From Actinomycetota bacterium (GTDB taxonomy: Bacteria; Actinomycetota; CADDZG01; WHSQ01): a stretch of DNA of 47,300 bases. The position numbers were made by a program, and so were the translations under genes. Every line of letters starts with the position of its first letter. Positions within the stretch are counted from its first letter, which is position 1. The stretch is from contig WHSQ01000022.1 of assembly GCA_009380005.1 (NCBI GenBank), positions 1 through 47,300 on the forward strand. The letters run 5' to 3'. The notes beneath the pieces are model-generated. The model was given only the letters and a program-made list of their open reading frames with translations, was not told where the DNA came from and did not search any database. Of the stretch, positions 1-47,300 are shown in pieces.

Positions 1-55
1 TAGCCCCGTGCTCCGCACTGGTCCTACTTTGGCTGTCCATACCCTGTTACTCATC
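1..55. repeat. Terminal direct repeat, left copy
   Basis: Bases 1-55 are identical to 47246-47300. A perfect repeat of this short length at both contig edges is what an assembler leaves when it closes a circle, so the genome is probably complete. It is not evidence for the physical packaged ends, because direct terminal repeats of T7-like phages are usually longer (established knowledge). The repeat contains one copy of the putative phage promoter motif. Confidence 0.9.
14..39 (-). promoter_or_regulatory. Putative phage promoter, motif A (copy 1)
   Basis: Read on the minus strand this holds CCAAAGTAGGACCAGTGCGG, preceded by TGGACAG. The same word, with few changes, occurs near 549, 25252, 34277 and 41921 on the same strand. 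This copy faces the early genes across the circle junction. Recurrence in non-coding or gene-start positions suggests a promoter for the phage RNA polymerase; T7 likewise has promoters near each genome end (phi OL and phi OR). The function is inferred. Confidence 0.5.
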
Positions 56-231
56 ACTAAATTGAGCGGGTACTGGCCCCGATGGTAGCCCACGCCGTCC
101 CGCCGACCTCCCCTGCTGCCATGTTCAGGCGCAAGGAGGTCCCCTACAAGTGAATTATGCGCCAACCCGTATAAAGCTGAATTATACGAATTAGCGTATA
201 TGAAGTATATGTTAAATATCGTACTCGAACA
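56..231. other. Non-coding junction region, AT-rich
   Basis: No credible gene is seen. Bases 150-231 are AT-rich in a GC-rich genome. On the minus strand they contain an exact TATAAT and a CATAAT with no good -35 box, so early host-type promoters pointing to the early genes are possible but unproven. A 7-bp inverted repeat (105-111 with 135-141) lies after the last late gene. With 47051-47245 this makes a roughly 430-base gene-free stretch across the circle junction, the likeliest place for the physical ends. Confidence 0.45.
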
Positions 232-516
232 TTACTTGTCCTCAGGCGGTATCTTGTACGTCTCTACTTGACGTGCCAGAGAGCCCATGAGCCCCCTTGG
301 CCGCCACCCGAGCAGCCATGCAATTTCTGCAAAGCCATTCAGGACGCCGTGGACATCCCGAATCTCTCCCGAGATCACTGGCGTCTCCCCGGTAATCTCC
401 TGGCCCTTCTCAATGACGATCTTAACGCCTGCCCGGCGCTTCATCCCGTCGCGGAAGCTCCCGTGTACGGATAGCTCGTCGCCGCGACGTGCGACGGAAT
501 GGCTCAATAGCTTCAT
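232..516 (-). CDS. Small protein after the terminase, unknown
   Basis: This gene encodes 94 residues that I do not recognise. The ATG is preceded by a strong AGGAGG ribosome site 4 bases away, which decides the start. The product is mixed in charge, with a hydrophobic middle (about residues 58-70, containing AEIAWLLGW) too short for a confident membrane span. It is the last gene of the late operon, downstream of the large terminase. T7 has small non-essential genes here (18.5 to 19.5), but no similarity to them is visible. Confidence 0.7.
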   Translation of the reverse strand: MKLLSHSVARRGDELSVHGSFRDGMKRRAGVKIVIEKGQEITGETPVISGEIRDVHGVLNGFAEIAWLLGWRPRGLMGSLARQVETYKIPPEDK

Positions 517-694
517 GATTCCTCCTGGTGTCGGCGGGCGTCTGTTCCCGCACTGGCCCTACTTTGGCCGCTGCCATTTCCTGAATGGCCCGCTTGATCT
601 TGGTCTTGATCCGGGCCCTGCGGTTCTCTGCCTTTAGTCGTAGGCGAGCCCGTCCCTGTTCCTGACGAACGGTCAGGGTTACTGTCCTATTCAT
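422..694 (-). CDS. Possible small basic protein overlapping its neighbour
   Basis: An open frame of 90 residues starts at an ATG overlapping the terminase stop. It is very rich in Arg and Lys, especially near residues 13-36 and at the C-terminus. It overlaps the next gene by 95 bases, and putative promoter motif A lies inside it (549-568), so its second half may be accidental. The start position fits translational coupling to the terminase. It may be a real short gene or a shadow; evidence is weak. Confidence 0.35.
   Translation of the reverse strand: MNRTVTLTVRQEQGRARLRLKAENRRARIKTKIKRAIQEMAAAKVGPVREQTPADTRRNHEAIEPFRRTSRRRAIRTRELPRRDEAPGRR
549..568 (-). promoter_or_regulatory. Putative phage promoter, motif A (copy 2)
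   Basis: On the minus strand the sequence is CCAAAGTAGGGCCAGTGCGG, one base different from the copy at 14-39. It sits near the end of the late operon, just upstream of the last small gene, a place comparable to T7 phi OR at the right genome end. Promoter or origin function is inferred from recurrence and position. Confidence 0.5.
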
Positions 695-2874
695 AATACC
701 TGAGCCTCCGTGAGTTCCTTGATCTGGTCCGTGAGGGACTGAATGCGCCGGGCGATGCCGGGGTCTACCGCCCGCCCCGCCTGCAGGTCCTGCTGCAGGA
801 TGTCCCTGAGCATGTCCCGGCGGGTGACGGTCTTGGTTAGAACCTCGTCCTCCTCGATCAACTGTTCACCCATGGACAGGTCATTCCGCAGGCCGGTCCC
901 CACGGCTACGCGGTGAGTGTTCTTGTCTTCCCGATTGCGGCCCCCAAGCCCGCCGAACCTCAGGGGCACGTACCTTAGCCGGTCGAGCTTCTGCAGGTGG
1001 TGGCTGGAGATATTGTCCGCGGTGTCTGATATGAGGGAGGACTTGACGACGGCGATGGCATGCGCCAGGGCATCCACGATGTCGTCGTGGTCCTTGGCCT
1101 TGCCGGTGCGCCCGTCATAGGAAATACGGACCATCTGGTTAACAAAGTCACCGCCGTGGTCGGAGCGGGCGACTTGTTCGAGTATTACAATCCGCCCTGC
1201 CCCCATAGGAGGCGCAAGGGCCTCGATGATGCGCCGGCCCTTCTGCTGCTGCCCCGTAGTGACCTTTCGGACGCTCACGGGGTAGTCCAGTAGGATCAAC
1301 TCACCTTCAAGGGTCTCACCAAAGAAGCCCTCTTCGGTCTCCTCCACCACCAGTTCGGTGATCTTGAAGGTCCGCGCGATCTCCGCCACGCGGCGCATGT
1401 TCGAGCCCTTGGACGGGCCGCGGACGCCCTCAAGGTGCCGGATGACGGCGAAGCCCGAGGGTGTCACGGAGATTACTGAGACGCCGATAGCGTCCCGGCC
1501 AGCGAGGCCGGATGCCGGGTCCACCGACATGACGGTCATGGCGTAGTCTGCGTCGCCCCCAGCGGCCTCTCCGCGGTACCAAAGGTCGCCCTTGGGCGCT
1601 CCCCAGGTGGGGACGTCAAGGGCTACTTGGTTGGTCCTTTGGACGACTAAGGGGAACTTTGGCGCCAGCGGGGACGCCGCCACAAGTATGAAGTCGCTGA
1701 TCTTCAGCGGCCGCTCATTGAGGATGGACGGGTCCGCGATCAGCATGGCGTGCAGGCGCCACGCGCGGGCCGTGACGGACTTGCGCCAGTCCAGGCCGTC
1801 CTTGTCGGAGAACATCTGCGGCCAGCGGGAGCGGACGGTCTTGGTGTCGGGGTCCTCCTCGAACATGATAGCCCGGTGGAGTTCCCAAATGGACTCCCCG
1901 TCCGCGTCCGACTTGTCGGCCAGGCGAGCATAGATCGAGAACTCGGACTGGTAGGTCCCGAGCATGATCTTCTCGCCCTTGGGGTTGATCATGTGGAGTT
2001 CGTTAAGTTGCTCCTCCAGGTCCACCACCTTCTCGGGGGTGTCGTCGGCGCCGGACTCAACGTCGTCGCCGATGGTAAGGTCCGAGCGATAGCCGGGGAG
2101 GTCCGAGCCGCGGCCGAAAGAACTGAGCGTAGCGCCACCTGTAGTGACCTTGAGGGACTGCGGCGTCTGGAACTGCTCGGCGTTGTCCAGACAGTCTTCG
2201 GTCGGCTTTAGGTGCGTCAGCATGGGGCAGTTGGCCAGGAAGACGTGCCGGACCGTACGCAGCATCCGGGCCGCCAGCTTGGCGCCCTTGGACACCACCA
2301 TGATCTTGATGAGCGGATTTAGCATGACCCGCCACGCCACGTAGATGCTGGTCAGCGTGGACTTCGCACTGTAGCGCGTGGCGATGATCAGGCGCCGGCG
2401 ATGCTCAGAGATCAGACCGTCGATGATGTCGTCGTGGATGGCGCCGGGCTCTACCCAGCCGGCCACAAGCGGCTTCACGCACTTGACAAACAAGCGAAAG
2501 CTATCCTTCCGCTGCCCGTTATCGTGCAACTGAACGATGCTGTCCCGGAGCAACTTGGCGATTTCATCGGCCCGGCCAGGGTTCCTGCCCGTCTCCGTCA
2601 ACAGGTACATTTCCGCGATCAGGTCGTCGGTCTCGTCCTCGCGGCCCACCGCCAGGATAGGGGCGACGCTGGACTGCTTGGTCAGACGCTCCGCAGACAA
2701 CACGCCCTGACAGACGCGGCAGGTGTCGTGCCAGTCCCGCGTGCCCTTCTTGGACAGCGAGAAGTTCTTTTCGGAGACCTCTTTGATCTCACCACAGGAA
2801 ACACATTCGCGGGGACGGCCCAACTCTGCGCGGGCTACCGGGCCCATCTTGCGGCGGGTCTTGGGAGGGGTCAT
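691..2874 (-). CDS. terL: Terminase large subunit with N-terminal zinc finger
   Basis: DNA packaging motor: an ATPase that pumps DNA into the prohead plus a nuclease that cuts concatemers. Visible are an ATPase region (ATRYSAKSTLTSIYVAWR, about residue 165), an acidic strand LTIGDDVESGADD, and nuclease-type acidic motifs (VDPASGLAGRDAIG, VEETEEGFFGETL, DDIVDALAHAI) in the C-terminal half. At 727 residues it exceeds T7 gp19 (about 586). The extra N-terminus carries a C4 zinc site (Cys24, Cys27, Cys52, Cys55) whose spacing resembles the zinc ribbon of the two endonuclease VII-like genes in this genome. No small terminase was recognised nearby. The ATG has an AAAGG ribosome site. Confidence 0.93.
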   Translation of the reverse strand: MTPPKTRRKMGPVARAELGRPRECVSCGEIKEVSEKNFSLSKKGTRDWHDTCRVCQGVLSAERLTKQSSVAPILAVGREDETDDLIAEMYLLTETGRNPGRADEIAKLLRDSIVQLHDNGQRKDSFRLFVKCVKPLVAGWVEPGAIHDDIIDGLISEHRRRLIIATRYSAKSTLTSIYVAWRVMLNPLIKIMVVSKGAKLAARMLRTVRHVFLANCPMLTHLKPTEDCLDNAEQFQTPQSLKVTTGGATLSSFGRGSDLPGYRSDLTIGDDVESGADDTPEKVVDLEEQLNELHMINPKGEKIMLGTYQSEFSIYARLADKSDADGESIWELHRAIMFEEDPDTKTVRSRWPQMFSDKDGLDWRKSVTARAWRLHAMLIADPSILNERPLKISDFILVAASPLAPKFPLVVQRTNQVALDVPTWGAPKGDLWYRGEAAGGDADYAMTVMSVDPASGLAGRDAIGVSVISVTPSGFAVIRHLEGVRGPSKGSNMRRVAEIARTFKITELVVEETEEGFFGETLEGELILLDYPVSVRKVTTGQQQKGRRIIEALAPPMGAGRIVILEQVARSDHGGDFVNQMVRISYDGRTGKAKDHDDIVDALAHAIAVVKSSLISDTADNISSHHLQKLDRLRYVPLRFGGLGGRNREDKNTHRVAVGTGLRNDLSMGEQLIEEDEVLTKTVTRRDMLRDILQQDLQAGRAVDPGIARRIQSLTDQIKELTEAQVL

Positions 2875-2892
2875 GGGGGACCTTTGGAGGGG

Positions 2893-3498
2893 TTAGGAGG
2901 AGAGAGATATCAGGGTTGCGTCGTCAAGCGCCTTCGTCTCGTACTCGGCCACGCGGGCGATGGTCCCGGTGAATGAGGCCTCACCCACGGTGTTAGCCCC
3001 AAATAGGTAGCTATCATTCAGGACGCCTGCAGCCCATACGACGCCCGTCGCCGTTACTACTGTTGCCCCGTCAAGGCTGGCGCCGTGATTGTTGGTGTCA
3101 GTGCGGATGGCTACTTTATGTGTCGTGTTGCCAGTGACGGCGCCCGCCACGAAGTCCGCCCGGTTGGCCCCGCCCTGGCGCACCTGAACACGAACATTGC
3201 CGCCGGAGACGTAGACAAGAAATCGGTTGTTGGCCGTCCCGTCGTTGGCGGTGAATACGAATTGTGTCGTAGTAACGTCTGCGCCCGTCGTGAACTCAAT
3301 CAGGAACGAGAACGGCGCGTCTATACTGCGGGAGATAGAGCTAGGTACTGCCGGGTCAAGGAACACCTCGGACGGCGTCAGCCCGCCACCCCCGCTGCCG
3401 CCGCCCCCAATGCGCCGCCCTACGCGGACCACGTCCTGCTGCCGCTCCCTGATCTGAGCCAGCATGGCGTGCAGGTCGGCGTCGATATGTACGTGCAT
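2893..3498 (-). CDS. LamG-like jelly-roll protein with Gly/Ser linker
   Basis: A 201-residue protein with three parts: an N-terminal helix (HIDADLHAMLAQIRERQQDVVRV), a flexible GGGGSGGGG linker near residue 35, and a beta-rich domain of about 145 residues whose composition and strand pattern (FSFLIEFTTG, FLVYVSGGNVRVQVRQG, ending RVAEYETKALDDATLISL) resemble concanavalin/LamG sugar-binding jelly rolls. It lies between the holin-like genes and the terminase. A tail-associated carbohydrate-binding or decoration role is likely but inferred. The ribosome site is weak. Confidence 0.65.
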   Translation of the reverse strand: MHVHIDADLHAMLAQIRERQQDVVRVGRRIGGGGSGGGGLTPSEVFLDPAVPSSISRSIDAPFSFLIEFTTGADVTTTQFVFTANDGTANNRFLVYVSGGNVRVQVRQGGANRADFVAGAVTGNTTHKVAIRTDTNNHGASLDGATVVTATGVVWAAGVLNDSYLFGANTVGEASFTGTIARVAEYETKALDDATLISLSS

Positions 3499-3502
3499 GG
3501 TG

Positions 3503-3943
3503 TTAACTGGAGTTTCGGATGATGCTCGCCCCGAAGTACAGGCCGGTGATGGCCCCCAACAGGTGCGTGTCCAGTGGAGTAATCACAAGGCCCTTGGCGG
3601 TCTTCCACGCGACCTCGTTAGACCCCTCGAAGAACAGGAAGCCGGGGGACCATTCGGTCCAGCCCACGGTTACGGAGGTCTCGGGCATGAACACGGCCAC
3701 GAGCTTCGGCAGCAGGACCACCGCGAACACCGCCGTCAGGGCGATGATGCGCCGGGTGAATTGAAAGCCGGGGTTGGAGTAGCGGCGTGCTTGGTCCACT
3801 GCTTCAGCCTTGGCTTTCAGGGCCTCAAGGGCCATGATATGTTCAGCCTGACGAGCCTTGATCGACTGCGACCACAGGGACATTACGCCGCCCATGATGC
3901 CCGATCCGAGGAGCGTCAGGAGTTCTAAGGGGATGCCTAACAT
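3503..3943 (-). CDS. Holin-like membrane protein, three predicted spans
   Basis: 146 residues with hydrophobic segments near residues 4-24 (LELLTLLGSGIMGGVMSL), 64-85 (RRIIALTAVFAVVLLPKLVAVF) and 129-143 (LLGAITGLYFGASII), separated by a charged helix rich in Ala, Lys and Glu. The layout recalls the three-span holins of gene transfer agents and some phages. Holins form the membrane lesion that times lysis. Its ATG overlaps the stop of the preceding 60-residue gene (TAATG) and has AGGACG upstream. Position between tail fibre and terminase matches the T7 lysis genes. Function is inferred from topology and place. Confidence 0.6.
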   Translation of the reverse strand: MLGIPLELLTLLGSGIMGGVMSLWSQSIKARQAEHIMALEALKAKAEAVDQARRYSNPGFQFTRRIIALTAVFAVVLLPKLVAVFMPETSVTVGWTEWSPGFLFFEGSNEVAWKTAKGLVITPLDTHLLGAITGLYFGASIIRNSS

Positions 3944-4125
3944 TATCGCGTCCTGTCGTAGAGATCATCCACGCGCTTGCGGATGTAGGTGATGTCGTCG
4001 CGCATGTCCTCCACCTGTTCCTTGTCGGCTTTGCCGTCCTCAAGGCGGTTAAGGCGGGTGTGTTGCCATACCATTGGCCCGGCGAAGATGAAGCCGATAA
4101 GCCACTTCCAATCTAAATCGATCAT
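3943..4125 (-). CDS. Small one-span membrane protein, T7 gp17.5-like in position
   Basis: 60 residues: a short hydrophobic segment near the N-terminus (WLIGFIFAGPMVW, about residues 8-20) followed by a charged coiled-coil-like tail (RLEDGKADKEQVEDMRDDITYIRKRVDDL). A single span plus a soluble helix fits a class II holin or an accessory lysis protein, and the neighbouring gene is also holin-like. It begins 34 bases from the divergent sulfotransferase gene, so the two share a tiny intergenic gap. No strong ribosome site is visible. Confidence 0.6.
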   Translation of the reverse strand: MIDLDWKWLIGFIFAGPMVWQHTRLNRLEDGKADKEQVEDMRDDITYIRKRVDDLYDRTR

Positions 4126-4159
4126 TGTTAAACTGCCGTATTAGGAGGTGAGGGGGTAA

Positions 4160-5005
4160 ATGTTCGGATATCTCAAGAACTACCGGCGCGCTTTCAAGGC
4201 CGCGGCGGCGGATCGGGATCGTCTCAGTAGGGAGTTGACCTGTCTGAAGGCCGGCTACGCCAAGGCAATCGACGCCGGGTTGTGGCCGCACCCCAACACC
4301 ATGCTGGAACAACAGAAGGCCATCGAGAGAGGCATCGGACCCGTCCTGCTCGCCACCCTCCCCAAGTCCGGCAGCGTCTATGTCTGGAATGCGCTCTACG
4401 GCACCTATGGGATGCCGGGGGGAAAGATCGCCGTCCCCCACTCCATGATGGACGAGATAATTGTCGAAGAGTGGCTCAGGTTGTTCTCCGCGGGTGGAAT
4501 GATTGCCCAGCACCACCTCCCCGCGACGGAAAACAATATCCGCCTGCTCAAAAAGTACGGCCCTCGAAAGATCATCGTTCAAATCCGTGACCCCCGACAG
4601 GGCGCCGTCTCTTACTGGCACTACATCGTGAAGCTCGGTCACGCTGATCCCGATATACCTATCGAGGACAGGGAAAAGTTCCTCTGGGACCATTATCTCC
4701 TGCCCGCCAGAGAATGGTTTGACGGTTGGCTCGCCGTCGAAAACACTCTCGATCTAATGTTCTCCCGTCAGGAGGATATGGCCGGGAACGAGTACATTCA
4801 CATTTCCAGGATCGCCGCCTTTCTCGACATGCCCGACAAGAAGATCAGACTCCCCGCCAAGGGGGACAAAACTCACTTCCGATCCGGCCTAAAGGACGAG
4901 TGGCGGGAGTTCTTTTCCGCCGACTTCCAAAGCCGCGCCGACGATCTTCTCGCTCCCATAGATGAAAGGTTTTTCGGGCTAGACGACGCCCGCGCCCGAG
5001 TTTAA
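4160..5005 (+). CDS. Sulfotransferase (PAPS-dependent type), only plus-strand gene
   Basis: 281 residues with the landmarks of cytosolic-type sulfotransferases: a 5'-phosphosulfate-binding loop (LLATLPKSGSVYVW, residues 63-76, PKSGS at 68-72), a 3'-phosphate motif (VQIRDPRQGAVSYWHY, 140-155), and a late FRSGLKDEWREFF (240-252) that recalls the conserved RxGxxGxW segment. Such enzymes move sulfate from PAPS to an alcohol or amine. The substrate is unknown; surface polysaccharide or lipid is a reasonable guess. A strong AGGAGGTGA ribosome site precedes the ATG. It is the only gene on this strand, convergent with the tail-fibre gene (stops overlap) and antisense to the late transcript, so it may be expressed outside lytic growth. 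Confidence 0.85.
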   Translation: MFGYLKNYRRAFKAAAADRDRLSRELTCLKAGYAKAIDAGLWPHPNTMLEQQKAIERGIGPVLLATLPKSGSVYVWNALYGTYGMPGGKIAVPHSMMDEIIVEEWLRLFSAGGMIAQHHLPATENNIRLLKKYGPRKIIVQIRDPRQGAVSYWHYIVKLGHADPDIPIEDREKFLWDHYLLPAREWFDGWLAVENTLDLMFSRQEDMAGNEYIHISRIAAFLDMPDKKIRLPAKGDKTHFRSGLKDEWREFFSADFQSRADDLLAPIDERFFGLDDARARV

Positions 5006-7125
5006 AACCCGAACACCACGGCGCGGAAAACCCCTGAGTCAGGGTTGATGGCGCCGCTACTAACGTTGGTCGCGGTAACTGTCACCGTATTGGCCGCGCT
5101 CACATGCCCCCTGTAAATGATTAGACCGTTATGGGCGGCGGTTGGCACGCCGATGGCAACAGCGTCGCCAACCTGCGCGCGGGAAACAGTGATAGGTTGT
5201 CCATTAGATGCGCCTGCATTTATGGAGGGAAAGTCTATCGTCGCTGTTCCCGTTAGAACCCGGCGCAGATTGATGTCATCCACGTTATTAGCCGCCGAGG
5301 CGTTGGAAATATTGAACGTCCAGCCCTCATATGTGTTCGGGCCCGCCACACCATTTGCGGCCCCGCTTATGATGCTAATGCCGGTTCCCCCACCACTATT
5401 GCCGTTCAGGAAGTTTCCGCTGATGTTGAAGCCGTCCACTCCAGCCCCAACCAATATCGCGCCGCTCACGCTGCCGGTAAAGGTATTCCCGGTGATTGTC
5501 AGCGCTGAAACGTCAACACTGTCGGCGATATGGATCATTGCGCCGGACGGGCTGCCGTTGAACATACAGCCTGTGACAATGAAGGTATGGAGTGACCTCG
5601 TGCTGTTACCCCCCGCGAAGATGAAGCTTCGTGAAGCCGTTTCGAACGAGCAATTTGAGATCAGCGGGCCGCCGCTGTCCCCGTCCTGCCAGTCAATGTG
5701 GATGCTGTCGTGCCCGGTTAGAAACTTGCTGTTGGTTATCTTTAGAGACCCGCTTGACTGCCAGAAAATGCCGCGCGCGTCCGTGGTCGTCGGCGCGGTA
5801 AACTCACAGTTGGAAATGCAACTATCACCTTTATCCGGAGCGATGGCGTTCTCGACGTGGCAGGCGTACCAACTATGGAGGATACAATTTTCCAGAAGGA
5901 AGTTTGAAGCGTTGCGGAAATGCGCCCCTGCCGAGTGTGAGGAAGTGGAGACATTGCGGATTGTGACGCCCTCCACTACATGGGCGATGGTCGTGTCGGC
6001 GACGCTAACTGTATTATCGGCAGCGGCGGAGACCTCAACCGTTGTACTGTTGGTGACGCTTGAGATGACCGGAGTGCTGGTTCCATCGTAGGCCCCGGTA
6101 ATCCGTATCTTCGCGCCCACGTCGGCGGCAGTGAAGGCGGCCGTGGCGCTAGTGAAGGTGGTACTGGCTTCTGTAATGGCGCCGTCCGCAACGGTACGCT
6201 CAAGCGAGCCAACAACAATGGCGCTTCCCTTACTCACGGCAGTGCGCGCGGCGGTTCCTATGAAAGAAAGACCGTCTATGACGACGTAATCGTGGTTGAT
6301 CGTGAAGATGTCGTTGTCATCATTCGCCGTGATGATGCGGGCCAATGCCGGGCTGGCGCCGATCCTCTGAATGCCAGGGCCGATGATACGAATGGCGCTT
6401 GTAAGATTGACGGTCCCCTCGATCAAGTAGGTACCTGCGGGTACCAAGAGGACAGCGGTTCCACTATCTACCGCGGTCTGAAACCCCGCTGTACTGTCGG
6501 ATGCGCCGGTTGGATCAACACCGGCAAAGGCCGTGACTGCGATAATGCCGTTAAGCCCCTCAACCGCTTCTTCCGCATCAGCCGCGCTGGCCTCTGCGGA
6601 CGTAGCACTATCCGCCGCTTGAACCGCGCTAGCCGAAGCTGCGTCCGCGCTCGCCGCGGCTGCCGTCGCAGCCCCCCCGCCCCAATTAGCATCACCATAG
6701 GCTTTAGTTGCGGCGTCTTGCGCGGAGGTAGGGTCCGTCACGTTCTTGATACGACGGGACTGCGCGGTCCAGTTGTCGTCCGTATCGAGGCCCATAGCCG
6801 TGTCTGCTATGTCTAAAGCTTCCTGCGCCATGTAGAAGGCCTGGAGCGAATCGTTATCCAGGTCTGCCTCACCCAGCAGCCCCGCCACGTAGTCCACCAG
6901 CCGCGCGTCCTGCGAGGTCTTGCGCTGGACGATAACCACGTCGGCCTCTGTCGCGCCCGTGGTCAGGCGGACGACGGACGATGAGAAGAAGGTGTAATCC
7001 GTGCCTTGGGTTAGTTCCACGCCCTCCTGGAACACGAAGACATCAGGTTCTGACAAGTAGGGGAAGCTGATGACAAAGTCCGTTTGGGCGGCAGTGGCGG
7101 CATATACGTCACGCGCGAAGGCCAT
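5002..7125 (-). CDS. Tail fibre/tailspike with T7 gp17-type N-terminus and beta-helix
   Basis: 707 residues. The first 150 or so (AFARDVYAATAAQTDFVISFPYL onward, with ALDIADTAMGLD) match the T7 gp17 tail-attachment domain in style. An alanine-rich coiled coil follows (about 150-190). The rest is a repetitive beta-rich region beginning GVDPTGASDSTAGFQTAVDS, the typical start of a pectate-lyase-like right-handed beta helix, as in tailspikes that bind or cut surface polysaccharide. The ATG has AGAGA upstream and overlaps the operon behind gp16. The stop overlaps the stop of the convergent sulfotransferase gene within TTTAAAA. Enzymatic activity cannot be told from sequence. Confidence 0.88.
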   Translation of the reverse strand: MAFARDVYAATAAQTDFVISFPYLSEPDVFVFQEGVELTQGTDYTFFSSSVVRLTTGATEADVVIVQRKTSQDARLVDYVAGLLGEADLDNDSLQAFYMAQEALDIADTAMGLDTDDNWTAQSRRIKNVTDPTSAQDAATKAYGDANWGGGAATAAAASADAASASAVQAADSATSAEASAADAEEAVEGLNGIIAVTAFAGVDPTGASDSTAGFQTAVDSGTAVLLVPAGTYLIEGTVNLTSAIRIIGPGIQRIGASPALARIITANDDNDIFTINHDYVVIDGLSFIGTAARTAVSKGSAIVVGSLERTVADGAITEASTTFTSATAAFTAADVGAKIRITGAYDGTSTPVISSVTNSTTVEVSAAADNTVSVADTTIAHVVEGVTIRNVSTSSHSAGAHFRNASNFLLENCILHSWYACHVENAIAPDKGDSCISNCEFTAPTTTDARGIFWQSSGSLKITNSKFLTGHDSIHIDWQDGDSGGPLISNCSFETASRSFIFAGGNSTRSLHTFIVTGCMFNGSPSGAMIHIADSVDVSALTITGNTFTGSVSGAILVGAGVDGFNISGNFLNGNSGGGTGISIISGAANGVAGPNTYEGWTFNISNASAANNVDDINLRRVLTGTATIDFPSINAGASNGQPITVSRAQVGDAVAIGVPTAAHNGLIIYRGHVSAANTVTVTATNVSSGAINPDSGVFRAVVFGF

Positions 7126-7127
7126 AG

Positions 7128-10100
7128 TTAGTCTCTTTCTGCTAGTCGAGCGAGCATCTGAAGGTAGAAGAGGTTTAGAATCGGGATGCGCCGCGACAAC
7201 ATATCGGTCGCTCCGCTCACGTCGCCGTCGAGATAGCGGCGGGTGATCGCGGGTAGGGTCCCGAGCGCCGTTCCTATCACCGGGCCAGCCAGAGCGAAGG
7301 CGCCCTGTTGTTCACGGAAGCGCGAGGACGACTCCATGAGCGGCCGGACGCCGGTCACGTCCTGGATGCGGTCGTTGCCGACGCGGCCCATCGTGGACAT
7401 TGCCACGTCGGTCAGCATGGAGGACGGGCCGGCCATCATGGGACTGCGGAGAATGCCGCCCCATAGATTCTCTTTCCACCCCTCTGCACTTTCCCAGCGG
7501 TCCAGCCACGCCTCTCCCTCACCCCGCGCGGTTTCCTTCAGGCCGTCCGTCATGACGCCCAGGAAGACGCCCGCGAGGGCCGCAAAGTACGGCCGTATCG
7601 AGGTCGGGTGTATCTGCATTTCCTGGATCATCGGAGCGATGAAGCGTTCGCCCGCGGTGAACATGAAGGACTGGAACTGCATGAGTAGGCGGCCGCCGGC
7701 AAAGGAGCGTAAGAATGAACGGTCGGCAATGCCCGGCTCGATCATCGCCTCCTTACCCGCCGCGTCTATGGCGATCTGATACTTCGACAACAGGTCCGGG
7801 CGTTCCTCGGCCCACTTGGAGGCGTGGGGGTATCTCAGGTGTCCGTTGACCGCTGAGTGATGGGCGCGGTTCATCAGGTCCGTCATGTCGCGGGCGTCGT
7901 CGGCGTTGATCCCAACCTTGGCGTAGAAGCTCTTGAGATAGGGCGGCAGTGAGACGTAGCGGGCAAAGTCCTGATCCATCTGTCGCGCCATGTCGAGGCC
8001 GAAGCCCCCCCGCCAAAAGATGTTCCAGACATTCGCCAGGTTGGCCCAGCCCTCGATCTTGGCGACCGCATCCGTCCCCCGCATGACACTGCGCCACTTG
8101 CCGCCGGGAATGTCGAAGTCCCGGTTATCCACGTCGGCAATAGCGCGGAAGCGCGCGGCGTCCAGCGTGCCTGATCCCTGTATAAGGACGGCAAGCTCTG
8201 GTTCGTTCTTGGCGATTTCTCGAATGTGCTTGTTGACGCCCCGGCGCCACATCATGCGAAAGCCGGTGCCGAGCCGCCCGCCGGCCATGATCTGGACACC
8301 AAGGTCCCCCAACTGCGCCAGGACCAGTCCACCCAGCGACGATGCCGCCGTTGCGGTATTCAGGACCGACACGAGTTGTTGTGCGCTTTTCTTGGTATTC
8401 CGCAAGCCGGTTACGTCTGCCCCGGTCATTTCCTCAAGTATCTCATCGAAGATTTTCTTGGCGCGCACCCGCTCCCGGTTGATGGCGCTGCGCCCACTTT
8501 CCGAGGCGGTCTTCATCAGGTCGTCGTCAAACCCTTGTAGGGCCACCCGACGGACATTCTCCAGAGAGAAGTCCAGTCCCTCGCGCTCCAGTATCGGCGC
8601 GAAGACTTCGCGGAGCGCCACCTGCGTCCCTACGGACGAATCGAACGCCGTGCGGGCGTCGTGGGTGGAGGTCAGCAGGAATCGGCGGGACTCATCGCGG
8701 AACCGATGACGGCCAAGGTGGATGTTGCGGCGCTTGAAGCGGCTGCTGGACTGAATGAACTCAGGGTCGATAAAGTCGAACGGGCTGTCGTTATCCAGGA
8801 TCGCGCGCTTGATGCTTTCGATCTGCTCGGTGACCAGCCTGCGGCCGGCGATCTGGACTTCCTTTTGGGCGGCCCTGCGCGCAACGCGCTCAATCTTGTT
8901 GAGGGCCTTCTTCTGACCCGCGTTGCCGAGACGGCGAATGGCGGCGTCGGCAGCGTCACCGCTGACTGAGCGGCCCATGGCAATGGGGAAGGTCCCGGAC
9001 AGTGAACGGTCGGCCGCCTCCAGGGTCCTCAGGACCTCCAGCTTTCCCTCTTCGTCGGCAATGCGCTTCTCGATCTTTCCCAGCCTAGTGGCTAGGATCG
9101 GGCGGGCCTGCTGCGCGCTTTCGGGCGCATTGGGGCGCCTAAGGCTTTCAAGCTGCGCTTCGATCTTCTGAGCCGAGCGGCGGGCGCCCTCCAGGTTCTT
9201 CTGGACGCGCTGCTCAATCTCCATCAGGGACTTGCCCCTCAGGCGGGTAAGCTCGCGGTCCTTGGCCCGTGCAATGACGGCCTGAGTATTCGCGGCGTCC
9301 TCTCGGACGGCGGCAGACCAGTCCTCAAGGATGTCGTTGGCGGCCTCGGGGTCCCTCTTGGAGAAGGCGTCCCAGGTCTCGCCGTCCTTCATGGCCGGCT
9401 CGAAGGTGCCGTCCTCTTTGCGGAGGCCGTAGTTGGTCCGTATCCAGTCCTCGTCGGGCTGCTTCTCGAAGACCTCAGTGAGGTACTGTTGGAAGCCCAT
9501 GGGGTCCTTGGCGATCTCCTCGCGGTTCCACCGCTGAGGGCGATAACCGGGGATCAGGTCCTCTTCTTTGATAAGACCGTGCTTGAGTTCCGCGGCGCCG
9601 AACTCCTGATAGTAGGCGTCTTCGTCGGCCGCGGTCTTCTTCAGGCGATCGATCAACGTGCTTCGTTGGTCGGGCGTTAGGCGGTTTCCTATATCGGTGG
9701 GGATGATGTCCACCGCGTCAAGATGGCCCTGGGCGAGCGCCATGGCGTACTCGTCGGCCATCGCTTCGTATTGCTCTTGGCTGATCAGGCGCTTCTCGAA
9801 GGAGTGCAGCGCGTTGTTCCTCAGTGCACGGCGAACACCACCGACGCCGAATACGTCCTTCATCATGGCGGCGTAGTCGGCAGTCGCGGTCTCCTGACGC
9901 GCGAGGCGCTTAGCGCGGAACACGCTGCGGAGGTCGTCCACGGCGGGAGCGCGGGCTACCCCGCCACCCACCTCATCCGCCATTACGGTAGACAAACGGA
10001 CGACGCGGGACATGGTGTCGAACCACTTGCGGCCGCCCTCAAGGCCCTTCTCAATAAAGTCTTTGTTCCCCTTGACGCCTATGTCGGTCATCACGCGCTT

Positions 10101-11069
10101 GGGGCTGCGTAAGACGGACTCTTGGGCGGCTTGGGGTATAACCTTGCCGGACACAAGCGAGCCTGCACCCTTGCCGGGGACGTTGACCGTGGCGGCCTCA
10201 ACCGCGCCCGCGGCGCCGACTGAGCGGGGACCACGGGAGGCGATGGCGCTCTCTACGGCCGCAGCGTGCGGCTTGAGGTTGTCGATGTCGTCTGCGATGC
10301 GCCGGACGTTGCCCAGCAGGGTCGGGGAGACGAAGCCAAGAAAGGCGCCGGCGCCGGCGCCGAAGCCTGCGGCCTCGAATAGATCGCGGTCGCTAATCAG
10401 GGGGTTGGTCAACTGCTGCGCGCGGCGCTCGGCAAAACCTTCAACGGCGCCAAAGGCGCCCAGGCGACCGGCTGAGGCGGCCCGTGCGGCGAACGCGCCG
10501 CGGACCCCCAGCGTCCCGAACAGGCCGGCACCGCCCGTCAGCGCCGTGGTTCCCCACAGGGCCATGATGTCGATACCGATACCGCCAATCATCCCCACCA
10601 GTTCCGGCACGAAGCCGTTGGCTTGGGCGATGCGCTGGCGCTCCTGAGCGTCCCGCAAGTTGGTGATGATTTGTGCGGTCTCGTGGGCGGACTGGCTGTC
10701 CGCCAACAGGGACAGGACAGCAGAACTATCGGGGTCGTCGGGCCTGTCCAGGAAGTCTTGGACCAGCTTGAGATCGTCGGGGCGGCTCGTCAGGTCCGCT
10801 TCAATGTCGTAGTCAGGATCAGGCGGCAGTGAAGCCTTGCGGCGAGCGGCCGCGCGCGCCAGCCCCGTCACGACGCCGCTGTTGGCGAAGGCGGCCGAGA
10901 CGGAACTGAAGACAGGAACGTCACTGTCAGCGTCGAAGTCGTCTGCGTCAAAGCTGCGGAGGCCCGAGGAGGGGCGGTCCGTCAGACTCAGGGCGGCTTC
11001 TGTTCGCCCCGCCAGCGTGCGGGTGAAGCCCGTGTCTATCGGCAGAGGGGCGCCTACGGCGTCAGCCAT
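7128..11069 (-). CDS. Internal virion protein, gp16-like
   Basis: 1313 residues, almost the length of T7 gp16 (about 1318), in the gp16 position directly before the tail fibre. It is largely helical and charged, with hydrophobic alanine/glycine stretches near residues 155-210 that could insert in membranes during DNA ejection. T7 gp16 begins with a transglycosylase domain; I see none here, and a lysozyme domain instead ends the preceding gene. The start codon overlaps the gp15-like stop (TTTAATGG) with AAGGGGA upstream. It should act in the ejectosome that carries DNA across the envelope. The identity rests on length, order and style. Confidence 0.85.
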   Translation of the reverse strand: MADAVGAPLPIDTGFTRTLAGRTEAALSLTDRPSSGLRSFDADDFDADSDVPVFSSVSAAFANSGVVTGLARAAARRKASLPPDPDYDIEADLTSRPDDLKLVQDFLDRPDDPDSSAVLSLLADSQSAHETAQIITNLRDAQERQRIAQANGFVPELVGMIGGIGIDIMALWGTTALTGGAGLFGTLGVRGAFAARAASAGRLGAFGAVEGFAERRAQQLTNPLISDRDLFEAAGFGAGAGAFLGFVSPTLLGNVRRIADDIDNLKPHAAAVESAIASRGPRSVGAAGAVEAATVNVPGKGAGSLVSGKVIPQAAQESVLRSPKRVMTDIGVKGNKDFIEKGLEGGRKWFDTMSRVVRLSTVMADEVGGGVARAPAVDDLRSVFRAKRLARQETATADYAAMMKDVFGVGGVRRALRNNALHSFEKRLISQEQYEAMADEYAMALAQGHLDAVDIIPTDIGNRLTPDQRSTLIDRLKKTAADEDAYYQEFGAAELKHGLIKEEDLIPGYRPQRWNREEIAKDPMGFQQYLTEVFEKQPDEDWIRTNYGLRKEDGTFEPAMKDGETWDAFSKRDPEAANDILEDWSAAVREDAANTQAVIARAKDRELTRLRGKSLMEIEQRVQKNLEGARRSAQKIEAQLESLRRPNAPESAQQARPILATRLGKIEKRIADEEGKLEVLRTLEAADRSLSGTFPIAMGRSVSGDAADAAIRRLGNAGQKKALNKIERVARRAAQKEVQIAGRRLVTEQIESIKRAILDNDSPFDFIDPEFIQSSSRFKRRNIHLGRHRFRDESRRFLLTSTHDARTAFDSSVGTQVALREVFAPILEREGLDFSLENVRRVALQGFDDDLMKTASESGRSAINRERVRAKKIFDEILEEMTGADVTGLRNTKKSAQQLVSVLNTATAASSLGGLVLAQLGDLGVQIMAGGRLGTGFRMMWRRGVNKHIREIAKNEPELAVLIQGSGTLDAARFRAIADVDNRDFDIPGGKWRSVMRGTDAVAKIEGWANLANVWNIFWRGGFGLDMARQMDQDFARYVSLPPYLKSFYAKVGINADDARDMTDLMNRAHHSAVNGHLRYPHASKWAEERPDLLSKYQIAIDAAGKEAMIEPGIADRSFLRSFAGGRLLMQFQSFMFTAGERFIAPMIQEMQIHPTSIRPYFAALAGVFLGVMTDGLKETARGEGEAWLDRWESAEGWKENLWGGILRSPMMAGPSSMLTDVAMSTMGRVGNDRIQDVTGVRPLMESSSRFREQQGAFALAGPVIGTALGTLPAITRRYLDGDVSGATDMLSRRIPILNLFYLQMLARLAERD

Positions 11070-14000
11070 TAAACGTCCCCTTGATTGAATGTTCCCCGGA
11101 AAAGCTGCGCCTCGTGCTTGCGCCGTGTGGCGAGGCCAAGCCGCCCCGACTTGTTGGAGTTATTCTCGATCTCGTCGGCAGCGTCGTCCCATCTGCCTTC
11201 ACGAATGGCGGCCGTCAATTTGGGACCAATCAGCGTCGGCCCGCTTGCGTCCCACCGGCTGTTGTAGGCGAGGGAGACAAGGGACATCCAACGATGGTTG
11301 CTCATTTCCACGCCCTCAAAGCGGTCGCGTAGCCAATTCGCTGACTCACGCACGGCGAGGCCGAGGAGTTTGTCCTGTTGCGCTAGGGTAAGGAACTGAG
11401 TGCGGGCCATGAGTTTGTCGTAGTCGGCCCCCACTTTCTTGATGAGTTTCCGTGCGTCAGGGCGGCGCATGTTGAAGCCGATGCCAACGGTCGGATCACC
11501 CTTGGCTTTGGGCCCCCATGGGCGGCTTGTCGCGTCGTCATAGACGGACGTTGACCGACCTTCGTATTCCCCGAGCATGGAGGTGACTTCAGACAGGAAC
11601 CGCTTGTTGCGGGGCTGCGTGAGGTCGTCCAGCCACCGACCGTTGGACCGCTCCCTGAGCAGGCCCGCGCGCGTGCGCGTGTCAAGGTCCGCCTCAGGGT
11701 CGTCGTCAACTGCCGTCTGCGGCGAGATCACGCCGCGGGACTGAAGCTCATTCATAGCCCCGTCGCGCTGATCGCGCTGGCCGTCCATTTCGTCGTCGCT
11801 CAGGGGACCTTCGGAGTCCGGCTGCGGCACAGGGGAGCCGACGACACCGCGCCGCTCAATCTCTTTAGTCGCCGCAAGGTTTCCCTTGCCCGCCAGCCGC
11901 TTGAGGTCCCCCATGGGCACCTCAGTGAGGTCCCGTTGGGACACAGGGCCCGCCCTACGCGCCGCCTTGTTCTTCTCGTTCAACTCCGACATGGACATCT
12001 TGGGCGCGCCGGTGGCGGCATAGCGCAGGGTCCAGCCCTTACGGCTGTCGTCGTACAGCATGAACAGATTGTCGTTCAGGTAGACGCGGTTGTTCGCGCC
12101 CGGCTCCGGCGCATTCGGAATTTGAATGAGCATGGTGTCCTTGGCCTCGTCCTTCTGGACGACTTCAAAGAACGCGCTGGGCATGTTGGGCGGGATGTCG
12201 GAGATCGGAATGATCATCTTGGACCCCGGCATTAGGTTGATGTCTTGAGGGAACCCCGTCGCCATCGAACGGACGGCTAAGCCGCCGCCTGCGCGGGTAA
12301 GGGTGTCCTGCGTGAGGCCACCATGGCCGCCTATGGCCGTGACTACGGCGGCGGCCTCGGGCGTCTCAAGGGAGGCCTTGGCCCGCTCCAGGACCTGCAT
12401 CGTCACCCGGTCGCCCGGCGCGGGGGACCCATCGGGGGCCAGTGAGAGAGGAGGAGTCTGATCCAGCGTGATCGAAGGCTTCCCCTCGGGGGAGAGTTCC
12501 AACCCGAACTCGCCGCGGACCATTTCGCCCGCGAGCGCACGGACTTCATCCACGCTGACGTGGCTACGGGACAGCATGAAGCTGGCCGCGTTGACGGCAC
12601 TTTCGAGACGATCCTGTGCAACAGACGGAAGCTCATCGTAGTCGGGGAGCGTGGTGCCCCCCAGCAGGCCGCCGGTCATCCGATTGATGAGCCCAGCCGT
12701 CTCAAGGTCCTGTCGGTCGATCTCCGACCACAGCTTGGCCGCCTGTTCGGAGACGCCGCCGCGGCCCTGCGTCTTCCCTTTGTCCATGCCACGGCCGGCG
12801 CCGGGGGAGACCAGGCGCTGCTCAAAGTGGCTACGAGGACCGCCCTCGCCATTCGAGGCGTCGAGCGCCTCAAGGAACTGCGCGCGGACCTGCATTGGAT
12901 CGCGTCCGGCCTTCTGCGCCCACAACATGGTGCTGTACAGGTCCGTGGCGTTCTCGGGCAGGTGGAAGTTCTTCATGGGCCGGTCGGATATGCGGTCCAC
13001 AGCCATGAGCTTCACGAAGGTCTCAGAGACCTCTTGAGCATTCGTTGAGCCCAGGAGGACGGCGCCGTTGGCGTCCATGGCTTCCTTGCCGCTGCCGCGG
13101 CGGCCAATGGCCTGCCATGCGCGGTTCCTTGCGGCCTCCTCGGACAGGCCCTCAGCCATCAGTGCAGGAATGGCCGTACCGTCCCAAAGGGACTTCGCCA
13201 TCTTGCTCCAGTCGGCATCGGAGACGCCGGGCAGCAGGCCCTTGGCAATGCGCTTGTAGGACCCGACCTCGATCCCCTTCTTGTTCATTTCCGCCACGAT
13301 CTTGTCGCGGATGCCGTCAGCCTTGTCGCTGTCGCCATGGCGCTGCTTATGGGCGACGTGGTCGGCCCACAGCGAAGCGAGGCTGTCCCCCTCGCGGGGT
13401 GAACCGAGGCGGACCATCGCCAGTCGCTCCTCGAAGTCCTCAAGCTCGTTGTCGGCCTGTACGGTGGCGACGGCGTTCTTGCGCTTGATGAAGGCCTGCG
13501 CGGCCTTCTCCAGCTTGCCGGGGTTCCGGCTGAGGACCGACGTTCCGTCCCGCATGGGGTCAGGCATTTCGGCCAGCTTGATGGCGAGGGCGTTGCCGCC
13601 GGCCGCCATGGATATAAGGGTCTGGTCCATGATCGCGTCGCCGCGCCCAACCGCCTCGGGGGCGTTCATAGGCAGCGCACCGGTGATCTTGGAGCGCATG
13701 GCAATCAAGCCATCGACGGTGGGCGGGACCAGCCCGTTCCCCACGTCACGCTGAATGGTCTCCGTGGACAGCCGCTCGGCCTTGGACTGCTGTAATTCCA
13801 GGCGGCCCTCTGCGAAGTCACTGGTTTCCTTCTTCGACAACTGGCTTATGACGCGCGTGTAGGTCTGCGCGAAGGCGGGGTCTGCCCCCTTCAGGTTGTC
13901 CTTCAGGAAGGACCCAATGGCGTCTTCTGGGTCGCCGTCCATGGGCGTCGCGCGGATTTTGCTGCGCAGGTCGCCTTCGAAGTCGTCGGCCGCCATCTGC

Positions 14001-14398
14001 TGGGCAACGAGGCGTTGGAATGACTGTTGGATGACCCGACGACGGCGAAGGGCGTCCTTGGGGATGAATTTCGTATAGTCGCCCGTGCGGATGGCCAAGC
14101 GGGCCCCTTCGCGGTCTTGGCGGACTTCGGCCTCTAAGCGGGCCACCTCGTCGGTGTTCTCGCGCTCGGCCCTTGCGAGTTCCTTTTCCTGCTCATTCTG
14201 GATGCGGCCGCCGAAGAAGGAGGACAGAGAGTCGGTCAGCCCCGCCATGTCCACGGAAGCCGGCTTCACGACGGAGGCCGTCCGCGCGAAGTCCTGCGAA
14301 CGGGTCGTTACCTCGCCGGTGTCGATAGGCTGGGCGCCCGCGCGGCGCTCACGGCTCTGCCGTTCGCCCCCGGTCGATAGGGCGAGATCAATAGCCAT
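11069..14398 (-). CDS. Internal virion protein, gp15-like, with C-terminal T4-type lysozyme domain
   Basis: 1109 residues, longer than T7 gp15 (about 747). The main body is helical and polar. The last 170 residues or so form a recognisable GH24 muramidase: MLGEYEGRSTSVYDD (catalytic Glu, then Asp), PTVGIGFN (the Thr-Val-Gly-Ile-Gly strand), SLVSLAYNS, and a final GLATRRKHEAQLF. This would open peptidoglycan locally during DNA entry. T7 carries its wall-cutting domain at the start of gp16, the next gene; here it sits at the end of this one. No separate endolysin was found in the window. Start and stop overlap the neighbours (TAATGG). Confidence 0.87.
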   Translation of the reverse strand: MAIDLALSTGGERQSRERRAGAQPIDTGEVTTRSQDFARTASVVKPASVDMAGLTDSLSSFFGGRIQNEQEKELARAERENTDEVARLEAEVRQDREGARLAIRTGDYTKFIPKDALRRRRVIQQSFQRLVAQQMAADDFEGDLRSKIRATPMDGDPEDAIGSFLKDNLKGADPAFAQTYTRVISQLSKKETSDFAEGRLELQQSKAERLSTETIQRDVGNGLVPPTVDGLIAMRSKITGALPMNAPEAVGRGDAIMDQTLISMAAGGNALAIKLAEMPDPMRDGTSVLSRNPGKLEKAAQAFIKRKNAVATVQADNELEDFEERLAMVRLGSPREGDSLASLWADHVAHKQRHGDSDKADGIRDKIVAEMNKKGIEVGSYKRIAKGLLPGVSDADWSKMAKSLWDGTAIPALMAEGLSEEAARNRAWQAIGRRGSGKEAMDANGAVLLGSTNAQEVSETFVKLMAVDRISDRPMKNFHLPENATDLYSTMLWAQKAGRDPMQVRAQFLEALDASNGEGGPRSHFEQRLVSPGAGRGMDKGKTQGRGGVSEQAAKLWSEIDRQDLETAGLINRMTGGLLGGTTLPDYDELPSVAQDRLESAVNAASFMLSRSHVSVDEVRALAGEMVRGEFGLELSPEGKPSITLDQTPPLSLAPDGSPAPGDRVTMQVLERAKASLETPEAAAVVTAIGGHGGLTQDTLTRAGGGLAVRSMATGFPQDINLMPGSKMIIPISDIPPNMPSAFFEVVQKDEAKDTMLIQIPNAPEPGANNRVYLNDNLFMLYDDSRKGWTLRYAATGAPKMSMSELNEKNKAARRAGPVSQRDLTEVPMGDLKRLAGKGNLAATKEIERRGVVGSPVPQPDSEGPLSDDEMDGQRDQRDGAMNELQSRGVISPQTAVDDDPEADLDTRTRAGLLRERSNGRWLDDLTQPRNKRFLSEVTSMLGEYEGRSTSVYDDATSRPWGPKAKGDPTVGIGFNMRRPDARKLIKKVGADYDKLMARTQFLTLAQQDKLLGLAVRESANWLRDRFEGVEMSNHRWMSLVSLAYNSRWDASGPTLIGPKLTAAIREGRWDDAADEIENNSNKSGRLGLATRRKHEAQLFRGTFNQGDV

Positions 14399-14970
14399 TA
14401 GCGACCTCCGATGCGGTGATATTGAAGTCCTTGGAACGTCGTGGGGCCGGGGACGGGGGAGGGCTTATCCGTCTTGGTCGTGGAGCCGCCCTTGGGCTCG
14501 TCGAACGCCTTCATGCCCAAATTGGCGGCCCCGCCCAGGAAGTTGAAGAAGTTGGACCGCTTCTGTGCGGCGCCTTGTTTGGCGAAGCTGAGGGCGTTGT
14601 TTCGGGAGGCCACTTGTTCGGAGTGAAGGGCCGACACCTGACGTCGGCGGTTGCCTTCGATGCGGGCCAGGTCAAGGCCCTCGTACAGGCCCGTCTCGCC
14701 CGCGAACCGCCCGGCCGTGTGGTCTCCCCCGCCGACTTCAGACAGGGAGACGATCATGGACGCGAACTGCTGGTCCGCTTCGCGGACGCGATCCGACTTC
14801 TGTTCCTGGGCCTGCCGGCCCGTCTCGGTGCGTTGGCGATCGCGCTCCTCAATCTCAAGGCGAGACTGCTCGTTTTGGGCTTCGATCTGGTCATCGACGG
14901 CGGCGTTGGCCGACATCATGCCCATGAACTGCGCGCCGATGGCGAGGCCGATAAGTGCGGGAACGCCCAT
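14398..14970 (-). CDS. Internal virion protein, gp14-like
   Basis: 190 residues, close to T7 gp14 (196), with the family's layout: a hydrophobic N-terminus (VPALIGLAIGAQFMGMMSANAAVDDQ), then a long glutamine- and glutamate-rich helix, and a short Gly/Pro tail. In T7 gp14 forms the outer-membrane part of the ejection channel. It lies between tubular protein B and gp15 as in T7. Its ATG overlaps the stop of the tubular protein B gene (TAATGG), implying coupled translation. Confidence 0.83.
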   Translation of the reverse strand: MGVPALIGLAIGAQFMGMMSANAAVDDQIEAQNEQSRLEIEERDRQRTETGRQAQEQKSDRVREADQQFASMIVSLSEVGGGDHTAGRFAGETGLYEGLDLARIEGNRRRQVSALHSEQVASRNNALSFAKQGAAQKRSNFFNFLGGAANLGMKAFDEPKGGSTTKTDKPSPVPGPTTFQGLQYHRIGGR

Positions 14971-17681
14971 TATTCGGCCCTCGAAAGTTCGTTAAAGAAG
15001 CCACGCCACGCCGCCGAAGAGACGACGGACGGCACAGGCTGGTCGTTGGACACCGTGACGATGACTTCGGAGGACCGGGACCACACGGGGACCTTGAAAT
15101 CTGCCTTCTCGGCAATCGACGCCGATCCAATCAGCGTCGTGGACGAACCGATCTCCTTGCCTTCAAAGGTATAGACATAGGGGTCCCGCGCCGTGGGTGT
15201 GATGGTTGCCTTCAGATATCCCGTCTCGATCAGGTGGAACACGAAGTCCTTGAGTTGCAGGCGGCCGGTGATGACCGCGGCGCCTTCCTGTTCACGGAAG
15301 AACTGCTCGGACAACGTGACGGACATTTCGTAGGGGCGCCCGATCCAGGAACCCCCCGCGTCGTGGTCCCCGCTGGTGGCCACCAGGTCATTGACGGCCA
15401 GAGCCGTGATGGTGCCCCCGCTGATCGCGGTTCCGGTCGGGGCCGTTATCGCGCCGTCGCACTTGTCGTCCACGTCTAGACGAATGGTTCCGTCCGAATT
15501 GTCCGTGGCGGTCACGCCGTCAACGCCGAAGGTTCCGTCGTTAATCAGGGAAACCAGTTCCCCCGCGTCCTCCGTGTCCGTCCCGGAAATGTCGAACTCC
15601 CGGTCGGCGGCGGTCGTGGTGGATGCGTGTGCGGTGAACGTGACGCCGTTGATGACGATGGTTTCGCCGGCGGCGACCGTCTCCAGGATCAGCGTGAATA
15701 CGTCGGGGTAGGCCGGGGTAGGTTGGCGCCCCGGCTCTGCTAGGTCGGGACCAAGGATGATCTGTGCGTCGTCGTCGTGCTCCCACGAGGTCTGCCAGTA
15801 GGTGCAGTCGTGGGTCGAATTATAGGTGCCGGTCAGGACTTCCCGCTGATCCATGAAGGGCGTGAAGCCCACGGTGGCGCTCTGCTCCTCCCGCTCGATA
15901 GGGGCCTGCTCAAGATAGATTTCGCCATCCGAGCGTTCGATCACGAGGACCAGGAAGCCCGACATGACCGCCATCCCGTGGATGAAGGCATCAGACTCGG
16001 TGGCCCCAAACGTGTATTTGGCCCAAGACGACTGCTTCTTCTCCGCGCCGTCGAAGAACGTCCGGTAGACGAACACGGCGTTCTGCTCGCCGGTCGTCAG
16101 GACGAACACGGTGCTGGACGTGGCGTCCGTGGCAATCTGCATGATGTCGTTGGGGATATAGTCAACGATGTGCTTGGTGATGTCGGCCGCGGTGTTGGAC
16201 AGCGTGGTCTCGTCAAAGAAGTACTCGTAGACGATCCCGTGGGTCTGCGCGGAGGACGGGAAGTACAGCACGTCGGCCATGGGTGCCGGCTTGGCGATGG
16301 GCGAGGCCGTGTAGGAGGTCGCAAGGTCGAACTCGGCATTCTCTGGGGTGAACGCGTTAGTGGAGGTCAGTTCGAACTGCGCCCGCTGAGAGGTGGCGAA
16401 GAGAATCTTACGGAAGACCGTGGCGAACTTGAGGATGTTAACGTCTGTCGCGGTGGCCGCGCGGGACACGGGATCGCTGTCAAGGACCTCAACGGCCTTC
16501 TCGGGCCACAGGTTGAGGACGTTCCCCGCCTGGGACGTATAGATTTCCTCGTCGGCCAGGAAGGTCAGGCGGTTCCGAAAGAAGACGACGTCCTGGATTG
16601 CCTTTCCAATAAAGGGGGGCTGCTCGGTGATCTCCTCGTCGCCGGCGCCGCGGCTGTCCCACGACGCCGCAGAAAAAGTATACGTGCCGTCAGCGTTCCG
16701 CACCAGGCGATGCGGCATGGAAGACCTGTCGAATTGATTGTGGGCGTTAGGGTCCACAACTTCAACCCACGTAGATGTTGCCGGGTCGTCCAGGACGTAG
16801 TATGCGCCGAAGCCGTCTGCGGCCGTCCCGGTGACGCGGTGTCTGTTACCTGAGCCTGAGGCCGTCGGCAGGTCAGAGAAGTCCTGAACGGTTGATGCGA
16901 TTGTACCGGAACCGGCGTCCCCCATGCGGGCGGTCACAGTGCGGTTGGCAATGAAGGTGTTGTCGGCTACTGAGACGAACCTAAAGTCGTCGGCGGCGGC
17001 CCCCAACAAGTACGTGAGGTCCTGGAAGGTCGCCCTTAGCGTGATCGTATCGGCGGCCGAGGCCATGCCGGTCGTCACGCTGACGCGAAGGAAGTTGTGG
17101 TCGCCCGCCGCTACGGCCCCAATCGTGGTGGAGAAGGAGCCACTGGCGGCGCCCCCCTTGCCGGTCGCGATGTCGTTCCATACGACGCCATCGACGGACC
17201 CTTCGATCTTGAAGCGGCCCGTGGTGGCGTCGGACAACTGCCAGGACCAATCGAATGTCGTCTCGGCCGCAGCGAACTGCGTCTGAATGGACATGGCCTC
17301 GCCGTCAATCGTGACGACGCCCGTTCCGGTACCAAGCTCCGAGTTCTCGATCAGGTAGTAGCGGGCGCTGTCCCCGACCGTGACGGTAAGCTGCTGGCCG
17401 GTGATGGCGTTGACGGCCGTGATGGACGTGGAGGCCAACAGGATGAATACCTGCTCGGTGGCGTCGCGGTCGATAGGATGGACTGCGTAGGTCTCATCAG
17501 GGTCAAGGAAGTCAAGCCACGCTATGGTCTGCGTAGGGGGGCGCTTTTCGAAGCCGCCCGTAACGACGGAGAACAGCGCGTTGTCGGCGTCCTCCATCTG
17601 ATGGGGTTGGCGAACAGAGGCCGGCTGGCGGCTAACGCCACCAAAAAGTGTCGCTATGCCCTGTTCGACTAGAAGACCCAC
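14970..17681 (-). CDS. Tail tubular protein B, gp12-like
   Basis: 903 residues. The N-terminus (EQGIATLFGGVSRQPASVRQ, residues 6-25) is the hallmark of T7 gp12, the nozzle of the short tail: LxGGVSRQP. It is about 110 residues longer than T7 gp12. An inserted beta-rich repeat-like domain is visible at about 685-790 (ETIVINGVTFTAHASTTTAADREF, followed by SGTDTEDAGELVSLINDG). The start is a GTG with AGGTAA five bases before it. It follows tubular protein A and precedes gp14, as in T7. Confidence 0.93.
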   Translation of the reverse strand: MGLLVEQGIATLFGGVSRQPASVRQPHQMEDADNALFSVVTGGFEKRPPTQTIAWLDFLDPDETYAVHPIDRDATEQVFILLASTSITAVNAITGQQLTVTVGDSARYYLIENSELGTGTGVVTIDGEAMSIQTQFAAAETTFDWSWQLSDATTGRFKIEGSVDGVVWNDIATGKGGAASGSFSTTIGAVAAGDHNFLRVSVTTGMASAADTITLRATFQDLTYLLGAAADDFRFVSVADNTFIANRTVTARMGDAGSGTIASTVQDFSDLPTASGSGNRHRVTGTAADGFGAYYVLDDPATSTWVEVVDPNAHNQFDRSSMPHRLVRNADGTYTFSAASWDSRGAGDEEITEQPPFIGKAIQDVVFFRNRLTFLADEEIYTSQAGNVLNLWPEKAVEVLDSDPVSRAATATDVNILKFATVFRKILFATSQRAQFELTSTNAFTPENAEFDLATSYTASPIAKPAPMADVLYFPSSAQTHGIVYEYFFDETTLSNTAADITKHIVDYIPNDIMQIATDATSSTVFVLTTGEQNAVFVYRTFFDGAEKKQSSWAKYTFGATESDAFIHGMAVMSGFLVLVIERSDGEIYLEQAPIEREEQSATVGFTPFMDQREVLTGTYNSTHDCTYWQTSWEHDDDAQIILGPDLAEPGRQPTPAYPDVFTLILETVAAGETIVINGVTFTAHASTTTAADREFDISGTDTEDAGELVSLINDGTFGVDGVTATDNSDGTIRLDVDDKCDGAITAPTGTAISGGTITALAVNDLVATSGDHDAGGSWIGRPYEMSVTLSEQFFREQEGAAVITGRLQLKDFVFHLIETGYLKATITPTARDPYVYTFEGKEIGSSTTLIGSASIAEKADFKVPVWSRSSEVIVTVSNDQPVPSVVSSAAWRGFFNELSRAE

Positions 17682-17686
17682 GTCAG

Positions 17687-18346
17687 TTACCTGTTAAATC
17701 CTGGGTTGTTCCTGTAGGCGATCTGGCGAACGTGCGCGTTCTGCCGGATGATGTTGATATCCTCGTTGTCGGTGTCTTCCTGGACCGCCTGCGTCATGGC
17801 TGCATCCACGTCCTCGCGGGTGTATTCGTAGAGGGCGCGGGAGCCCATGGCGCCCTTCTGGAACTTGTGAGCGGCCGCGGTCCAGACATAGGCCTGGAGG
17901 GCCGGCGTCAGATTGGCGAAGTCCTGGAATTGCACGAGGTCAACAGTCAACGTGTCCTCTGTGGTCCACGTTTCGGAATTGTTGTCGCGGTCGAATAGCA
18001 GCCACTTGGTGGCGTCGGCCGAGCGGCGCATCACGGCGTCAATGGACGCGGAATGGCGCGGCGTGGATAACTGACGGCCGGAGGAAGGATTGACCGTATC
18101 GACCTTTAGCGTGTCCTCGGGAAGCGGGAACTGATTGCCCGCGTTCTTGGAGATTTCGTAGTTCTTGAGAGTGTTGCAGTGCCAGCCCATGAGTTGGATA
18201 TCGCGGCTAACGCGGTCTAAGACGGCTTCGGCGACTTCGGCGTCGCCAAGGCCGGACGATAGGCTCTGCACGGGAGACTCGCCGATGGACCACAACATGC
18301 TGTTGACGGCCTCAAGTTTGGTCATGTGGCCGGAATTGGTCGCCAT
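17687..18346 (-). CDS. Tail tubular protein A, gp11-like
   Basis: 219 residues against 196 in T7 gp11. The sequence starts with MTKLEAVNSMLWSIGESPV, a form of the family's N-terminus, and contains the DRVSRDIQLMGWHCNT stretch typical of gp11-like adaptors. The protein bridges connector and nozzle. I chose the ATG at 18346 because AGGAG lies seven bases upstream; an earlier in-frame start would put hydrophobic and charged residues inside the capsid terminator. It is separated from the capsid gene by that terminator, the arrangement of T7 genes 10 and 11. Confidence 0.92.
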   Translation of the reverse strand: MATNSGHMTKLEAVNSMLWSIGESPVQSLSSGLGDAEVAEAVLDRVSRDIQLMGWHCNTLKNYEISKNAGNQFPLPEDTLKVDTVNPSSGRQLSTPRHSASIDAVMRRSADATKWLLFDRDNNSETWTTEDTLTVDLVQFQDFANLTPALQAYVWTAAAHKFQKGAMGSRALYEYTREDVDAAMTQAVQEDTDNEDINIIRQNAHVRQIAYRNNPGFNR

Positions 18347-18364
18347 TGGCGGGCTCCTGTAGAT

Positions 18365-18398
18365 GAAAAAGTGGGGGATGAGCCGAAGCCCATCCCCC
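18365..18398 (-). terminator. Rho-independent terminator after the capsid gene
   Basis: On the minus strand GGGGGATGGGC pairs with GCTCATCCCCC (one wobble) around a TTCG loop, followed by a T run (CTTTTT). It lies between capsid exon 2 and tubular protein A, the position of the T7 late terminator T-phi. Partial termination here would raise capsid over tail expression. A further inverted repeat (GTGCTT with AAGCAC) lies just upstream. Confidence 0.8.
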
Positions 18399-18445
18399 TT
18401 GCGTTCGTGCTTGAGGAGGAGGAGGAGAAGCACGAACAACACCGA

Positions 18446-19240
18446 TCAGGTGTTACGGAACTCCCAAGTCCCCTCGTTCCGAACCGGGCCGTGACCGACC
18501 GCGATTTTGGCGACAATGAAATCTTCCTGCCGCCTTACGTCACGCGTCTGCTCCAGGCCCATACCAATGAGCTTGGTGGTGCCAACGCCGTCACGGTGGA
18601 AGCCAACGCCAAGCGTGCCGGAGAAGTCCGCGCGGTACTTGGCCTTGACATCGCCGTTGGCGCTGTCGTCACTCTGGGGCAGAAGGTTGGTGCGATACAC
18701 CATGATGCCATCAACTTCCATTTGGGAGTTGACACCCGCCGAGCCCTGACCACCGAATGTGTAGTCGCGGTTCGTGAAGATGAACGGGTTGGCCGCGTCG
18801 TCAGCGACCTGGGCGTACTTCAGGCTGTCGAACGTCGCGTAGGGAACAGCCACGTGCAGCGGATCGCTGTCGGGGATGTTCGCCTCGCCGGCGTCAATCC
18901 GCATTTCGCGGATGGCTTCCCACCAATCTGAGCCTGCGCCTGTCGCGGCAATGGTGCCGGTCACGTCAGACGAAAGGATCACATTGCCGTTCGGGAACGG
19001 CGAGGTGGAGGAAGCGCCCGCCAAGGAACTGTCGGCACGGGCGGTCTTGATGATCGTCCGGTAGACGTTCTTGTCGAACACACGAGCGAGCGCGCGGCCC
19101 AACTCGTCAGTGTAACGAGAGCGAATGTCAAAGTGAGACATCGCCTCGTCAAGGTCGTAAATGCCGATGTGCGACACGAGCAGGCCGTCAATTGAAATGA
19201 CGCGCTCGGTCTCATCAGTCATTCTGTTCAGCGGAGGACG
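18446..19240 (-). CDS. Major capsid protein, exon 2
   Basis: This exon encodes 264 residues beginning RPPLNRMTDETERVISIDG and including GIYDLDEAMSHFDIRSRYTD, the counterpart of T7 gp10 segment KVITIDGLLTADVLIYDIED. The C-terminus ends RRQEDFIVAKIAVGHG and beyond. Read alone it looks like a gene starting at the ATG at 19222, but that ATG has no ribosome site, the frame is open back to a TAG at 19241-19243, and the first quarter of the capsid fold is missing. The missing part is encoded at 19852-20140, upstream of a group I intron. Ligation at 19852/19240 gives an in-frame junction LGQD|RPPL. Confidence 0.88.
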   Translation of the reverse strand, partial: RPPLNRMTDETERVISIDGLLVSHIGIYDLDEAMSHFDIRSRYTDELGRALARVFDKNVYRTIIKTARADSSLAGASSTSPFPNGNVILSSDVTGTIAATGAGSDWWEAIREMRIDAGEANIPDSDPLHVAVPYATFDSLKYAQVADDAANPFIFTNRDYTFGGQGSAGVNSQMEVDGIMVYRTNLLPQSDDSANGDVKAKYRADFSGTLGVGFHRDGVGTTKLIGMGLEQTRDVRRQEDFIVAKIAVGHGPVRNEGTWEFRNT

Positions 19241-19851
19241 CTAATTCTCCGCCCGCGCAACCGCGCGCTGCTGCATGTTGCCATGCAGATCAGACTATAT
19301 CATAAGCGTTCACGTAGATAAGAGAGAGCCTCGCTGACGACATCAGGGTCGTCTCTCAACTTACCAATTCCAAGGTTACAGTGCTGGCACAAGAGGCCAC
19401 GGACGTTGCCCGTGTTGTGGTTGTGATCAACCACGAGGCCTATCCACGATCTATGAGCACCGACCTGCGGTGCGTCGTCGGCGTGGACGCCGCATATTGC
19501 ACATCGATGATCCTGATCCGCTAACATCTGGTTCAGTTCATCTGCTGTAATGTTGTATCGTTTCAGGATGCGTAACCCGTGTTGCCGCTTATCCCGTCTA
19601 CAATACTTACAGTGACCTTGGAACCCATCCTTACGCGCCCTGTTTGGACCAAACTCAGAATTTGGTTTGGTCCGAGCGCACTTCGGACAGTACTTCATGA
19701 ACACTTCCCCGCGCTTCGGGCCGCTTGGCCCTACTTCCTTTCGGAATAGTCGTTGAACCCTCCTGCCCTAGAGCAGGCGAAGGCTGCTGATTGTCCCAGA
19801 GGGAGTTCCCAGCAATTCACGGGGTTTATGAGAGATCAGGACTGACATTTA
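19241..19851 (-). ncRNA. Group I intron in the major capsid gene
   Basis: 611 nt on the minus strand. P1: exon end GUCAGGAU pairs over all eight bases with GUCCUGAU just inside the intron, including the conserved U.G pair at the 5' splice site. The core then runs AAUUGCUGGGAA (P), ACAAUCAGCAGC (Q), GUUCAACGACUA (R) and, near the 3' end, AUAUAGUCUG (S). P7 forms from GACUAU (19746-19751) and AUAGUC (19293-19298). A P9-like hairpin CUGCAU/AUGCAG follows. The intron ends in G before exon CGUCCU. A homing endonuclease gene lies between R and S, after the small P8-like hairpin UUCC-GAAA-GGAA. Splice sites are my assignment. Confidence 0.9.
19300..19698 (-). CDS. Intron-encoded homing endonuclease, endonuclease VII/HNH type
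   Basis: 132 residues from the ATG at 19698 (GTG at 19704 is also open). An N-terminal zinc ribbon (Cys4, Cys7, Cys30, Cys33) is followed by a helix and the recombination endonuclease VII core, CAICGVHADDAP then VVDHNHNTGNVRGLLCQHCNLGIG. The DHNH and second CxxC are the metal and zinc sites of this family. These enzymes cut intron-less alleles so the intron copies itself in. The gene sits inside the intron, and its stop codon is next to the S strand of P7. Low-GC stretches around it fit a mobile origin. Confidence 0.9.
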   Translation of the reverse strand: MKYCPKCARTKPNSEFGPNRARKDGFQGHCKYCRRDKRQHGLRILKRYNITADELNQMLADQDHRCAICGVHADDAPQVGAHRSWIGLVVDHNHNTGNVRGLLCQHCNLGIGKLRDDPDVVSEALSYLRERL

Positions 19852-20140
19852 ATCCTGACCCAACATCTCCTGGCCGGCCGAATGATACGCGGCCGAAACC
19901 TTCCCTTTATGCGCAGGAGTAAAGACCCGGAAGAAGAGAATAGGTCTTAGGGAACTGCGCGGACTTGCCGGAGCTAATCTCACGCATGTAGTGCTTGTCG
20001 GCGGTGTGGACGGCTTCAGAGAAAGCCGCAAATACCTCGCCTCCGAAAAGCTTGAGGAAGAGACCCGTTTCATCAGACGTGTTAGCCACGTCCATTCCGA
20101 AGCGGGTTGGGGCGCTCGGGTCGCCCACGAAAAGAGCCAT
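19852..20140 (-). CDS. Major capsid protein, exon 1 (contains a frame break)
   Basis: The ATG at 20140 has TTGGAGG upstream. The product begins MALFVGDPSAPTRFGMDVAN and reaches EISSGKSAQFP, matching T7 gp10 SISSGKSAQFP. The frame then runs KTYSLLPGLYSCA to a stop at 19907. The next homologous piece, GKVSAAYHSAGQEMLGQD (T7: GRTQAAYLAPGENLDD), is in the +1 frame and runs to the intron at 19851. So a full capsid protein needs a +1 shift near 19946-19951 or a skipped gap. Sequencing error, programmed frameshift, bypassing or a broken gene are all possible. The split from exon 2 is explained by the group I intron. Confidence 0.82.
19922..19948 (-). promoter_or_regulatory. Stem-loop at the capsid frame break
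   Basis: On the minus strand AAGACC (19943-19948) can pair with GGTCTT (19922-19927) around a 15-base loop. It begins exactly at the lysine codon where the capsid frame must change. Hairpins beside a coding gap or shift site are typical of recoding signals, but a 6-bp stem can also arise by chance. Confidence 0.35.
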
Positions 20141-20289
20141 AGTAACCTCCAAGGTTATTGGTTCTTGGTTGGAGATCACGACACTTCTCTGGTTAATCTG
20201 GTTGACGAGGAGAGCCTTCCCCTCAGGGAGGATCACTCGCGCCAAACGCCTTACGATACTGTCGGGGAATAGAGCTTGCGCTCATAGAC

Positions 20290-20309
20290 GGGCACCCCGA
20301 AGGATGCCC
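20290..20309 (-). terminator. UUCG-loop hairpin upstream of the capsid gene
   Basis: On the minus strand GGGCATCC and GGGTGCCC form an 8-bp stem with a TTCG loop. No T run follows, so a classical rho-independent terminator is unlikely. It may be a processing or stabilising hairpin at the 5' side of the capsid message. It lies between the 175-residue gene and the capsid ATG. Confidence 0.45.
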
Positions 20310-20325
20310 GCTTGATGAAAGCAAA

Positions 20326-20853
20326 CTAGACGATGTTGAGAGTCCCGCCGAGCGCAACGTCGAGATCAAGGGTCTCTTCGCCGCCGCCAACGATGCCAAC
20401 ACGCAGCACGTCGCCGACCATCAGGCCGCCGACGTAGGTCTCAAGGTTGAACTCAATCGCGGGCTCCGCGTCGAGTTCTGCGGCGTAGCCTTCGTCGGCA
20501 TACGCAACGATGTCGTTGTTCTTGAACAGAACCACCGAAGCCGTGTCGGCCGCCTCAGGGGCGATCAGGCCATGGTCAACGTCAACGCCGGTCACCTTCA
20601 CGCGCACAGCGTTGCCCGGAGGGCCGCTGTAGATCACGCCGGGCTCGCCGTCGAGGTCGATACCGTTCACCGGGGTCTCACCGGTACGGCCTTCCGCCGT
20701 GCCACTGTAGGTCCAGTCGCCGTTGATGACGGGGGCCGCGCCTTCAAGGGCTAGAGCCTCAGCTCCTTCGGCCACAACGGCGGCGGCGGTAGCTTCGGAC
20801 ATATCCGCCGAAAAATCGACGGCTTCAAGTTTTACGCTATTGGTCAGAGTCAT
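20326..20853 (-). CDS. Virion-region protein, possible head decoration, unknown
   Basis: 175 residues, acidic and rich in Ala, Gly, Val and Asp, with an alternating beta-strand pattern and no cysteine or membrane span. I do not recognise the family. It sits between the 2OG-oxygenase-like gene and the capsid gene, where head fibre or decoration proteins are often found, so that role is a guess from position. Translation starts at the ATG at 20853 with AGGA nine bases upstream, overlapping the end of the preceding gene by 17 bases. Confidence 0.65.
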   Translation of the reverse strand: MTLTNSVKLEAVDFSADMSEATAAAVVAEGAEALALEGAAPVINGDWTYSGTAEGRTGETPVNGIDLDGEPGVIYSGPPGNAVRVKVTGVDVDHGLIAPEAADTASVVLFKNNDIVAYADEGYAAELDAEPAIEFNLETYVGGLMVGDVLRVGIVGGGEETLDLDVALGGTLNIV

Positions 20854-21505
20854 TTTCTTTTTCCTGCTTGGGAGGGATGTACTTAAGGATCGTCGCGTTA
20901 CACGAAATGGCGATCCTTTCGCCGCTACGCACCGGATGGACGAAGTGGGGGAACCACGACGGAAAGATGATCATCTGTCCCGACTTCGGAGTGATCCGAA
21001 AAGCCGTTTGGAACTTCAGACCCTTCCGCTGGTAGCCGGAGCTACCCCGTGTGTCCACGAACTCAATATCGCCTGGACGGACGCGGGCTCCCGTTGCCAT
21101 TGTTATTTCATCGGCCTCATCGGTGTCCACGTAGTAGACGCCGGAGAAGTGACAATTTGGGTGGGAGTGGACCGTGGCGTAACCGCCATTGGTATAGACC
21201 ATCCCCCAGGCCATCATGTGGATGTCACATTCGCCTTGGGGGTCGGCCCCATAGGTTCCCGCATAGGCGCGGAAACTTTCACCGAACATCTGGCTCAGCT
21301 TCTTCCCGGCCTCTCCGGTCCACCGGAGTAAGCCGTCGTCGCTGTGCCAGGTGCCGGCCGTATTAGATCGGTACAGACCTGTAGGGTCCTCCTCCCGACG
21401 CTTGTAAATCGCCTCCTTCAACTGCCGGTTAAGATCGGCCGTGTCCTCCCACTCCTTGGCGCCGACGTGTGTGGGGAAGGCGCTCATAATCTGGAGCGGA
21501 GACAT
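20837..21505 (-). CDS. 2-oxoglutarate/Fe(II) oxygenase-like protein
   Basis: 222 residues. The core HSHPNCHFSGVYYVD (from residue 113) and SGQMIIFPSWFPHFVHPV with GERIAISCN (175-203) match the style of putative 2OG-Fe(II) oxygenases found in phages and bacteria (TIGR02466 type). Candidate metal ligands are His113 or His115 and His187 or His190; Arg197 is the likely 2-oxoglutarate ligand. These enzymes hydroxylate proteins, nucleic acids or small molecules; the target here is unknown. It is located inside the head-gene cluster, between scaffold and capsid, with its ATG overlapping the scaffold stop (CTAATG). Confidence 0.8.
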   Translation of the reverse strand: MSPLQIMSAFPTHVGAKEWEDTADLNRQLKEAIYKRREEDPTGLYRSNTAGTWHSDDGLLRWTGEAGKKLSQMFGESFRAYAGTYGADPQGECDIHMMAWGMVYTNGGYATVHSHPNCHFSGVYYVDTDEADEITMATGARVRPGDIEFVDTRGSSGYQRKGLKFQTAFRITPKSGQMIIFPSWFPHFVHPVRSGERIAISCNATILKYIPPKQEKENDSDQ

Positions 21506-22353
21506 TAGAGCCCGCTAGTGTGCGCCCGCGGGTTCGTGTCCCACTTGGACGCCCGCGCCTTCGCGTAGACCTCACTACGGAATGCCGGGTCGGTCTTGTA
21601 CTTGGGGTTCTTCTGGTCGGCAATCATGTCGGATTGCGAAGCATAGCCCTGGGCTGCGCCTGAGCCGCCGCCGGATGCGTTGGGCGAATTGACGCCCGCA
21701 CCGCGCTCGCCGGGCGGAAGGCCCGCTTTCTGGAGAAGCTCGTTGATGGCTCCCTTGCGGGTCACTTCTGACTTGCTACATAGCTGGGTGTTGTACGCCT
21801 GGAGGTCCTCTTCAGAGAGGGTCTTTTGCGCCCATGCGGCCACCGCGTCCATGCGGTCCTGACCGCCAAAGCCATCCACAACCGACTTAACGTGGTCCTT
21901 GGCCTTCCCCATGACGCCGTCAATGTAGTCCTCAACGACGTCCTCGGGAATCCCGACCGCCTTCAGCGCGGCGTAGTCCGCCTGCGTGATGTCGCCGGTC
22001 TCAATGATCGTGGAGCCCAGCTTATCGAAGTCGAGACCCGCCTTCGCCACGAGAGACTGTGCGTTGTCGTCGGTGACGCCCGCGGGCTTCGTGTCCGCGG
22101 GGGCGTCCGGCTTGGCCTCGCCGCGCTGGGCGACCTTGAACTCGGCCTCCTTCGCGTGCGCCTGCCAATTGTAGGCCTTGGTGTCCTTGTTGAAGTACTT
22201 GACGAACTGCTCATCGGAGACCCCAAGGGCCTTCGCAGAGGGTTCATTAGGATCAACTGCGGGCACCTTCGCATCGGCCAGGGTCATGCCTACGTTCTCG
22301 GCATGGCTGCCCTGGACATTCTGTACGTTCAATTCACCGTTGGCTTCGGCCAC
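21505..22353 (-). CDS. Capsid scaffolding protein, gp9-like
   Basis: 282 residues (T7 gp9 is about 307), acidic, highly charged and predicted helical, with low hydrophobicity: the usual profile of a podovirus scaffold. A recognisable C-terminal stretch is NPKYKTDPAFRSEVYAKARA, a form of the family's YxxDPAFRxxVxxKL region. It lies between connector and capsid, as in T7. The scaffold directs prohead assembly and leaves before packaging. Confidence 0.87.
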   Translation of the reverse strand: MAEANGELNVQNVQGSHAENVGMTLADAKVPAVDPNEPSAKALGVSDEQFVKYFNKDTKAYNWQAHAKEAEFKVAQRGEAKPDAPADTKPAGVTDDNAQSLVAKAGLDFDKLGSTIIETGDITQADYAALKAVGIPEDVVEDYIDGVMGKAKDHVKSVVDGFGGQDRMDAVAAWAQKTLSEEDLQAYNTQLCSKSEVTRKGAINELLQKAGLPPGERGAGVNSPNASGGGSGAAQGYASQSDMIADQKNPKYKTDPAFRSEVYAKARASKWDTNPRAHTSGL

Positions 22354-22571
22354 TACGCACTCCTCTTGCTTAGTGCATCACTGATAACTTGATCGGCCTC
22401 GGCGACCAGAGCGTGCTGCTCCGGCGTCGCCCGGCCCGACTTGACCGCGCGGATCGCATCCACGCGGGCGCGGGAGAACTCAATATTGTCTCCCCTGACT
22501 ACCGTTGACATCTTCCCAAACGGGTTCTGTTCGTTGAACGGCTTGGGGTCCCACCCGGCACTATCAGACAT
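22353..22571 (-). CDS. Small protein between connector and scaffold, unknown
   Basis: 72 residues, charged, containing WDPKPFNEQNPFGKMSTV and an alanine-rich helical C-terminus. I do not recognise it. Its ATG overlaps the end of the preceding 68-residue gene and its end abuts the scaffold start, so all are probably translated from one late message. A minor assembly role is conceivable from position only. Confidence 0.65.
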   Translation of the reverse strand: MSDSAGWDPKPFNEQNPFGKMSTVVRGDNIEFSRARVDAIRAVKSGRATPEQHALVAEADQVISDALSKRSA

Positions 22572-22770
22572 TACTTGTCTCCTCAGTCGTATAGTACCTC
22601 CAGATACACAGCCCGAGTTTACGCCCGAAAAGTTCCATCACCTCTCGACTCTCTAAACTCTCATCCCGATCCACATAGGCGCGGGCCACTGGCGTCCCCT
22701 CAGGGAGGGCTCCCACCACCTTGTCTACAGTTTCAGGGCCAATCAGGACCACCAGCATTATCTTGTTCAT
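22564..22770 (-). CDS. Small alpha/beta protein after the connector, unknown
   Basis: 68 residues beginning MNKIMLVVLIGPETVDKVVGAL, a short strand-helix pattern, with no recognised motif. Its start codon overlaps the connector stop (TAATGA), implying coupled translation. It has no obvious T7 counterpart. The length, start overlap and open frame support a real gene. Confidence 0.65.
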   Translation of the reverse strand: MNKIMLVVLIGPETVDKVVGALPEGTPVARAYVDRDESLESREVMELFGRKLGLCIWRYYTTEETSNV

Positions 22771-24308
22771 TATTTCTCTCCTCCTTGTTTCACCACTTCA
22801 CGCGCCACACCGGGCGCGGATTTCGTCATCATTTCGGACTGCATGGCGGCTTCCTGCTGCTGTTGGATCATCGCCTCGGCCTCCGCTTCGTCGCGGACGG
22901 CATCGGGGAACCCGAGACCGAGGAAGGCCCGGTGCAATATCTTCGGCATCTTCACGTAGGTCCCGGCGCTCTCGTCGGTCGCCAGGAAGGAGCGGACCAG
23001 TTCCGCCGCCTGCATGGCGCGGTTCACGTCGCGCTCACGGGACAGGGCCTCAAGGCCCGTCAGGATCACGGGAACAACCGTCCCTTTCGGGAACGCCGGG
23101 AGCCGCTGTTCTGCCTGCATTTGCAGGATCAGGATGCGGGTCCGGGCCTCCATCATTTCCTGCGACAGGGTGCTGAAGGTCCCGCCCAGCGACGCCTCAA
23201 GTTCCTGCAAGTCCCGCTCAATCTCCGTCGCGGTCACGCGCTCGGCGTTCCGCTGGGCGCCCGACATCAGCAGGAAGGCGCGGGACAGGCTGTCGCGGAG
23301 TATCTGGACCTGATTGGCCGTGATCTGGTAGCCGCGCGCGTTGTCGAAGGACTTGAGTTCCACGTTGTCCGGGTCCACCACCACCACGTCGCCGTTGATG
23401 GCGGACACGAGGCGGTTCTTGACGCCGGCGGCAGCGGCGCTCGGGCGGAGCGCAATGAAGTTCCGCGACGCCATCGCGGCCATTTCAAGGTTGGCCTTCT
23501 CCAGGGCGTCCAGTGAGCGGAGGTCCGCGATATGATCTTCGACCTTGGAGCGGCCGTAGTCCTCACCCGGCGAGGCGCTCCAGCGCAGGCAGAAGTAGGG
23601 GAACTCATCAACGGCCCAGCTAGTGGGCGAGCCAACGGAGGTTCCGTTGCCTAATTCCTGCGTGCGCCGGTAGAACTTCCGGGTCTTCTCGGAAACCAGC
23701 TTGATATGGGTATACAGTTCGATTTGTTCGTCTTTGGCCTTCTCGGGACTGGCCATAGTCATCTTCGGCGCTTCAATGCCTTCCGGCAGAGCGTCACGGT
23801 CAAAGCATTCCTTGATAACCAGTTCCAGAACCGAGCCGTCGTAGTTCCGGCGGACGACGAACTGGTCCAGCCGGAACAGGCGAATGCGGTTGTCGGGCAA
23901 CAGATACTCCACGACGGAGCCCGCCACCATCAACTGCAACAGGCTCATCAGGGTACTGGCCCGCCAGCCCTTGCCCTCAGCCTCGCCCTGTACCAATTGC
24001 TCCGCAATCGTCAGACCCTTGGCCGTGGCGGTGTCCACTTCGCCGCCGTTCATCAACTTCACGGCCGGGTCCAGGTCGAACCGCATGTACGGGCGCCCGG
24101 CAGGCAGGAAGGACACAAGCATCCGCGAGGATAGGTGCGCCACGCCGCGACCGCCGAGGCCCTGATAGGGCTCGATCAGATGCGAGGTGTTGGACTGGCC
24201 CTCAAGAGGGACCAGAGAGGGGATGGTCAGCAGCGCATTGTGTCGCGCTCTTTGTAGAAACTGGGAGCGGTTCGATGTCAGCTTCTCATAGCGAGATTTA
24301 GCGGACAT
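22770..24308 (-). CDS. Head-tail connector (portal), gp8-like
   Basis: 512 residues, close to T7 gp8 (536). Recognisable family pieces are RYEKLTSNRSQFLQRAR at the N-terminus, TIPSLVPLEG, YQGLGGRGVAHLSSRML, and the long helical RDSLSRAFLLMSGAQRNAERVTATEI followed by REL-type helices. The connector forms the dodecameric ring through which DNA is packaged and to which the tail attaches. Its order, before scaffold and capsid, is that of T7. Confidence 0.93.
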   Translation of the reverse strand: MSAKSRYEKLTSNRSQFLQRARHNALLTIPSLVPLEGQSNTSHLIEPYQGLGGRGVAHLSSRMLVSFLPAGRPYMRFDLDPAVKLMNGGEVDTATAKGLTIAEQLVQGEAEGKGWRASTLMSLLQLMVAGSVVEYLLPDNRIRLFRLDQFVVRRNYDGSVLELVIKECFDRDALPEGIEAPKMTMASPEKAKDEQIELYTHIKLVSEKTRKFYRRTQELGNGTSVGSPTSWAVDEFPYFCLRWSASPGEDYGRSKVEDHIADLRSLDALEKANLEMAAMASRNFIALRPSAAAAGVKNRLVSAINGDVVVVDPDNVELKSFDNARGYQITANQVQILRDSLSRAFLLMSGAQRNAERVTATEIERDLQELEASLGGTFSTLSQEMMEARTRILILQMQAEQRLPAFPKGTVVPVILTGLEALSRERDVNRAMQAAELVRSFLATDESAGTYVKMPKILHRAFLGLGFPDAVRDEAEAEAMIQQQQEAAMQSEMMTKSAPGVAREVVKQGGEK

Positions 24309-24324
24309 TAGAGGCGCCTATGGA

Positions 24325-24588
24325 TTAACCGATGGAGATGCCGGAACGGGTCTGACTACCCCCTTGTGCAAGGTCGATACGCAGGGCGCTGCGGCCGGTG
24401 CGGCCGGCCAAGGCCAAGCGGCGCTTGCGCGTTTGCGCCACCGCGTCCGAGCGGTTGGGGTCCACGTCGCCGCTTTGCCTGGCCGCGGCGTCGTCGCCCT
24501 TGGTGTCACGAACGATGAAATTGGGGGACTTGGGCTTGCCGCCCAGGAGCCCGCCAGTAGCGGTACGAAGGAGTTTGTCTACACCCAC
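24325..24588 (-). CDS. Small virion-region protein, T7 gp7.3-like in position
   Basis: 87 residues from a GTG with AAGGAAT upstream; an earlier start is open but overlaps the acetyltransferase-like gene. The protein is basic and low in hydrophobics, with LLGGKPKSPNFIVRD and GRTGRSALRIDLAQGG, a glycine/serine-rich tail of the kind seen in the small protein before the connector in many T7-like phages (gp7.3/gp6.7 group). It may be a tail or host-range component, by position. Confidence 0.6.
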   Translation of the reverse strand: MGVDKLLRTATGGLLGGKPKSPNFIVRDTKGDDAAARQSGDVDPNRSDAVAQTRKRRLALAGRTGRSALRIDLAQGGSQTRSGISIG

Positions 24589-24592
24589 GGGA

Positions 24593-25012
24593 TTATTCCT
24601 TAATTTGCAGGGTTGCCACCGCACCATGAACTGTGAATCCAAGGCGCCGATAGATACGGCCGATGTGCGGCGTTGTGACTTGAGCGATAATGGCGCGCGG
24701 CCCCATGGCCACAATCGCCTGATTAAACTGATCTATGACTTCTCGTGTGAGCCACCGCCCGCGCCACTCCGGGCGCGCGCTGCCGTGAACTTCAACTACC
24801 CCGTCCACGACGGGACTGAGCCAGATAAGGCCGACAAGGGCATCCTCGTGGGAGACCTCTAGAAGCCAGCATTGGTTAAGAACTGTTGCGGGCCATGGAT
24901 GCGGGTGTAACGACTTGACGAACGTTGCCAAGTGGGTCAAAGACATCGGGGAAGCGCAGTTCGGGTCCGTCAGATATACTTGCAGGCTCCCCTTCAGGCT
25001 GTCCGTCGTCAC
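24593..25012 (-). CDS. GNAT-type acetyltransferase-like protein
   Basis: Up to 139 residues. The segment VEVHGSARPEWRGRWLTREV resembles the acetyl-CoA-binding strand and loop of GNAT proteins, followed by PHIGRIYRRLGFTVHG, the family's IYRRLGF C-terminal strand. Related proteins occur before the connector in several T7-like phages. The start is uncertain: the frame is open from a GTG at 25012, but an ATG at 24946 reduces the overlap with the previous gene. The substrate is unknown, and the acetyl-CoA loop is not canonical, so it may be structural rather than catalytic. Confidence 0.65.
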   Translation of the reverse strand: MTTDSLKGSLQVYLTDPNCASPMSLTHLATFVKSLHPHPWPATVLNQCWLLEVSHEDALVGLIWLSPVVDGVVEVHGSARPEWRGRWLTREVIDQFNQAIVAMGPRAIIAQVTTPHIGRIYRRLGFTVHGAVATLQIKE

Positions 25013-25223
25013 TTGCCTCGGCCTCCTCCTCCTGCTGCCACATAACCAGTTGGTCCACGAGGCTGCGGGCGCCGGCCTTGAAGGCGAGGCGCATACGGGT
25101 TTCTTCGTTAGACAGCTTGGCCCAGCCTTGGATGGTCTGGGGGACCTCTGCGGGCTCGATGTTGTCGGAGAGCCACTGGATCAGGTCGTAGGAGAATCGT
25201 GGCAGGGTGTCTTGGGCTGCCAT
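24876..25223 (-). CDS. First gene of the virion operon, unknown acidic protein
   Basis: 115 residues with a helical first half (FSYDLIQWLSDNIEPAEVP, ARSLVDQLVMWQQEEEAEA) and an acidic, proline-containing second half. I do not recognise it. A GAGGAGG ribosome site precedes the ATG, and putative promoter motif A lies about 30-50 bases upstream, so this is the first gene read from the late promoter. It overlaps the acetyltransferase-like frame by 71 to 137 bases depending on that gene's start. Confidence 0.7.
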   Translation of the reverse strand: MAAQDTLPRFSYDLIQWLSDNIEPAEVPQTIQGWAKLSNEETRMRLAFKAGARSLVDQLVMWQQEEEAEASDDGQPEGEPASISDGPELRFPDVFDPLGNVRQVVTPASMARNSS

Positions 25224-25251
25224 GAGTCCTCCTCAAATATTTGGTTACGTA

Positions 25252-25272
25252 TGCACTGGTCCTGATTTGGGC
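25252..25272 (-). promoter_or_regulatory. Putative late phage promoter, motif A (copy 3)
   Basis: Minus strand CCAAATCAGGACCAGTGCA, a variant of the word at 14-39. It lies directly downstream of a strong terminator and upstream of the virion operon, exactly where transcription would have to be restarted for late genes. This context makes it the best-supported copy. Polymerase specificity is inferred. Confidence 0.55.
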
Positions 25273-25293
25273 GCCGTGAGCAGGCCAAATCAG

Positions 25294-25337
25294 AAAAACC
25301 GGCGCAGGAACAAGGGGATGCCTTGCTTCTGCGCCGG
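25294..25337 (-). terminator. Strong rho-independent terminator ending the replication block
   Basis: On the minus strand CCGGCGCAG pairs with CTGCGCCGG over nine bases, with an inner CAAGG/CCTTG pairing, followed by TTTTTCT. It stands right after the DUF5664-like gene and just before promoter motif A, and so separates middle from late transcription. Confidence 0.85.
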
Positions 25338-25346
25338 CGATGGAAA

Positions 25347-26018
25347 CTACGGGCCTTTTACGTTCCCGGCGTGAGGGGATGATGCGCGGTTCCGGCGCGT
25401 TCCGTCTGACATAACGTAGTTGTCTTCAAGATGATCGTAAGCAACAATCTCAGGAGCACATGCGGCCGGAACATTGTCAGTCCCCGTCTGCGCAACTGTC
25501 TCCTCCCCGGCCGGACCTTCAAAAGGCGGACAATCCGTATCCACCCCCACCACCACGGGCCCGACCTGCTGTCCGTCATTCCCCTTATAAAAGACCACAG
25601 TACCGTCAGGCACTTCAGCGCTATCCTGTAGTGCCGCGTTGAACCCTTTGATCTGGTTAATAAGTAACTCGTGAGCCTCAATCAACGCCATTTCCAGCCG
25701 TGCCAGCGCATTCCACGCCACCTGGGCATCATGCCTCAGGTTCCCGTCAGCCGGGTTATAGACCTCCTTCGTCTCGGCCAGAAGATGGCGAACGAGGGCG
25801 TCAGAGTAGCGGCGGCGGGCGTCGGGGACCTGTAAGAAGCCTTTGTCCTCCGGCTTGGCGTTGTACTTCTCCATGCCGAAGCGGGAGACCTTGGCGACCT
25901 CAGCCAGGGCTAGGGGGAAGTAAGAAAGGCACAGGGAGTAGGCCATGGACTTGCCACTGTCGTCCTTTGAAGAGGACGTTAAGGGGGTTTTAAACTGCTT
26001 TGGCAGCATGTCGCTCAT
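25347..26018 (-). CDS. DUF5664-like protein (dATP/dGTP diphosphohydrolase N-terminal type)
   Basis: 223 residues. The first 115 (KDDSGKSMAYSLCLSYFPLA, EVAKVSRFGMEKYNAKPED, then an RYSDALVRHLLAE helix and DAQVAWNALARLEMAL) resemble the all-alpha domain named dATP/dGTP diphosphohydrolase N-terminal (DUF5664), widespread in phages. The second half is low-complexity and acidic. It overlaps the HD-domain gene by 29 bases and has an AGAAGG ribosome site. Both may alter the deoxynucleotide pool during replication. The enzymatic activity is inferred from the family name and context. Confidence 0.72.
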   Translation of the reverse strand: MSDMLPKQFKTPLTSSSKDDSGKSMAYSLCLSYFPLALAEVAKVSRFGMEKYNAKPEDKGFLQVPDARRRYSDALVRHLLAETKEVYNPADGNLRHDAQVAWNALARLEMALIEAHELLINQIKGFNAALQDSAEVPDGTVVFYKGNDGQQVGPVVVGVDTDCPPFEGPAGEETVAQTGTDNVPAACAPEIVAYDHLEDNYVMSDGTRRNRASSPHAGNVKGP

Positions 26019-26640
26019 TTATCACCTTCTTTAGTAGACGATCATGTTGAAGGAGAAACCACGCCCGCGCGGTATCCGCCCGCATCGGCACGATCTCCTC
26101 GAAGCGCGGATTGGGCATGTCGCCCCACGTCGTTGCGCTCCGGTTGATGCTGAGGAGGTCCCGCCGCTCGGTGGCGAGGGCTATCAGGTCATAACCCTTG
26201 ACGGTGCGGGCGATGCTCGGACCGTCCATGACGCCAAGCGCCACGAACACCGCATTCTCCACGCGCCGCTCCAGCGCCTTGAATTCGGGGACGATCCACT
26301 TGACCTGTGACACGATGTCCCCGGTGTACGCCTCCGCGCTGTCGTGGTGCAGGCCGGCATAGACAACCTCAGTTGGGTAGCCGTCCTCCTCCAGCCATCG
26401 CGACACCAAGCAAGCGTGCTGGGCGACGGAGTAGTGGTCTACCCCTGGACGAAGGTGGCCGTTGTAGCGACACTGGCGAGACAGCGCAGCGGCGATGTCC
26501 TCCACGTTCACCTCCTCCGGCCGAGGATCAGCCAGGAAGAAAGCTCTCCCGGAAGCGGTCTGCTGCCACGGGCCCCGGTTCGTCACCTGCTGACACAGGC
26601 GCGTGTAGGTGTCGTTCTGACCTAAAACGGGCTGATCCAT
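25990..26640 (-). CDS. HD-domain phosphohydrolase (YfbR/DatZ-like)
   Basis: 216 residues from the ATG at 26640, chosen for its GGAGG site; the open frame extends further. Visible motifs are CRYNGHLRPGVDHYSVAQHA (first metal His near 75) and GLHHDSAEAYTGD (HD pair at 99-100 and Glu103), the pattern of HD 5'-nucleotidases or dNTP triphosphohydrolases. In some phages a related enzyme (DatZ) removes dATP beside PurZ and MazZ, but no PurZ-like gene is seen here. It sits between exonuclease and the DUF5664-like gene, overlapping both, which supports a role in nucleotide supply. Confidence 0.82.
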   Translation of the reverse strand: MDQPVLGQNDTYTRLCQQVTNRGPWQQTASGRAFFLADPRPEEVNVEDIAAALSRQCRYNGHLRPGVDHYSVAQHACLVSRWLEEDGYPTEVVYAGLHHDSAEAYTGDIVSQVKWIVPEFKALERRVENAVFVALGVMDGPSIARTVKGYDLIALATERRDLLSINRSATTWGDMPNPRFEEIVPMRADTARAWFLLQHDRLLKKVINERHAAKAV

Positions 26641-27440
26641 TCCACCTCCTTCGGGTTCGGATGCCACAGGCGAACCTTCTTCGTCTTGTAGTCGTAGTCC
26701 CCGTATCTCAGGATGCGGGCGCAACGCGCATTCATTAGCGCCTCGTCAAAGGCGTTGTCGCACGTGAACTTCGGTGTCCACTTGGGATCATCGAACTGGT
26801 CAACGAAGACATGTAGGACGGCCTCCCACAGCGCGGGCGTACCCCGTGCGAGAGCCAGCGCCGCCCGCGCCTTCACGGGCCCAGCGCCCGGCGCGCCCTT
26901 GTAGACATCAACCGTGTCGCCGGTAATCGTCTGGTACATCCAGTTGTAGTCCGCGGCCGCCACCGAGAGCTTCTGTGGCTTGTCGTCCTTGTCCGGGTTG
27001 AACAGGCGGCAGGGGATCGTCAGCAGGTCCTTGTCGATGGTCACGACGATGTACTTGCCGGCGTCCTCGCCCGTCGCCATCAGGCCCAGCGTGTCGTCCC
27101 CCTCAAGTCCGGGGAGAGAGACGTGCTGGTACTTGTTCTTCAGGTGAGACAGCACCTCATCGTGGAGGGGCGGCTTCTCGTCAGGCCGGTTGGCCTTGTA
27201 CGTCGGACAGACATGGAACCGGAATGAGGTCTTGGGCGCCGAGCGGTCCGAGAACACGAGCAGTGCCTTCTTGGCGCCGGACTTCTTCAGCCAGTTCGCA
27301 ACGAGCCCGTCCGCCGCTTCCTTCGCCCCCTTGGCATTGGCGTGGACGGCCGGCCCCTCTCCGTCGCCCCAATCCACCGTATCCACCGACACGGCGGCGG
27401 CGCGGTAGCAAATGATGTCGGCGTCAATCAGCGCGATCAT
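26622..27440 (-). CDS. 5'-3' exonuclease, gp6-like (FEN/PIN type)
   Basis: 272 residues (T7 gp6 is 300). Acidic metal-site motifs are in order: MIALIDADIICYRAA at the N-terminus, SFRFHVCPTYKANR, LPGLEGDDTLGLMA (near residue 110), IVVTIDKDLLTIPC, and TGDTVDVYKGAPGAGPVKA, the helix-two-turn-helix DNA grip. In T7 this enzyme removes RNA primers and degrades host DNA. The start overlaps the protease stop (ATGA), so both are translated together. Confidence 0.92.
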   Translation of the reverse strand: MIALIDADIICYRAAAVSVDTVDWGDGEGPAVHANAKGAKEAADGLVANWLKKSGAKKALLVFSDRSAPKTSFRFHVCPTYKANRPDEKPPLHDEVLSHLKNKYQHVSLPGLEGDDTLGLMATGEDAGKYIVVTIDKDLLTIPCRLFNPDKDDKPQKLSVAAADYNWMYQTITGDTVDVYKGAPGAGPVKARAALALARGTPALWEAVLHVFVDQFDDPKWTPKFTCDNAFDEALMNARCARILRYGDYDYKTKKVRLWHPNPKEVEWISPF

Positions 27441-28120
27441 ATGCTCCTCCCCAGCAGGGCGCAGATGGAAGCCGTCGAGACCGCGTAGGTCTGCTGCGTC
27501 AGGGACACGCTCCAGCCCATCAGATACACGCTGAGGTGGCTCGGCAACCCGATCAGCTTCCCGTCTGAATTGAACAGGCCGCCGCCCGAGTTGCCAGGTA
27601 GGACGTTGAGGTCGGTCTGTAAATAGGCCCCCCGGTCCGCCGATATGTGCCCGAACGTGACGCTCCAGTCCTCGCCGAGAGGATGCCCGATGGCGTACAC
27701 CTCATCGCCCACGCGCGGTCGGCGACAGGAAACCCGCGCGGCCTCCACTGGCAGGATTGGGCGGATGCGGACCAGGGCGGCGTCGTACGCCTCCTCAGAA
27801 ACCCACATACGCTCTCCGACGTAGGTTGCCCCGTCGCGCAGCGTGACGCGGAACGATGCCGCATCGGCTACGACATGGCGGTTGGTCAGGATCAGGCCGT
27901 CCTCGGCAATGATCACGCCGGAGGCCGTGGCTTCCCCGCCATCTGTCGTGGTTACTTCGATCTTGACGACTTGGGATTGAGAGACCTCAAGCGGGTCCCG
28001 CATGTCTACCAGCAGGTAGGCCGCAACTCCCACAAGCGCGACGGCTATCCCGAGAATGAATGCGGCAGACACGTCGTCCCAGAAGTGGGGGCCTAATCGG
28101 ATACTCTTTCGTCTTTTCAT
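27437..28120 (-). CDS. Membrane-anchored trypsin-like serine protease (DegS-like)
   Basis: 227 residues. A basic N-terminus and a membrane span (about 18-38, AAFILGIAVALVGVAAYLLV) precede a trypsin/HtrA-type domain with a full catalytic triad: His82 in LTNRHVVA, Asp113 in YDAALVRI, Ser178 in LPGNSGGGLF. No PDZ domain follows, and the protein stops soon after the protease fold. The topology (N-in, protease outside the cytoplasmic membrane) is that of DegS, which starts the sigma-E envelope response. It lies between DNA polymerase and exonuclease, overlapping the latter by four bases. Substrate unknown. I know of no T7 counterpart. Confidence 0.88.
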   Translation of the reverse strand: MKRRKSIRLGPHFWDDVSAAFILGIAVALVGVAAYLLVDMRDPLEVSQSQVVKIEVTTTDGGEATASGVIIAEDGLILTNRHVVADAASFRVTLRDGATYVGERMWVSEEAYDAALVRIRPILPVEAARVSCRRPRVGDEVYAIGHPLGEDWSVTFGHISADRGAYLQTDLNVLPGNSGGGLFNSDGKLIGLPSHLSVYLMGWSVSLTQQTYAVSTASICALLGRSI

Positions 28121-28129
28121 CGTGTCTCC

Positions 28130-30010
28130 TTAATGGGTGCGCGACCAATCGGGGCCGATCTTGGCGGTGGCAGTTAGTGGGCACCGGAAGCCGAGTTCGC
28201 GGCCGGCGCGGAAAATGCACTCCACGACGACCTTGCCGACCTCCTCCGCGACTTCCGGGAGGGCTTCGATCTGGAACTCGTCGTGAACCTGCATGACCAC
28301 GCCGTAGTCCCGGTCCTCGACCAGTCCACGAGTGGACAGTTCCGGGCAAATGAAGGTCCACGCCTTTTTCACGATAATGATGCCGGCGGATTGCAACAGG
28401 AAGTTGAGGGCGGAATGCTCGCTGCGTATCCACAGCGTCCGCCCGTCGAGCCCGCGGAGCTTGCCGGTCTCCTTGGCCTTGGCTCGGATGGCGTTGACCA
28501 GAGGGCCGAGGCCGGTAATGCCCTCCTCAAGCCGGGAACGCAGCGCCTTGCCCACGACGTTGTTGGGTGGCTTGCGCTTGCCCTTGACCGGGATGCCGAG
28601 CCCGGCGTAGTCAATGTCCTTCCCTGCCTTGTACGCATCCTGATAGGCGATCAGCCCGAGCTTGGCGTCCCCTGCTCCGTACAGCCAGCCATACTCGGCC
28701 CGTTTCACTTCTTCCCGTATGTTAAAACACAACAGGCGCATGGCGGCCGTGTGAACGTCCGTGCCCTTCTCTTCGTCCCCCTCAACCAACATCTTTACGT
28801 AGGCGCCGCCGTCGAACGGCCACAGGTAATGGGACAGACAACGAAGTTCTAAGCCCTTCGAGTCCACGCCCACGAGGACCTTGCCCGGCGCGGCGATCCA
28901 CGCCTTGCGCATTCTCTTGTCGGTGGACGCCTGCTGGACGTTGGGTGAGGAACAGGACAGGCGGCCGGTGACAGCCTTGAGCGGATTGAGTGAGGCGTGA
29001 ACCCGCCCGTCCGCCTTGACGTGGTGCAGCCAGCCCCCGCCGCTGCCATTCGCCTTGATGGGGGCGTTGACTTGGCCGAGCAGCTTGTCCACGACGAGGT
29101 AGTCCGCGAAGCGCTGGGCCTCCTCGTAGGGGAGTTCGCGTAGAATGTCCTCGCTGACTTCGGCCATCCCCGATGGTGTGTAGTGCGGCGGCTTCCACCC
29201 GTACTTAGAGACAAGGCGCCGCGTGATCTGCTGGCGGGAGCCCGGATTGAACTCTTCCACGTCGAGCGGGCAGTAGGCTTCGCCCGGCGTCAGCTTGCCG
29301 GCCATGGGGTGGTTCTTGTTGATGTTCTTGAGAACCTTGGCGGGCTTCGTCCGTGACTTGGGCACGAGGACCGGCGGGAACAGGAGGCGGAACTCTTCCT
29401 TCAGCGCCTCCTGCTCTTTCAGGAAGATGTTAATCAAGGTCTGGCAGTGTTCAGTGTCCAGCCGGAACCCGCGCTGGATCACCTTCATCACCTCATGGGC
29501 GATGACGTGTTCGGTGGCGACCGCTTGCGGCATGGCTTCGTACATGCCAACCAGCCGCTTGTAGACTTCCAGCGTAATCTTGGCGTCGGTGTTGCAGCGG
29601 TGTTCCATTTTGAAGGACCACCGCGTCCAGTCCTCGTGCTCCACCTTCGCCAGCGGCACCGCCAGGCGCTCGCCCCACGACTCAAGCGAGTGGCCGCCTT
29701 GCCGCTCGGGATTGCCGAGGCGGGACAGGACAAGGGTGTCACAGACCTTCCCCCAATCCAGCGGGTAGCGGTCGCCGTAGACCTTGGTGATGGCGGGCAG
29801 GTCGTAGCCGAGACCGTGGTGGAAGACGAGACGGTCGGCGCCAACCAAGCGGCGCAGTCCCGCGTCCAGCGAGCGCCCGTGCGTAAGACCGCCATGGTCG
29901 TTGTACGACCCCAACTCGCCTGTGTCCGCGTCGATGATGCTCAACTGCCAGATGGTGGTTAACTCTGGCAGAAGTCCATCAGCCTCCAGGTCCACGATCA
30001 GCGTTGTCAT
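28130..30010 (-). CDS. DNA polymerase, family A, gp5-like
   Basis: 626 residues (T7 gp5 is 704). Proofreading exonuclease motifs: LIVDLEADGL at the N-terminus, LVFHHGLGYDLPAI, and HRCNTDAKITLEVYKRL. Polymerase motifs: A in LVGVDSKGLELRCLSHYL, B in VKRAEYGWLYGAGDAKLG, C in VMQVHDEFQIEA. The ATG at 30010 follows CAGGAGAC and overlaps the stop of the endonuclease gene before it (ATGA). A dispersed palindromic box lies just upstream and another inside the gene (28325-28338). It replicates the phage genome, probably with host thioredoxin as in T7, although the thioredoxin loop was not identified. Confidence 0.95.
   Translation of the reverse strand: MTTLIVDLEADGLLPELTTIWQLSIIDADTGELGSYNDHGGLTHGRSLDAGLRRLVGADRLVFHHGLGYDLPAITKVYGDRYPLDWGKVCDTLVLSRLGNPERQGGHSLESWGERLAVPLAKVEHEDWTRWSFKMEHRCNTDAKITLEVYKRLVGMYEAMPQAVATEHVIAHEVMKVIQRGFRLDTEHCQTLINIFLKEQEALKEEFRLLFPPVLVPKSRTKPAKVLKNINKNHPMAGKLTPGEAYCPLDVEEFNPGSRQQITRRLVSKYGWKPPHYTPSGMAEVSEDILRELPYEEAQRFADYLVVDKLLGQVNAPIKANGSGGGWLHHVKADGRVHASLNPLKAVTGRLSCSSPNVQQASTDKRMRKAWIAAPGKVLVGVDSKGLELRCLSHYLWPFDGGAYVKMLVEGDEEKGTDVHTAAMRLLCFNIREEVKRAEYGWLYGAGDAKLGLIAYQDAYKAGKDIDYAGLGIPVKGKRKPPNNVVGKALRSRLEEGITGLGPLVNAIRAKAKETGKLRGLDGRTLWIRSEHSALNFLLQSAGIIIVKKAWTFICPELSTRGLVEDRDYGVVMQVHDEFQIEALPEVAEEVGKVVVECIFRAGRELGFRCPLTATAKIGPDWSRTH
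28325..28338 (-). promoter_or_regulatory. Dispersed box inside DNA polymerase gene
   Basis: GTCCACGAGTGGAC, a perfect six-base inverted repeat with two central bases, identical to the box just before the polymerase start. It is inside coding sequence, about 200 bases upstream of the protease gene, so it could serve that gene or be a fortuitous copy. Confidence 0.4.
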
Positions 30011-30486
30011 GGCGTCTCCTGTCCACGAGTGGACTTGTTTAGGCAAGGCAAAGCCGGGGGGTTAATGACGTATGCCAGCCAGGGGCCCCATAGGTGGTCC
30101 CGTTTTTCCAAAAGTCCTAGGTGTCTGTTACAGGACATACACAGGAGGCCGCGATTTAGTCCGGAGGCGTGACAATGATCAACCGCAAACGCGGCCTCCG
30201 GCGTCGATCCCATTGGGTCTCGCGACCGGCACGTGGCGCACTGACCACCCTGCGCGTCGCATTGAGCATCATAGTCTGCCAGCGATATGTCGTATTTCCT
30301 TCTGTAGTGCCGCTTCCGGCGGGCTTCCAAATACGCCTCCCTGTTGTTCTGGTAGCACTCCCGCCCATCCGCCGCGCCACAGCCCTGACACCTACTCTGG
30401 AGGCCGTCTGAGCGGCCCGCGTGCTTATTAAACTCCCCCCTGGGCTTCTCCTGCTTGCACTTCGAGCACCTTTTCAACGCCGCCAT
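30007..30486 (-). CDS. Endonuclease VII/HNH-type free-standing endonuclease
   Basis: 159 residues. An N-terminal zinc ribbon (Cys7, Cys10, Cys33, Cys36: CSKCKQEKPRGEF, then CQGCGA) precedes the endonuclease VII core CATCRSRDP and VDHCHASGLNRGLLCMSCNRHLG. The layout is the same as the intron-encoded enzyme of the capsid gene, though the sequences differ. It starts inside the stop of the preceding HNH gene (TGATG) and ends over the polymerase start (ATGA). Such genes beside DNA polymerase are often homing enzymes that cut phage relatives. Confidence 0.87.
   Translation of the reverse strand: MAALKRCSKCKQEKPRGEFNKHAGRSDGLQSRCQGCGAADGRECYQNNREAYLEARRKRHYRRKYDISLADYDAQCDAQGGQCATCRSRDPMGSTPEAAFAVDHCHASGLNRGLLCMSCNRHLGLLEKRDHLWGPWLAYVINPPALPCLNKSTRGQETP
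30021..30046 (-). promoter_or_regulatory. Dispersed box upstream of DNA polymerase
   Basis: Minus strand TTGCCTAAACAAGTCCACTC followed by GTGGAC: a TTGCCT element and then a perfect inverted repeat GTCCACTCGTGGAC. The same arrangement precedes several middle genes. The polymerase ATG lies 10 bases downstream with its ribosome site in between. It may be a promoter or operator. Confidence 0.55.
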
Positions 30487-31178
30487 CAGAAAGCCCAACG
30501 ATTCCAGTTGTCGAACGCCCAACGACGATGACCCGCGAGGTAGGCGCGCTGCTTCTCCGTCAACTTGACCAGCACCCGAAAAGAAAGTGGCACGTCCTGT
30601 AACCACCTTGACGAAATGATCTCGCCGAAGTCATTCAACGTGAACAGCCCCGCGTCAAACGCCGCGTGTACGTCCGCCCTCATGGCAAGGCCATTGTCGG
30701 GATCGTAATACTCCCCCTCCTCACAGAGACGGTGCGGCTTTATGTGGGCCGCCTGGATGAGTGAAGTGATCTGGCCTTTCGAAAATATGCATGTGCCAAC
30801 CGGCGTCCCCGTGGCGACACACTGCTTGTCCCGCTCCAACACGGCGGCGCGGAACCTGCCCTGCCCCGATCCGTCGCGGGGCGCCGACTTCAATGACACC
30901 TTAGGCCGGCCGTCGATCTCTCGCTGGTACGCCAACTCCGCGGCGCGGACCTCGGGAGGGAGGTCCATCCACTCGGACCCCCCTCCGATGCTCCTCCCCA
31001 AGCCAAGCCGTTCCGACGCGTCTCCCTTGATCCTGTCGTTGCGCGCCGAGCGGGCCAGCGCCGTGTCCCGGTCATCCTTGTAGTACTCCGGCGCCAGCCA
31101 GCCGTGTACGCGAGGAAGCCCGAGCGCCATAGCCGCCGCGTCTTCCTCGTCCCATCGTTGTTCGGTCTTGCGATCCAT
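30486..31178 (-). CDS. HNH endonuclease, HNH_2 type
   Basis: 230 residues. The C-terminal half has LIQAAHIKPHRLCEEG and YYDPDNGLAMRADVHAAFDAG, the AHIxP then N-G-L-x-L/M-x-x-D-H-x-x-F/A-D form of HNH_2 nucleases associated with restriction and mobile endonucleases. The N-terminal half is charged and unrecognised. It lies between primase-helicase and the endonuclease VII-like gene, making two nuclease genes in a row before DNA polymerase. A homing or host-DNA-cutting role is possible. Confidence 0.85.
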   Translation of the reverse strand: MDRKTEQRWDEEDAAAMALGLPRVHGWLAPEYYKDDRDTALARSARNDRIKGDASERLGLGRSIGGGSEWMDLPPEVRAAELAYQREIDGRPKVSLKSAPRDGSGQGRFRAAVLERDKQCVATGTPVGTCIFSKGQITSLIQAAHIKPHRLCEEGEYYDPDNGLAMRADVHAAFDAGLFTLNDFGEIISSRWLQDVPLSFRVLVKLTEKQRAYLAGHRRWAFDNWNRWAF

Positions 31179-31187
31179 CAGCCTGCC

Positions 31188-32825
31188 TCAGTAGTCCGCG
31201 TCTATAGCCCGTACAGGGTCCTCGGGGTCCGTCAGACGCCCGGTCTTGTTGTCGTAAACCAATGAACAAGCCTTTCCCGTCAGGCCGGCGTAGCGGTTCT
31301 TCAGCACCCGCAGGATCACGGTGTTCTTTTCGGTCGCGTCGTCAGACTGCTGGTCCCGCTCCGCGGCTATCACCGCATCCGATAATTGCGCGATGGCCTG
31401 GGTCCCGCGGAGGTCCGCGAGGGACACTTGCCGGCCCTCCTCATGCGATTTCTGTCCCTGCGGGCGCCGCAGATGGGAGACGATATGGAAGGACGCACTG
31501 GTCTCCTGGGACATGGACCGGAGCCCGGTCATCACATGATCGAGCATTCGCCGTTCGTCGGCGTCCAGGTCCGCGCCCGAGACCACCATGGAGATATGAT
31601 CGAGGACCACGACTTCGCAGCCGAGCCCCTTGATCATGTAGCGAATGCGGTTCAGCAGCGTGGTCTCGTCCAGCGAGCCGAAGTGGTCATACGCCATCAG
31701 GTTGCCGGTCCCGAGCGTTGCGGAGAATGCGGCGTCAAACTCCGCGTCCGTGTACTCCACGTCAGGTAGGTGGATCGGCTTGTTCATGTGCAGGCCGACG
31801 ATCCGCTTGCCAGCCCGGTCCACCCCCTCTTCCAGGTAGACGATGCCAACCTTGCGGCCCGCCAGCAGCAGCGCGTAGACCAGTTCGGAGACGATGGCCG
31901 TCTTGCCGGTGCCGGTGCCCGCCGTCCAGGTAATGAGTTCCTGCGGGCGGAAGCCGTAGAGAAGATCGTTCAAGCCTTTCCAGGGGTACTGCACACCCAT
32001 GCTGAGGGGCTTCTTAATCCTCTCCTTAAGATCGGCAAGATTAACCACGCCATCCGGGCGCCACACCTGAGCATTCCAGATAGCCTGCCTCAGGTCCCCC
32101 GCCTTGCCGTCCACCAGCATTTCGTTAGCGTCCTTGTACCCGCCAAGGTCCGCCACAGCCGCCTTACCCGGCGAAAACAACTCCACCGCCGCCTCTGTGG
32201 CTTCCCGTCCCGGCTTGTCATTGTCGAAGCACAGGACCACGCGTTCGTAGCTCTCAAGGAACTCAAGCTGGGCCTTCAGTGAACCCGTGACCGCCGACGC
32301 CCCGCTCTGCAGGGACAGAACCGGCCACGTCCCGCCCATGGCCTGGCAGACCGACATGGCGTCGATCTCACCCTCGGTAATGACGATCATGCGGCCGCCG
32401 TGGCGGGCGATCTGCTGCCCGTATAGCCCACAAGTGGACAGTTTGCCGCGCACGGAGAAGACCTTGTCCGGCCCCCGCACCTTCTGGGCAACCAGGCGGC
32501 CCTTGGAATCGTAGTAGGGGGCGACCTGGACCTTCACGCCGCTCAGCGTGGCGACGCCGTAACCGTATTTCTTGCAGATGTCCTGAGAGAGACCACGGGC
32601 GGCCAAGGGGATGAACTCAAGGTCCGTCAACAGCGGCGCGTCAGATTTTGATGAATTGGATTTTGAGGGGGCCTCAACCACCATTGAGCCCTCCGGTGGA
32701 TCGCTGTGGCCGCAGGAAAAGCAATGCCCCACGCCGCTCTCATAGATGGAATAAGCATCGCTTGAGGAGCAATGGGGGCACGGGAGGTGGGTTTGGGTGA
32801 ATTGACTCAATCTAAGAGCCACCAA
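31188..32825 (-). CDS. DNA primase-helicase, gp4-like
   Basis: 545 residues (T7 gp4 is 566). Zinc-binding primase motif CPHCSSSDAYSIYESG with HCFSCGH near the N-terminus; TOPRIM motifs VITEGEIDAMSV and VLCFDNDKPG; helicase Walker A TAGTGTGKTAIVSEL and Walker B EVVVLDHISMVVSG, then FHIVSHLRRP. It unwinds DNA and makes primers at the fork. The start is uncertain: TTG 32825 or GTG 32822 are in frame, and a TTG at 32810 overlaps the stop of the 26-residue gene before it. No strong ribosome site is visible. Confidence 0.94.
   Translation of the reverse strand: MVALRLSQFTQTHLPCPHCSSSDAYSIYESGVGHCFSCGHSDPPEGSMVVEAPSKSNSSKSDAPLLTDLEFIPLAARGLSQDICKKYGYGVATLSGVKVQVAPYYDSKGRLVAQKVRGPDKVFSVRGKLSTCGLYGQQIARHGGRMIVITEGEIDAMSVCQAMGGTWPVLSLQSGASAVTGSLKAQLEFLESYERVVLCFDNDKPGREATEAAVELFSPGKAAVADLGGYKDANEMLVDGKAGDLRQAIWNAQVWRPDGVVNLADLKERIKKPLSMGVQYPWKGLNDLLYGFRPQELITWTAGTGTGKTAIVSELVYALLLAGRKVGIVYLEEGVDRAGKRIVGLHMNKPIHLPDVEYTDAEFDAAFSATLGTGNLMAYDHFGSLDETTLLNRIRYMIKGLGCEVVVLDHISMVVSGADLDADERRMLDHVMTGLRSMSQETSASFHIVSHLRRPQGQKSHEEGRQVSLADLRGTQAIAQLSDAVIAAERDQQSDDATEKNTVILRVLKNRYAGLTGKACSLVYDNKTGRLTDPEDPVRAIDADY
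32428..32448 (-). promoter_or_regulatory. Dispersed box inside the primase-helicase gene
   Basis: Minus strand GGCAAACTGTCCACTTGTGG, close to the box before the pentapeptide gene (CTAAACCTGTCCACTTGTAG). It is inside coding sequence, so it may be a functional internal site or chance. Confidence 0.3.
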
Positions 32826-32887
32826 GCGACGTTCACAATGAGCAGCACAACGAGTGCGACGACGGACACGACAATAACTTCAAACAT
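32807..32887 (-). CDS. 26-residue membrane microprotein
   Basis: MFEVIVVSVVALVVLLIVN, then VAWWLLD: almost entirely one hydrophobic span with an acidic residue at each end. It has an excellent ribosome site (GAGGAGGGGTG) and its ATG overlaps the stop of the preceding gene (GTGATG). Its TGA overlaps a possible TTG start of the primase-helicase. The product probably sits in the inner membrane. Function unknown; leader-peptide or coupling roles for the primase are also possible. Confidence 0.6.
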   Translation of the reverse strand: MFEVIVVSVVALVVLLIVNVAWWLLD

Positions 32888-33099
32888 CACCCCTCCTCCC
32901 AAGCCCTCTCAGGCCCCTGAAAACCCATCCTCACCCTCGGACCCGAGGCCGCCTTTCGCCGCCGCCTCCGCTTCCTCGGGAACTCGGTCAACTGGCTGAT
33001 GGAGCCCATCGCCATTTCACCGGCGTGCCTGGCAACGTCCGACCAGTCGTCGTCATTGTCCGGCTCGCCATCATCGTCACCCGGCCTTTTGGAAGTCAC
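32887..33099 (-). CDS. Small charged protein after RusA, unknown
   Basis: 70 residues from a GTG at 33099, with GAGGAG some ten bases upstream inside the RusA-like gene. The N-terminal half is very acidic (GDDDGEPDNDDDWSDVA) and the C-terminal half very basic (FPRKRRRRRKAASG), which suggests a nucleic-acid or protein-binding peptide. It overlaps the RusA-like gene by 23 bases and the 26-residue gene by one. I do not recognise it. Confidence 0.55.
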   Translation of the reverse strand: MTSKRPGDDDGEPDNDDDWSDVARHAGEMAMGSISQLTEFPRKRRRRRKAASGPRVRMGFQGPERAWEEG

Positions 33100-33628
33100 G
33101 GACCATTTGCTCCTCTGCCAGTCTTTTACCGCGCCCGCCACTGATCCGGGCCTCCTCAGGAAGGTCGTACACGTCCTCACCAATCTGTGATCCGAACGGC
33201 CTCTCCCCCTCCAGCGTGGCCCATATGTACGTATACGGCTCCTCGTCATCGTTGACGTATCGTTTGGTCGATAGCAAGACGGTCACTTGGGTGTCGTCCT
33301 TCCAGATGAGTTGGGACTTGGTAACGATATCCAGGGCGGCCTTGGTGTAGTTGTCCACGTCTCCCCGCGGGTATCCCCGCACAGGGTTGGCCGGGCGGCG
33401 GGCGACCGAGTGAACGACGACGGACACAGATTCCTCCGTAATGACTGCGCGCTTCTTCAAGGGCATCAACAGCGCCCCGGCCTCGGCGATCCACGTCCGG
33501 TAGGTCTTGGGATAGTACGTGCCCCACCGACTCACCCGTGGCCGGGCGGCGGGGACGGGGGCAAGCGGGATGTTTACGGCCCACTCGCCCTCCCCCGCGA
33601 AGTACAGGGCTTTAGTAGTCGCCGCCAT
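33077..33628 (-). CDS. RusA-like Holliday junction resolvase
   Basis: 183 residues. It carries VPAARPRVSRWGTYYPKTYR at the N-terminus and PRGDVDNYTKAALDIVT with IWKDDTQVT and LSTKRY, the RusA pattern in which the paired aspartates bind metal. It would resolve branched DNA before packaging, a job done by gp3 endonuclease I in T7. It overlaps the SSB gene by 17 bases. I chose the ATG at 33628 because the longer frame runs far into the SSB gene. Confidence 0.88.
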   Translation of the reverse strand: MAATTKALYFAGEGEWAVNIPLAPVPAARPRVSRWGTYYPKTYRTWIAEAGALLMPLKKRAVITEESVSVVVHSVARRPANPVRGYPRGDVDNYTKAALDIVTKSQLIWKDDTQVTVLLSTKRYVNDDEEPYTYIWATLEGERPFGSQIGEDVYDLPEEARISGGRGKRLAEEQMVRDFQKAG

Positions 33629-34250
33629 TGTCCGCGACGCCTTCCTTGCCGCCGAAGCTGTCCTTCTCGGACCGCTCGGCCACGTAGCCCTCCTCGTTGT
33701 CGCCCAGGGCGGCAAGCGCGGTGGCCGAACCAGAGCTACGTTTGTCAATCAGCATGACGGCGTTGAGGTACAGCGTGATGCCGCCGCCGAAGCCCTCGTA
33801 GACGGACGGGCGGTAGGCGACCTTGACGACATCTCCGCCGAAGATGCGAACGTCATCCGGCAGGTCCCGCTTCTTGGTGTCCACCAATTGCGGCGGGTGG
33901 GCGGTCTTGAACGTAACCACGTAATGGCCCTGCCAGGCCTCAACCGGGTCACCATCCTTCTTCCTGATCTTGTCACCGTCGCGGACGGGACCTTCACCCG
34001 CCTTGCCGCCAGCCTGTTCATGCATCTTCTGGATATGGGCCAGCCATTCCTCACTGGGGATCGGCTCACTTCCGTTCTTAATGTGCCCAAACCGCGTAGC
34101 AAGCTTGTCCTTAGGGACTAGCAATTTCAGTGAATACTTGGCCTTGGACTCGTCCCCGCGAGAGAACTTCGTGTCCTTCTCATAGAGGTACTTGGCAAAG
34201 CCCGCGACGCCGGCAGGCGACACTTCAAGCGGTAGTTTCTTTTCACTCAT
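33612..34250 (-). CDS. Single-stranded DNA-binding protein, gp2.5-like
   Basis: 212 residues (T7 gp2.5 is 232). The family features are an OB-fold-like body (KYSLKLLVPKDKLATRFGHI, GHYVVTFKT, DVVKVAYRPSVY, GGGITLYLNAVMLI) and an acidic tail ending in an aromatic residue (VADNGGDY), used by gp2.5 to contact polymerase and helicase. Start at ATG 34250 with AGGAG upstream. The preceding interval holds putative promoter motif A plus a dispersed box. Confidence 0.88.
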   Translation of the reverse strand: MSEKKLPLEVSPAGVAGFAKYLYEKDTKFSRGDESKAKYSLKLLVPKDKLATRFGHIKNGSEPIPSEEWLAHIQKMHEQAGGKAGEGPVRDGDKIRKKDGDPVEAWQGHYVVTFKTAHPPQLVDTKKRDLPDDVRIFGGDVVKVAYRPSVYEGFGGGITLYLNAVMLIDKRSSGSATALAALGDNEEGYVAERSEKDSFGGKEGVADNGGDY

Positions 34251-34276
34251 GGGTATCTCACTCCTATTAGGTTGTT

Positions 34277-34322
34277 CCCGCACTGGTCCTACTTTGGCTG
34301 TCCACCAGTGGACCGGTGCCAA
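34277..34322 (-). promoter_or_regulatory. Double element: motif A promoter and dispersed box before SSB
   Basis: On the minus strand TTTGGCACC and a perfect palindrome GTCCACTGGTGGAC come first, immediately followed by CCAAAGTAGGACCAGTGCGG. The run TGGACAG plus the motif is identical to the copy at 14-39. This is the only place where both recurrent words are complete and adjacent. Confidence 0.55.
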
Positions 34323-34343
34323 ACTTTGTGAAAGTGAGTCCGG

Positions 34344-34691
34344 TCACGCGCCCAAGTGATCGGGGTGTGAGGGGCCGATATAGTAAGAAAATTCACGATC
34401 TGGCAGCCGCCCCTTGAGCTTTCTATAGGCAGCGGCGGCGGCGCGCTTTGCAGCCGCACACCATTCGCTGTTATGATAACGATTAGGGTTGTGGCTATCT
34501 GAAAGCGGCAGGGCTATTTCGACGAATTCAACCTCGCCTACCTGAAAATCCTCGCCCAGAAGGGCGAATCCTGCGTTGCCATCAACGCCCAATTCGGCAC
34601 GGTCCATTTCTTCATCCTCTCGAGCGCACATGCCGGTCGCACAGCACAGCGGGTCAACGTGTTTGTCTTGATCACAAGGGCACTCACTCAT
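34344..34691 (-). CDS. Cysteine-rich small protein after RNA polymerase, unknown
   Basis: 115 residues. The N-terminus has CPCDQDKHVDPLCCATGMC, a possible metal-binding cluster; the middle is acidic, and the C-terminus contains SEWCAAAKRAAAAAYRKLKG. I do not recognise the family. An AAGGAGA ribosome site precedes the ATG and a dispersed box lies just upstream, so it may be transcribed separately from the RNA polymerase gene. Its end is next to the SSB promoter region. Confidence 0.65.
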   Translation of the reverse strand: MSECPCDQDKHVDPLCCATGMCAREDEEMDRAELGVDGNAGFALLGEDFQVGEVEFVEIALPLSDSHNPNRYHNSEWCAAAKRAAAAAYRKLKGRLPDREFSYYIGPSHPDHLGA

Positions 34692-34712
34692 TATCTAGTC
34701 TCCTTAGCGTCG

Positions 34713-34740
34713 TGTCCACTGATGGACACCTTCAGGCAAA
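34713..34740 (-). promoter_or_regulatory. Dispersed box after RNA polymerase
   Basis: Minus strand TTTGCCTGAAGGTGTCCATC then AGTGGACAC: a TTGCCT-like element and imperfect palindrome GTCCATCAGTGGAC. It overlaps the last codons of the RNA polymerase gene and faces the cysteine-rich gene. Confidence 0.5.
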
Positions 34741-37194
34741 GAAAAAGTCAGACCCCCTCACCTGAGATACATCGAAGTCGCCCCGCTCAGGCGGGGAGAT
34801 CAGCGGCACGTCGGGGCCCGCCACGCTCTGAAACTCGTGTTGCAACGACTCAAACCAATTGGTCTGATAAATGTTAACGAACTCCTCCCGGACGATCATC
34901 AGGAAGTCATCCATCTGTGAGGCGTGGCACCCGAAGCTGTCATGGATCACGGCGAAGTTGTTGAACCCCGCCTGGGATGCCGCGGCTATGGTCAGCACCA
35001 TGTGGGCCGCGTCGAACGAGTGGATCATGTTGGGGGCTATGGACAAGGCCTGTTTCCGCAGGCGCAGCGTCTCGGCCACGTCGTCCTGCCAAAGCGTCGT
35101 CTCCCCGATCAAGGTCCGAATGGTCTTGTGTGACCGCTCGTAGTAGGCCTGCCGCACCCGGAACCCGGACGGCGTGGTCCAGTCCACCGGCTTGCCGGCC
35201 CGCGCCAGGATCGTGGCGCTGTCCTGCATCCAGTCCATGATCTCGGTCGCCTTGATCACGGTACCCTCGATGGCGGCCTTCATCAGGTCTCGCAGATACG
35301 TGGCGTTCTTCATGGGGTCGCCCGGCAGACCATCCGTCCAGCGATCATGGATGATCTGGTCTCGCATGCCGATGTCCGTCAGGCCGTAGGGAACGGTCAT
35401 GACGCCGCGCTTGACCACCTTGCGGTCCACCTGGCCCAGCCAGTTGCGGGCGACGGCCGCGATGCCCTGGTCCCGGGCGGTGTCCGCGTCTAACTGCACC
35501 TGCTCCTTAACCTTGTCCGCCACGATCTGATAGATGTCCTGCCGAATGGGGGAACTAGTCAGATTCGTGGCCTTCGCCCCAATCGGGTCAAGCCCCATAG
35601 CAGATAGGTGCTGGAGGCCATTGCACGAACCGTCCACGTACACAGGAAGGCGTGAGGGGAACCATTCAGGGCCCTTGGCGTAGCGGAACGCAGCGTCCAG
35701 TTCCTTGGCGACCGCCAGGAATTGCCACGGCTCCTCAGCCTGGCTCCAGAACGCATAGCCAGAACCAAGGGGGTCGAACGCGACGGCATAAAGATCGGCA
35801 AGATGCTCCACGCACCAGTCCACCTGATCGTCCCGCGGGAGCTTGTCCATCCCGTAGGTCTTGGCGGCGTGGTAGCACAGCCAGCGGACGCCCGCCTGCC
35901 CGAGGGGGCGCGACCGGGAGAACACCAGCAGCCCGCGGGCGAAGTCATCAGCCTGTGGGTGGAGGTCTTGGGGGACGGGGTACGCCCGGCCCCGGAAGTC
36001 CAGGCTATGGGGAAAGTAAATAGTCGGTTCGTCGACAAACTCAAAAGCCACCTGCAGGGCCCGGTGCATCGCGTCCCGCTTGGCCTGGAGCCGGTTGTTG
36101 TGGTCATGCACAAGACGCCGGGCGTTCTTCACGGCGCCGCGTTCCGCCGTGGTCATCTTGGCCCATTCGTCGGCGGGGATTTCCGCTGGCATGTCACGCG
36201 GCGGGGCGACGGGCAGGACCTCGGCTGCGCGGCGGTGAGTGGCCTCCTCGGCCACGGCCATGACGGAGGTATTGATAGCCCAGGAAGTCTCGTTGATGGC
36301 CCGCATGGCCGCAAGGCAGACCGGGGGCATACTGTCCTCGGTGACAACGGCGGCTGTGTGCCGGCACTGCGTCACGGCGATCAGTGGCGTGTCGTGCGTG
36401 AGATAGCCGCCGACGAACTTCTGTCCGTCCCACACCCACGGGCGCGGCGGGCACAGCATCGGCAGGAACCACGGCGTACACTCTGAGCGCCGCGCGTACT
36501 CCTCGTCCATCGCCTGTGTAACTTCGGCCCGCAGTACTATGCTGGTCATGGTCTGCACCCGGCCTCTGAGATTAGTATTATAGTGGACGAGTTCCACGAA
36601 GTCCGAACAATGAACCACAACCAGGTCCAGCAGGGCCAGGCCCACCTTCAGCCGCGTCTCCGCGTCCCACTCGGTTGTGGTGATGTCGTCCATAAGCCGT
36701 AGCCACTTACGGACGGAGCGGGGATTGATCCGGCGGACGCGGCGCTTCATCATTTCAATCCGATTGGGAGGCGTATCCTTGGCGCGCAACTTCTCCTCTA
36801 CACGCAACTCCCCCCACCGGAACTCCAGATTGACCAACCGCCCTACACACTGCGCCGCCGCGATACGCTGCCGCACCCTGGACGGCATATTGACGACGGT
36901 TCGCGCCGTGATGTACGCCAGGCGCCATGCGTCGCTGGCTTCTACCGGGACCTCCCACCCCATCAGGCGTTGTCCCGTGGTGTGGGCGGCCGCCAGTTTC
37001 TTGCGGGCCTCCCGCTGGAGACGGCGAACCTCGGGGACCAGGGTCTCCAGCATCTTCGCCATGACACTTTGCCCGACCGAACCGTCGAACTCCCGCCCGC
37101 TGCTCCGGTCTGCGTTAATCGCGTTCATGTATCGCTTCACGCCGCGCTCGACGGACGTAATCTCTAGCTGACGTTGGCGGTCAAAGGCGTTCAT
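34732..37194 (-). CDS. Single-subunit DNA-directed RNA polymerase, T7 gp1-like
   Basis: 820 residues (T7: 883). Palm motif A at DGSCNGLQHLSAMG (near 518), fingers motif B at KRGVMTVPYG (near 592), palm motif C at FAVIHDSFGCHAS (near 745), an upstream HSLDFRGRAYP, and the C-terminal foot GSDFFFA that parallels T7 DFAFA. It transcribes the middle and late genes from its own promoters and defines the phage as T7-like. ATG with AGGAGG upstream. Its position after a long accessory region, not near the genome end, differs from T7. Confidence 0.97.
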   Translation of the reverse strand: MNAFDRQRQLEITSVERGVKRYMNAINADRSSGREFDGSVGQSVMAKMLETLVPEVRRLQREARKKLAAAHTTGQRLMGWEVPVEASDAWRLAYITARTVVNMPSRVRQRIAAAQCVGRLVNLEFRWGELRVEEKLRAKDTPPNRIEMMKRRVRRINPRSVRKWLRLMDDITTTEWDAETRLKVGLALLDLVVVHCSDFVELVHYNTNLRGRVQTMTSIVLRAEVTQAMDEEYARRSECTPWFLPMLCPPRPWVWDGQKFVGGYLTHDTPLIAVTQCRHTAAVVTEDSMPPVCLAAMRAINETSWAINTSVMAVAEEATHRRAAEVLPVAPPRDMPAEIPADEWAKMTTAERGAVKNARRLVHDHNNRLQAKRDAMHRALQVAFEFVDEPTIYFPHSLDFRGRAYPVPQDLHPQADDFARGLLVFSRSRPLGQAGVRWLCYHAAKTYGMDKLPRDDQVDWCVEHLADLYAVAFDPLGSGYAFWSQAEEPWQFLAVAKELDAAFRYAKGPEWFPSRLPVYVDGSCNGLQHLSAMGLDPIGAKATNLTSSPIRQDIYQIVADKVKEQVQLDADTARDQGIAAVARNWLGQVDRKVVKRGVMTVPYGLTDIGMRDQIIHDRWTDGLPGDPMKNATYLRDLMKAAIEGTVIKATEIMDWMQDSATILARAGKPVDWTTPSGFRVRQAYYERSHKTIRTLIGETTLWQDDVAETLRLRKQALSIAPNMIHSFDAAHMVLTIAAASQAGFNNFAVIHDSFGCHASQMDDFLMIVREEFVNIYQTNWFESLQHEFQSVAGPDVPLISPPERGDFDVSQVRGSDFFFA

Positions 37195-37246
37195 TAAACC
37201 TCCTGGAGTAAAAGAGCGGGCAGGCGTAGGAACTTAGTTTTCCTCG

Positions 37247-37819
37247 TCAGTCATTCGGCTCCCCGGCGAGGGCGGCGCGGGCCTTGCGTACAGGCTCCAT
37301 GTCGCGTTCGAACTTCACCATCTGGTGCGGGTATTGCTCACGGCTTGGCCACTCGGCCTTCACGTGATCCTCAAGGTCGTCGGCGCATTCTTGCAGGAGA
37401 CCCTCCAGCGCCTTCACTTGGGCCTCGGCGCGCTTCTCCAAAATGGGGCGCAGGATTACTTCACAGCCGCAAGGCTTCTCTGGGTCGCCGGTACAAGCGT
37501 ATTCTTCCAAGGCCTTCTCCGCCTCCGCCAGCCGCGCCTCGGCGGCTTCGGCTTCGCGCATGTATTGGTAGGACAGCCGCGCATGATGTTTGGCATCGGC
37601 AGCGTAAGTACGAAGCATCTTCCAACGATCTTCAGCCACGAAACCCGTCAGCCGCGCCGTGAGGCGGTCGATACGATCTATGGCTCGCGCAAGTAGCAGA
37701 TCAACATCCCTGTCAGGGTCGGCAGGGATCGACGCTACTGCTCCGTTGCCTTGTAAATGATGCGAAACACGGTCTATCCCGGCCCGCAGTCTGTCCGTCA
37801 GGTCGTCCTGTATCGTCAT
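37247..37819 (-). CDS. Coiled-coil protein, shared-module family member 1
   Basis: 190 residues, helical and charged. It contains IDRIDRLTARLTGFVAED near residue 47, a possible metal site CTGDPEKPCGC, and ends with ARAALAGEPND. The IDRLTARL module and the RAALAG tail recur in the neighbouring genes at 37882 and 38163, and more loosely in the gene at 41441. The module is also conserved as DNA. Role unknown; a structural or DNA-associated coiled coil is a guess. Confidence 0.7.
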   Translation of the reverse strand: MTIQDDLTDRLRAGIDRVSHHLQGNGAVASIPADPDRDVDLLLARAIDRIDRLTARLTGFVAEDRWKMLRTYAADAKHHARLSYQYMREAEAAEARLAEAEKALEEYACTGDPEKPCGCEVILRPILEKRAEAQVKALEGLLQECADDLEDHVKAEWPSREQYPHQMVKFERDMEPVRKARAALAGEPND

Positions 37820-37881
37820 AGCTTCCTCGCACGTATGATTTTAGCAATATGATCGGCAAGCGCCGGAGCACGAGGATGGCC

Positions 37882-38166
37882 TCAGCCGTTTAGATGTTCA
37901 GCCACCTTCGCACATTCCACCCTCTCCCTCGCCGCGTCCCGCTCCTCCGTCAGGCGGCAGATGTCGCGGACGCGTTGCTCATCGGCCTTCTCCACCTCCG
38001 TCAGCCGCGCCGTGAGGCGGTCGATCTCGGCGGCACATTGTCCGACTAGTTCTGCGATTGCGCCGCACAGGGCACGCTCGCTGCGCGTCCCGCGTAGATA
38101 ATCAGGGTCTGTCTTTAGAGCGGAAGCCTGTCGCTCCATTTCGTGCAACCGTTCCTGTATCGTCAT
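37882..38166 (-). CDS. Coiled-coil protein, shared-module family member 2
   Basis: 94 residues from an ATG with GGAGGACAAG upstream. Begins MTIQERLHEMERQASALK and contains AAEIDRLTARLTEVEKADEQ, followed by another helix. The DNA coding for the IDRLTARLTEVE module is identical over 39 bases to that of the next gene. Starts four bases before the end of family member 3, so translation is coupled. Confidence 0.7.
   Translation of the reverse strand: MTIQERLHEMERQASALKTDPDYLRGTRSERALCGAIAELVGQCAAEIDRLTARLTEVEKADEQRVRDICRLTEERDAARERVECAKVAEHLNG
37991..38029. repeat. 39-bp direct repeat, copy in member 2
   Basis: Identical to 38407-38445 and, over 28 bases, to 37645-37672. It encodes the EIDRLTARLTEVE module in the same reading frame in three adjacent genes. 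Confidence 0.85.
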
Positions 38167-38453
38167 CCCTTGTCCTCCTGCCCCCCGGCGAGGGCGGCGC
38201 GGGCCTCTGTCATTGGACATGAAAGCACTGGTGGGTTCGCGGATGCACAATCCCCGCCGCATACAGGACACCCAAAACTGCGCCACAATTCTAGTGCCGC
38301 GCGTAATTTACTGCGTTCCTCCTCCAGCGCCTTCACGCGAGCCTCGTAGGATTTAACGAGCGGGATGGCGGTAGTAACAGAAATCCTTAGTGTCTTAGTT
38401 TCATTCTCCACCTCCGTCAGCCGCGCCGTGAGGCGGTCGATCTCGATCGTCAT
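38163..38453 (-). CDS. Coiled-coil protein with C-rich site, shared-module family member 3
   Basis: 96 residues from an ATG with GGAGG upstream, overlapping the HExxH gene (ATGA). It opens directly with the shared module MTIEIDRLTARLTEVEN, continues as a helix (VKALEEERSKLRAAL), then has CPVCGGDCASANPP with a later Cys, a likely zinc site, and ends TEARAALAGGQEDKG, the tail shared with member 1. It reads as module, helix, zinc knuckle, tail. Confidence 0.7.
   Translation of the reverse strand: MTIEIDRLTARLTEVENETKTLRISVTTAIPLVKSYEARVKALEEERSKLRAALELWRSFGCPVCGGDCASANPPVLSCPMTEARAALAGGQEDKG
38407..38445. repeat. 39-bp direct repeat, copy in member 3
   Basis: Perfect copy of 37991-38029. A second shared stretch of 24 bases (37261-37284 and 38183-38206) encodes the ARAALAG tail. 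Confidence 0.85.
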
Positions 38454-38875
38454 TTCTTGTCCTCCATCTTCAGTTCCTTCCTTAACAACTCCAGCGCCTT
38501 CCTCTGCCCGACCATCGGCCCATATGTTGCGCTCGACAGCTTCCGCGCGATCTGACTGAGGAGATAACGGCGCCGCTTTCGGCTGTCGGCCAAAACGGCG
38601 TGAACCATGTATTCGGCCGCGTGCGCCGGCACTTCCTGATCCAGCCGAAACGCCTTGTCCGCGATGTACCGGCGCCACCACGCCTCAGGGCCGCCCTCGT
38701 AGGACTCGTGCTGCATCCGATGAACGTCCTCATGGGCGCGGAGGGCGTCATTCAGCACGAGGGAGTGAGGGTTATAGATGGCGTCCCCCCACGCAAAGAT
38801 CACGGACCTGTGCTTGATGGGGAAGGCCGCGGCGATCTCCGCGTACAGGGGCGGATAGTCGTGGACTACTTTCAT
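38450..38875 (-). CDS. HExxH putative metallopeptidase, common phage family
   Basis: 141 residues. It contains AHEDVHRMQHESYEG, an HExxH zinc motif, followed at about 25 residues by WWRRYIADKAFRLDQEVPAH, with an acidic residue that could be the third ligand. This architecture recurs in hypothetical proteins of many phages. Substrate and role are unknown; proteolysis is inferred from the motif alone. ATG at 38875 overlaps the end of the preceding gene. Confidence 0.68.
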   Translation of the reverse strand: MKVVHDYPPLYAEIAAAFPIKHRSVIFAWGDAIYNPHSLVLNDALRAHEDVHRMQHESYEGGPEAWWRRYIADKAFRLDQEVPAHAAEYMVHAVLADSRKRRRYLLSQIARKLSSATYGPMVGQRKALELLRKELKMEDKK

Positions 38876-39057
38876 CGCGCGAACACCTCCCTCCGATTAC
38901 GGAACACGCCCGTGCAGACCCACAGCGAATAGTCGTCATCCGGGTCCGCTAACGGTCCACCTGTGGACAGGTCACGGCACGACGAGGCGAGCTTTAGTTC
39001 CCACCGCCGCAGCATGCCGTCCACAGGGGACTTACGCAGGTCAAAATTACGTGCCAT
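38872..39057 (-). CDS. Small basic protein with an internal dispersed box, unknown
   Basis: 61 residues, MARNFDLRKSPVDGMLRRWE and so on, from an ATG with GGAGG eight bases upstream. The start overlaps the stop of the membrane-protein gene (TGATG). A dispersed box (38954-38980) lies within it and could drive the metallopeptidase gene. I do not recognise the product. Confidence 0.62.
   Translation of the reverse strand: MARNFDLRKSPVDGMLRRWELKLASSCRDLSTGGPLADPDDDYSLWVCTGVFRNRREVFAR
38954..38980 (-). promoter_or_regulatory. Dispersed box within the 61-residue gene
   Basis: Minus strand GCCGTGACCTGTCCACAGGT then GGACC: the conserved CCTGTCCAC with a palindrome GGTCCACCTGTGGACC on the other strand. 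It faces the HExxH gene. Confidence 0.45.
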
Positions 39058-39257
39058 CACGAATACCTCCATGCGTTCCACGTGTTGATCCCGAGCAGCG
39101 CCAGATTAAGCGCCACTAGCCCCTGAAGCCCCGTCATCAGTCCGACAGCGATCCACAACGAGGACGCCGCGATCCCGTACAGCGCCCCTGCCAGGGGCAG
39201 GCGGGGGTACAGACCGACAGACACAAGGACGAGAGCGGCCGCGATCCACTCAACCAT
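39057..39257 (-). CDS. Small integral membrane protein, about three spans
   Basis: 66 residues: MVEWIAAALVLVSVGLYPRL, a second span GALYGIAASSLWIAVGLMTG and a third LVALNLALLGINTWNAW. The pattern resembles a single repeat of PnuC- or SWEET-like small membrane proteins seen in phages; this is a weak likeness. The ATG overlaps the stop of the preceding gene in ATGGTTGA, and the first codons repeat those of that gene. Confidence 0.65.
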   Translation of the reverse strand: MVEWIAAALVLVSVGLYPRLPLAGALYGIAASSLWIAVGLMTGLQGLVALNLALLGINTWNAWRYS

Positions 39258-39888
39258 GTCCAGCACTCCTTGCAATTTGGATAAGGAGATCACGAAAGGG
39301 CGCAGGCGTTCCAATCCTCGCGGCGCTGTCCCGTCCGCCACCCCGGCCGGCCACCTCACCCAAACGCTTCGCGCGCTTCAGGCCCATGCGTGCCACGATA
39401 GCCGGATCAAGTCGCGTGGCGCTGCGCCCCCACGACAATTCGGGAAGCCAACAATTAACTGCGTAGAGCCATGTCGGCTTGCGGGCGTAGTGCCCATACC
39501 GCCCCTGTTCGACACAACAGGTGAAGCCTCCCGATTCGTCCGCCTTGATCCACCCGCCCCCGCGCGGTGGCTTCGTCAGTCCGAAATGCGTCCAGGCGTG
39601 CGAACCTTCCGGGTGTTCCAAAACGCCGCCATACCGCCTTACCGCGGCAAGTGCCGCCGCAAAACAACCACCATCATCCCCCTTGGTTTTGCGCTCTCCA
39701 GTGCGCTTGATGTGTAGTGGTTGCCCCGCCCAGAATTTACCCCACCGTTGACACGGTGGATGGGCGACTACCCGATAGGGCCCGGCGTAGGTGCGCGCGT
39801 CCCGCGCCTCGTCCCACGGGTCAACGCCCGGCAACCCAAAATATGAACCGCCGGTTTGCACATAAAGTGCGGCGATCCACTCAACCAT
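39250..39888 (-). CDS. C5-cytosine-methylase-like phage protein (PPC motif)
   Basis: 212 residues. It has AHPPCQRWGKFWAG, with the Pro-Pro-Cys loop of C5 cytosine methyltransferases, and GGVLEHPEGSHAWTHFGL, a form of the following ENP-like strand (EHP). Later comes GFTCCVEQGRYGHYARKPTW. This compact family is frequent in phages and is usually left as hypothetical. No clear SAM-binding motif I (DLFxGxGG) is visible, so methylation activity is doubtful. The ATG overlaps the stop of the preceding gene in ATGGTTGA. Confidence 0.65.
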   Translation of the reverse strand: MVEWIAALYVQTGGSYFGLPGVDPWDEARDARTYAGPYRVVAHPPCQRWGKFWAGQPLHIKRTGERKTKGDDGGCFAAALAAVRRYGGVLEHPEGSHAWTHFGLTKPPRGGGWIKADESGGFTCCVEQGRYGHYARKPTWLYAVNCWLPELSWGRSATRLDPAIVARMGLKRAKRLGEVAGRGGGRDSAARIGTPAPFRDLLIQIARSAGHG

Positions 39889-40069
39889 TGTTAGGGTCCG
39901 TATCATTCACCGCCTGCCGATAGGCCATGCGGTACTCACGAAATTCATTCGAGCCCTGAAAGGCCAGCGGGGAATCGCCGCCGCCAGCCGCCCGGAACGC
40001 CCGGACGGCGCGGTCGTATAGGATCAACCGGAGTTCGTCATCGGTGACGCGAAGGTTATGAAGTTTCAT
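39881..40069 (-). CDS. Small charged protein, unknown
   Basis: 62 residues, KLHNLRVTDDELRLILYDRA at the N-terminus, helical and charged. No family recognised. A dispersed box stands just upstream, so this is probably the first gene of the run down to 37247. It ends within the start codon box of the methylase-like gene. Confidence 0.6.
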   Translation of the reverse strand: MKLHNLRVTDDELRLILYDRAVRAFRAAGGGDSPLAFQGSNEFREYRMAYRQAVNDTDPNNG

Positions 40070-40080
40070 GGCTAGAGCCT

Positions 40081-40103
40081 CTCACTAGTGGACACGTTTA
40101 GGC
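40081..40103 (-). promoter_or_regulatory. Dispersed box before the 62-residue gene
   Basis: Minus strand GTGCCTAAACGTGTCCACTA then GTGAG. It shares GCCTAAAC-n(2)-GTCCACT with the box before DNA polymerase. Located between genes. Confidence 0.5.
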
Positions 40104-40562
40104 ACGTAGATAAGGGTAGATGAGATCGTGGCTGCGCAACTTAGCGAGCGGGCCAGACAAGAGCTTGCGGTAGGCGTTTTTGCGCTTCAACCACGCCTTG
40201 TGATCTTTCGTGTGTCTTTTCTCCTCCTGGGACAGCCACTTCTCAAAGTCATGCTTGGTGGCGTATTCCACAGGAATGTAGAGCCGCTCCAGTCCCTCCA
40301 CCGTCACGATGCTCAAGAATTTATTGAAGGTCATTCCGCCAACTTTAATCTCTTGGTCCATCGCAGCCGAAAGTGTGTAATACACGCCTACTTTCACCGC
40401 ATCCCGGACCCTCCCCCTTAAGGTAATGTCCTCCCACTCCTCGATTGTCTCGATCACCGTGTCAACAACCTGCGCGCGGTATACATGATTCTTGATGCTA
40501 GCGAGCGCCGCCCGCACCAGCATAGTGAGGTCGGAATCACTTGACGTAATTGTGCTAGACAT
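40098..40562 (-). CDS. Phage protein of unknown function
   Basis: 154 residues from the ATG at 40562, which overlaps the previous stop. The N-terminal half is helical (MLVRAALASIKNHVYRAQVV, ETIEEWEDITLRGRVRDAVK), the C-terminal half basic (HDFEKWLSQEEKRHTKDHKA, RKNAYRKLLSG). I do not recognise it. A weak AAGG precedes the start; coupling to the upstream gene is likely. Confidence 0.65.
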   Translation of the reverse strand: MSSTITSSDSDLTMLVRAALASIKNHVYRAQVVDTVIETIEEWEDITLRGRVRDAVKVGVYYTLSAAMDQEIKVGGMTFNKFLSIVTVEGLERLYIPVEYATKHDFEKWLSQEEKRHTKDHKAWLKRKNAYRKLLSGPLAKLRSHDLIYPYLRA

Positions 40563-41130
40563 AGGCCTTGATCTCCTTGATTGCGCGTTCAATCCATTCG
40601 ATGTCTGACTTCGTAAATCCCTCGGCGATGGCCTTCCAATCGAAATCCCCCGTGTACTGCCGCAGGGTGCTCGCCGCCAGCAACAGTTCCGCCCCCAGGT
40701 CCTCCGACGACAGCGGCGTGTCGTCGTATTCTGGCCGTTCGTTGATTTCATTCAGGTAATCGGGGCGATTGTCCACTACGTTGTGGACAACTGGTCTAGT
40801 TTCTGCAATTAAATCAGCAGCCTCACGCTTTTGCGCGCGCGACTGTTGCACACTCTCGTTCTTGGTGGCCCGCATAGCCGCCAGCGTCGTCCGGCCGTCA
40901 GCGATCTGAATGTACTCATGGGCGCGTTGGCGGGACAGGTCGGAGCAGTTGATCCGAAGGAATTGGGACCAGGTGAGGGCGTTGGTTTTCTTGACGCGCT
41001 CCTTGGCCTCGATCAGATACAGCCCCGCCGCCTTGTAGAACTGTTCCGCCTTATCGGCGTACTGGTCCCCCTTGGTGACGTTGGCCGCTATCTGCTTCCC
41101 GAGCGTATCGAGCGGTAAATTAGACGGCAT
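40555..41130 (-). CDS. Phage/plasmid protein resembling DUF3102-like proteins
   Basis: 191 residues from the ATG at 41130, chosen for GAGGAGGAG upstream. The stretch YLIEAKERVKKTNALTWSQF and LRINCSDLSRQRAHEYIQIA followed by DGRTTL resembles a family found beside ParB-like and DUF3102 proteins in phages and plasmids, possibly DNA-binding. The C-terminal third is acidic. A dispersed box and TTGACA lie upstream, so this gene opens an operon downstream of the tRNA. Confidence 0.62.
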   Translation of the reverse strand: MPSNLPLDTLGKQIAANVTKGDQYADKAEQFYKAAGLYLIEAKERVKKTNALTWSQFLRINCSDLSRQRAHEYIQIADGRTTLAAMRATKNESVQQSRAQKREAADLIAETRPVVHNVVDNRPDYLNEINERPEYDDTPLSSEDLGAELLLAASTLRQYTGDFDWKAIAEGFTKSDIEWIERAIKEIKAYV

Positions 41131-41198
41131 CAAACTCCTCCTCCGCAGCGTCCGCAGCATCATTCCGCAACTTGTTCCTGCTGCGTCCCATCAATGTC

Positions 41199-41225
41199 TC
41201 ACTAGTGGACAGGTCCTGTCAAGCG
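41199..41225 (-). promoter_or_regulatory. Dispersed box with TTGACA, before the 191-residue gene
   Basis: Minus strand GCTTGACAGGACCTGTCCAC then TAGTGAGACAT. A consensus -35 hexamer TTGACA is followed after 17 bases by AGACAT, and the box fills the spacer. The -10 is poor, so a phage polymerase or an activator may be involved. Confidence 0.5.
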
Positions 41226-41312
41226 AAAAAGTCAAAGTCAATCTGGCTGCGGCTTTCAGTACTATTCACTCGTGGTCAGCGGCGCGATTAGATTTTAAGT
41301 CTACCCGGAAGC

Positions 41313-41397
41313 TGGTACGGGCGCCCGGACTTGAACCGGGACCCCTTGCAGGGAGCGGGGTTTAGGCCCGCCGCGTCTACCATTCCGCCACGCCCGC
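41313..41397 (-). tRNA. tRNA-Leu (UAA)-like gene, probable attachment site
   Basis: 85 nt that fold as a class II tRNA: a 7-bp acceptor (GCGGGCG with CGCCCGT, one G.U), D arm GCGGAATGGTAGACGC, anticodon stem GCGGG/CCCGC with loop CCTAAAC (anticodon TAA), variable stem CCCT/AGGG, T arm CCCGG-TTCAAGT-CCGGG and encoded CCA. Position 33 is C where U is nearly universal. It lies 44 bases beyond a small gene downstream of the integrase, as expected for attP of a phage that integrates into a host tRNA-Leu gene. Alternatively it supplies a tRNA for rare UUA codons. Confidence 0.85.
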
Positions 41398-41440
41398 CGC
41401 AGCATGGGGCAGTATTCCGCAGCAGGCGCCGCAGCACAAG

Positions 41441-41659
41441 TCAGGGAGTAGACTTTGTGTCCCACCCCGCCACTGCCAGAGCGGCGCGAGCGATTGCCTG
41501 TATTTTTTGGGCTGCGTCAGTTGATTTATTCGGATGGTTGCCGATACGTATTAAAGCATCATTCATTATTTTCACCTGCGCCTCCAGGCGGTCGATCTTG
41601 GCCTCCATGCGGTCGATCTCGACCCCCATGCGGCTCATTATTTCTCCAGCACTTAGCAT
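41441..41659 (-). CDS. Small coiled-coil protein after integrase
   Basis: 72 residues starting in the integrase stop (TGATG) with GAGGAGGAC upstream. VEIDRMEAKIDRLEAQVKIM is a heptad-like helix; the end ARAALAVAGWD resembles the tails of the coiled-coil genes at 37247-38453. Role unknown. It may share ancestry with that gene group. Confidence 0.62.
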   Translation of the reverse strand: MLSAGEIMSRMGVEIDRMEAKIDRLEAQVKIMNDALIRIGNHPNKSTDAAQKIQAIARAALAVAGWDTKSTP

Positions 41660-42678
41660 CAGTCCTCCTCTTCAAGCACCTTGACCGCCGCCAACAGATT
41701 AGCCGGCGCCAGGTGCGCGTATCGCATGGTGACGCTGATCGTCTTATGGCCCATCCACTCCTGAACCACCTTCAGGGGGACGCCCCGCTGTACAAGGCGT
41801 GACGCGCAAGTGTGCCGCAGGGCGTGAGGCACTAGCTGCTTGTCGTCGGACAGGCCAAACATGACCTTGGCCCGATCCCACGTCTGTCTGAATGAATGCG
41901 GAGAGACAGAAAACACGTCCCGCACTGGTCCGATTTCGGGCGTACGGCGTCCAATGACTTCACGGACGCGCTTGGTCATTGGCACAGACCGCGGATCACC
42001 ATTCTTGGTTTTCCAAACCGACAAGAAGCCCGTCTCAAAATCAGCATCCCGCGGCTCGAGACGAAGGGCCTCTCCCATCCGCACGCCTGTGTCAATAAGG
42101 ACCACGAACAGGTCCACCTCGTCCTGCTTGCTCCATTGAGTGAACAGGCCCAGAAACGCGGCCTCCTCCTCCCTCGTTAGGAACCGGGTCCGGCCGCGCC
42201 CTTCCTTCCGGCGGGGTATATCCGGCCGCTCGCCCGCGCCCCGCCGGCGCTTGGCGACTGAAAACACTTTAGAGACGGCCGCGAGGTAGCGGTTGATAGT
42301 GGCGTCGGACTTGCCCCGCGCCTCGAGGTCCGCCGTCCATAGCTCAAGCGTGTTGATGTCGATGGTGTCGAGCGGGCGATCCTTGCCGACGAACTTGGCC
42401 AGGTCGTTCGCGTTGTGCGCGGCGCGTTTACCCCACGCCTCCTTCCACGCCACCTGTTCCGCCACCCCGATGGCTTTACTGAGGGCCCATGACTTCTGCT
42501 GACGGGGCGTGAGAACTACCACGGGCTGCCCGCGTATCTGCGCCAGCAGGTCCCGCCGCAGCAGGATCGCCTCCTCTATCGTGGGGGCCGTGCCAGTCTT
42601 GCGCTGGCCTTGAAAAGACACGTCAACGACGAAGCTATCGCCGCGCGTTCGGATGCCTTTGGGTAATGCGCTAGTCAT
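41659..42678 (-). CDS. int: Tyrosine recombinase (phage integrase)
   Basis: 339 residues. An N-terminal arm-type region, a SAM-like core-binding domain (about 65-145), then the catalytic domain with Arg200 (DTGVRMGEALRL), the HALRHT box (His285, Arg288), His311 (EWMGHKTIS) and the nucleophile Tyr320 (TMRYAHLAP). The set is complete, so it should be active. It would join attP and a host attachment site, presumably the tRNA-Leu gene, whose copy lies downstream. The start overlaps the winged-helix gene by eight bases, implying joint expression. Integrases are present in some marine T7-like phages. Confidence 0.95.
   Translation of the reverse strand: MTSALPKGIRTRGDSFVVDVSFQGQRKTGTAPTIEEAILLRRDLLAQIRGQPVVVLTPRQQKSWALSKAIGVAEQVAWKEAWGKRAAHNANDLAKFVGKDRPLDTIDINTLELWTADLEARGKSDATINRYLAAVSKVFSVAKRRRGAGERPDIPRRKEGRGRTRFLTREEEAAFLGLFTQWSKQDEVDLFVVLIDTGVRMGEALRLEPRDADFETGFLSVWKTKNGDPRSVPMTKRVREVIGRRTPEIGPVRDVFSVSPHSFRQTWDRAKVMFGLSDDKQLVPHALRHTCASRLVQRGVPLKVVQEWMGHKTISVTMRYAHLAPANLLAAVKVLEEED
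41921..41941 (-). promoter_or_regulatory. Possible motif A copy inside integrase
   Basis: Minus strand CCGAAATCGGACCAGTGCGG. It keeps GGACCAGTGCGGGA but differs in the AT-rich half. It lies in coding sequence, so chance is a real alternative. Confidence 0.25.
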
Positions 42679-43033
42679 CTCGCATGATATCCTCTATTTG
42701 TGACAACACTCGCAGTCCCTTAGCGGTTACTTCCCACACCCGGCGACGCCTCGGCCCCATGTGCCGTGTCTTATTGTCGTCCCATGAGGCCTTAAGAAGT
42801 CCAAGGCCCTGATGCTTCTTTTTATCATTATCGAAATAAGGCTCGCTTGATAGTATCATCAAGTTGCGATAGGCGCTCGCGAGCCCCATTCCTGTTGCCT
42901 CCATTACATCTTCCCGCGTCGCCTTGCCGCGCTGCGCCACAAACAAAAACGTGACAAGCCGTTGTGCGGGCATGTGTTCGTCATGACTACGCATCACCTC
43001 CAATGCCTTTGACATTTTTTGATTTGGATACAT
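42671..43033 (-). CDS. Winged-helix (MarR-like) DNA-binding protein, candidate lysogeny regulator
   Basis: 120 residues. ALEVMRSHDEHMPAQRLVTF, GKATREDVMEATGMGLASAY and RNLMIL form a helix-turn-helix, and RRRRVWEVTAKGLRVLSQIE forms the wing and last helix of a winged-helix fold like MarR. It is encoded directly before the integrase and overlaps it, a typical place for a regulator of integration or lysogeny. Its target may be the dispersed boxes or the inverted repeats at 43342-43382; this is inference. Confidence 0.78.
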   Translation of the reverse strand: MYPNQKMSKALEVMRSHDEHMPAQRLVTFLFVAQRGKATREDVMEATGMGLASAYRNLMILSSEPYFDNDKKKHQGLGLLKASWDDNKTRHMGPRRRRVWEVTAKGLRVLSQIEDIMRDD

Positions 43034-43196
43034 TGTCTCTCCCCATTGAAAACGGAAGGTTGAGCAGCACCTCTGTGCGGCCCCAGTTCACCACTAGAGT
43101 TCCACCCAGGACAGTTGCTTGAAGGCCCACGGCGGGCCAATCTAGCATCCTTGTGATCACTAGTGGTCCTAAAAAAATAATGGTGTGCGTCCTCAT
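42987..43196 (-). CDS. Small hydrophobic protein before the winged-helix gene
   Basis: 69 residues from the ATG at 43196, supported by GAGGAGGTT. MRTHTIIFLGPLVITRMLDW is weakly hydrophobic, and the rest includes VGLQATVLGGTLVVNWGR. No family recognised. It overlaps the winged-helix gene by 47 bases and contains a degenerate dispersed box (43158-43172). It may be the first gene of a lysogeny operon. Confidence 0.5.
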   Translation of the reverse strand: MRTHTIIFLGPLVITRMLDWPAVGLQATVLGGTLVVNWGRTEVLLNLPFSMGRDNVSKSKNVKGIGGDA

Positions 43197-43456
43197 GATA
43201 TGAACCTCCTCACCCCCGCTTGTGGTACTGACACTAGAAAGCGGAGGCGTTAACTAGGGGTTAACTTCTGTGACTTTACGTGGCCAGCCGGTCCTCCCCC
43301 TAGAGTTCCGGCGGCCGGTTTACGCGGTACGCTATGAATTGCTTAGGCGGGCGTGTGAACTAGGTGACTCCTCCCGCCTAAGTGATGATGCTTACTCACC
43401 ATCCCGTTGCCGCCCATGCAATGGCAAGAGCGGCAATAGGCTGGCGGGCGTGTGAA
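43197..43456. other. Gene-free stretch with inverted and direct repeats
   Basis: No gene seen. It holds a 10-bp perfect inverted repeat CTTAGGCGGG/CCCGCCTAAG (43342-43351 and 43373-43382), a 19-bp direct repeat (43346-43364 and 43443-43461, the second over the stop of the 127-residue gene), two GTTAAC words five bases apart (43249-43265), and CCGCTT/AAGCGG (43216-43244). It precedes the winged-helix and integrase genes and is a plausible operator region. Confidence 0.5.
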
Positions 43457-43840
43457 CTAGGCGGCGAGAGCCTCTTTAAGTTCGGCCAAGATAGCGGGGG
43501 TTATGGTGCCCCCTTCCATCCGGCGGAAGATAGCCCGCGCCCTGGCAAGGGAAGCGCGAGGCGCCTTGGCTGAGGCGCCGAACGGTACAAAGGCGGCCGC
43601 CATCACGGGTGACATTCTGGCGCCGTCCCATTCCACCATCCCGAAGTCAAAAACCTTACCGACAGCGGAATGCGTGGTGGTGGCGATGTACTTGCCGGTT
43701 TCAACGTCCAGGGCCCTTCCCTGTGGACTCCAGAAGCTCATGCGGTTGACGGTGCCGTCCGTAAAGTGCGCTTCATACACGGGGTACGGATGAACGCCTT
43801 TACGGAGGGCCGTAATAAACTTTTCAGTTGTCGGGATCAT
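43457..43840 (-). CDS. Phage protein of unknown function
   Basis: 127 residues from an ATG with GGAGGAC upstream. The first half looks like a beta-rich fold (HPYPVYEAHFTDGTVNRMSF, GKYIATTTHSAVGKVFDFGM), the second half is helical (RASLARARAIFRRMEGGTIT). I do not recognise it. Its end overlaps a 19-bp direct repeat. Confidence 0.65.
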   Translation of the reverse strand: MIPTTEKFITALRKGVHPYPVYEAHFTDGTVNRMSFWSPQGRALDVETGKYIATTTHSAVGKVFDFGMVEWDGARMSPVMAAAFVPFGASAKAPRASLARARAIFRRMEGGTITPAILAELKEALAA

Positions 43841-43842
43841 GG

Positions 43843-44055
43843 CTATGCGTCCTCCGTATGAAGCTCACGCTCGCGCATAGCCACGAGCGCGCGCCAAATG
43901 GCTAGATCAGTGATGTCAGTGAACACGCCAACGCGCATACACTCGCAAAACTTCCTAGCTTGATACACTTGGTCGAATGCACGAATTTGGTCGAGGGCGA
44001 CCATCTGGGCGTTCTGCCAGTACCGCAGCCATCCGATGATTTCTTGCTGTGTCAT
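43843..44055 (-). CDS. Small protein of unknown function
   Basis: 70 residues, MTQQEIIGWLRYWQNAQMVA and so on, from the ATG at 44055 with GGAG seven bases upstream; a start six codons earlier lies in the regulatory repeat. Helical, with one CECM. It directly follows a 33-bp regulatory repeat identical to that before the 113-residue gene. Confidence 0.6.
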   Translation of the reverse strand: MTQQEIIGWLRYWQNAQMVALDQIRAFDQVYQARKFCECMRVGVFTDITDLAIWRALVAMRERELHTEDA

Positions 44056-44061
44056 CTTAAG

Positions 44062-44094
44062 TCTCCGGCTCATAGGTGGACAGGAATGGGCCTA
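44062..44094 (-). promoter_or_regulatory. 33-bp regulatory repeat with box, copy 1
   Basis: Perfectly identical to 44445-44477. On the minus strand it includes TAGGCCCATTCCTGTCCACC and a GGAG ribosome site for the gene beginning at 44055. It contains the conserved CCTGTCCAC half of the dispersed box. Confidence 0.6.
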
Positions 44095-44095
44095 G

Positions 44096-44437
44096 TTAAG
44101 CCGGCAATGCGTTCGCCCAACATTCCTCGCCACCTTGCTCTTGAAGTGACTTAACGCCCACATCTACCGCAAGGCGCGGGATGTTGCCGGCCGTGTCGAA
44201 GTCAATCCAAATTTGCGTGACCAGGAAGCGAGCTTGCGGATCATCTACCAGCCCACGAACATCTTGCCACTCGCTGACCTGCCATTCGTCACACGCGACG
44301 TGCTCAATCATAGTGGCCCAGTCCGGCTCCTCGCCCGGCCCGTACCAGATTGCGTAGTAGCCTAGGGCCGTGTCGCTTTCTACGTCGGGTTCCCGCCACA
44401 TGTCATAGGCGGTTAGGTCAATGGTTTTGGTTGTCAT
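44096..44437 (-). CDS. Acidic protein of unknown function
   Basis: 113 residues from the ATG at 44437 (GGAG eight bases upstream; a TTG six bases earlier is too close). Rich in Asp, Glu and Trp: YAIWYGPGEEPDWATMIEHV, DEWQVSEWQDVRGLV. The high acidity suggests a DNA-mimic or inhibitor, as with some early T7-like proteins, but there is no direct evidence. Its stop overlaps copy 1 of the 33-bp repeat. Confidence 0.62.
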   Translation of the reverse strand: MTTKTIDLTAYDMWREPDVESDTALGYYAIWYGPGEEPDWATMIEHVACDEWQVSEWQDVRGLVDDPQARFLVTQIWIDFDTAGNIPRLAVDVGVKSLQEQGGEECWANALPA

Positions 44438-44444
44438 TGTCAAA

Positions 44445-44477
44445 TCTCCGGCTCATAGGTGGACAGGAATGGGCCTA
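44445..44477 (-). promoter_or_regulatory. 33-bp regulatory repeat with box, copy 2
   Basis: Exact copy of 44062-44094, placed before the 113-residue gene and overlapping the stop of the 33-residue membrane peptide. Confidence 0.6.
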
Positions 44478-44576
44478 ATAAAGTCCAAGCGAAAATCCCA
44501 AGATCAACGGCGCGCTGCCCGTGACCAGGGCGAGGACGAACGCAATCCAGGGTAGCCAGTGGTTATCGTGGTTCAT
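44475..44576 (-). CDS. 33-residue membrane peptide
   Basis: MNHDNHWLPWIAFVLALVTG, then SAPLILGFSLGLY: one hydrophobic span or hairpin. The ATG follows GGCAGGAGAGGGAA, similar to the site of the preceding gene, so the longer upstream frame is unlikely. Probably in the inner membrane; role unknown. Confidence 0.6.
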   Translation of the reverse strand: MNHDNHWLPWIAFVLALVTGSAPLILGFSLGLY

Positions 44577-44601
44577 TTCCCTCTCCTGCCGGGGCTCGCG
44601 G

Positions 44602-44766
44602 TTACTGCGCTGCTTTCGCGGCGCGGCCAGTGGCTTCCCGCGCGGCCTCAATGTCCCGGCGCAATTGAGTGGAAAGGACGCCGTCAACCTTCTCAAGCGC
44701 GTCTGCCAGCGAGTCCACGGCATCCGCTAGTTCCAGTACTGCGTCCTTGATTTTTAGGTCATCCAT
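44602..44766 (-). CDS. 54-residue coiled-coil peptide
   Basis: MDDLKIKDAVLELADAVDSL, then ADALEKVDGVLSTQLRRDIE: regular heptads of a coiled coil. The ATG at 44766 follows GAGGAGAGGGAA; an earlier in-frame start lies across the dispersed box and is improbable. Function unknown. Confidence 0.6.
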   Translation of the reverse strand: MDDLKIKDAVLELADAVDSLADALEKVDGVLSTQLRRDIEAAREATGRAAKAAQ

Positions 44767-44808
44767 TTCCCTCTCCTCAGGGCTCGTGGTTACTGCGCTT
44801 AGACTAAT

Positions 44809-44835
44809 CCATCTGTGGACAGGTGTCAAACCTAG
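44809..44835 (-). promoter_or_regulatory. Dispersed box with TTGACA
   Basis: Minus strand GGTTTGACACCTGTCCACAG, then ATGG. A TTGACA hexamer is followed after 17 bases by TAGTCT. It overlaps the end of the two-span membrane protein gene and faces the 54-residue gene. Confidence 0.5.
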
Positions 44836-45089
44836 TTTTTCCGTGACGAGGCGCCCACCCAAAGGAAGTGACCAATGAGGCCCGCCACCAACATCCCGCC
44901 GGCGAAGGCCTCATTAACGAACGCCACCACGGGCATGGCGGCACAAACAGCCAGGCCCCAATACATCACTTTGGACTCACGCGCCTGGCGGGCGAGATAG
45001 CCCCGCACTGCGTCATCCTGTTCAGGCTCGCCCAACAAGGCCCGCTCTTCGTCCTCGGTAAGATTGAATACGTCTTGCCTGGCGGCCAT
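44832..45089 (-). CDS. Small two-span membrane protein
   Basis: 85 residues: an acidic N-terminus (VFNLTEDEERALLGEPEQDD), then spans YWGLAVCAAMPVVAFVNEAF and GMLVAGLIGHFLWVGAS, with a short basic tail. Located between the pentapeptide gene and the coiled-coil peptide. Function unknown. Confidence 0.65.
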   Translation of the reverse strand: MAARQDVFNLTEDEERALLGEPEQDDAVRGYLARQARESKVMYWGLAVCAAMPVVAFVNEAFAGGMLVAGLIGHFLWVGASSRKN

Positions 45090-45093
45090 GATC

Positions 45094-45333
45094 TTAGACC
45101 AGCGCAGGGACGTTAACAGCCCCGACCAAGTTAGCGCCGACTAGATTGGCACCAGCCAGGTTGACCAACGCCATGTCCGACCCGGCCAGGTTAGCACCCG
45201 ACAGATTGGCGCCCGATAGATCGGCCCCGGTAAGGTCCGCCCTTGACAGGTCGGCGCCCGATAGATCGGCCCCGCTAAGGTCCGCACAAACCAGGCTGGC
45301 GCCCGGCTTAATCTTGTATCCGTGAACTGTCAT
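45094..45333 (-). CDS. Pentapeptide-repeat protein
   Basis: 79 residues made almost wholly of A(D/N)LxG units, for example [20 protein letters not shown], at least eleven in a row, which fold as a four-sided beta helix. Some such proteins (Qnr, MfpA) mimic DNA and bind gyrase; others have no known target. Here it could protect or block a host factor early in infection. The coding repeats are near-identical DNA units. ATG follows AGGAGATC, and a dispersed box lies just upstream. Confidence 0.88.
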
Positions 45334-45348
45334 GATGATCTCCTATGT

Positions 45349-45370
45349 CTACAAGTGGACAGGTTTAGGC
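45349..45370 (-). promoter_or_regulatory. Dispersed box before the pentapeptide gene
   Basis: Minus strand GCCTAAACCTGTCCACTTGT, then AG. It shares GCCTAAAC with the boxes at 40081 and 30021. Confidence 0.5.
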
Positions 45371-45825
45371 GAAACCAAAGCGCGCCTAGCGCGTAATTAG
45401 ATGACGGCCTAGGCTAATCCATAGGAAATGCGCTGTCAAGCACTAAATCACTGGCCGGGCGCAGAGCGCCACGTGCCCCTGTTGGGGCCGGCGCGGGTCG
45501 CCTGTGGCCGCCTTGAGCGGACCTGAGGTGGGCTAAGCGGGCCTCAGGGCCATGCCGCGTTGAGGATTATGGAAAAAATAGGGGCCAGCCTCACACTACA
45601 GTGTGCGCTAGTCCCTGATACTCAACTCGAATCTATGATCTATCTAGGCGGGTCAGTGTGCATAGGTGACCAAGCCGACGCCCTGGGCCCTGCAATGGCC
45701 GCCTAATGACGCCTCGAGGCGCCCAGGCTGGCTGAATGCGACATCATATCTAATTATATTCCAACGATGACAGAGGCCTAGGCCAAATGCTGCCGATTGA
45801 TGTTGCCGCCAGGCAGGCCGCGTGC
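45371..45825. other. Gene-free region rich in palindromes
   Basis: No credible gene on either strand. It contains perfect palindromes GCCTAGGC (45407-45414), GCCTCGAGGC (45711-45720) and GGCCTAGGCC (45775-45784), the inverted repeats CGCGC/GCGCG (45381-45393) and CACACT/AGTGTG (45592-45605), and AT-rich patches near 45620-45650 and 45740-45760. Such a stretch could hold a replication origin, packaging signal or host promoters; nothing visible decides between them. Confidence 0.5.
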
Positions 45826-45827
45826 AG

Positions 45828-45899
45828 AAAAAGAGGGGTACGGCGAGCCGGCGCCCCCACGGGGGGAAGTGCGGGCCGGCGCGCGAAGTAACACCCCTC
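45828..45899 (-). terminator. Rho-independent terminator after the second early gene
   Basis: On the minus strand GAGGGGT (45893-45899) pairs with ACCCCTC (45833-45839), enclosing further GC-rich stems (GCCGGC copies and CCCCC-GTG-GGGGG), and is followed by TTTTT (45828-45832). It lies just after the stop at 45906 and would end early transcription. Confidence 0.75.
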
Positions 45900-45905
45900 G
45901 TAAAT

Positions 45906-46400
45906 CTAGGCCGATACCCCGGCCGCCTCAGCCTTCCTTACGTCCAGTGAGAGCGCGGGCTTCATACCGATGATGTCACTAGCCATGCGCTGAAACGTCG
46001 TGATGTTCATGTCCCCCTCAGCGATCATGCGGTCCATGCGGGCCAAGGCCGTTGCTTGGGGCTGATCCAGGATGTGATCGCGGTGGATCAGTTGCGCCCT
46101 GATCTCCTGAACGTCAGAGAAGTCAAGTTCGCTTTCCTCATCAGCCAACCCCCTAACGCGGTGGGTGGCTATCAACCGCTTCGCCACCGTGAGGGGGCGT
46201 GACGCGCCTTTGATTTCGCGAATGGCGTCAGCGCGGCCGGGGAAGCGACCCGGCAGGTTGTCGGTGAAATACTGCACGGCGGCCTTAACGACCTGCTTAC
46301 GGTTTAAGATGCTCTTGCGGCTCATCAGCCGTTCGACATGACCGTCCATCTGGCGCCCCTCCTGCTGGGCTCTTTCTGGTGGGGTATAGGTGTCTGACAT
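45906..46400 (-). CDS. Second early gene, unknown
   Basis: 164 residues, charged and largely helical: GHVERLMSRKSILNRKQVVK, FPGRADAIREIKGASRPLTV, DVQEIRAQLIHRDHILDQPQ. No family recognised. The GGAGG upstream is only two bases from the ATG, so a slightly later start is possible. It is bounded by a weak terminator before it and a strong one after it, so it forms its own early unit. Confidence 0.72.
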   Translation of the reverse strand: MSDTYTPPERAQQEGRQMDGHVERLMSRKSILNRKQVVKAAVQYFTDNLPGRFPGRADAIREIKGASRPLTVAKRLIATHRVRGLADEESELDFSDVQEIRAQLIHRDHILDQPQATALARMDRMIAEGDMNITTFQRMASDIIGMKPALSLDVRKAEAAGVSA

Positions 46401-46442
46401 AGCCTCCGGAAACCCGCGGCGGCTAAGGCTTTCAAAACGTCG

Positions 46443-46474
46443 AAAAGGGGGGTCAGGTAGGGGGAGGCCCCCCC
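46443..46474 (-). terminator. Possible terminator between the two early genes
   Basis: On the minus strand a run of G (46468-46474) can pair with CCCCCC (46447-46452), followed by TTTT. The stem is GC-only and the T run is short, so termination may be partial. Confidence 0.45.
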
Positions 46475-46537
46475 AAAATTAAGCCATTGAAATCATTCAT
46501 TCGTGACATTTTTGCCACAGTAGGCCCTGACCGGCCC

Positions 46538-47050
46538 CTATAGCCCCGCCTTATGTATCGCTGTCTCCGCCGCGGCCGCCACCCACAGGCCCAACTCCGT
46601 CAGGCTGCCGGCCCGCGCAGGGGCGCCCGTAGCGCTCTCACAGGCCTCTATAGCCTCCAAGACCGTATCCTTGAGCCACTCAACCACATACTGGCGCTTG
46701 ACCTTGTCCCTGCCAAGGTCCACCGGAAGCTCCAGAGCAGCCCCCCAGTATTCCTGTTGCAGCCTCGGGCGGCCCTGCGCCACCCCCAAGGTCAGCCTTA
46801 GCTTCTTACTGACGTCCGTGTGGGCGCCGCCAATCAGCGGCCGGTCCACCCAGGGAATCCCCTTGGTCACCGCGATGCACAGGTAAAGACCCGTCCCCGC
46901 CTTGCCCCATAGCAGCCCCTCGGCAATCGGCCGGCCCTGGTCGTCCATCCGCTTCTCGTCGTCTTCGGATAAGACCTGACCCCTGTTGGGGTCCAGGGGG
47001 TGGCCCTGACCTACGATAGGATCGGGGAACGTGGATTCTTTGTTGGACAC
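46538..47050 (-). CDS. First early gene, unknown
   Basis: 170 residues from a GTG with an excellent AGGAGGAG site six bases upstream. The protein is mixed, with WVDRPLIGGAHTDVSKKLRL and a helical C-terminus (LTELGLWVAAAAETAIHKAG). No family recognised. As the first gene after the AT-rich promoter-like region it is likely to be expressed immediately after DNA entry, as are host-takeover genes of T7, but its function cannot be told. Confidence 0.72.
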   Translation of the reverse strand: MSNKESTFPDPIVGQGHPLDPNRGQVLSEDDEKRMDDQGRPIAEGLLWGKAGTGLYLCIAVTKGIPWVDRPLIGGAHTDVSKKLRLTLGVAQGRPRLQQEYWGAALELPVDLGRDKVKRQYVVEWLKDTVLEAIEACESATGAPARAGSLTELGLWVAAAAETAIHKAGL

Positions 47051-47068
47051 AGAACACTCCTCCTGGTC

Positions 47069-47245
47069 TCTATAGGTTAACTAAAGACGGCTATAGACTA
47101 CTTAAGGCTTACCCTTATAGATTATAATCCTCAGGAGAAGCCTTAAGTAGGTCTATAGGTTACTTAAGAAGACTAAGGGTTTATCTAAAGACTTACCTAA
47201 AGAGGAAACCTAATGAGGTCCTAAGGACCTACTTTAGTAAGTCCT
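47069..47245. repeat. AT-rich array of inverted and short repeats, T7 SRR/SRL-like
   Basis: A long stem (47091-47110 with 47138-47158, one bulge), a hairpin AGGTCC-TAA-GGACCT (47216-47230) and an imperfect palindrome (47224-47245) lie side by side. Short words recur: CTAAAGA three times, TCTATAGGTTA twice, and CCTAAAG-like units. T7 has short repeats of CCTAAAG type next to its terminal repeats, so this may mark the genome end. The minus strand also has an exact TATAAT (47121-47126) suited to an early host promoter. Confidence 0.6.
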
Positions 47246-47300
47246 TAGCCCCGTGCTCCGCACTGGTCCTACTTTGGCTGTCCATACCCTGTTACTCATC
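47246..47300. repeat. Terminal direct repeat, right copy
   Basis: Identical to bases 1-55. The overlap closes the contig to a circle of 47,245 bases. It includes the same motif A promoter copy as the left edge. Confidence 0.9.

Follow-up and report, generated by a model that had tools for sequence, protein, structure and literature searches.

On the plus strand of the window, the whole 47,300-bp contig analysed here, a T7-like phage genome encodes a protein that is very probably a PAPS sulfotransferase by family. The gene runs against the late genes beside the tail fibre, is absent from the nearest relatives of the phage, and shares its genome with a lysogeny cassette. Comparison with those relatives strongly supports its interpretation as a moron. 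Our best single guess, to which we assign a probability of about 0.4, is that this moron would be expressed in quiescence, where its product would sulfate a precursor of a host surface glycan and change the receptor of the fibre.

Gene organization around the sulfotransferase

The terminase end of the window is organized as follows.

691–2874, minus strand: terminase large subunit of T7 type (phrog_38, E 1e-58; relatives L009–L011 and L049)
2893–3498, minus strand: LamG/lectin-like protein (Laminin_G_3, E 2e-5, just under the cut-off)
3503–3943, minus strand: conserved, membrane-like neighbour of 146 residues (phrog_38283; also in relatives L009 and L010)
3943–4125, minus strand: 60-residue gene without a family match of weight, divergent neighbour of the sulfotransferase gene
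4126–4159: gap of 34 bases between this divergent gene and the sulfotransferase gene
4144–4155, plus strand: Shine-Dalgarno-like stretch AGGAGGTGAGGG before the sulfotransferase gene, from the sequence
4160–5005, plus strand: sulfotransferase gene, ATG start, 281 residues, proposed moron
5002–7125, minus strand: T7-type tail fibre of 707 residues (PF03906, E 7e-26), convergent with the sulfotransferase gene

The open reading frame lies exactly where the preliminary description had placed it, with a strong AGGAGG ribosome site just 5' of the ATG. Its GC content by codon position (0.59/0.40/0.74) has the pattern of a real gene and is near that of the other genes in the window; the opposing minus-strand frame at 4049–4693 (214 residues) gives 0.75/0.41/0.55, a shadow pattern. 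A spurious reading frame is ruled out by the family match, the codon-position GC and the conserved motifs. Since none of ten long plus-strand frames tested elsewhere in the window has a Pfam match and every named phage gene lies on the minus strand, the sulfotransferase is, within these tests, the one plus-strand gene with support. The preliminary description had singled it out in the same way, and its placement of the gene antisense to the late genes and next to the tail fibre also agrees with the map. The stop codons of the sulfotransferase (5003–5005, plus strand) and the fibre (5002–5004, minus strand) overlap. On the other side, the gene at 3943–4125 may be lysis-like, judging by its position only. 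The LamG/lectin-like protein has no match in relatives L009 or L010.

Sequence motifs and predicted fold

A Pfam profile search returned one family, Sulfotransfer_1 (PF00685), scoring 36.1 bits where the cut-off is 22 (E 6.1e-9). The PKSGS (residues 68–72) and RDPRQGAVSYW (residues 143–153) motifs, from which a sulfotransferase had originally been proposed, are both present. An alignment placed the phage protein alongside 47 viral-contig sulfotransferases. All 48 rows share P68, K69, S70, G71, H118, R143, S151 and E205, and the C-terminal FRxG is retained as F240-R241-S242-G243. The 3'-phosphate site, defined by Arg, Ser and the C-terminal R-x-G, is thus present, with R143 and S151 found in 48/48 rows. 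The PKSG part of the 5'-phosphosulfate loop (PKSGTTW or PKSGNTW) is also kept, but the residues that follow differ: positions 72–74 are S-V-Y in the phage protein and N-T-W in all 47 viral relatives (T73V, W74Y). The Lys of K-T-H, conserved in 46 of the 47, is replaced by Gln or Ala in the phage protein (QHHLP, His 118/119); if the HLP of SULTs is taken as the anchor, the catalytic histidine would be H119, not H118. Because T73V, W74Y and the loss of the Lys before the His alter near-invariant positions, sulfotransferase activity is likely, though not assured.

An AlphaFold model built on the 48-row alignment has a pLDDT of 76.8 and a pTM of 0.71; folding from the single sequence reached a pLDDT of only 40. 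The 50 PDB matches listed for the model consist entirely of sulfotransferases and SULT-fold enzymes, many of them with PAP, at E values of about 1e-6 to 3e-5 and TM scores of about 0.4–0.5, and they include the SULT-fold retinol dehydratase. In a comparison with predicted viral structures, most of the top matches that carry a name are likewise sulfotransferases, including one of Synechococcus phage S-SCSM1. A profile search and a structure prediction had been proposed as checks on the assignment; the first scores above the cut-off, and the second gives a SULT fold for a protein that keeps core PAPS-site residues, so that the outcome named beforehand as refuting, a predicted structure lacking that site, did not arise.

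The protein resembles the cytosolic SULTs (PF00685; SULT1C2, 2ad1; SULT7A1, 5x2b; bacterial 3rnl) in its PKSG loop, catalytic-type His, 3'-phosphate Arg and Ser, FRxG and fold. It differs from them in its low identity (about 13–20% in structural alignments), in T73V and W74Y, in having no Lys before the His, and in some 45 additional residues that form a helical extension at the N-terminus of the model. The assembly that holds the window encodes an APS kinase, so PAPS would be available if this assembly represents the host.

Many SULT-type enzymes act on small molecules. A real sulfotransferase moron that acts on a small molecule, lipid or metabolite, with a metabolic or signalling benefit, is a somewhat unlikely alternative to a glycan acceptor. 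The fold is closest to the cytosolic small-molecule SULTs and glycan genes are absent beside the gene, both as such an acceptor would predict, but the place beside the receptor-binding gene, where relatives carry adhesins, leans weakly to a surface role.

Other viral sulfotransferases

Direct relatives of the protein were found neither by tblastn against phages and plasmids nor by a peptide-pattern search of viral and genome contigs, and a DNA scan for its protein motifs found nothing. One weak match came from 396 genomes of the phylum and was used as the query for a scan of viral contigs. This one scan yielded 57 viral loci (IMG/VR, L064–L120) with PF00685-like sulfotransferases, which are 14–22% identical to the phage protein. 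None of 48 tested sulfotransferases matches any PHROGs v4 family, and two of the viral proteins used as queries gave no matches in the isolate-phage collection.

In several of these loci the sulfotransferase sits among head or tail genes. Only one of the 54 with a complete reading frame (L107) has both neighbours on the opposite strand according to a simple ORF picker, which makes the orientation of the gene at 4160–5005 unusual. L107 also has a T7-type terminase and was considered as kin; it was rejected because it has no other gene in common with the window at 1e-5. An origin from the assembly's own sulfotransferases was likewise rejected: PF00685 has two further matches there besides the phage gene, and these are not recognisably related to it at the protein level.

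As an accessory gene of a tailed phage, the gene resembles the other phage-borne sulfotransferases (L064–L120, S-SCSM1 and the OM43 phages, whose genomes carry Sulfotransfer_3 with a role called unclear by the authors; PMC10580990). Unlike the IMG/VR copies, nearly all of which are co-oriented with their surroundings, it faces the late operon, and it does so in a T7-like temperate phage.

The phage genome and its lysogeny cassette

The contig is one of 639 in its assembly. Its ends share an exact 55-bp overlap, so it was assembled as a closed circle with no host flank, and an integrated prophage is excluded on the same grounds. The T7-like content, all on the minus strand, comprises a single-subunit RNA polymerase, portal, scaffold, head, tail tube, internal virion protein, fibre and terminase. 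The genes relevant to lysogeny are the following.

34732–37194, minus strand: single-subunit phage RNA polymerase (phrog_414, E 1e-188)
41313–41397, minus strand: complete tRNA-Leu(UAA), downstream of the integrase (ARAGORN)
41659–42678, minus strand: tyrosine integrase (phrog_1, E 4e-50)
42671–43033, minus strand: MarR-type regulator (phrog_9665, E 2e-18; tblastn)

An integrase had been noted before; the cassette proves fuller, with the MarR-type regulator, the tRNA-Leu and a repeated palindrome as a possible operator. The regulator lies directly upstream of the integrase, followed by the tRNA-Leu and, further on, the RNA polymerase. By tblastn, it is homologous to the regulators of T7-like pelagiphages and P-SSP7. 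In Pelagibacter phage HTVC105P the order of regulator, integrase and RNA polymerase is the same; unlike the window, that phage has its genes from fibre to terminase all on one strand, with no annotated sulfotransferase there. Pseudomonas phage LUZ100 has the same set of MarR regulator, integrase and RNA polymerase, and a tRNA by the integrase, as in the window, is reported for LUZ100 and for pelagiphages (PMC10134795). The T7-type genes together with a MarR-type regulator and integrase upstream of the RNA polymerase place the phage, at the sequence level, with the temperate T7-like phages already described (Autographiviridae with integrase).

The tRNA/att region has no second match in the assembly, and the tRNA-Leu genes fetched from it include no att match and no similar tRNA-Leu(UAA). 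Prophage copies of this phage group were found neither in 198 relatives of the assembly nor in the genome contigs searched. The assembly is connected with the phage as host only through the contig lying in it and is not certain to be the host; the absence of an attB or prophage therefore decides little. Integrase-bearing T7-like cyanophages are reported to integrate without forming stable lysogens (PMC8776855).

Several other features of the genome were observed. A group I intron (Rfam RF00028, 70.8 bits) at 19271–19861 on the minus strand contains an endonuclease VII-like frame (19300–19704) and apparently splits the major head gene, since 18446–19222 matches its family only from about position 100. 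A 2OG-Fe(II) oxygenase (20837–21505, minus strand; phrog_81, E 5e-37; TIGR02466) is encoded between the scaffold and head genes. In the internal virion protein region, a 1,109-residue protein (11069–14398, minus strand) ends in a phage lysozyme domain (PF00959, residues 944–1096).

The insertion site in related phages

Three relatives found through the terminase large subunit (L009, L010 and L049, 58–65% TerL identity) have no sulfotransferase at the fibre–terminase site, where their genes all run one way. An integrase is present in both of the longest contigs of near relatives. The N-terminal domain of the fibre is conserved in all three and the downstream part differs; the fibre domain is followed by a large DUF7483 protein together with a DUF4376 protein, by an adhesin of GP38 type, or by short genes without names. 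A scan with the conserved neighbour at 3503–3943 retrieved mostly other phage types, without a sulfotransferase. The site thus lies in a high-turnover region at the receptor-binding end of the genome. Its absence from relatives that hold adhesin or tail genes there is what marks the sulfotransferase as a probable moron in a variable receptor-binding region.

Expression signals

Given a gap of 34 bases, any core promoter of the sulfotransferase must sit in 4126–4159 or inside the gene at 3943–4125. A scan of 3000–7200 for sigma-70-like promoters gave 0 matches where chance alone would give 1.7, and upstream of the gene the best match, 8/12, scores the same as random stretches do. The missing consensus is weak evidence of absence, since the host may use another promoter type. 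Two repeated motifs were found elsewhere in the window.

13–32, 548–567, 34278–34297, 41920–41939 and 47258–47277, minus strand: copies of CCAAAGTAGGACCAGTGCGG, with one site at the contig ends
28324, 30021, 32426, 34300, 34714, 38955 and 45347: palindrome GTCCACNNGTGGAC, several copies just before genes of the early/middle region
near 40080, 41197, 44068, 44451 and 44807: weaker copies of GTCCACNNGTGGAC

All five copies of CCAAAGTAGGACCAGTGCGG, two of which represent one site that lies in the terminal overlap, are on the minus strand, and none would be expected by chance. This motif is a candidate promoter of the phage RNA polymerase; across the whole window, there is no copy near the sulfotransferase or on the plus strand. 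The palindrome has 13 matches at up to 2 mismatches (2.8 expected), and its good copies lie at 28–45 kb, with none near the sulfotransferase. It is a candidate operator array of the MarR-type regulator, in which case the sulfotransferase would escape the repressor. No terminator-like site was found between the fibre and lysis genes, so late transcription probably crosses the sulfotransferase in antisense, as the preliminary description had supposed. We infer that the gene may be expressed on its own, and in a lysogen.

A role in the lytic phase, with lysogeny irrelevant, is unlikely. Host polymerase would then read the gene early, before late antisense transcription, and the product would exclude other phages or modify phage or host components. 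The strong ribosome site suits such a role, as do the integrase-bearing T7-like cyanophages that behave as lytic (PMC8776855) and the finding that most of the viral sulfotransferases run in the same direction as the genes around them, which at several loci are head or tail genes. The copy in the window is, however, the exception in orientation, and the phage promoter-like motif is absent from its strand.

That the gene is a decaying or catalytically altered passenger, acquired, inverted by chance, its PAPS residues eroded and its expression of no use, is distinctly unlikely: T73V, W74Y, the lost K of K-T-H, the unrecognised promoter and the absence of a close relative from the collections searched speak for it, but the frame is intact, the ribosome site strong, the codon-position GC near that of other genes, and the core PKSG, His, R143 and S151 are retained.

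Functional implications

In the surface-sulfation reading that we favour, the gene of a PAPS-dependent, SULT-fold cytosolic sulfotransferase would have entered the genome between the fibre and the lysis/terminase genes, pointing against the late operon. Host RNA polymerase would most likely transcribe it alone while the phage is quiescent or integrated. The substrate would be a cytosolic precursor from which the host makes a surface glycan, and its sulfation would alter the receptor that the neighbouring tail fibre recognises. Expression in lysogens, the glycan acceptor and the effect on adsorption are conjectural steps, as are the silence in lytic growth and the block to superinfection suggested by the preliminary description. 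The sequence itself gives no hint of a glycan acceptor. Conversion is also opposed by the null promoter scan, the three changed near-invariant positions, the lack of a prophage copy in the searches, and the cyanophage parallel of integration without stable lysogeny (PMC8776855).

Temperate phages carry lysogenic-conversion genes that act on glycans, such as O-antigen gtr and acetylase genes. By analogy, the sulfotransferase may be an accessory gene that takes no part in the lytic programme and whose product would change a receptor on the cell surface; it would differ from these genes in acting by sulfation rather than glucosylation or acetylation, and in being a single gene. A stricter form of surface conversion, confined to lysogens, in which late antisense transcription would switch the sulfotransferase off so that progeny find their receptor, is very doubtful. 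If true, it would be a case of sulfation-based receptor masking coupled to the choice between lysis and lysogeny through transcript collision.

The literature search found no temperate T7-like phage with an antisense-placed sulfotransferase. Phage sulfotransferases and temperate T7-like phages are each already known. Sulfotransferases are widespread in tailed-phage contigs, as the 57 viral loci illustrate, and their role was called unclear in the OM43 study (PMC10580990). The copy described here, isolated and opposed in direction, belongs to a T7-like phage that also has a lysogeny cassette, and it offers a simple case in which to ask whether phage sulfation is a conversion trait.

Follow-up and report, generated by a model that had tools for sequence, protein, structure and literature searches.

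Among the proteins closest to the one analysed here, DegS has an N-terminal anchor and a protease domain followed by one PDZ domain, and the cyanobacterial HtrA protease HhoA also carries a PDZ domain. DegP and DegQ (Do family) usually remove misfolded exported proteins, and in DegP-type quality control the PDZ domains serve the assembly of cages. Phages carry a protease family of their own, PHROG 9683 ('protease'), with members in Rhizobium phages RHph_X2_25 and RHph_TM3_3_14B, Sinorhizobium phage AP-16-3 and phage KZY1. To our knowledge, phages are rarely credited with enzymes at the outer face of the membrane, lysis aside.

Here we analyse a protease gene on a stretch of 47,300 nucleotides (the window) binned into an Actinomycetota assembly. 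Its product resembles DegS and AlgW in the fold of the protease domain and in the N-terminal anchor but differs from both in having no PDZ domain, in carrying a cysteine pair, in grouping, with moderate support, with a phage clade and in scoring under the cut-off for DegS. The absence of PDZ domains also separates it from HhoA and from DegP/DegQ, whose family cut-off it likewise fails to reach, whereas the membrane anchor sets it apart from the single-domain Trypsin_2 peptidases, whose profile it matches above the cut-off. With PHROG 9683 it shares the anchor, the catalytic triad, the absence of PDZ and both cysteines (Cys132 and Cys220). It differs in keeping Asn177, as cellular HtrAs do, where 38 of 41 clade rows have Gln or Met, and in lying in a T7-like replication unit, while the relatives lie in a temperate-phage operon with an HTH-metallophosphoesterase.

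The protease gene and its carrier phage

The window begins and ends with the same exact 55-base repeat (1-55 and 47246-47300), which very likely makes it a complete genome that closes into a circle of 47,245 bases. It encodes a T7-type RNA polymerase, primase-helicase, polymerase A and 5'-3' exonuclease as well as portal, capsid, tail and internal virion proteins, terminase and integrase. A complete tRNA-Leu (taa) gene adjoins the integrase (41313-41397), the rest of the assembly yielding no similar copy, and a 2OG-Fe(II) oxygenase gene lies amid the head gene cluster (20837-21505).

The protease gene (Table 1) matches Pfam Trypsin_2 (PF13365; E 8.6e-30, 104.8 bits vs. a cut-off of 27.6), and this score, together with relatives in other phages, excludes a chance reading frame. 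His82, Asp113 and Ser178 stand in order within the motifs TNRHVV, YDAALV and PGNSGGG, of which PGNSGG is the HtrA signature. We compared the protein with a family alignment of 43 rows (37 viral-contig loci, four phage-record relatives, the window and C266, a second phage contig described below); the 37 loci were chosen from the 80 of one search by the C-terminal Cys motif of the clade, and many are close kin, such that counts do not represent independent events. His and Ser are present in all 43 rows and Asp in 42. The one exception, the family member from Sinorhizobium phage AP-16-3 (L007, 9782-10504), carries Glu at the position of the catalytic Asp. No PDZ family was matched among the Pfam profiles, and the chain stops at the end of the protease domain. 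The preliminary description had proposed a complete triad, a single N-terminal anchor, no PDZ domain and a position between DNA polymerase and exonuclease, all of which hold. The gene follows a strong ribosome-binding site, and its stop codon overlaps the start of the exonuclease gene in ATGA. It encodes a real protease that, judged from these motifs and profiles, is probably active.

Table 1 Features of the protease gene and its surroundings in the window
Feature	Coordinates	Strand	Basis or remark
Protease gene, PDZ-less, membrane-anchored, trypsin-like serine type, 227 aa	27437..28120	(-)	Open reading frame, motifs, profile, model
Codons 13-39, N-terminal helix and predicted membrane anchor	28004..28084	(-)	AlphaFold2 helix; N-in C-out orientation predicted by the positive-inside rule
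His82 codon, catalytic by homology	27875..27877	(-)	H in 43/43 family rows
Asp113 codon, catalytic by homology	27782..27784	(-)	D in 42/43 family rows, E in L007
Ser178 codon in GNSGG, catalytic by homology	27587..27589	(-)	S in 43/43 family rows
Cys132 codon, half of the clade Cys pair	27725..27727	(-)	Family alignment; putative disulfide
Cys220 codon, second member of the pair, close to where the C-terminal helix begins	27461..27463	(-)	Alignment and model
Ribosome-binding site AAGGAG of the protease	28126..28131	(-)	Overlaps the polymerase stop codon
DNA polymerase A, upstream neighbour	28130..30046	(-)	Profile matches
5'-3' exonuclease, downstream neighbour	26622..27440	(-)	Profile matches; start codon shares ATGA with the protease stop
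18-nt repeat in a promoter-like position before the unit of ssDNA-binding, helicase, polymerase and protease genes	34280..34297	(-)	Reverse complement found on +
18-nt repeat copy, 2 mismatches, between nucleotide-metabolism genes and the structural unit	25253..25270	(-)	Motif scan

The second phage, C266 (30,934 bases, same assembly), is also T7-like and carries an integrase; its helicase is 39-41% identical to that of the window. Its protease (38% identity), encoded between helicase and polymerase, contains the lipobox-like sequence LASC. Alignments of the two helicases and of the two polymerases found viral loci, whereas the window polymerase alone as query found no viral contig. At the T7-type polymerase and helicase loci so obtained (160, the best 80 per search, not all of them distinct contigs since L097 and L179 are the same, and many ending near the genes of interest), the protease was present in 0 of 160 in a search run with a positive control. 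This count is consistent with the earlier remark that T7 has no such gene but falls short of proving that the protease is absent from other T7-like phages. In L096, a related viral contig, polymerase and exonuclease are separated by an 83-residue gene whose start is signal-like, and in L179 these two genes touch, which suggests that the slot between them is an accessory site.

An 18-nt motif occurs six times in the window at up to three mismatches, against 0.02 matches expected, with two of the six representing the same place since the window ends overlap. The promoter-like repeats (15-32, 550-567, 25253-25270 and 34280-34297) all have one orientation, and the last two bracket the replication and nucleotide genes, including the protease gene. 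Their position and orientation suggest a role as promoters for the phage RNA polymerase, and a scan for host-type promoters gave matches at chance level only.

Fold, cysteine pair and placement among phage proteases

Structure prediction and comparison with DegS and HtrA, proposed earlier as a check, gave a confident AlphaFold2 model (pLDDT 91.6, pTM 0.82) from an alignment of 35 rows (26 of the 43 family rows, including the window but neither C266 nor the phage-record loci, together with 8 or 9 further viral rows). It superposes on the protease domains of AlgW, DegP and DegS at about 2 Å over 180 residues (Z 26-28). The top Foldseek match in the PDB was DegS without its PDZ domain, and the VIA-align Z scores against the protease domains of AlgW (27.7), DegP (27.6) and DegS (27.5) are ties. 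One named match in a viral structure library was a Rhizobium phage AF3 protein, named as an HtrA protease/chaperone, and the best PDB match by sequence was HhoA (E 2.5e-19). However, the protein reached only 77 bits with the NCBIfam DegS model (cut-off 422.95) and 100.9 bits with TIGR02037 for DegP/DegQ (cut-off 416.2). Of the description as DegS-like, under which the gene had been introduced, the HtrA-type trypsin fold and the anchor hold; the DegS label itself found no support, given the missing PDZ domain, scores far under the DegS and DegP cut-offs and the tree placement with phage proteases. PADLOC matches to a retron protease, LmuA and Avs1b were taken as common trypsin-fold similarity and not as evidence of a role in defence.

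The hydropathy peak of the single hydrophobic segment starts at residue 22, with a net charge of +3 ahead of it and -1 behind, and a hydrophobic stretch is present at the N terminus in 42 of the 43 family rows. The protein has two cysteines in all, Cys132 and Cys220. Both occur together in the window and in 41/41 clade rows, in none of 24 cellular HtrA rows and in none of 10 other viral rows, the rows of the last two groups having neither one; C266 lacks Cys132. While the selection itself accounts for part of the Cys220 count, as 37 rows were chosen by a motif that contains it, Cys132 played no part in the selection. The pair lies at what we take to be the place of the trypsin disulfide Cys128-Cys232 and would form a disulfide in the window protease. 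Together with the anchors, it points to action outside the cytoplasm, and the protease appears, from these sequence features, to be anchored on the external side of the host cell membrane.

PHROG 9683 matches the protein from end to end (residues 35-223 on 31-221 of 233; E 5.8e-20, 72.8 bits); phrog_11383 gives a better score (107.3 bits), although it aligns only within an inner part of its 462 positions. Among 50,697 phage records searched with the protease, 23 match, several of which, judged by names and annotations, are probably of bacterial origin and were deposited as phage; a nucleotide search of the phage collection gave no match. A scan of genome contigs with the alignment of window and C266 yielded 56 loci that by title and match look like ordinary cellular HtrAs, with no T7-like prophage carrying the protease recognised among them on that basis.

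Highest raw identity is in fact to cellular proteins (47% over 133 residues to the assembly's own L010; 38-40% to L256) vs. 27-36% to the phage clade. In a tree with 24 cellular HtrA rows, which includes 19 of the 56 loci, the window and C266 nevertheless join the 41 clade rows with a support of 100/96; L013 is not in the tree, having given no open frame under the motif rule. To guard against a grouping caused by the Cys columns, we removed these along with the anchor and three long-branch rows, and the grouping persisted (94/92). Forcing the window and C266, both of them long branches, among the cellular rows was rejected at the borderline (p-AU 0.0455). The tree thus places the protease, with moderate support, among phage-borne single-domain proteases and not among the 24 cellular HtrAs, and favours, without proving, its reading as a deep branch of PHROG 9683. 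A second set of single-domain phage proteases (L031, L033, L040, L050 and L064) has no Cys pair and forms its own group (100/100). The window protease most likely belongs to a known phage family that is little studied and uncharacterised, and the literature listings and abstract openings searched describe it nowhere.

Neighbours in relatives and the host

In relatives from temperate phages, the protease lies near genes of DNA metabolism. An HTH-metallophosphoesterase of about 330-630 residues (by longest open frame) is nearby at 39 of 43 loci (e.g., L005 10071-11327 and L028 8534-9523), downstream by start coordinate at 33, upstream at three and with its longest start entering the protease at three; at the remaining four loci (the window, L004, L014 and L018, the last at a contig end) it is missing. 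Of its members, one matches PHROG 704 ('DNA repair exonuclease') and another exceeds the Pfam Metallophos cut-off, while a PDB search with the alignment gave no match. A small MotA/TolQ/ExbB-like membrane protein follows closely at 14/43 loci, overlapping the protease by 4 bases in L005 (7486-7911) and L006 (9363-9788). It resembles ZorA (2.2e-6); one of five members passes the Pfam MotA_ExbB cut-off (23.2 bits vs. 22.9) and the other four fall just or clearly under it. Neither neighbour was found in the window, in C266 or in the stretch of phage KZY1 examined. In KZY1, a run of peptide-ligase and gamma-glutamyl genes lies between protease and primase-helicase (L004, 5896-12358).

The assembly binned with the phage has six WhiB matches and no match to the Omp85, MotA/ExbB or RseA_N profiles, the last of which does find its match in an E. 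coli control. The presence of WhiB and the absence of RseA_N and Omp85 suggest an actinobacterium without an outer membrane. Among 198 genomes searched, a comparable helicase occurs in the window's own assembly alone, and the search for an integration site there returned only weak short matches and the integrase of the other phage. The link between the phage and this organism is thus weak, both phages may have been binned into the assembly by mistake, and as the host is uncertain, so is the compartment that the protease faces.

Possible roles of the protease

The most likely role is that of an accessory, envelope-directed factor for takeover or exclusion, and we give about an even chance to the specific reading in which an exported, tethered phage protease of HtrA fold, made with the replication genes, cuts an envelope protein to this end. 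The gene product would be an exported, membrane-tethered, single-domain serine peptidase (HtrA, S1C), a divergent member of the PHROG 9683 clade, with the anchor putting its catalytic domain outside the cytoplasmic membrane and a trypsin-like Cys132-Cys220 disulfide tying the C-terminal helix to the barrel. Having no PDZ or other sensor domain, it would probably be active without a signal, and it would be transcribed together with the replication genes in mid-infection. Our guess is that it most likely cuts a protein exposed in the envelope, either from the host or from a second phage entering the cell, and that the benefit may be takeover via superinfection exclusion or the removal of a membrane-bound defence or receptor. 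Degradation of a defence sensor, which the preliminary description had also suggested, or of a different envelope protein would be a candidate role.

Other roles were weighed against the same evidence. General housekeeping of the envelope, in which exported proteins that misfold would be cleared without a specific target, during infection or in the lysogen, is a possible if unlikely alternative: it is the usual job of DegP and DegQ, whose fold the protease shares, but the PDZ domains needed for a DegP-type cage are missing and the assembly already encodes several HtrAs. A role in maturation at the membrane, with a lysis protein or an internal virion protein as substrate, seems improbable. In relatives, lysozyme or spanin-like genes are often encoded within a few kb upstream of the protease (the lysozyme cluster touches 18/43 loci, one of them solely via a window gene 15 kb distant), yet both T7-like phages have the protease among replication genes and not among lysis or structural ones, and the repeat that precedes the structural genes is downstream of it.

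Cleavage of an RseA-like anti-sigma factor, switching on the host envelope-stress regulon, had been raised in the preliminary description and found no support. DegS without PDZ is among the best folds and the anchor is shared, but a fold match is silent on substrate, and without the PDZ sensor the protease could not sense outer-membrane peptides in the manner of DegS. The low DegS score, the grouping with phage proteases and the lack of an RseA_N match in the weakly linked assembly all speak against such mimicry, which has little ground if the host is an actinobacterium, would be conjectural in a proteobacterium, and which we regard as very unlikely. We attach equally little credence to a recently captured host HtrA gene with no phage function. 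Raw identity would favour it; against it stand the tree, with or without the Cys and anchor columns, the Cys pair of the clade, the intact triad, the ribosome site and the tight packing among replication genes.

The preferred reading of an envelope-directed takeover or exclusion factor can be extended, as a highly speculative and improbable proposal, to a clade of disulfide-locked, PDZ-less phage HtrAs that serve as envelope weapons of counter-defence or exclusion. In the rhizobial relatives, the protease and its ZorA-channel-like partner may disarm Zorya-type motors or proton-driven envelope complexes, with the partner as decoy and the protease cutting the external part, and the T7-like phages would have kept the protease only. 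Retention of this exported protease family in temperate rhizobial phages, a Zobellviridae phage and T7-like phages points to a target in the envelope that is worth cutting, and this target, if found, would bring to light a receptor, a route of exclusion or a defence bound to the membrane.
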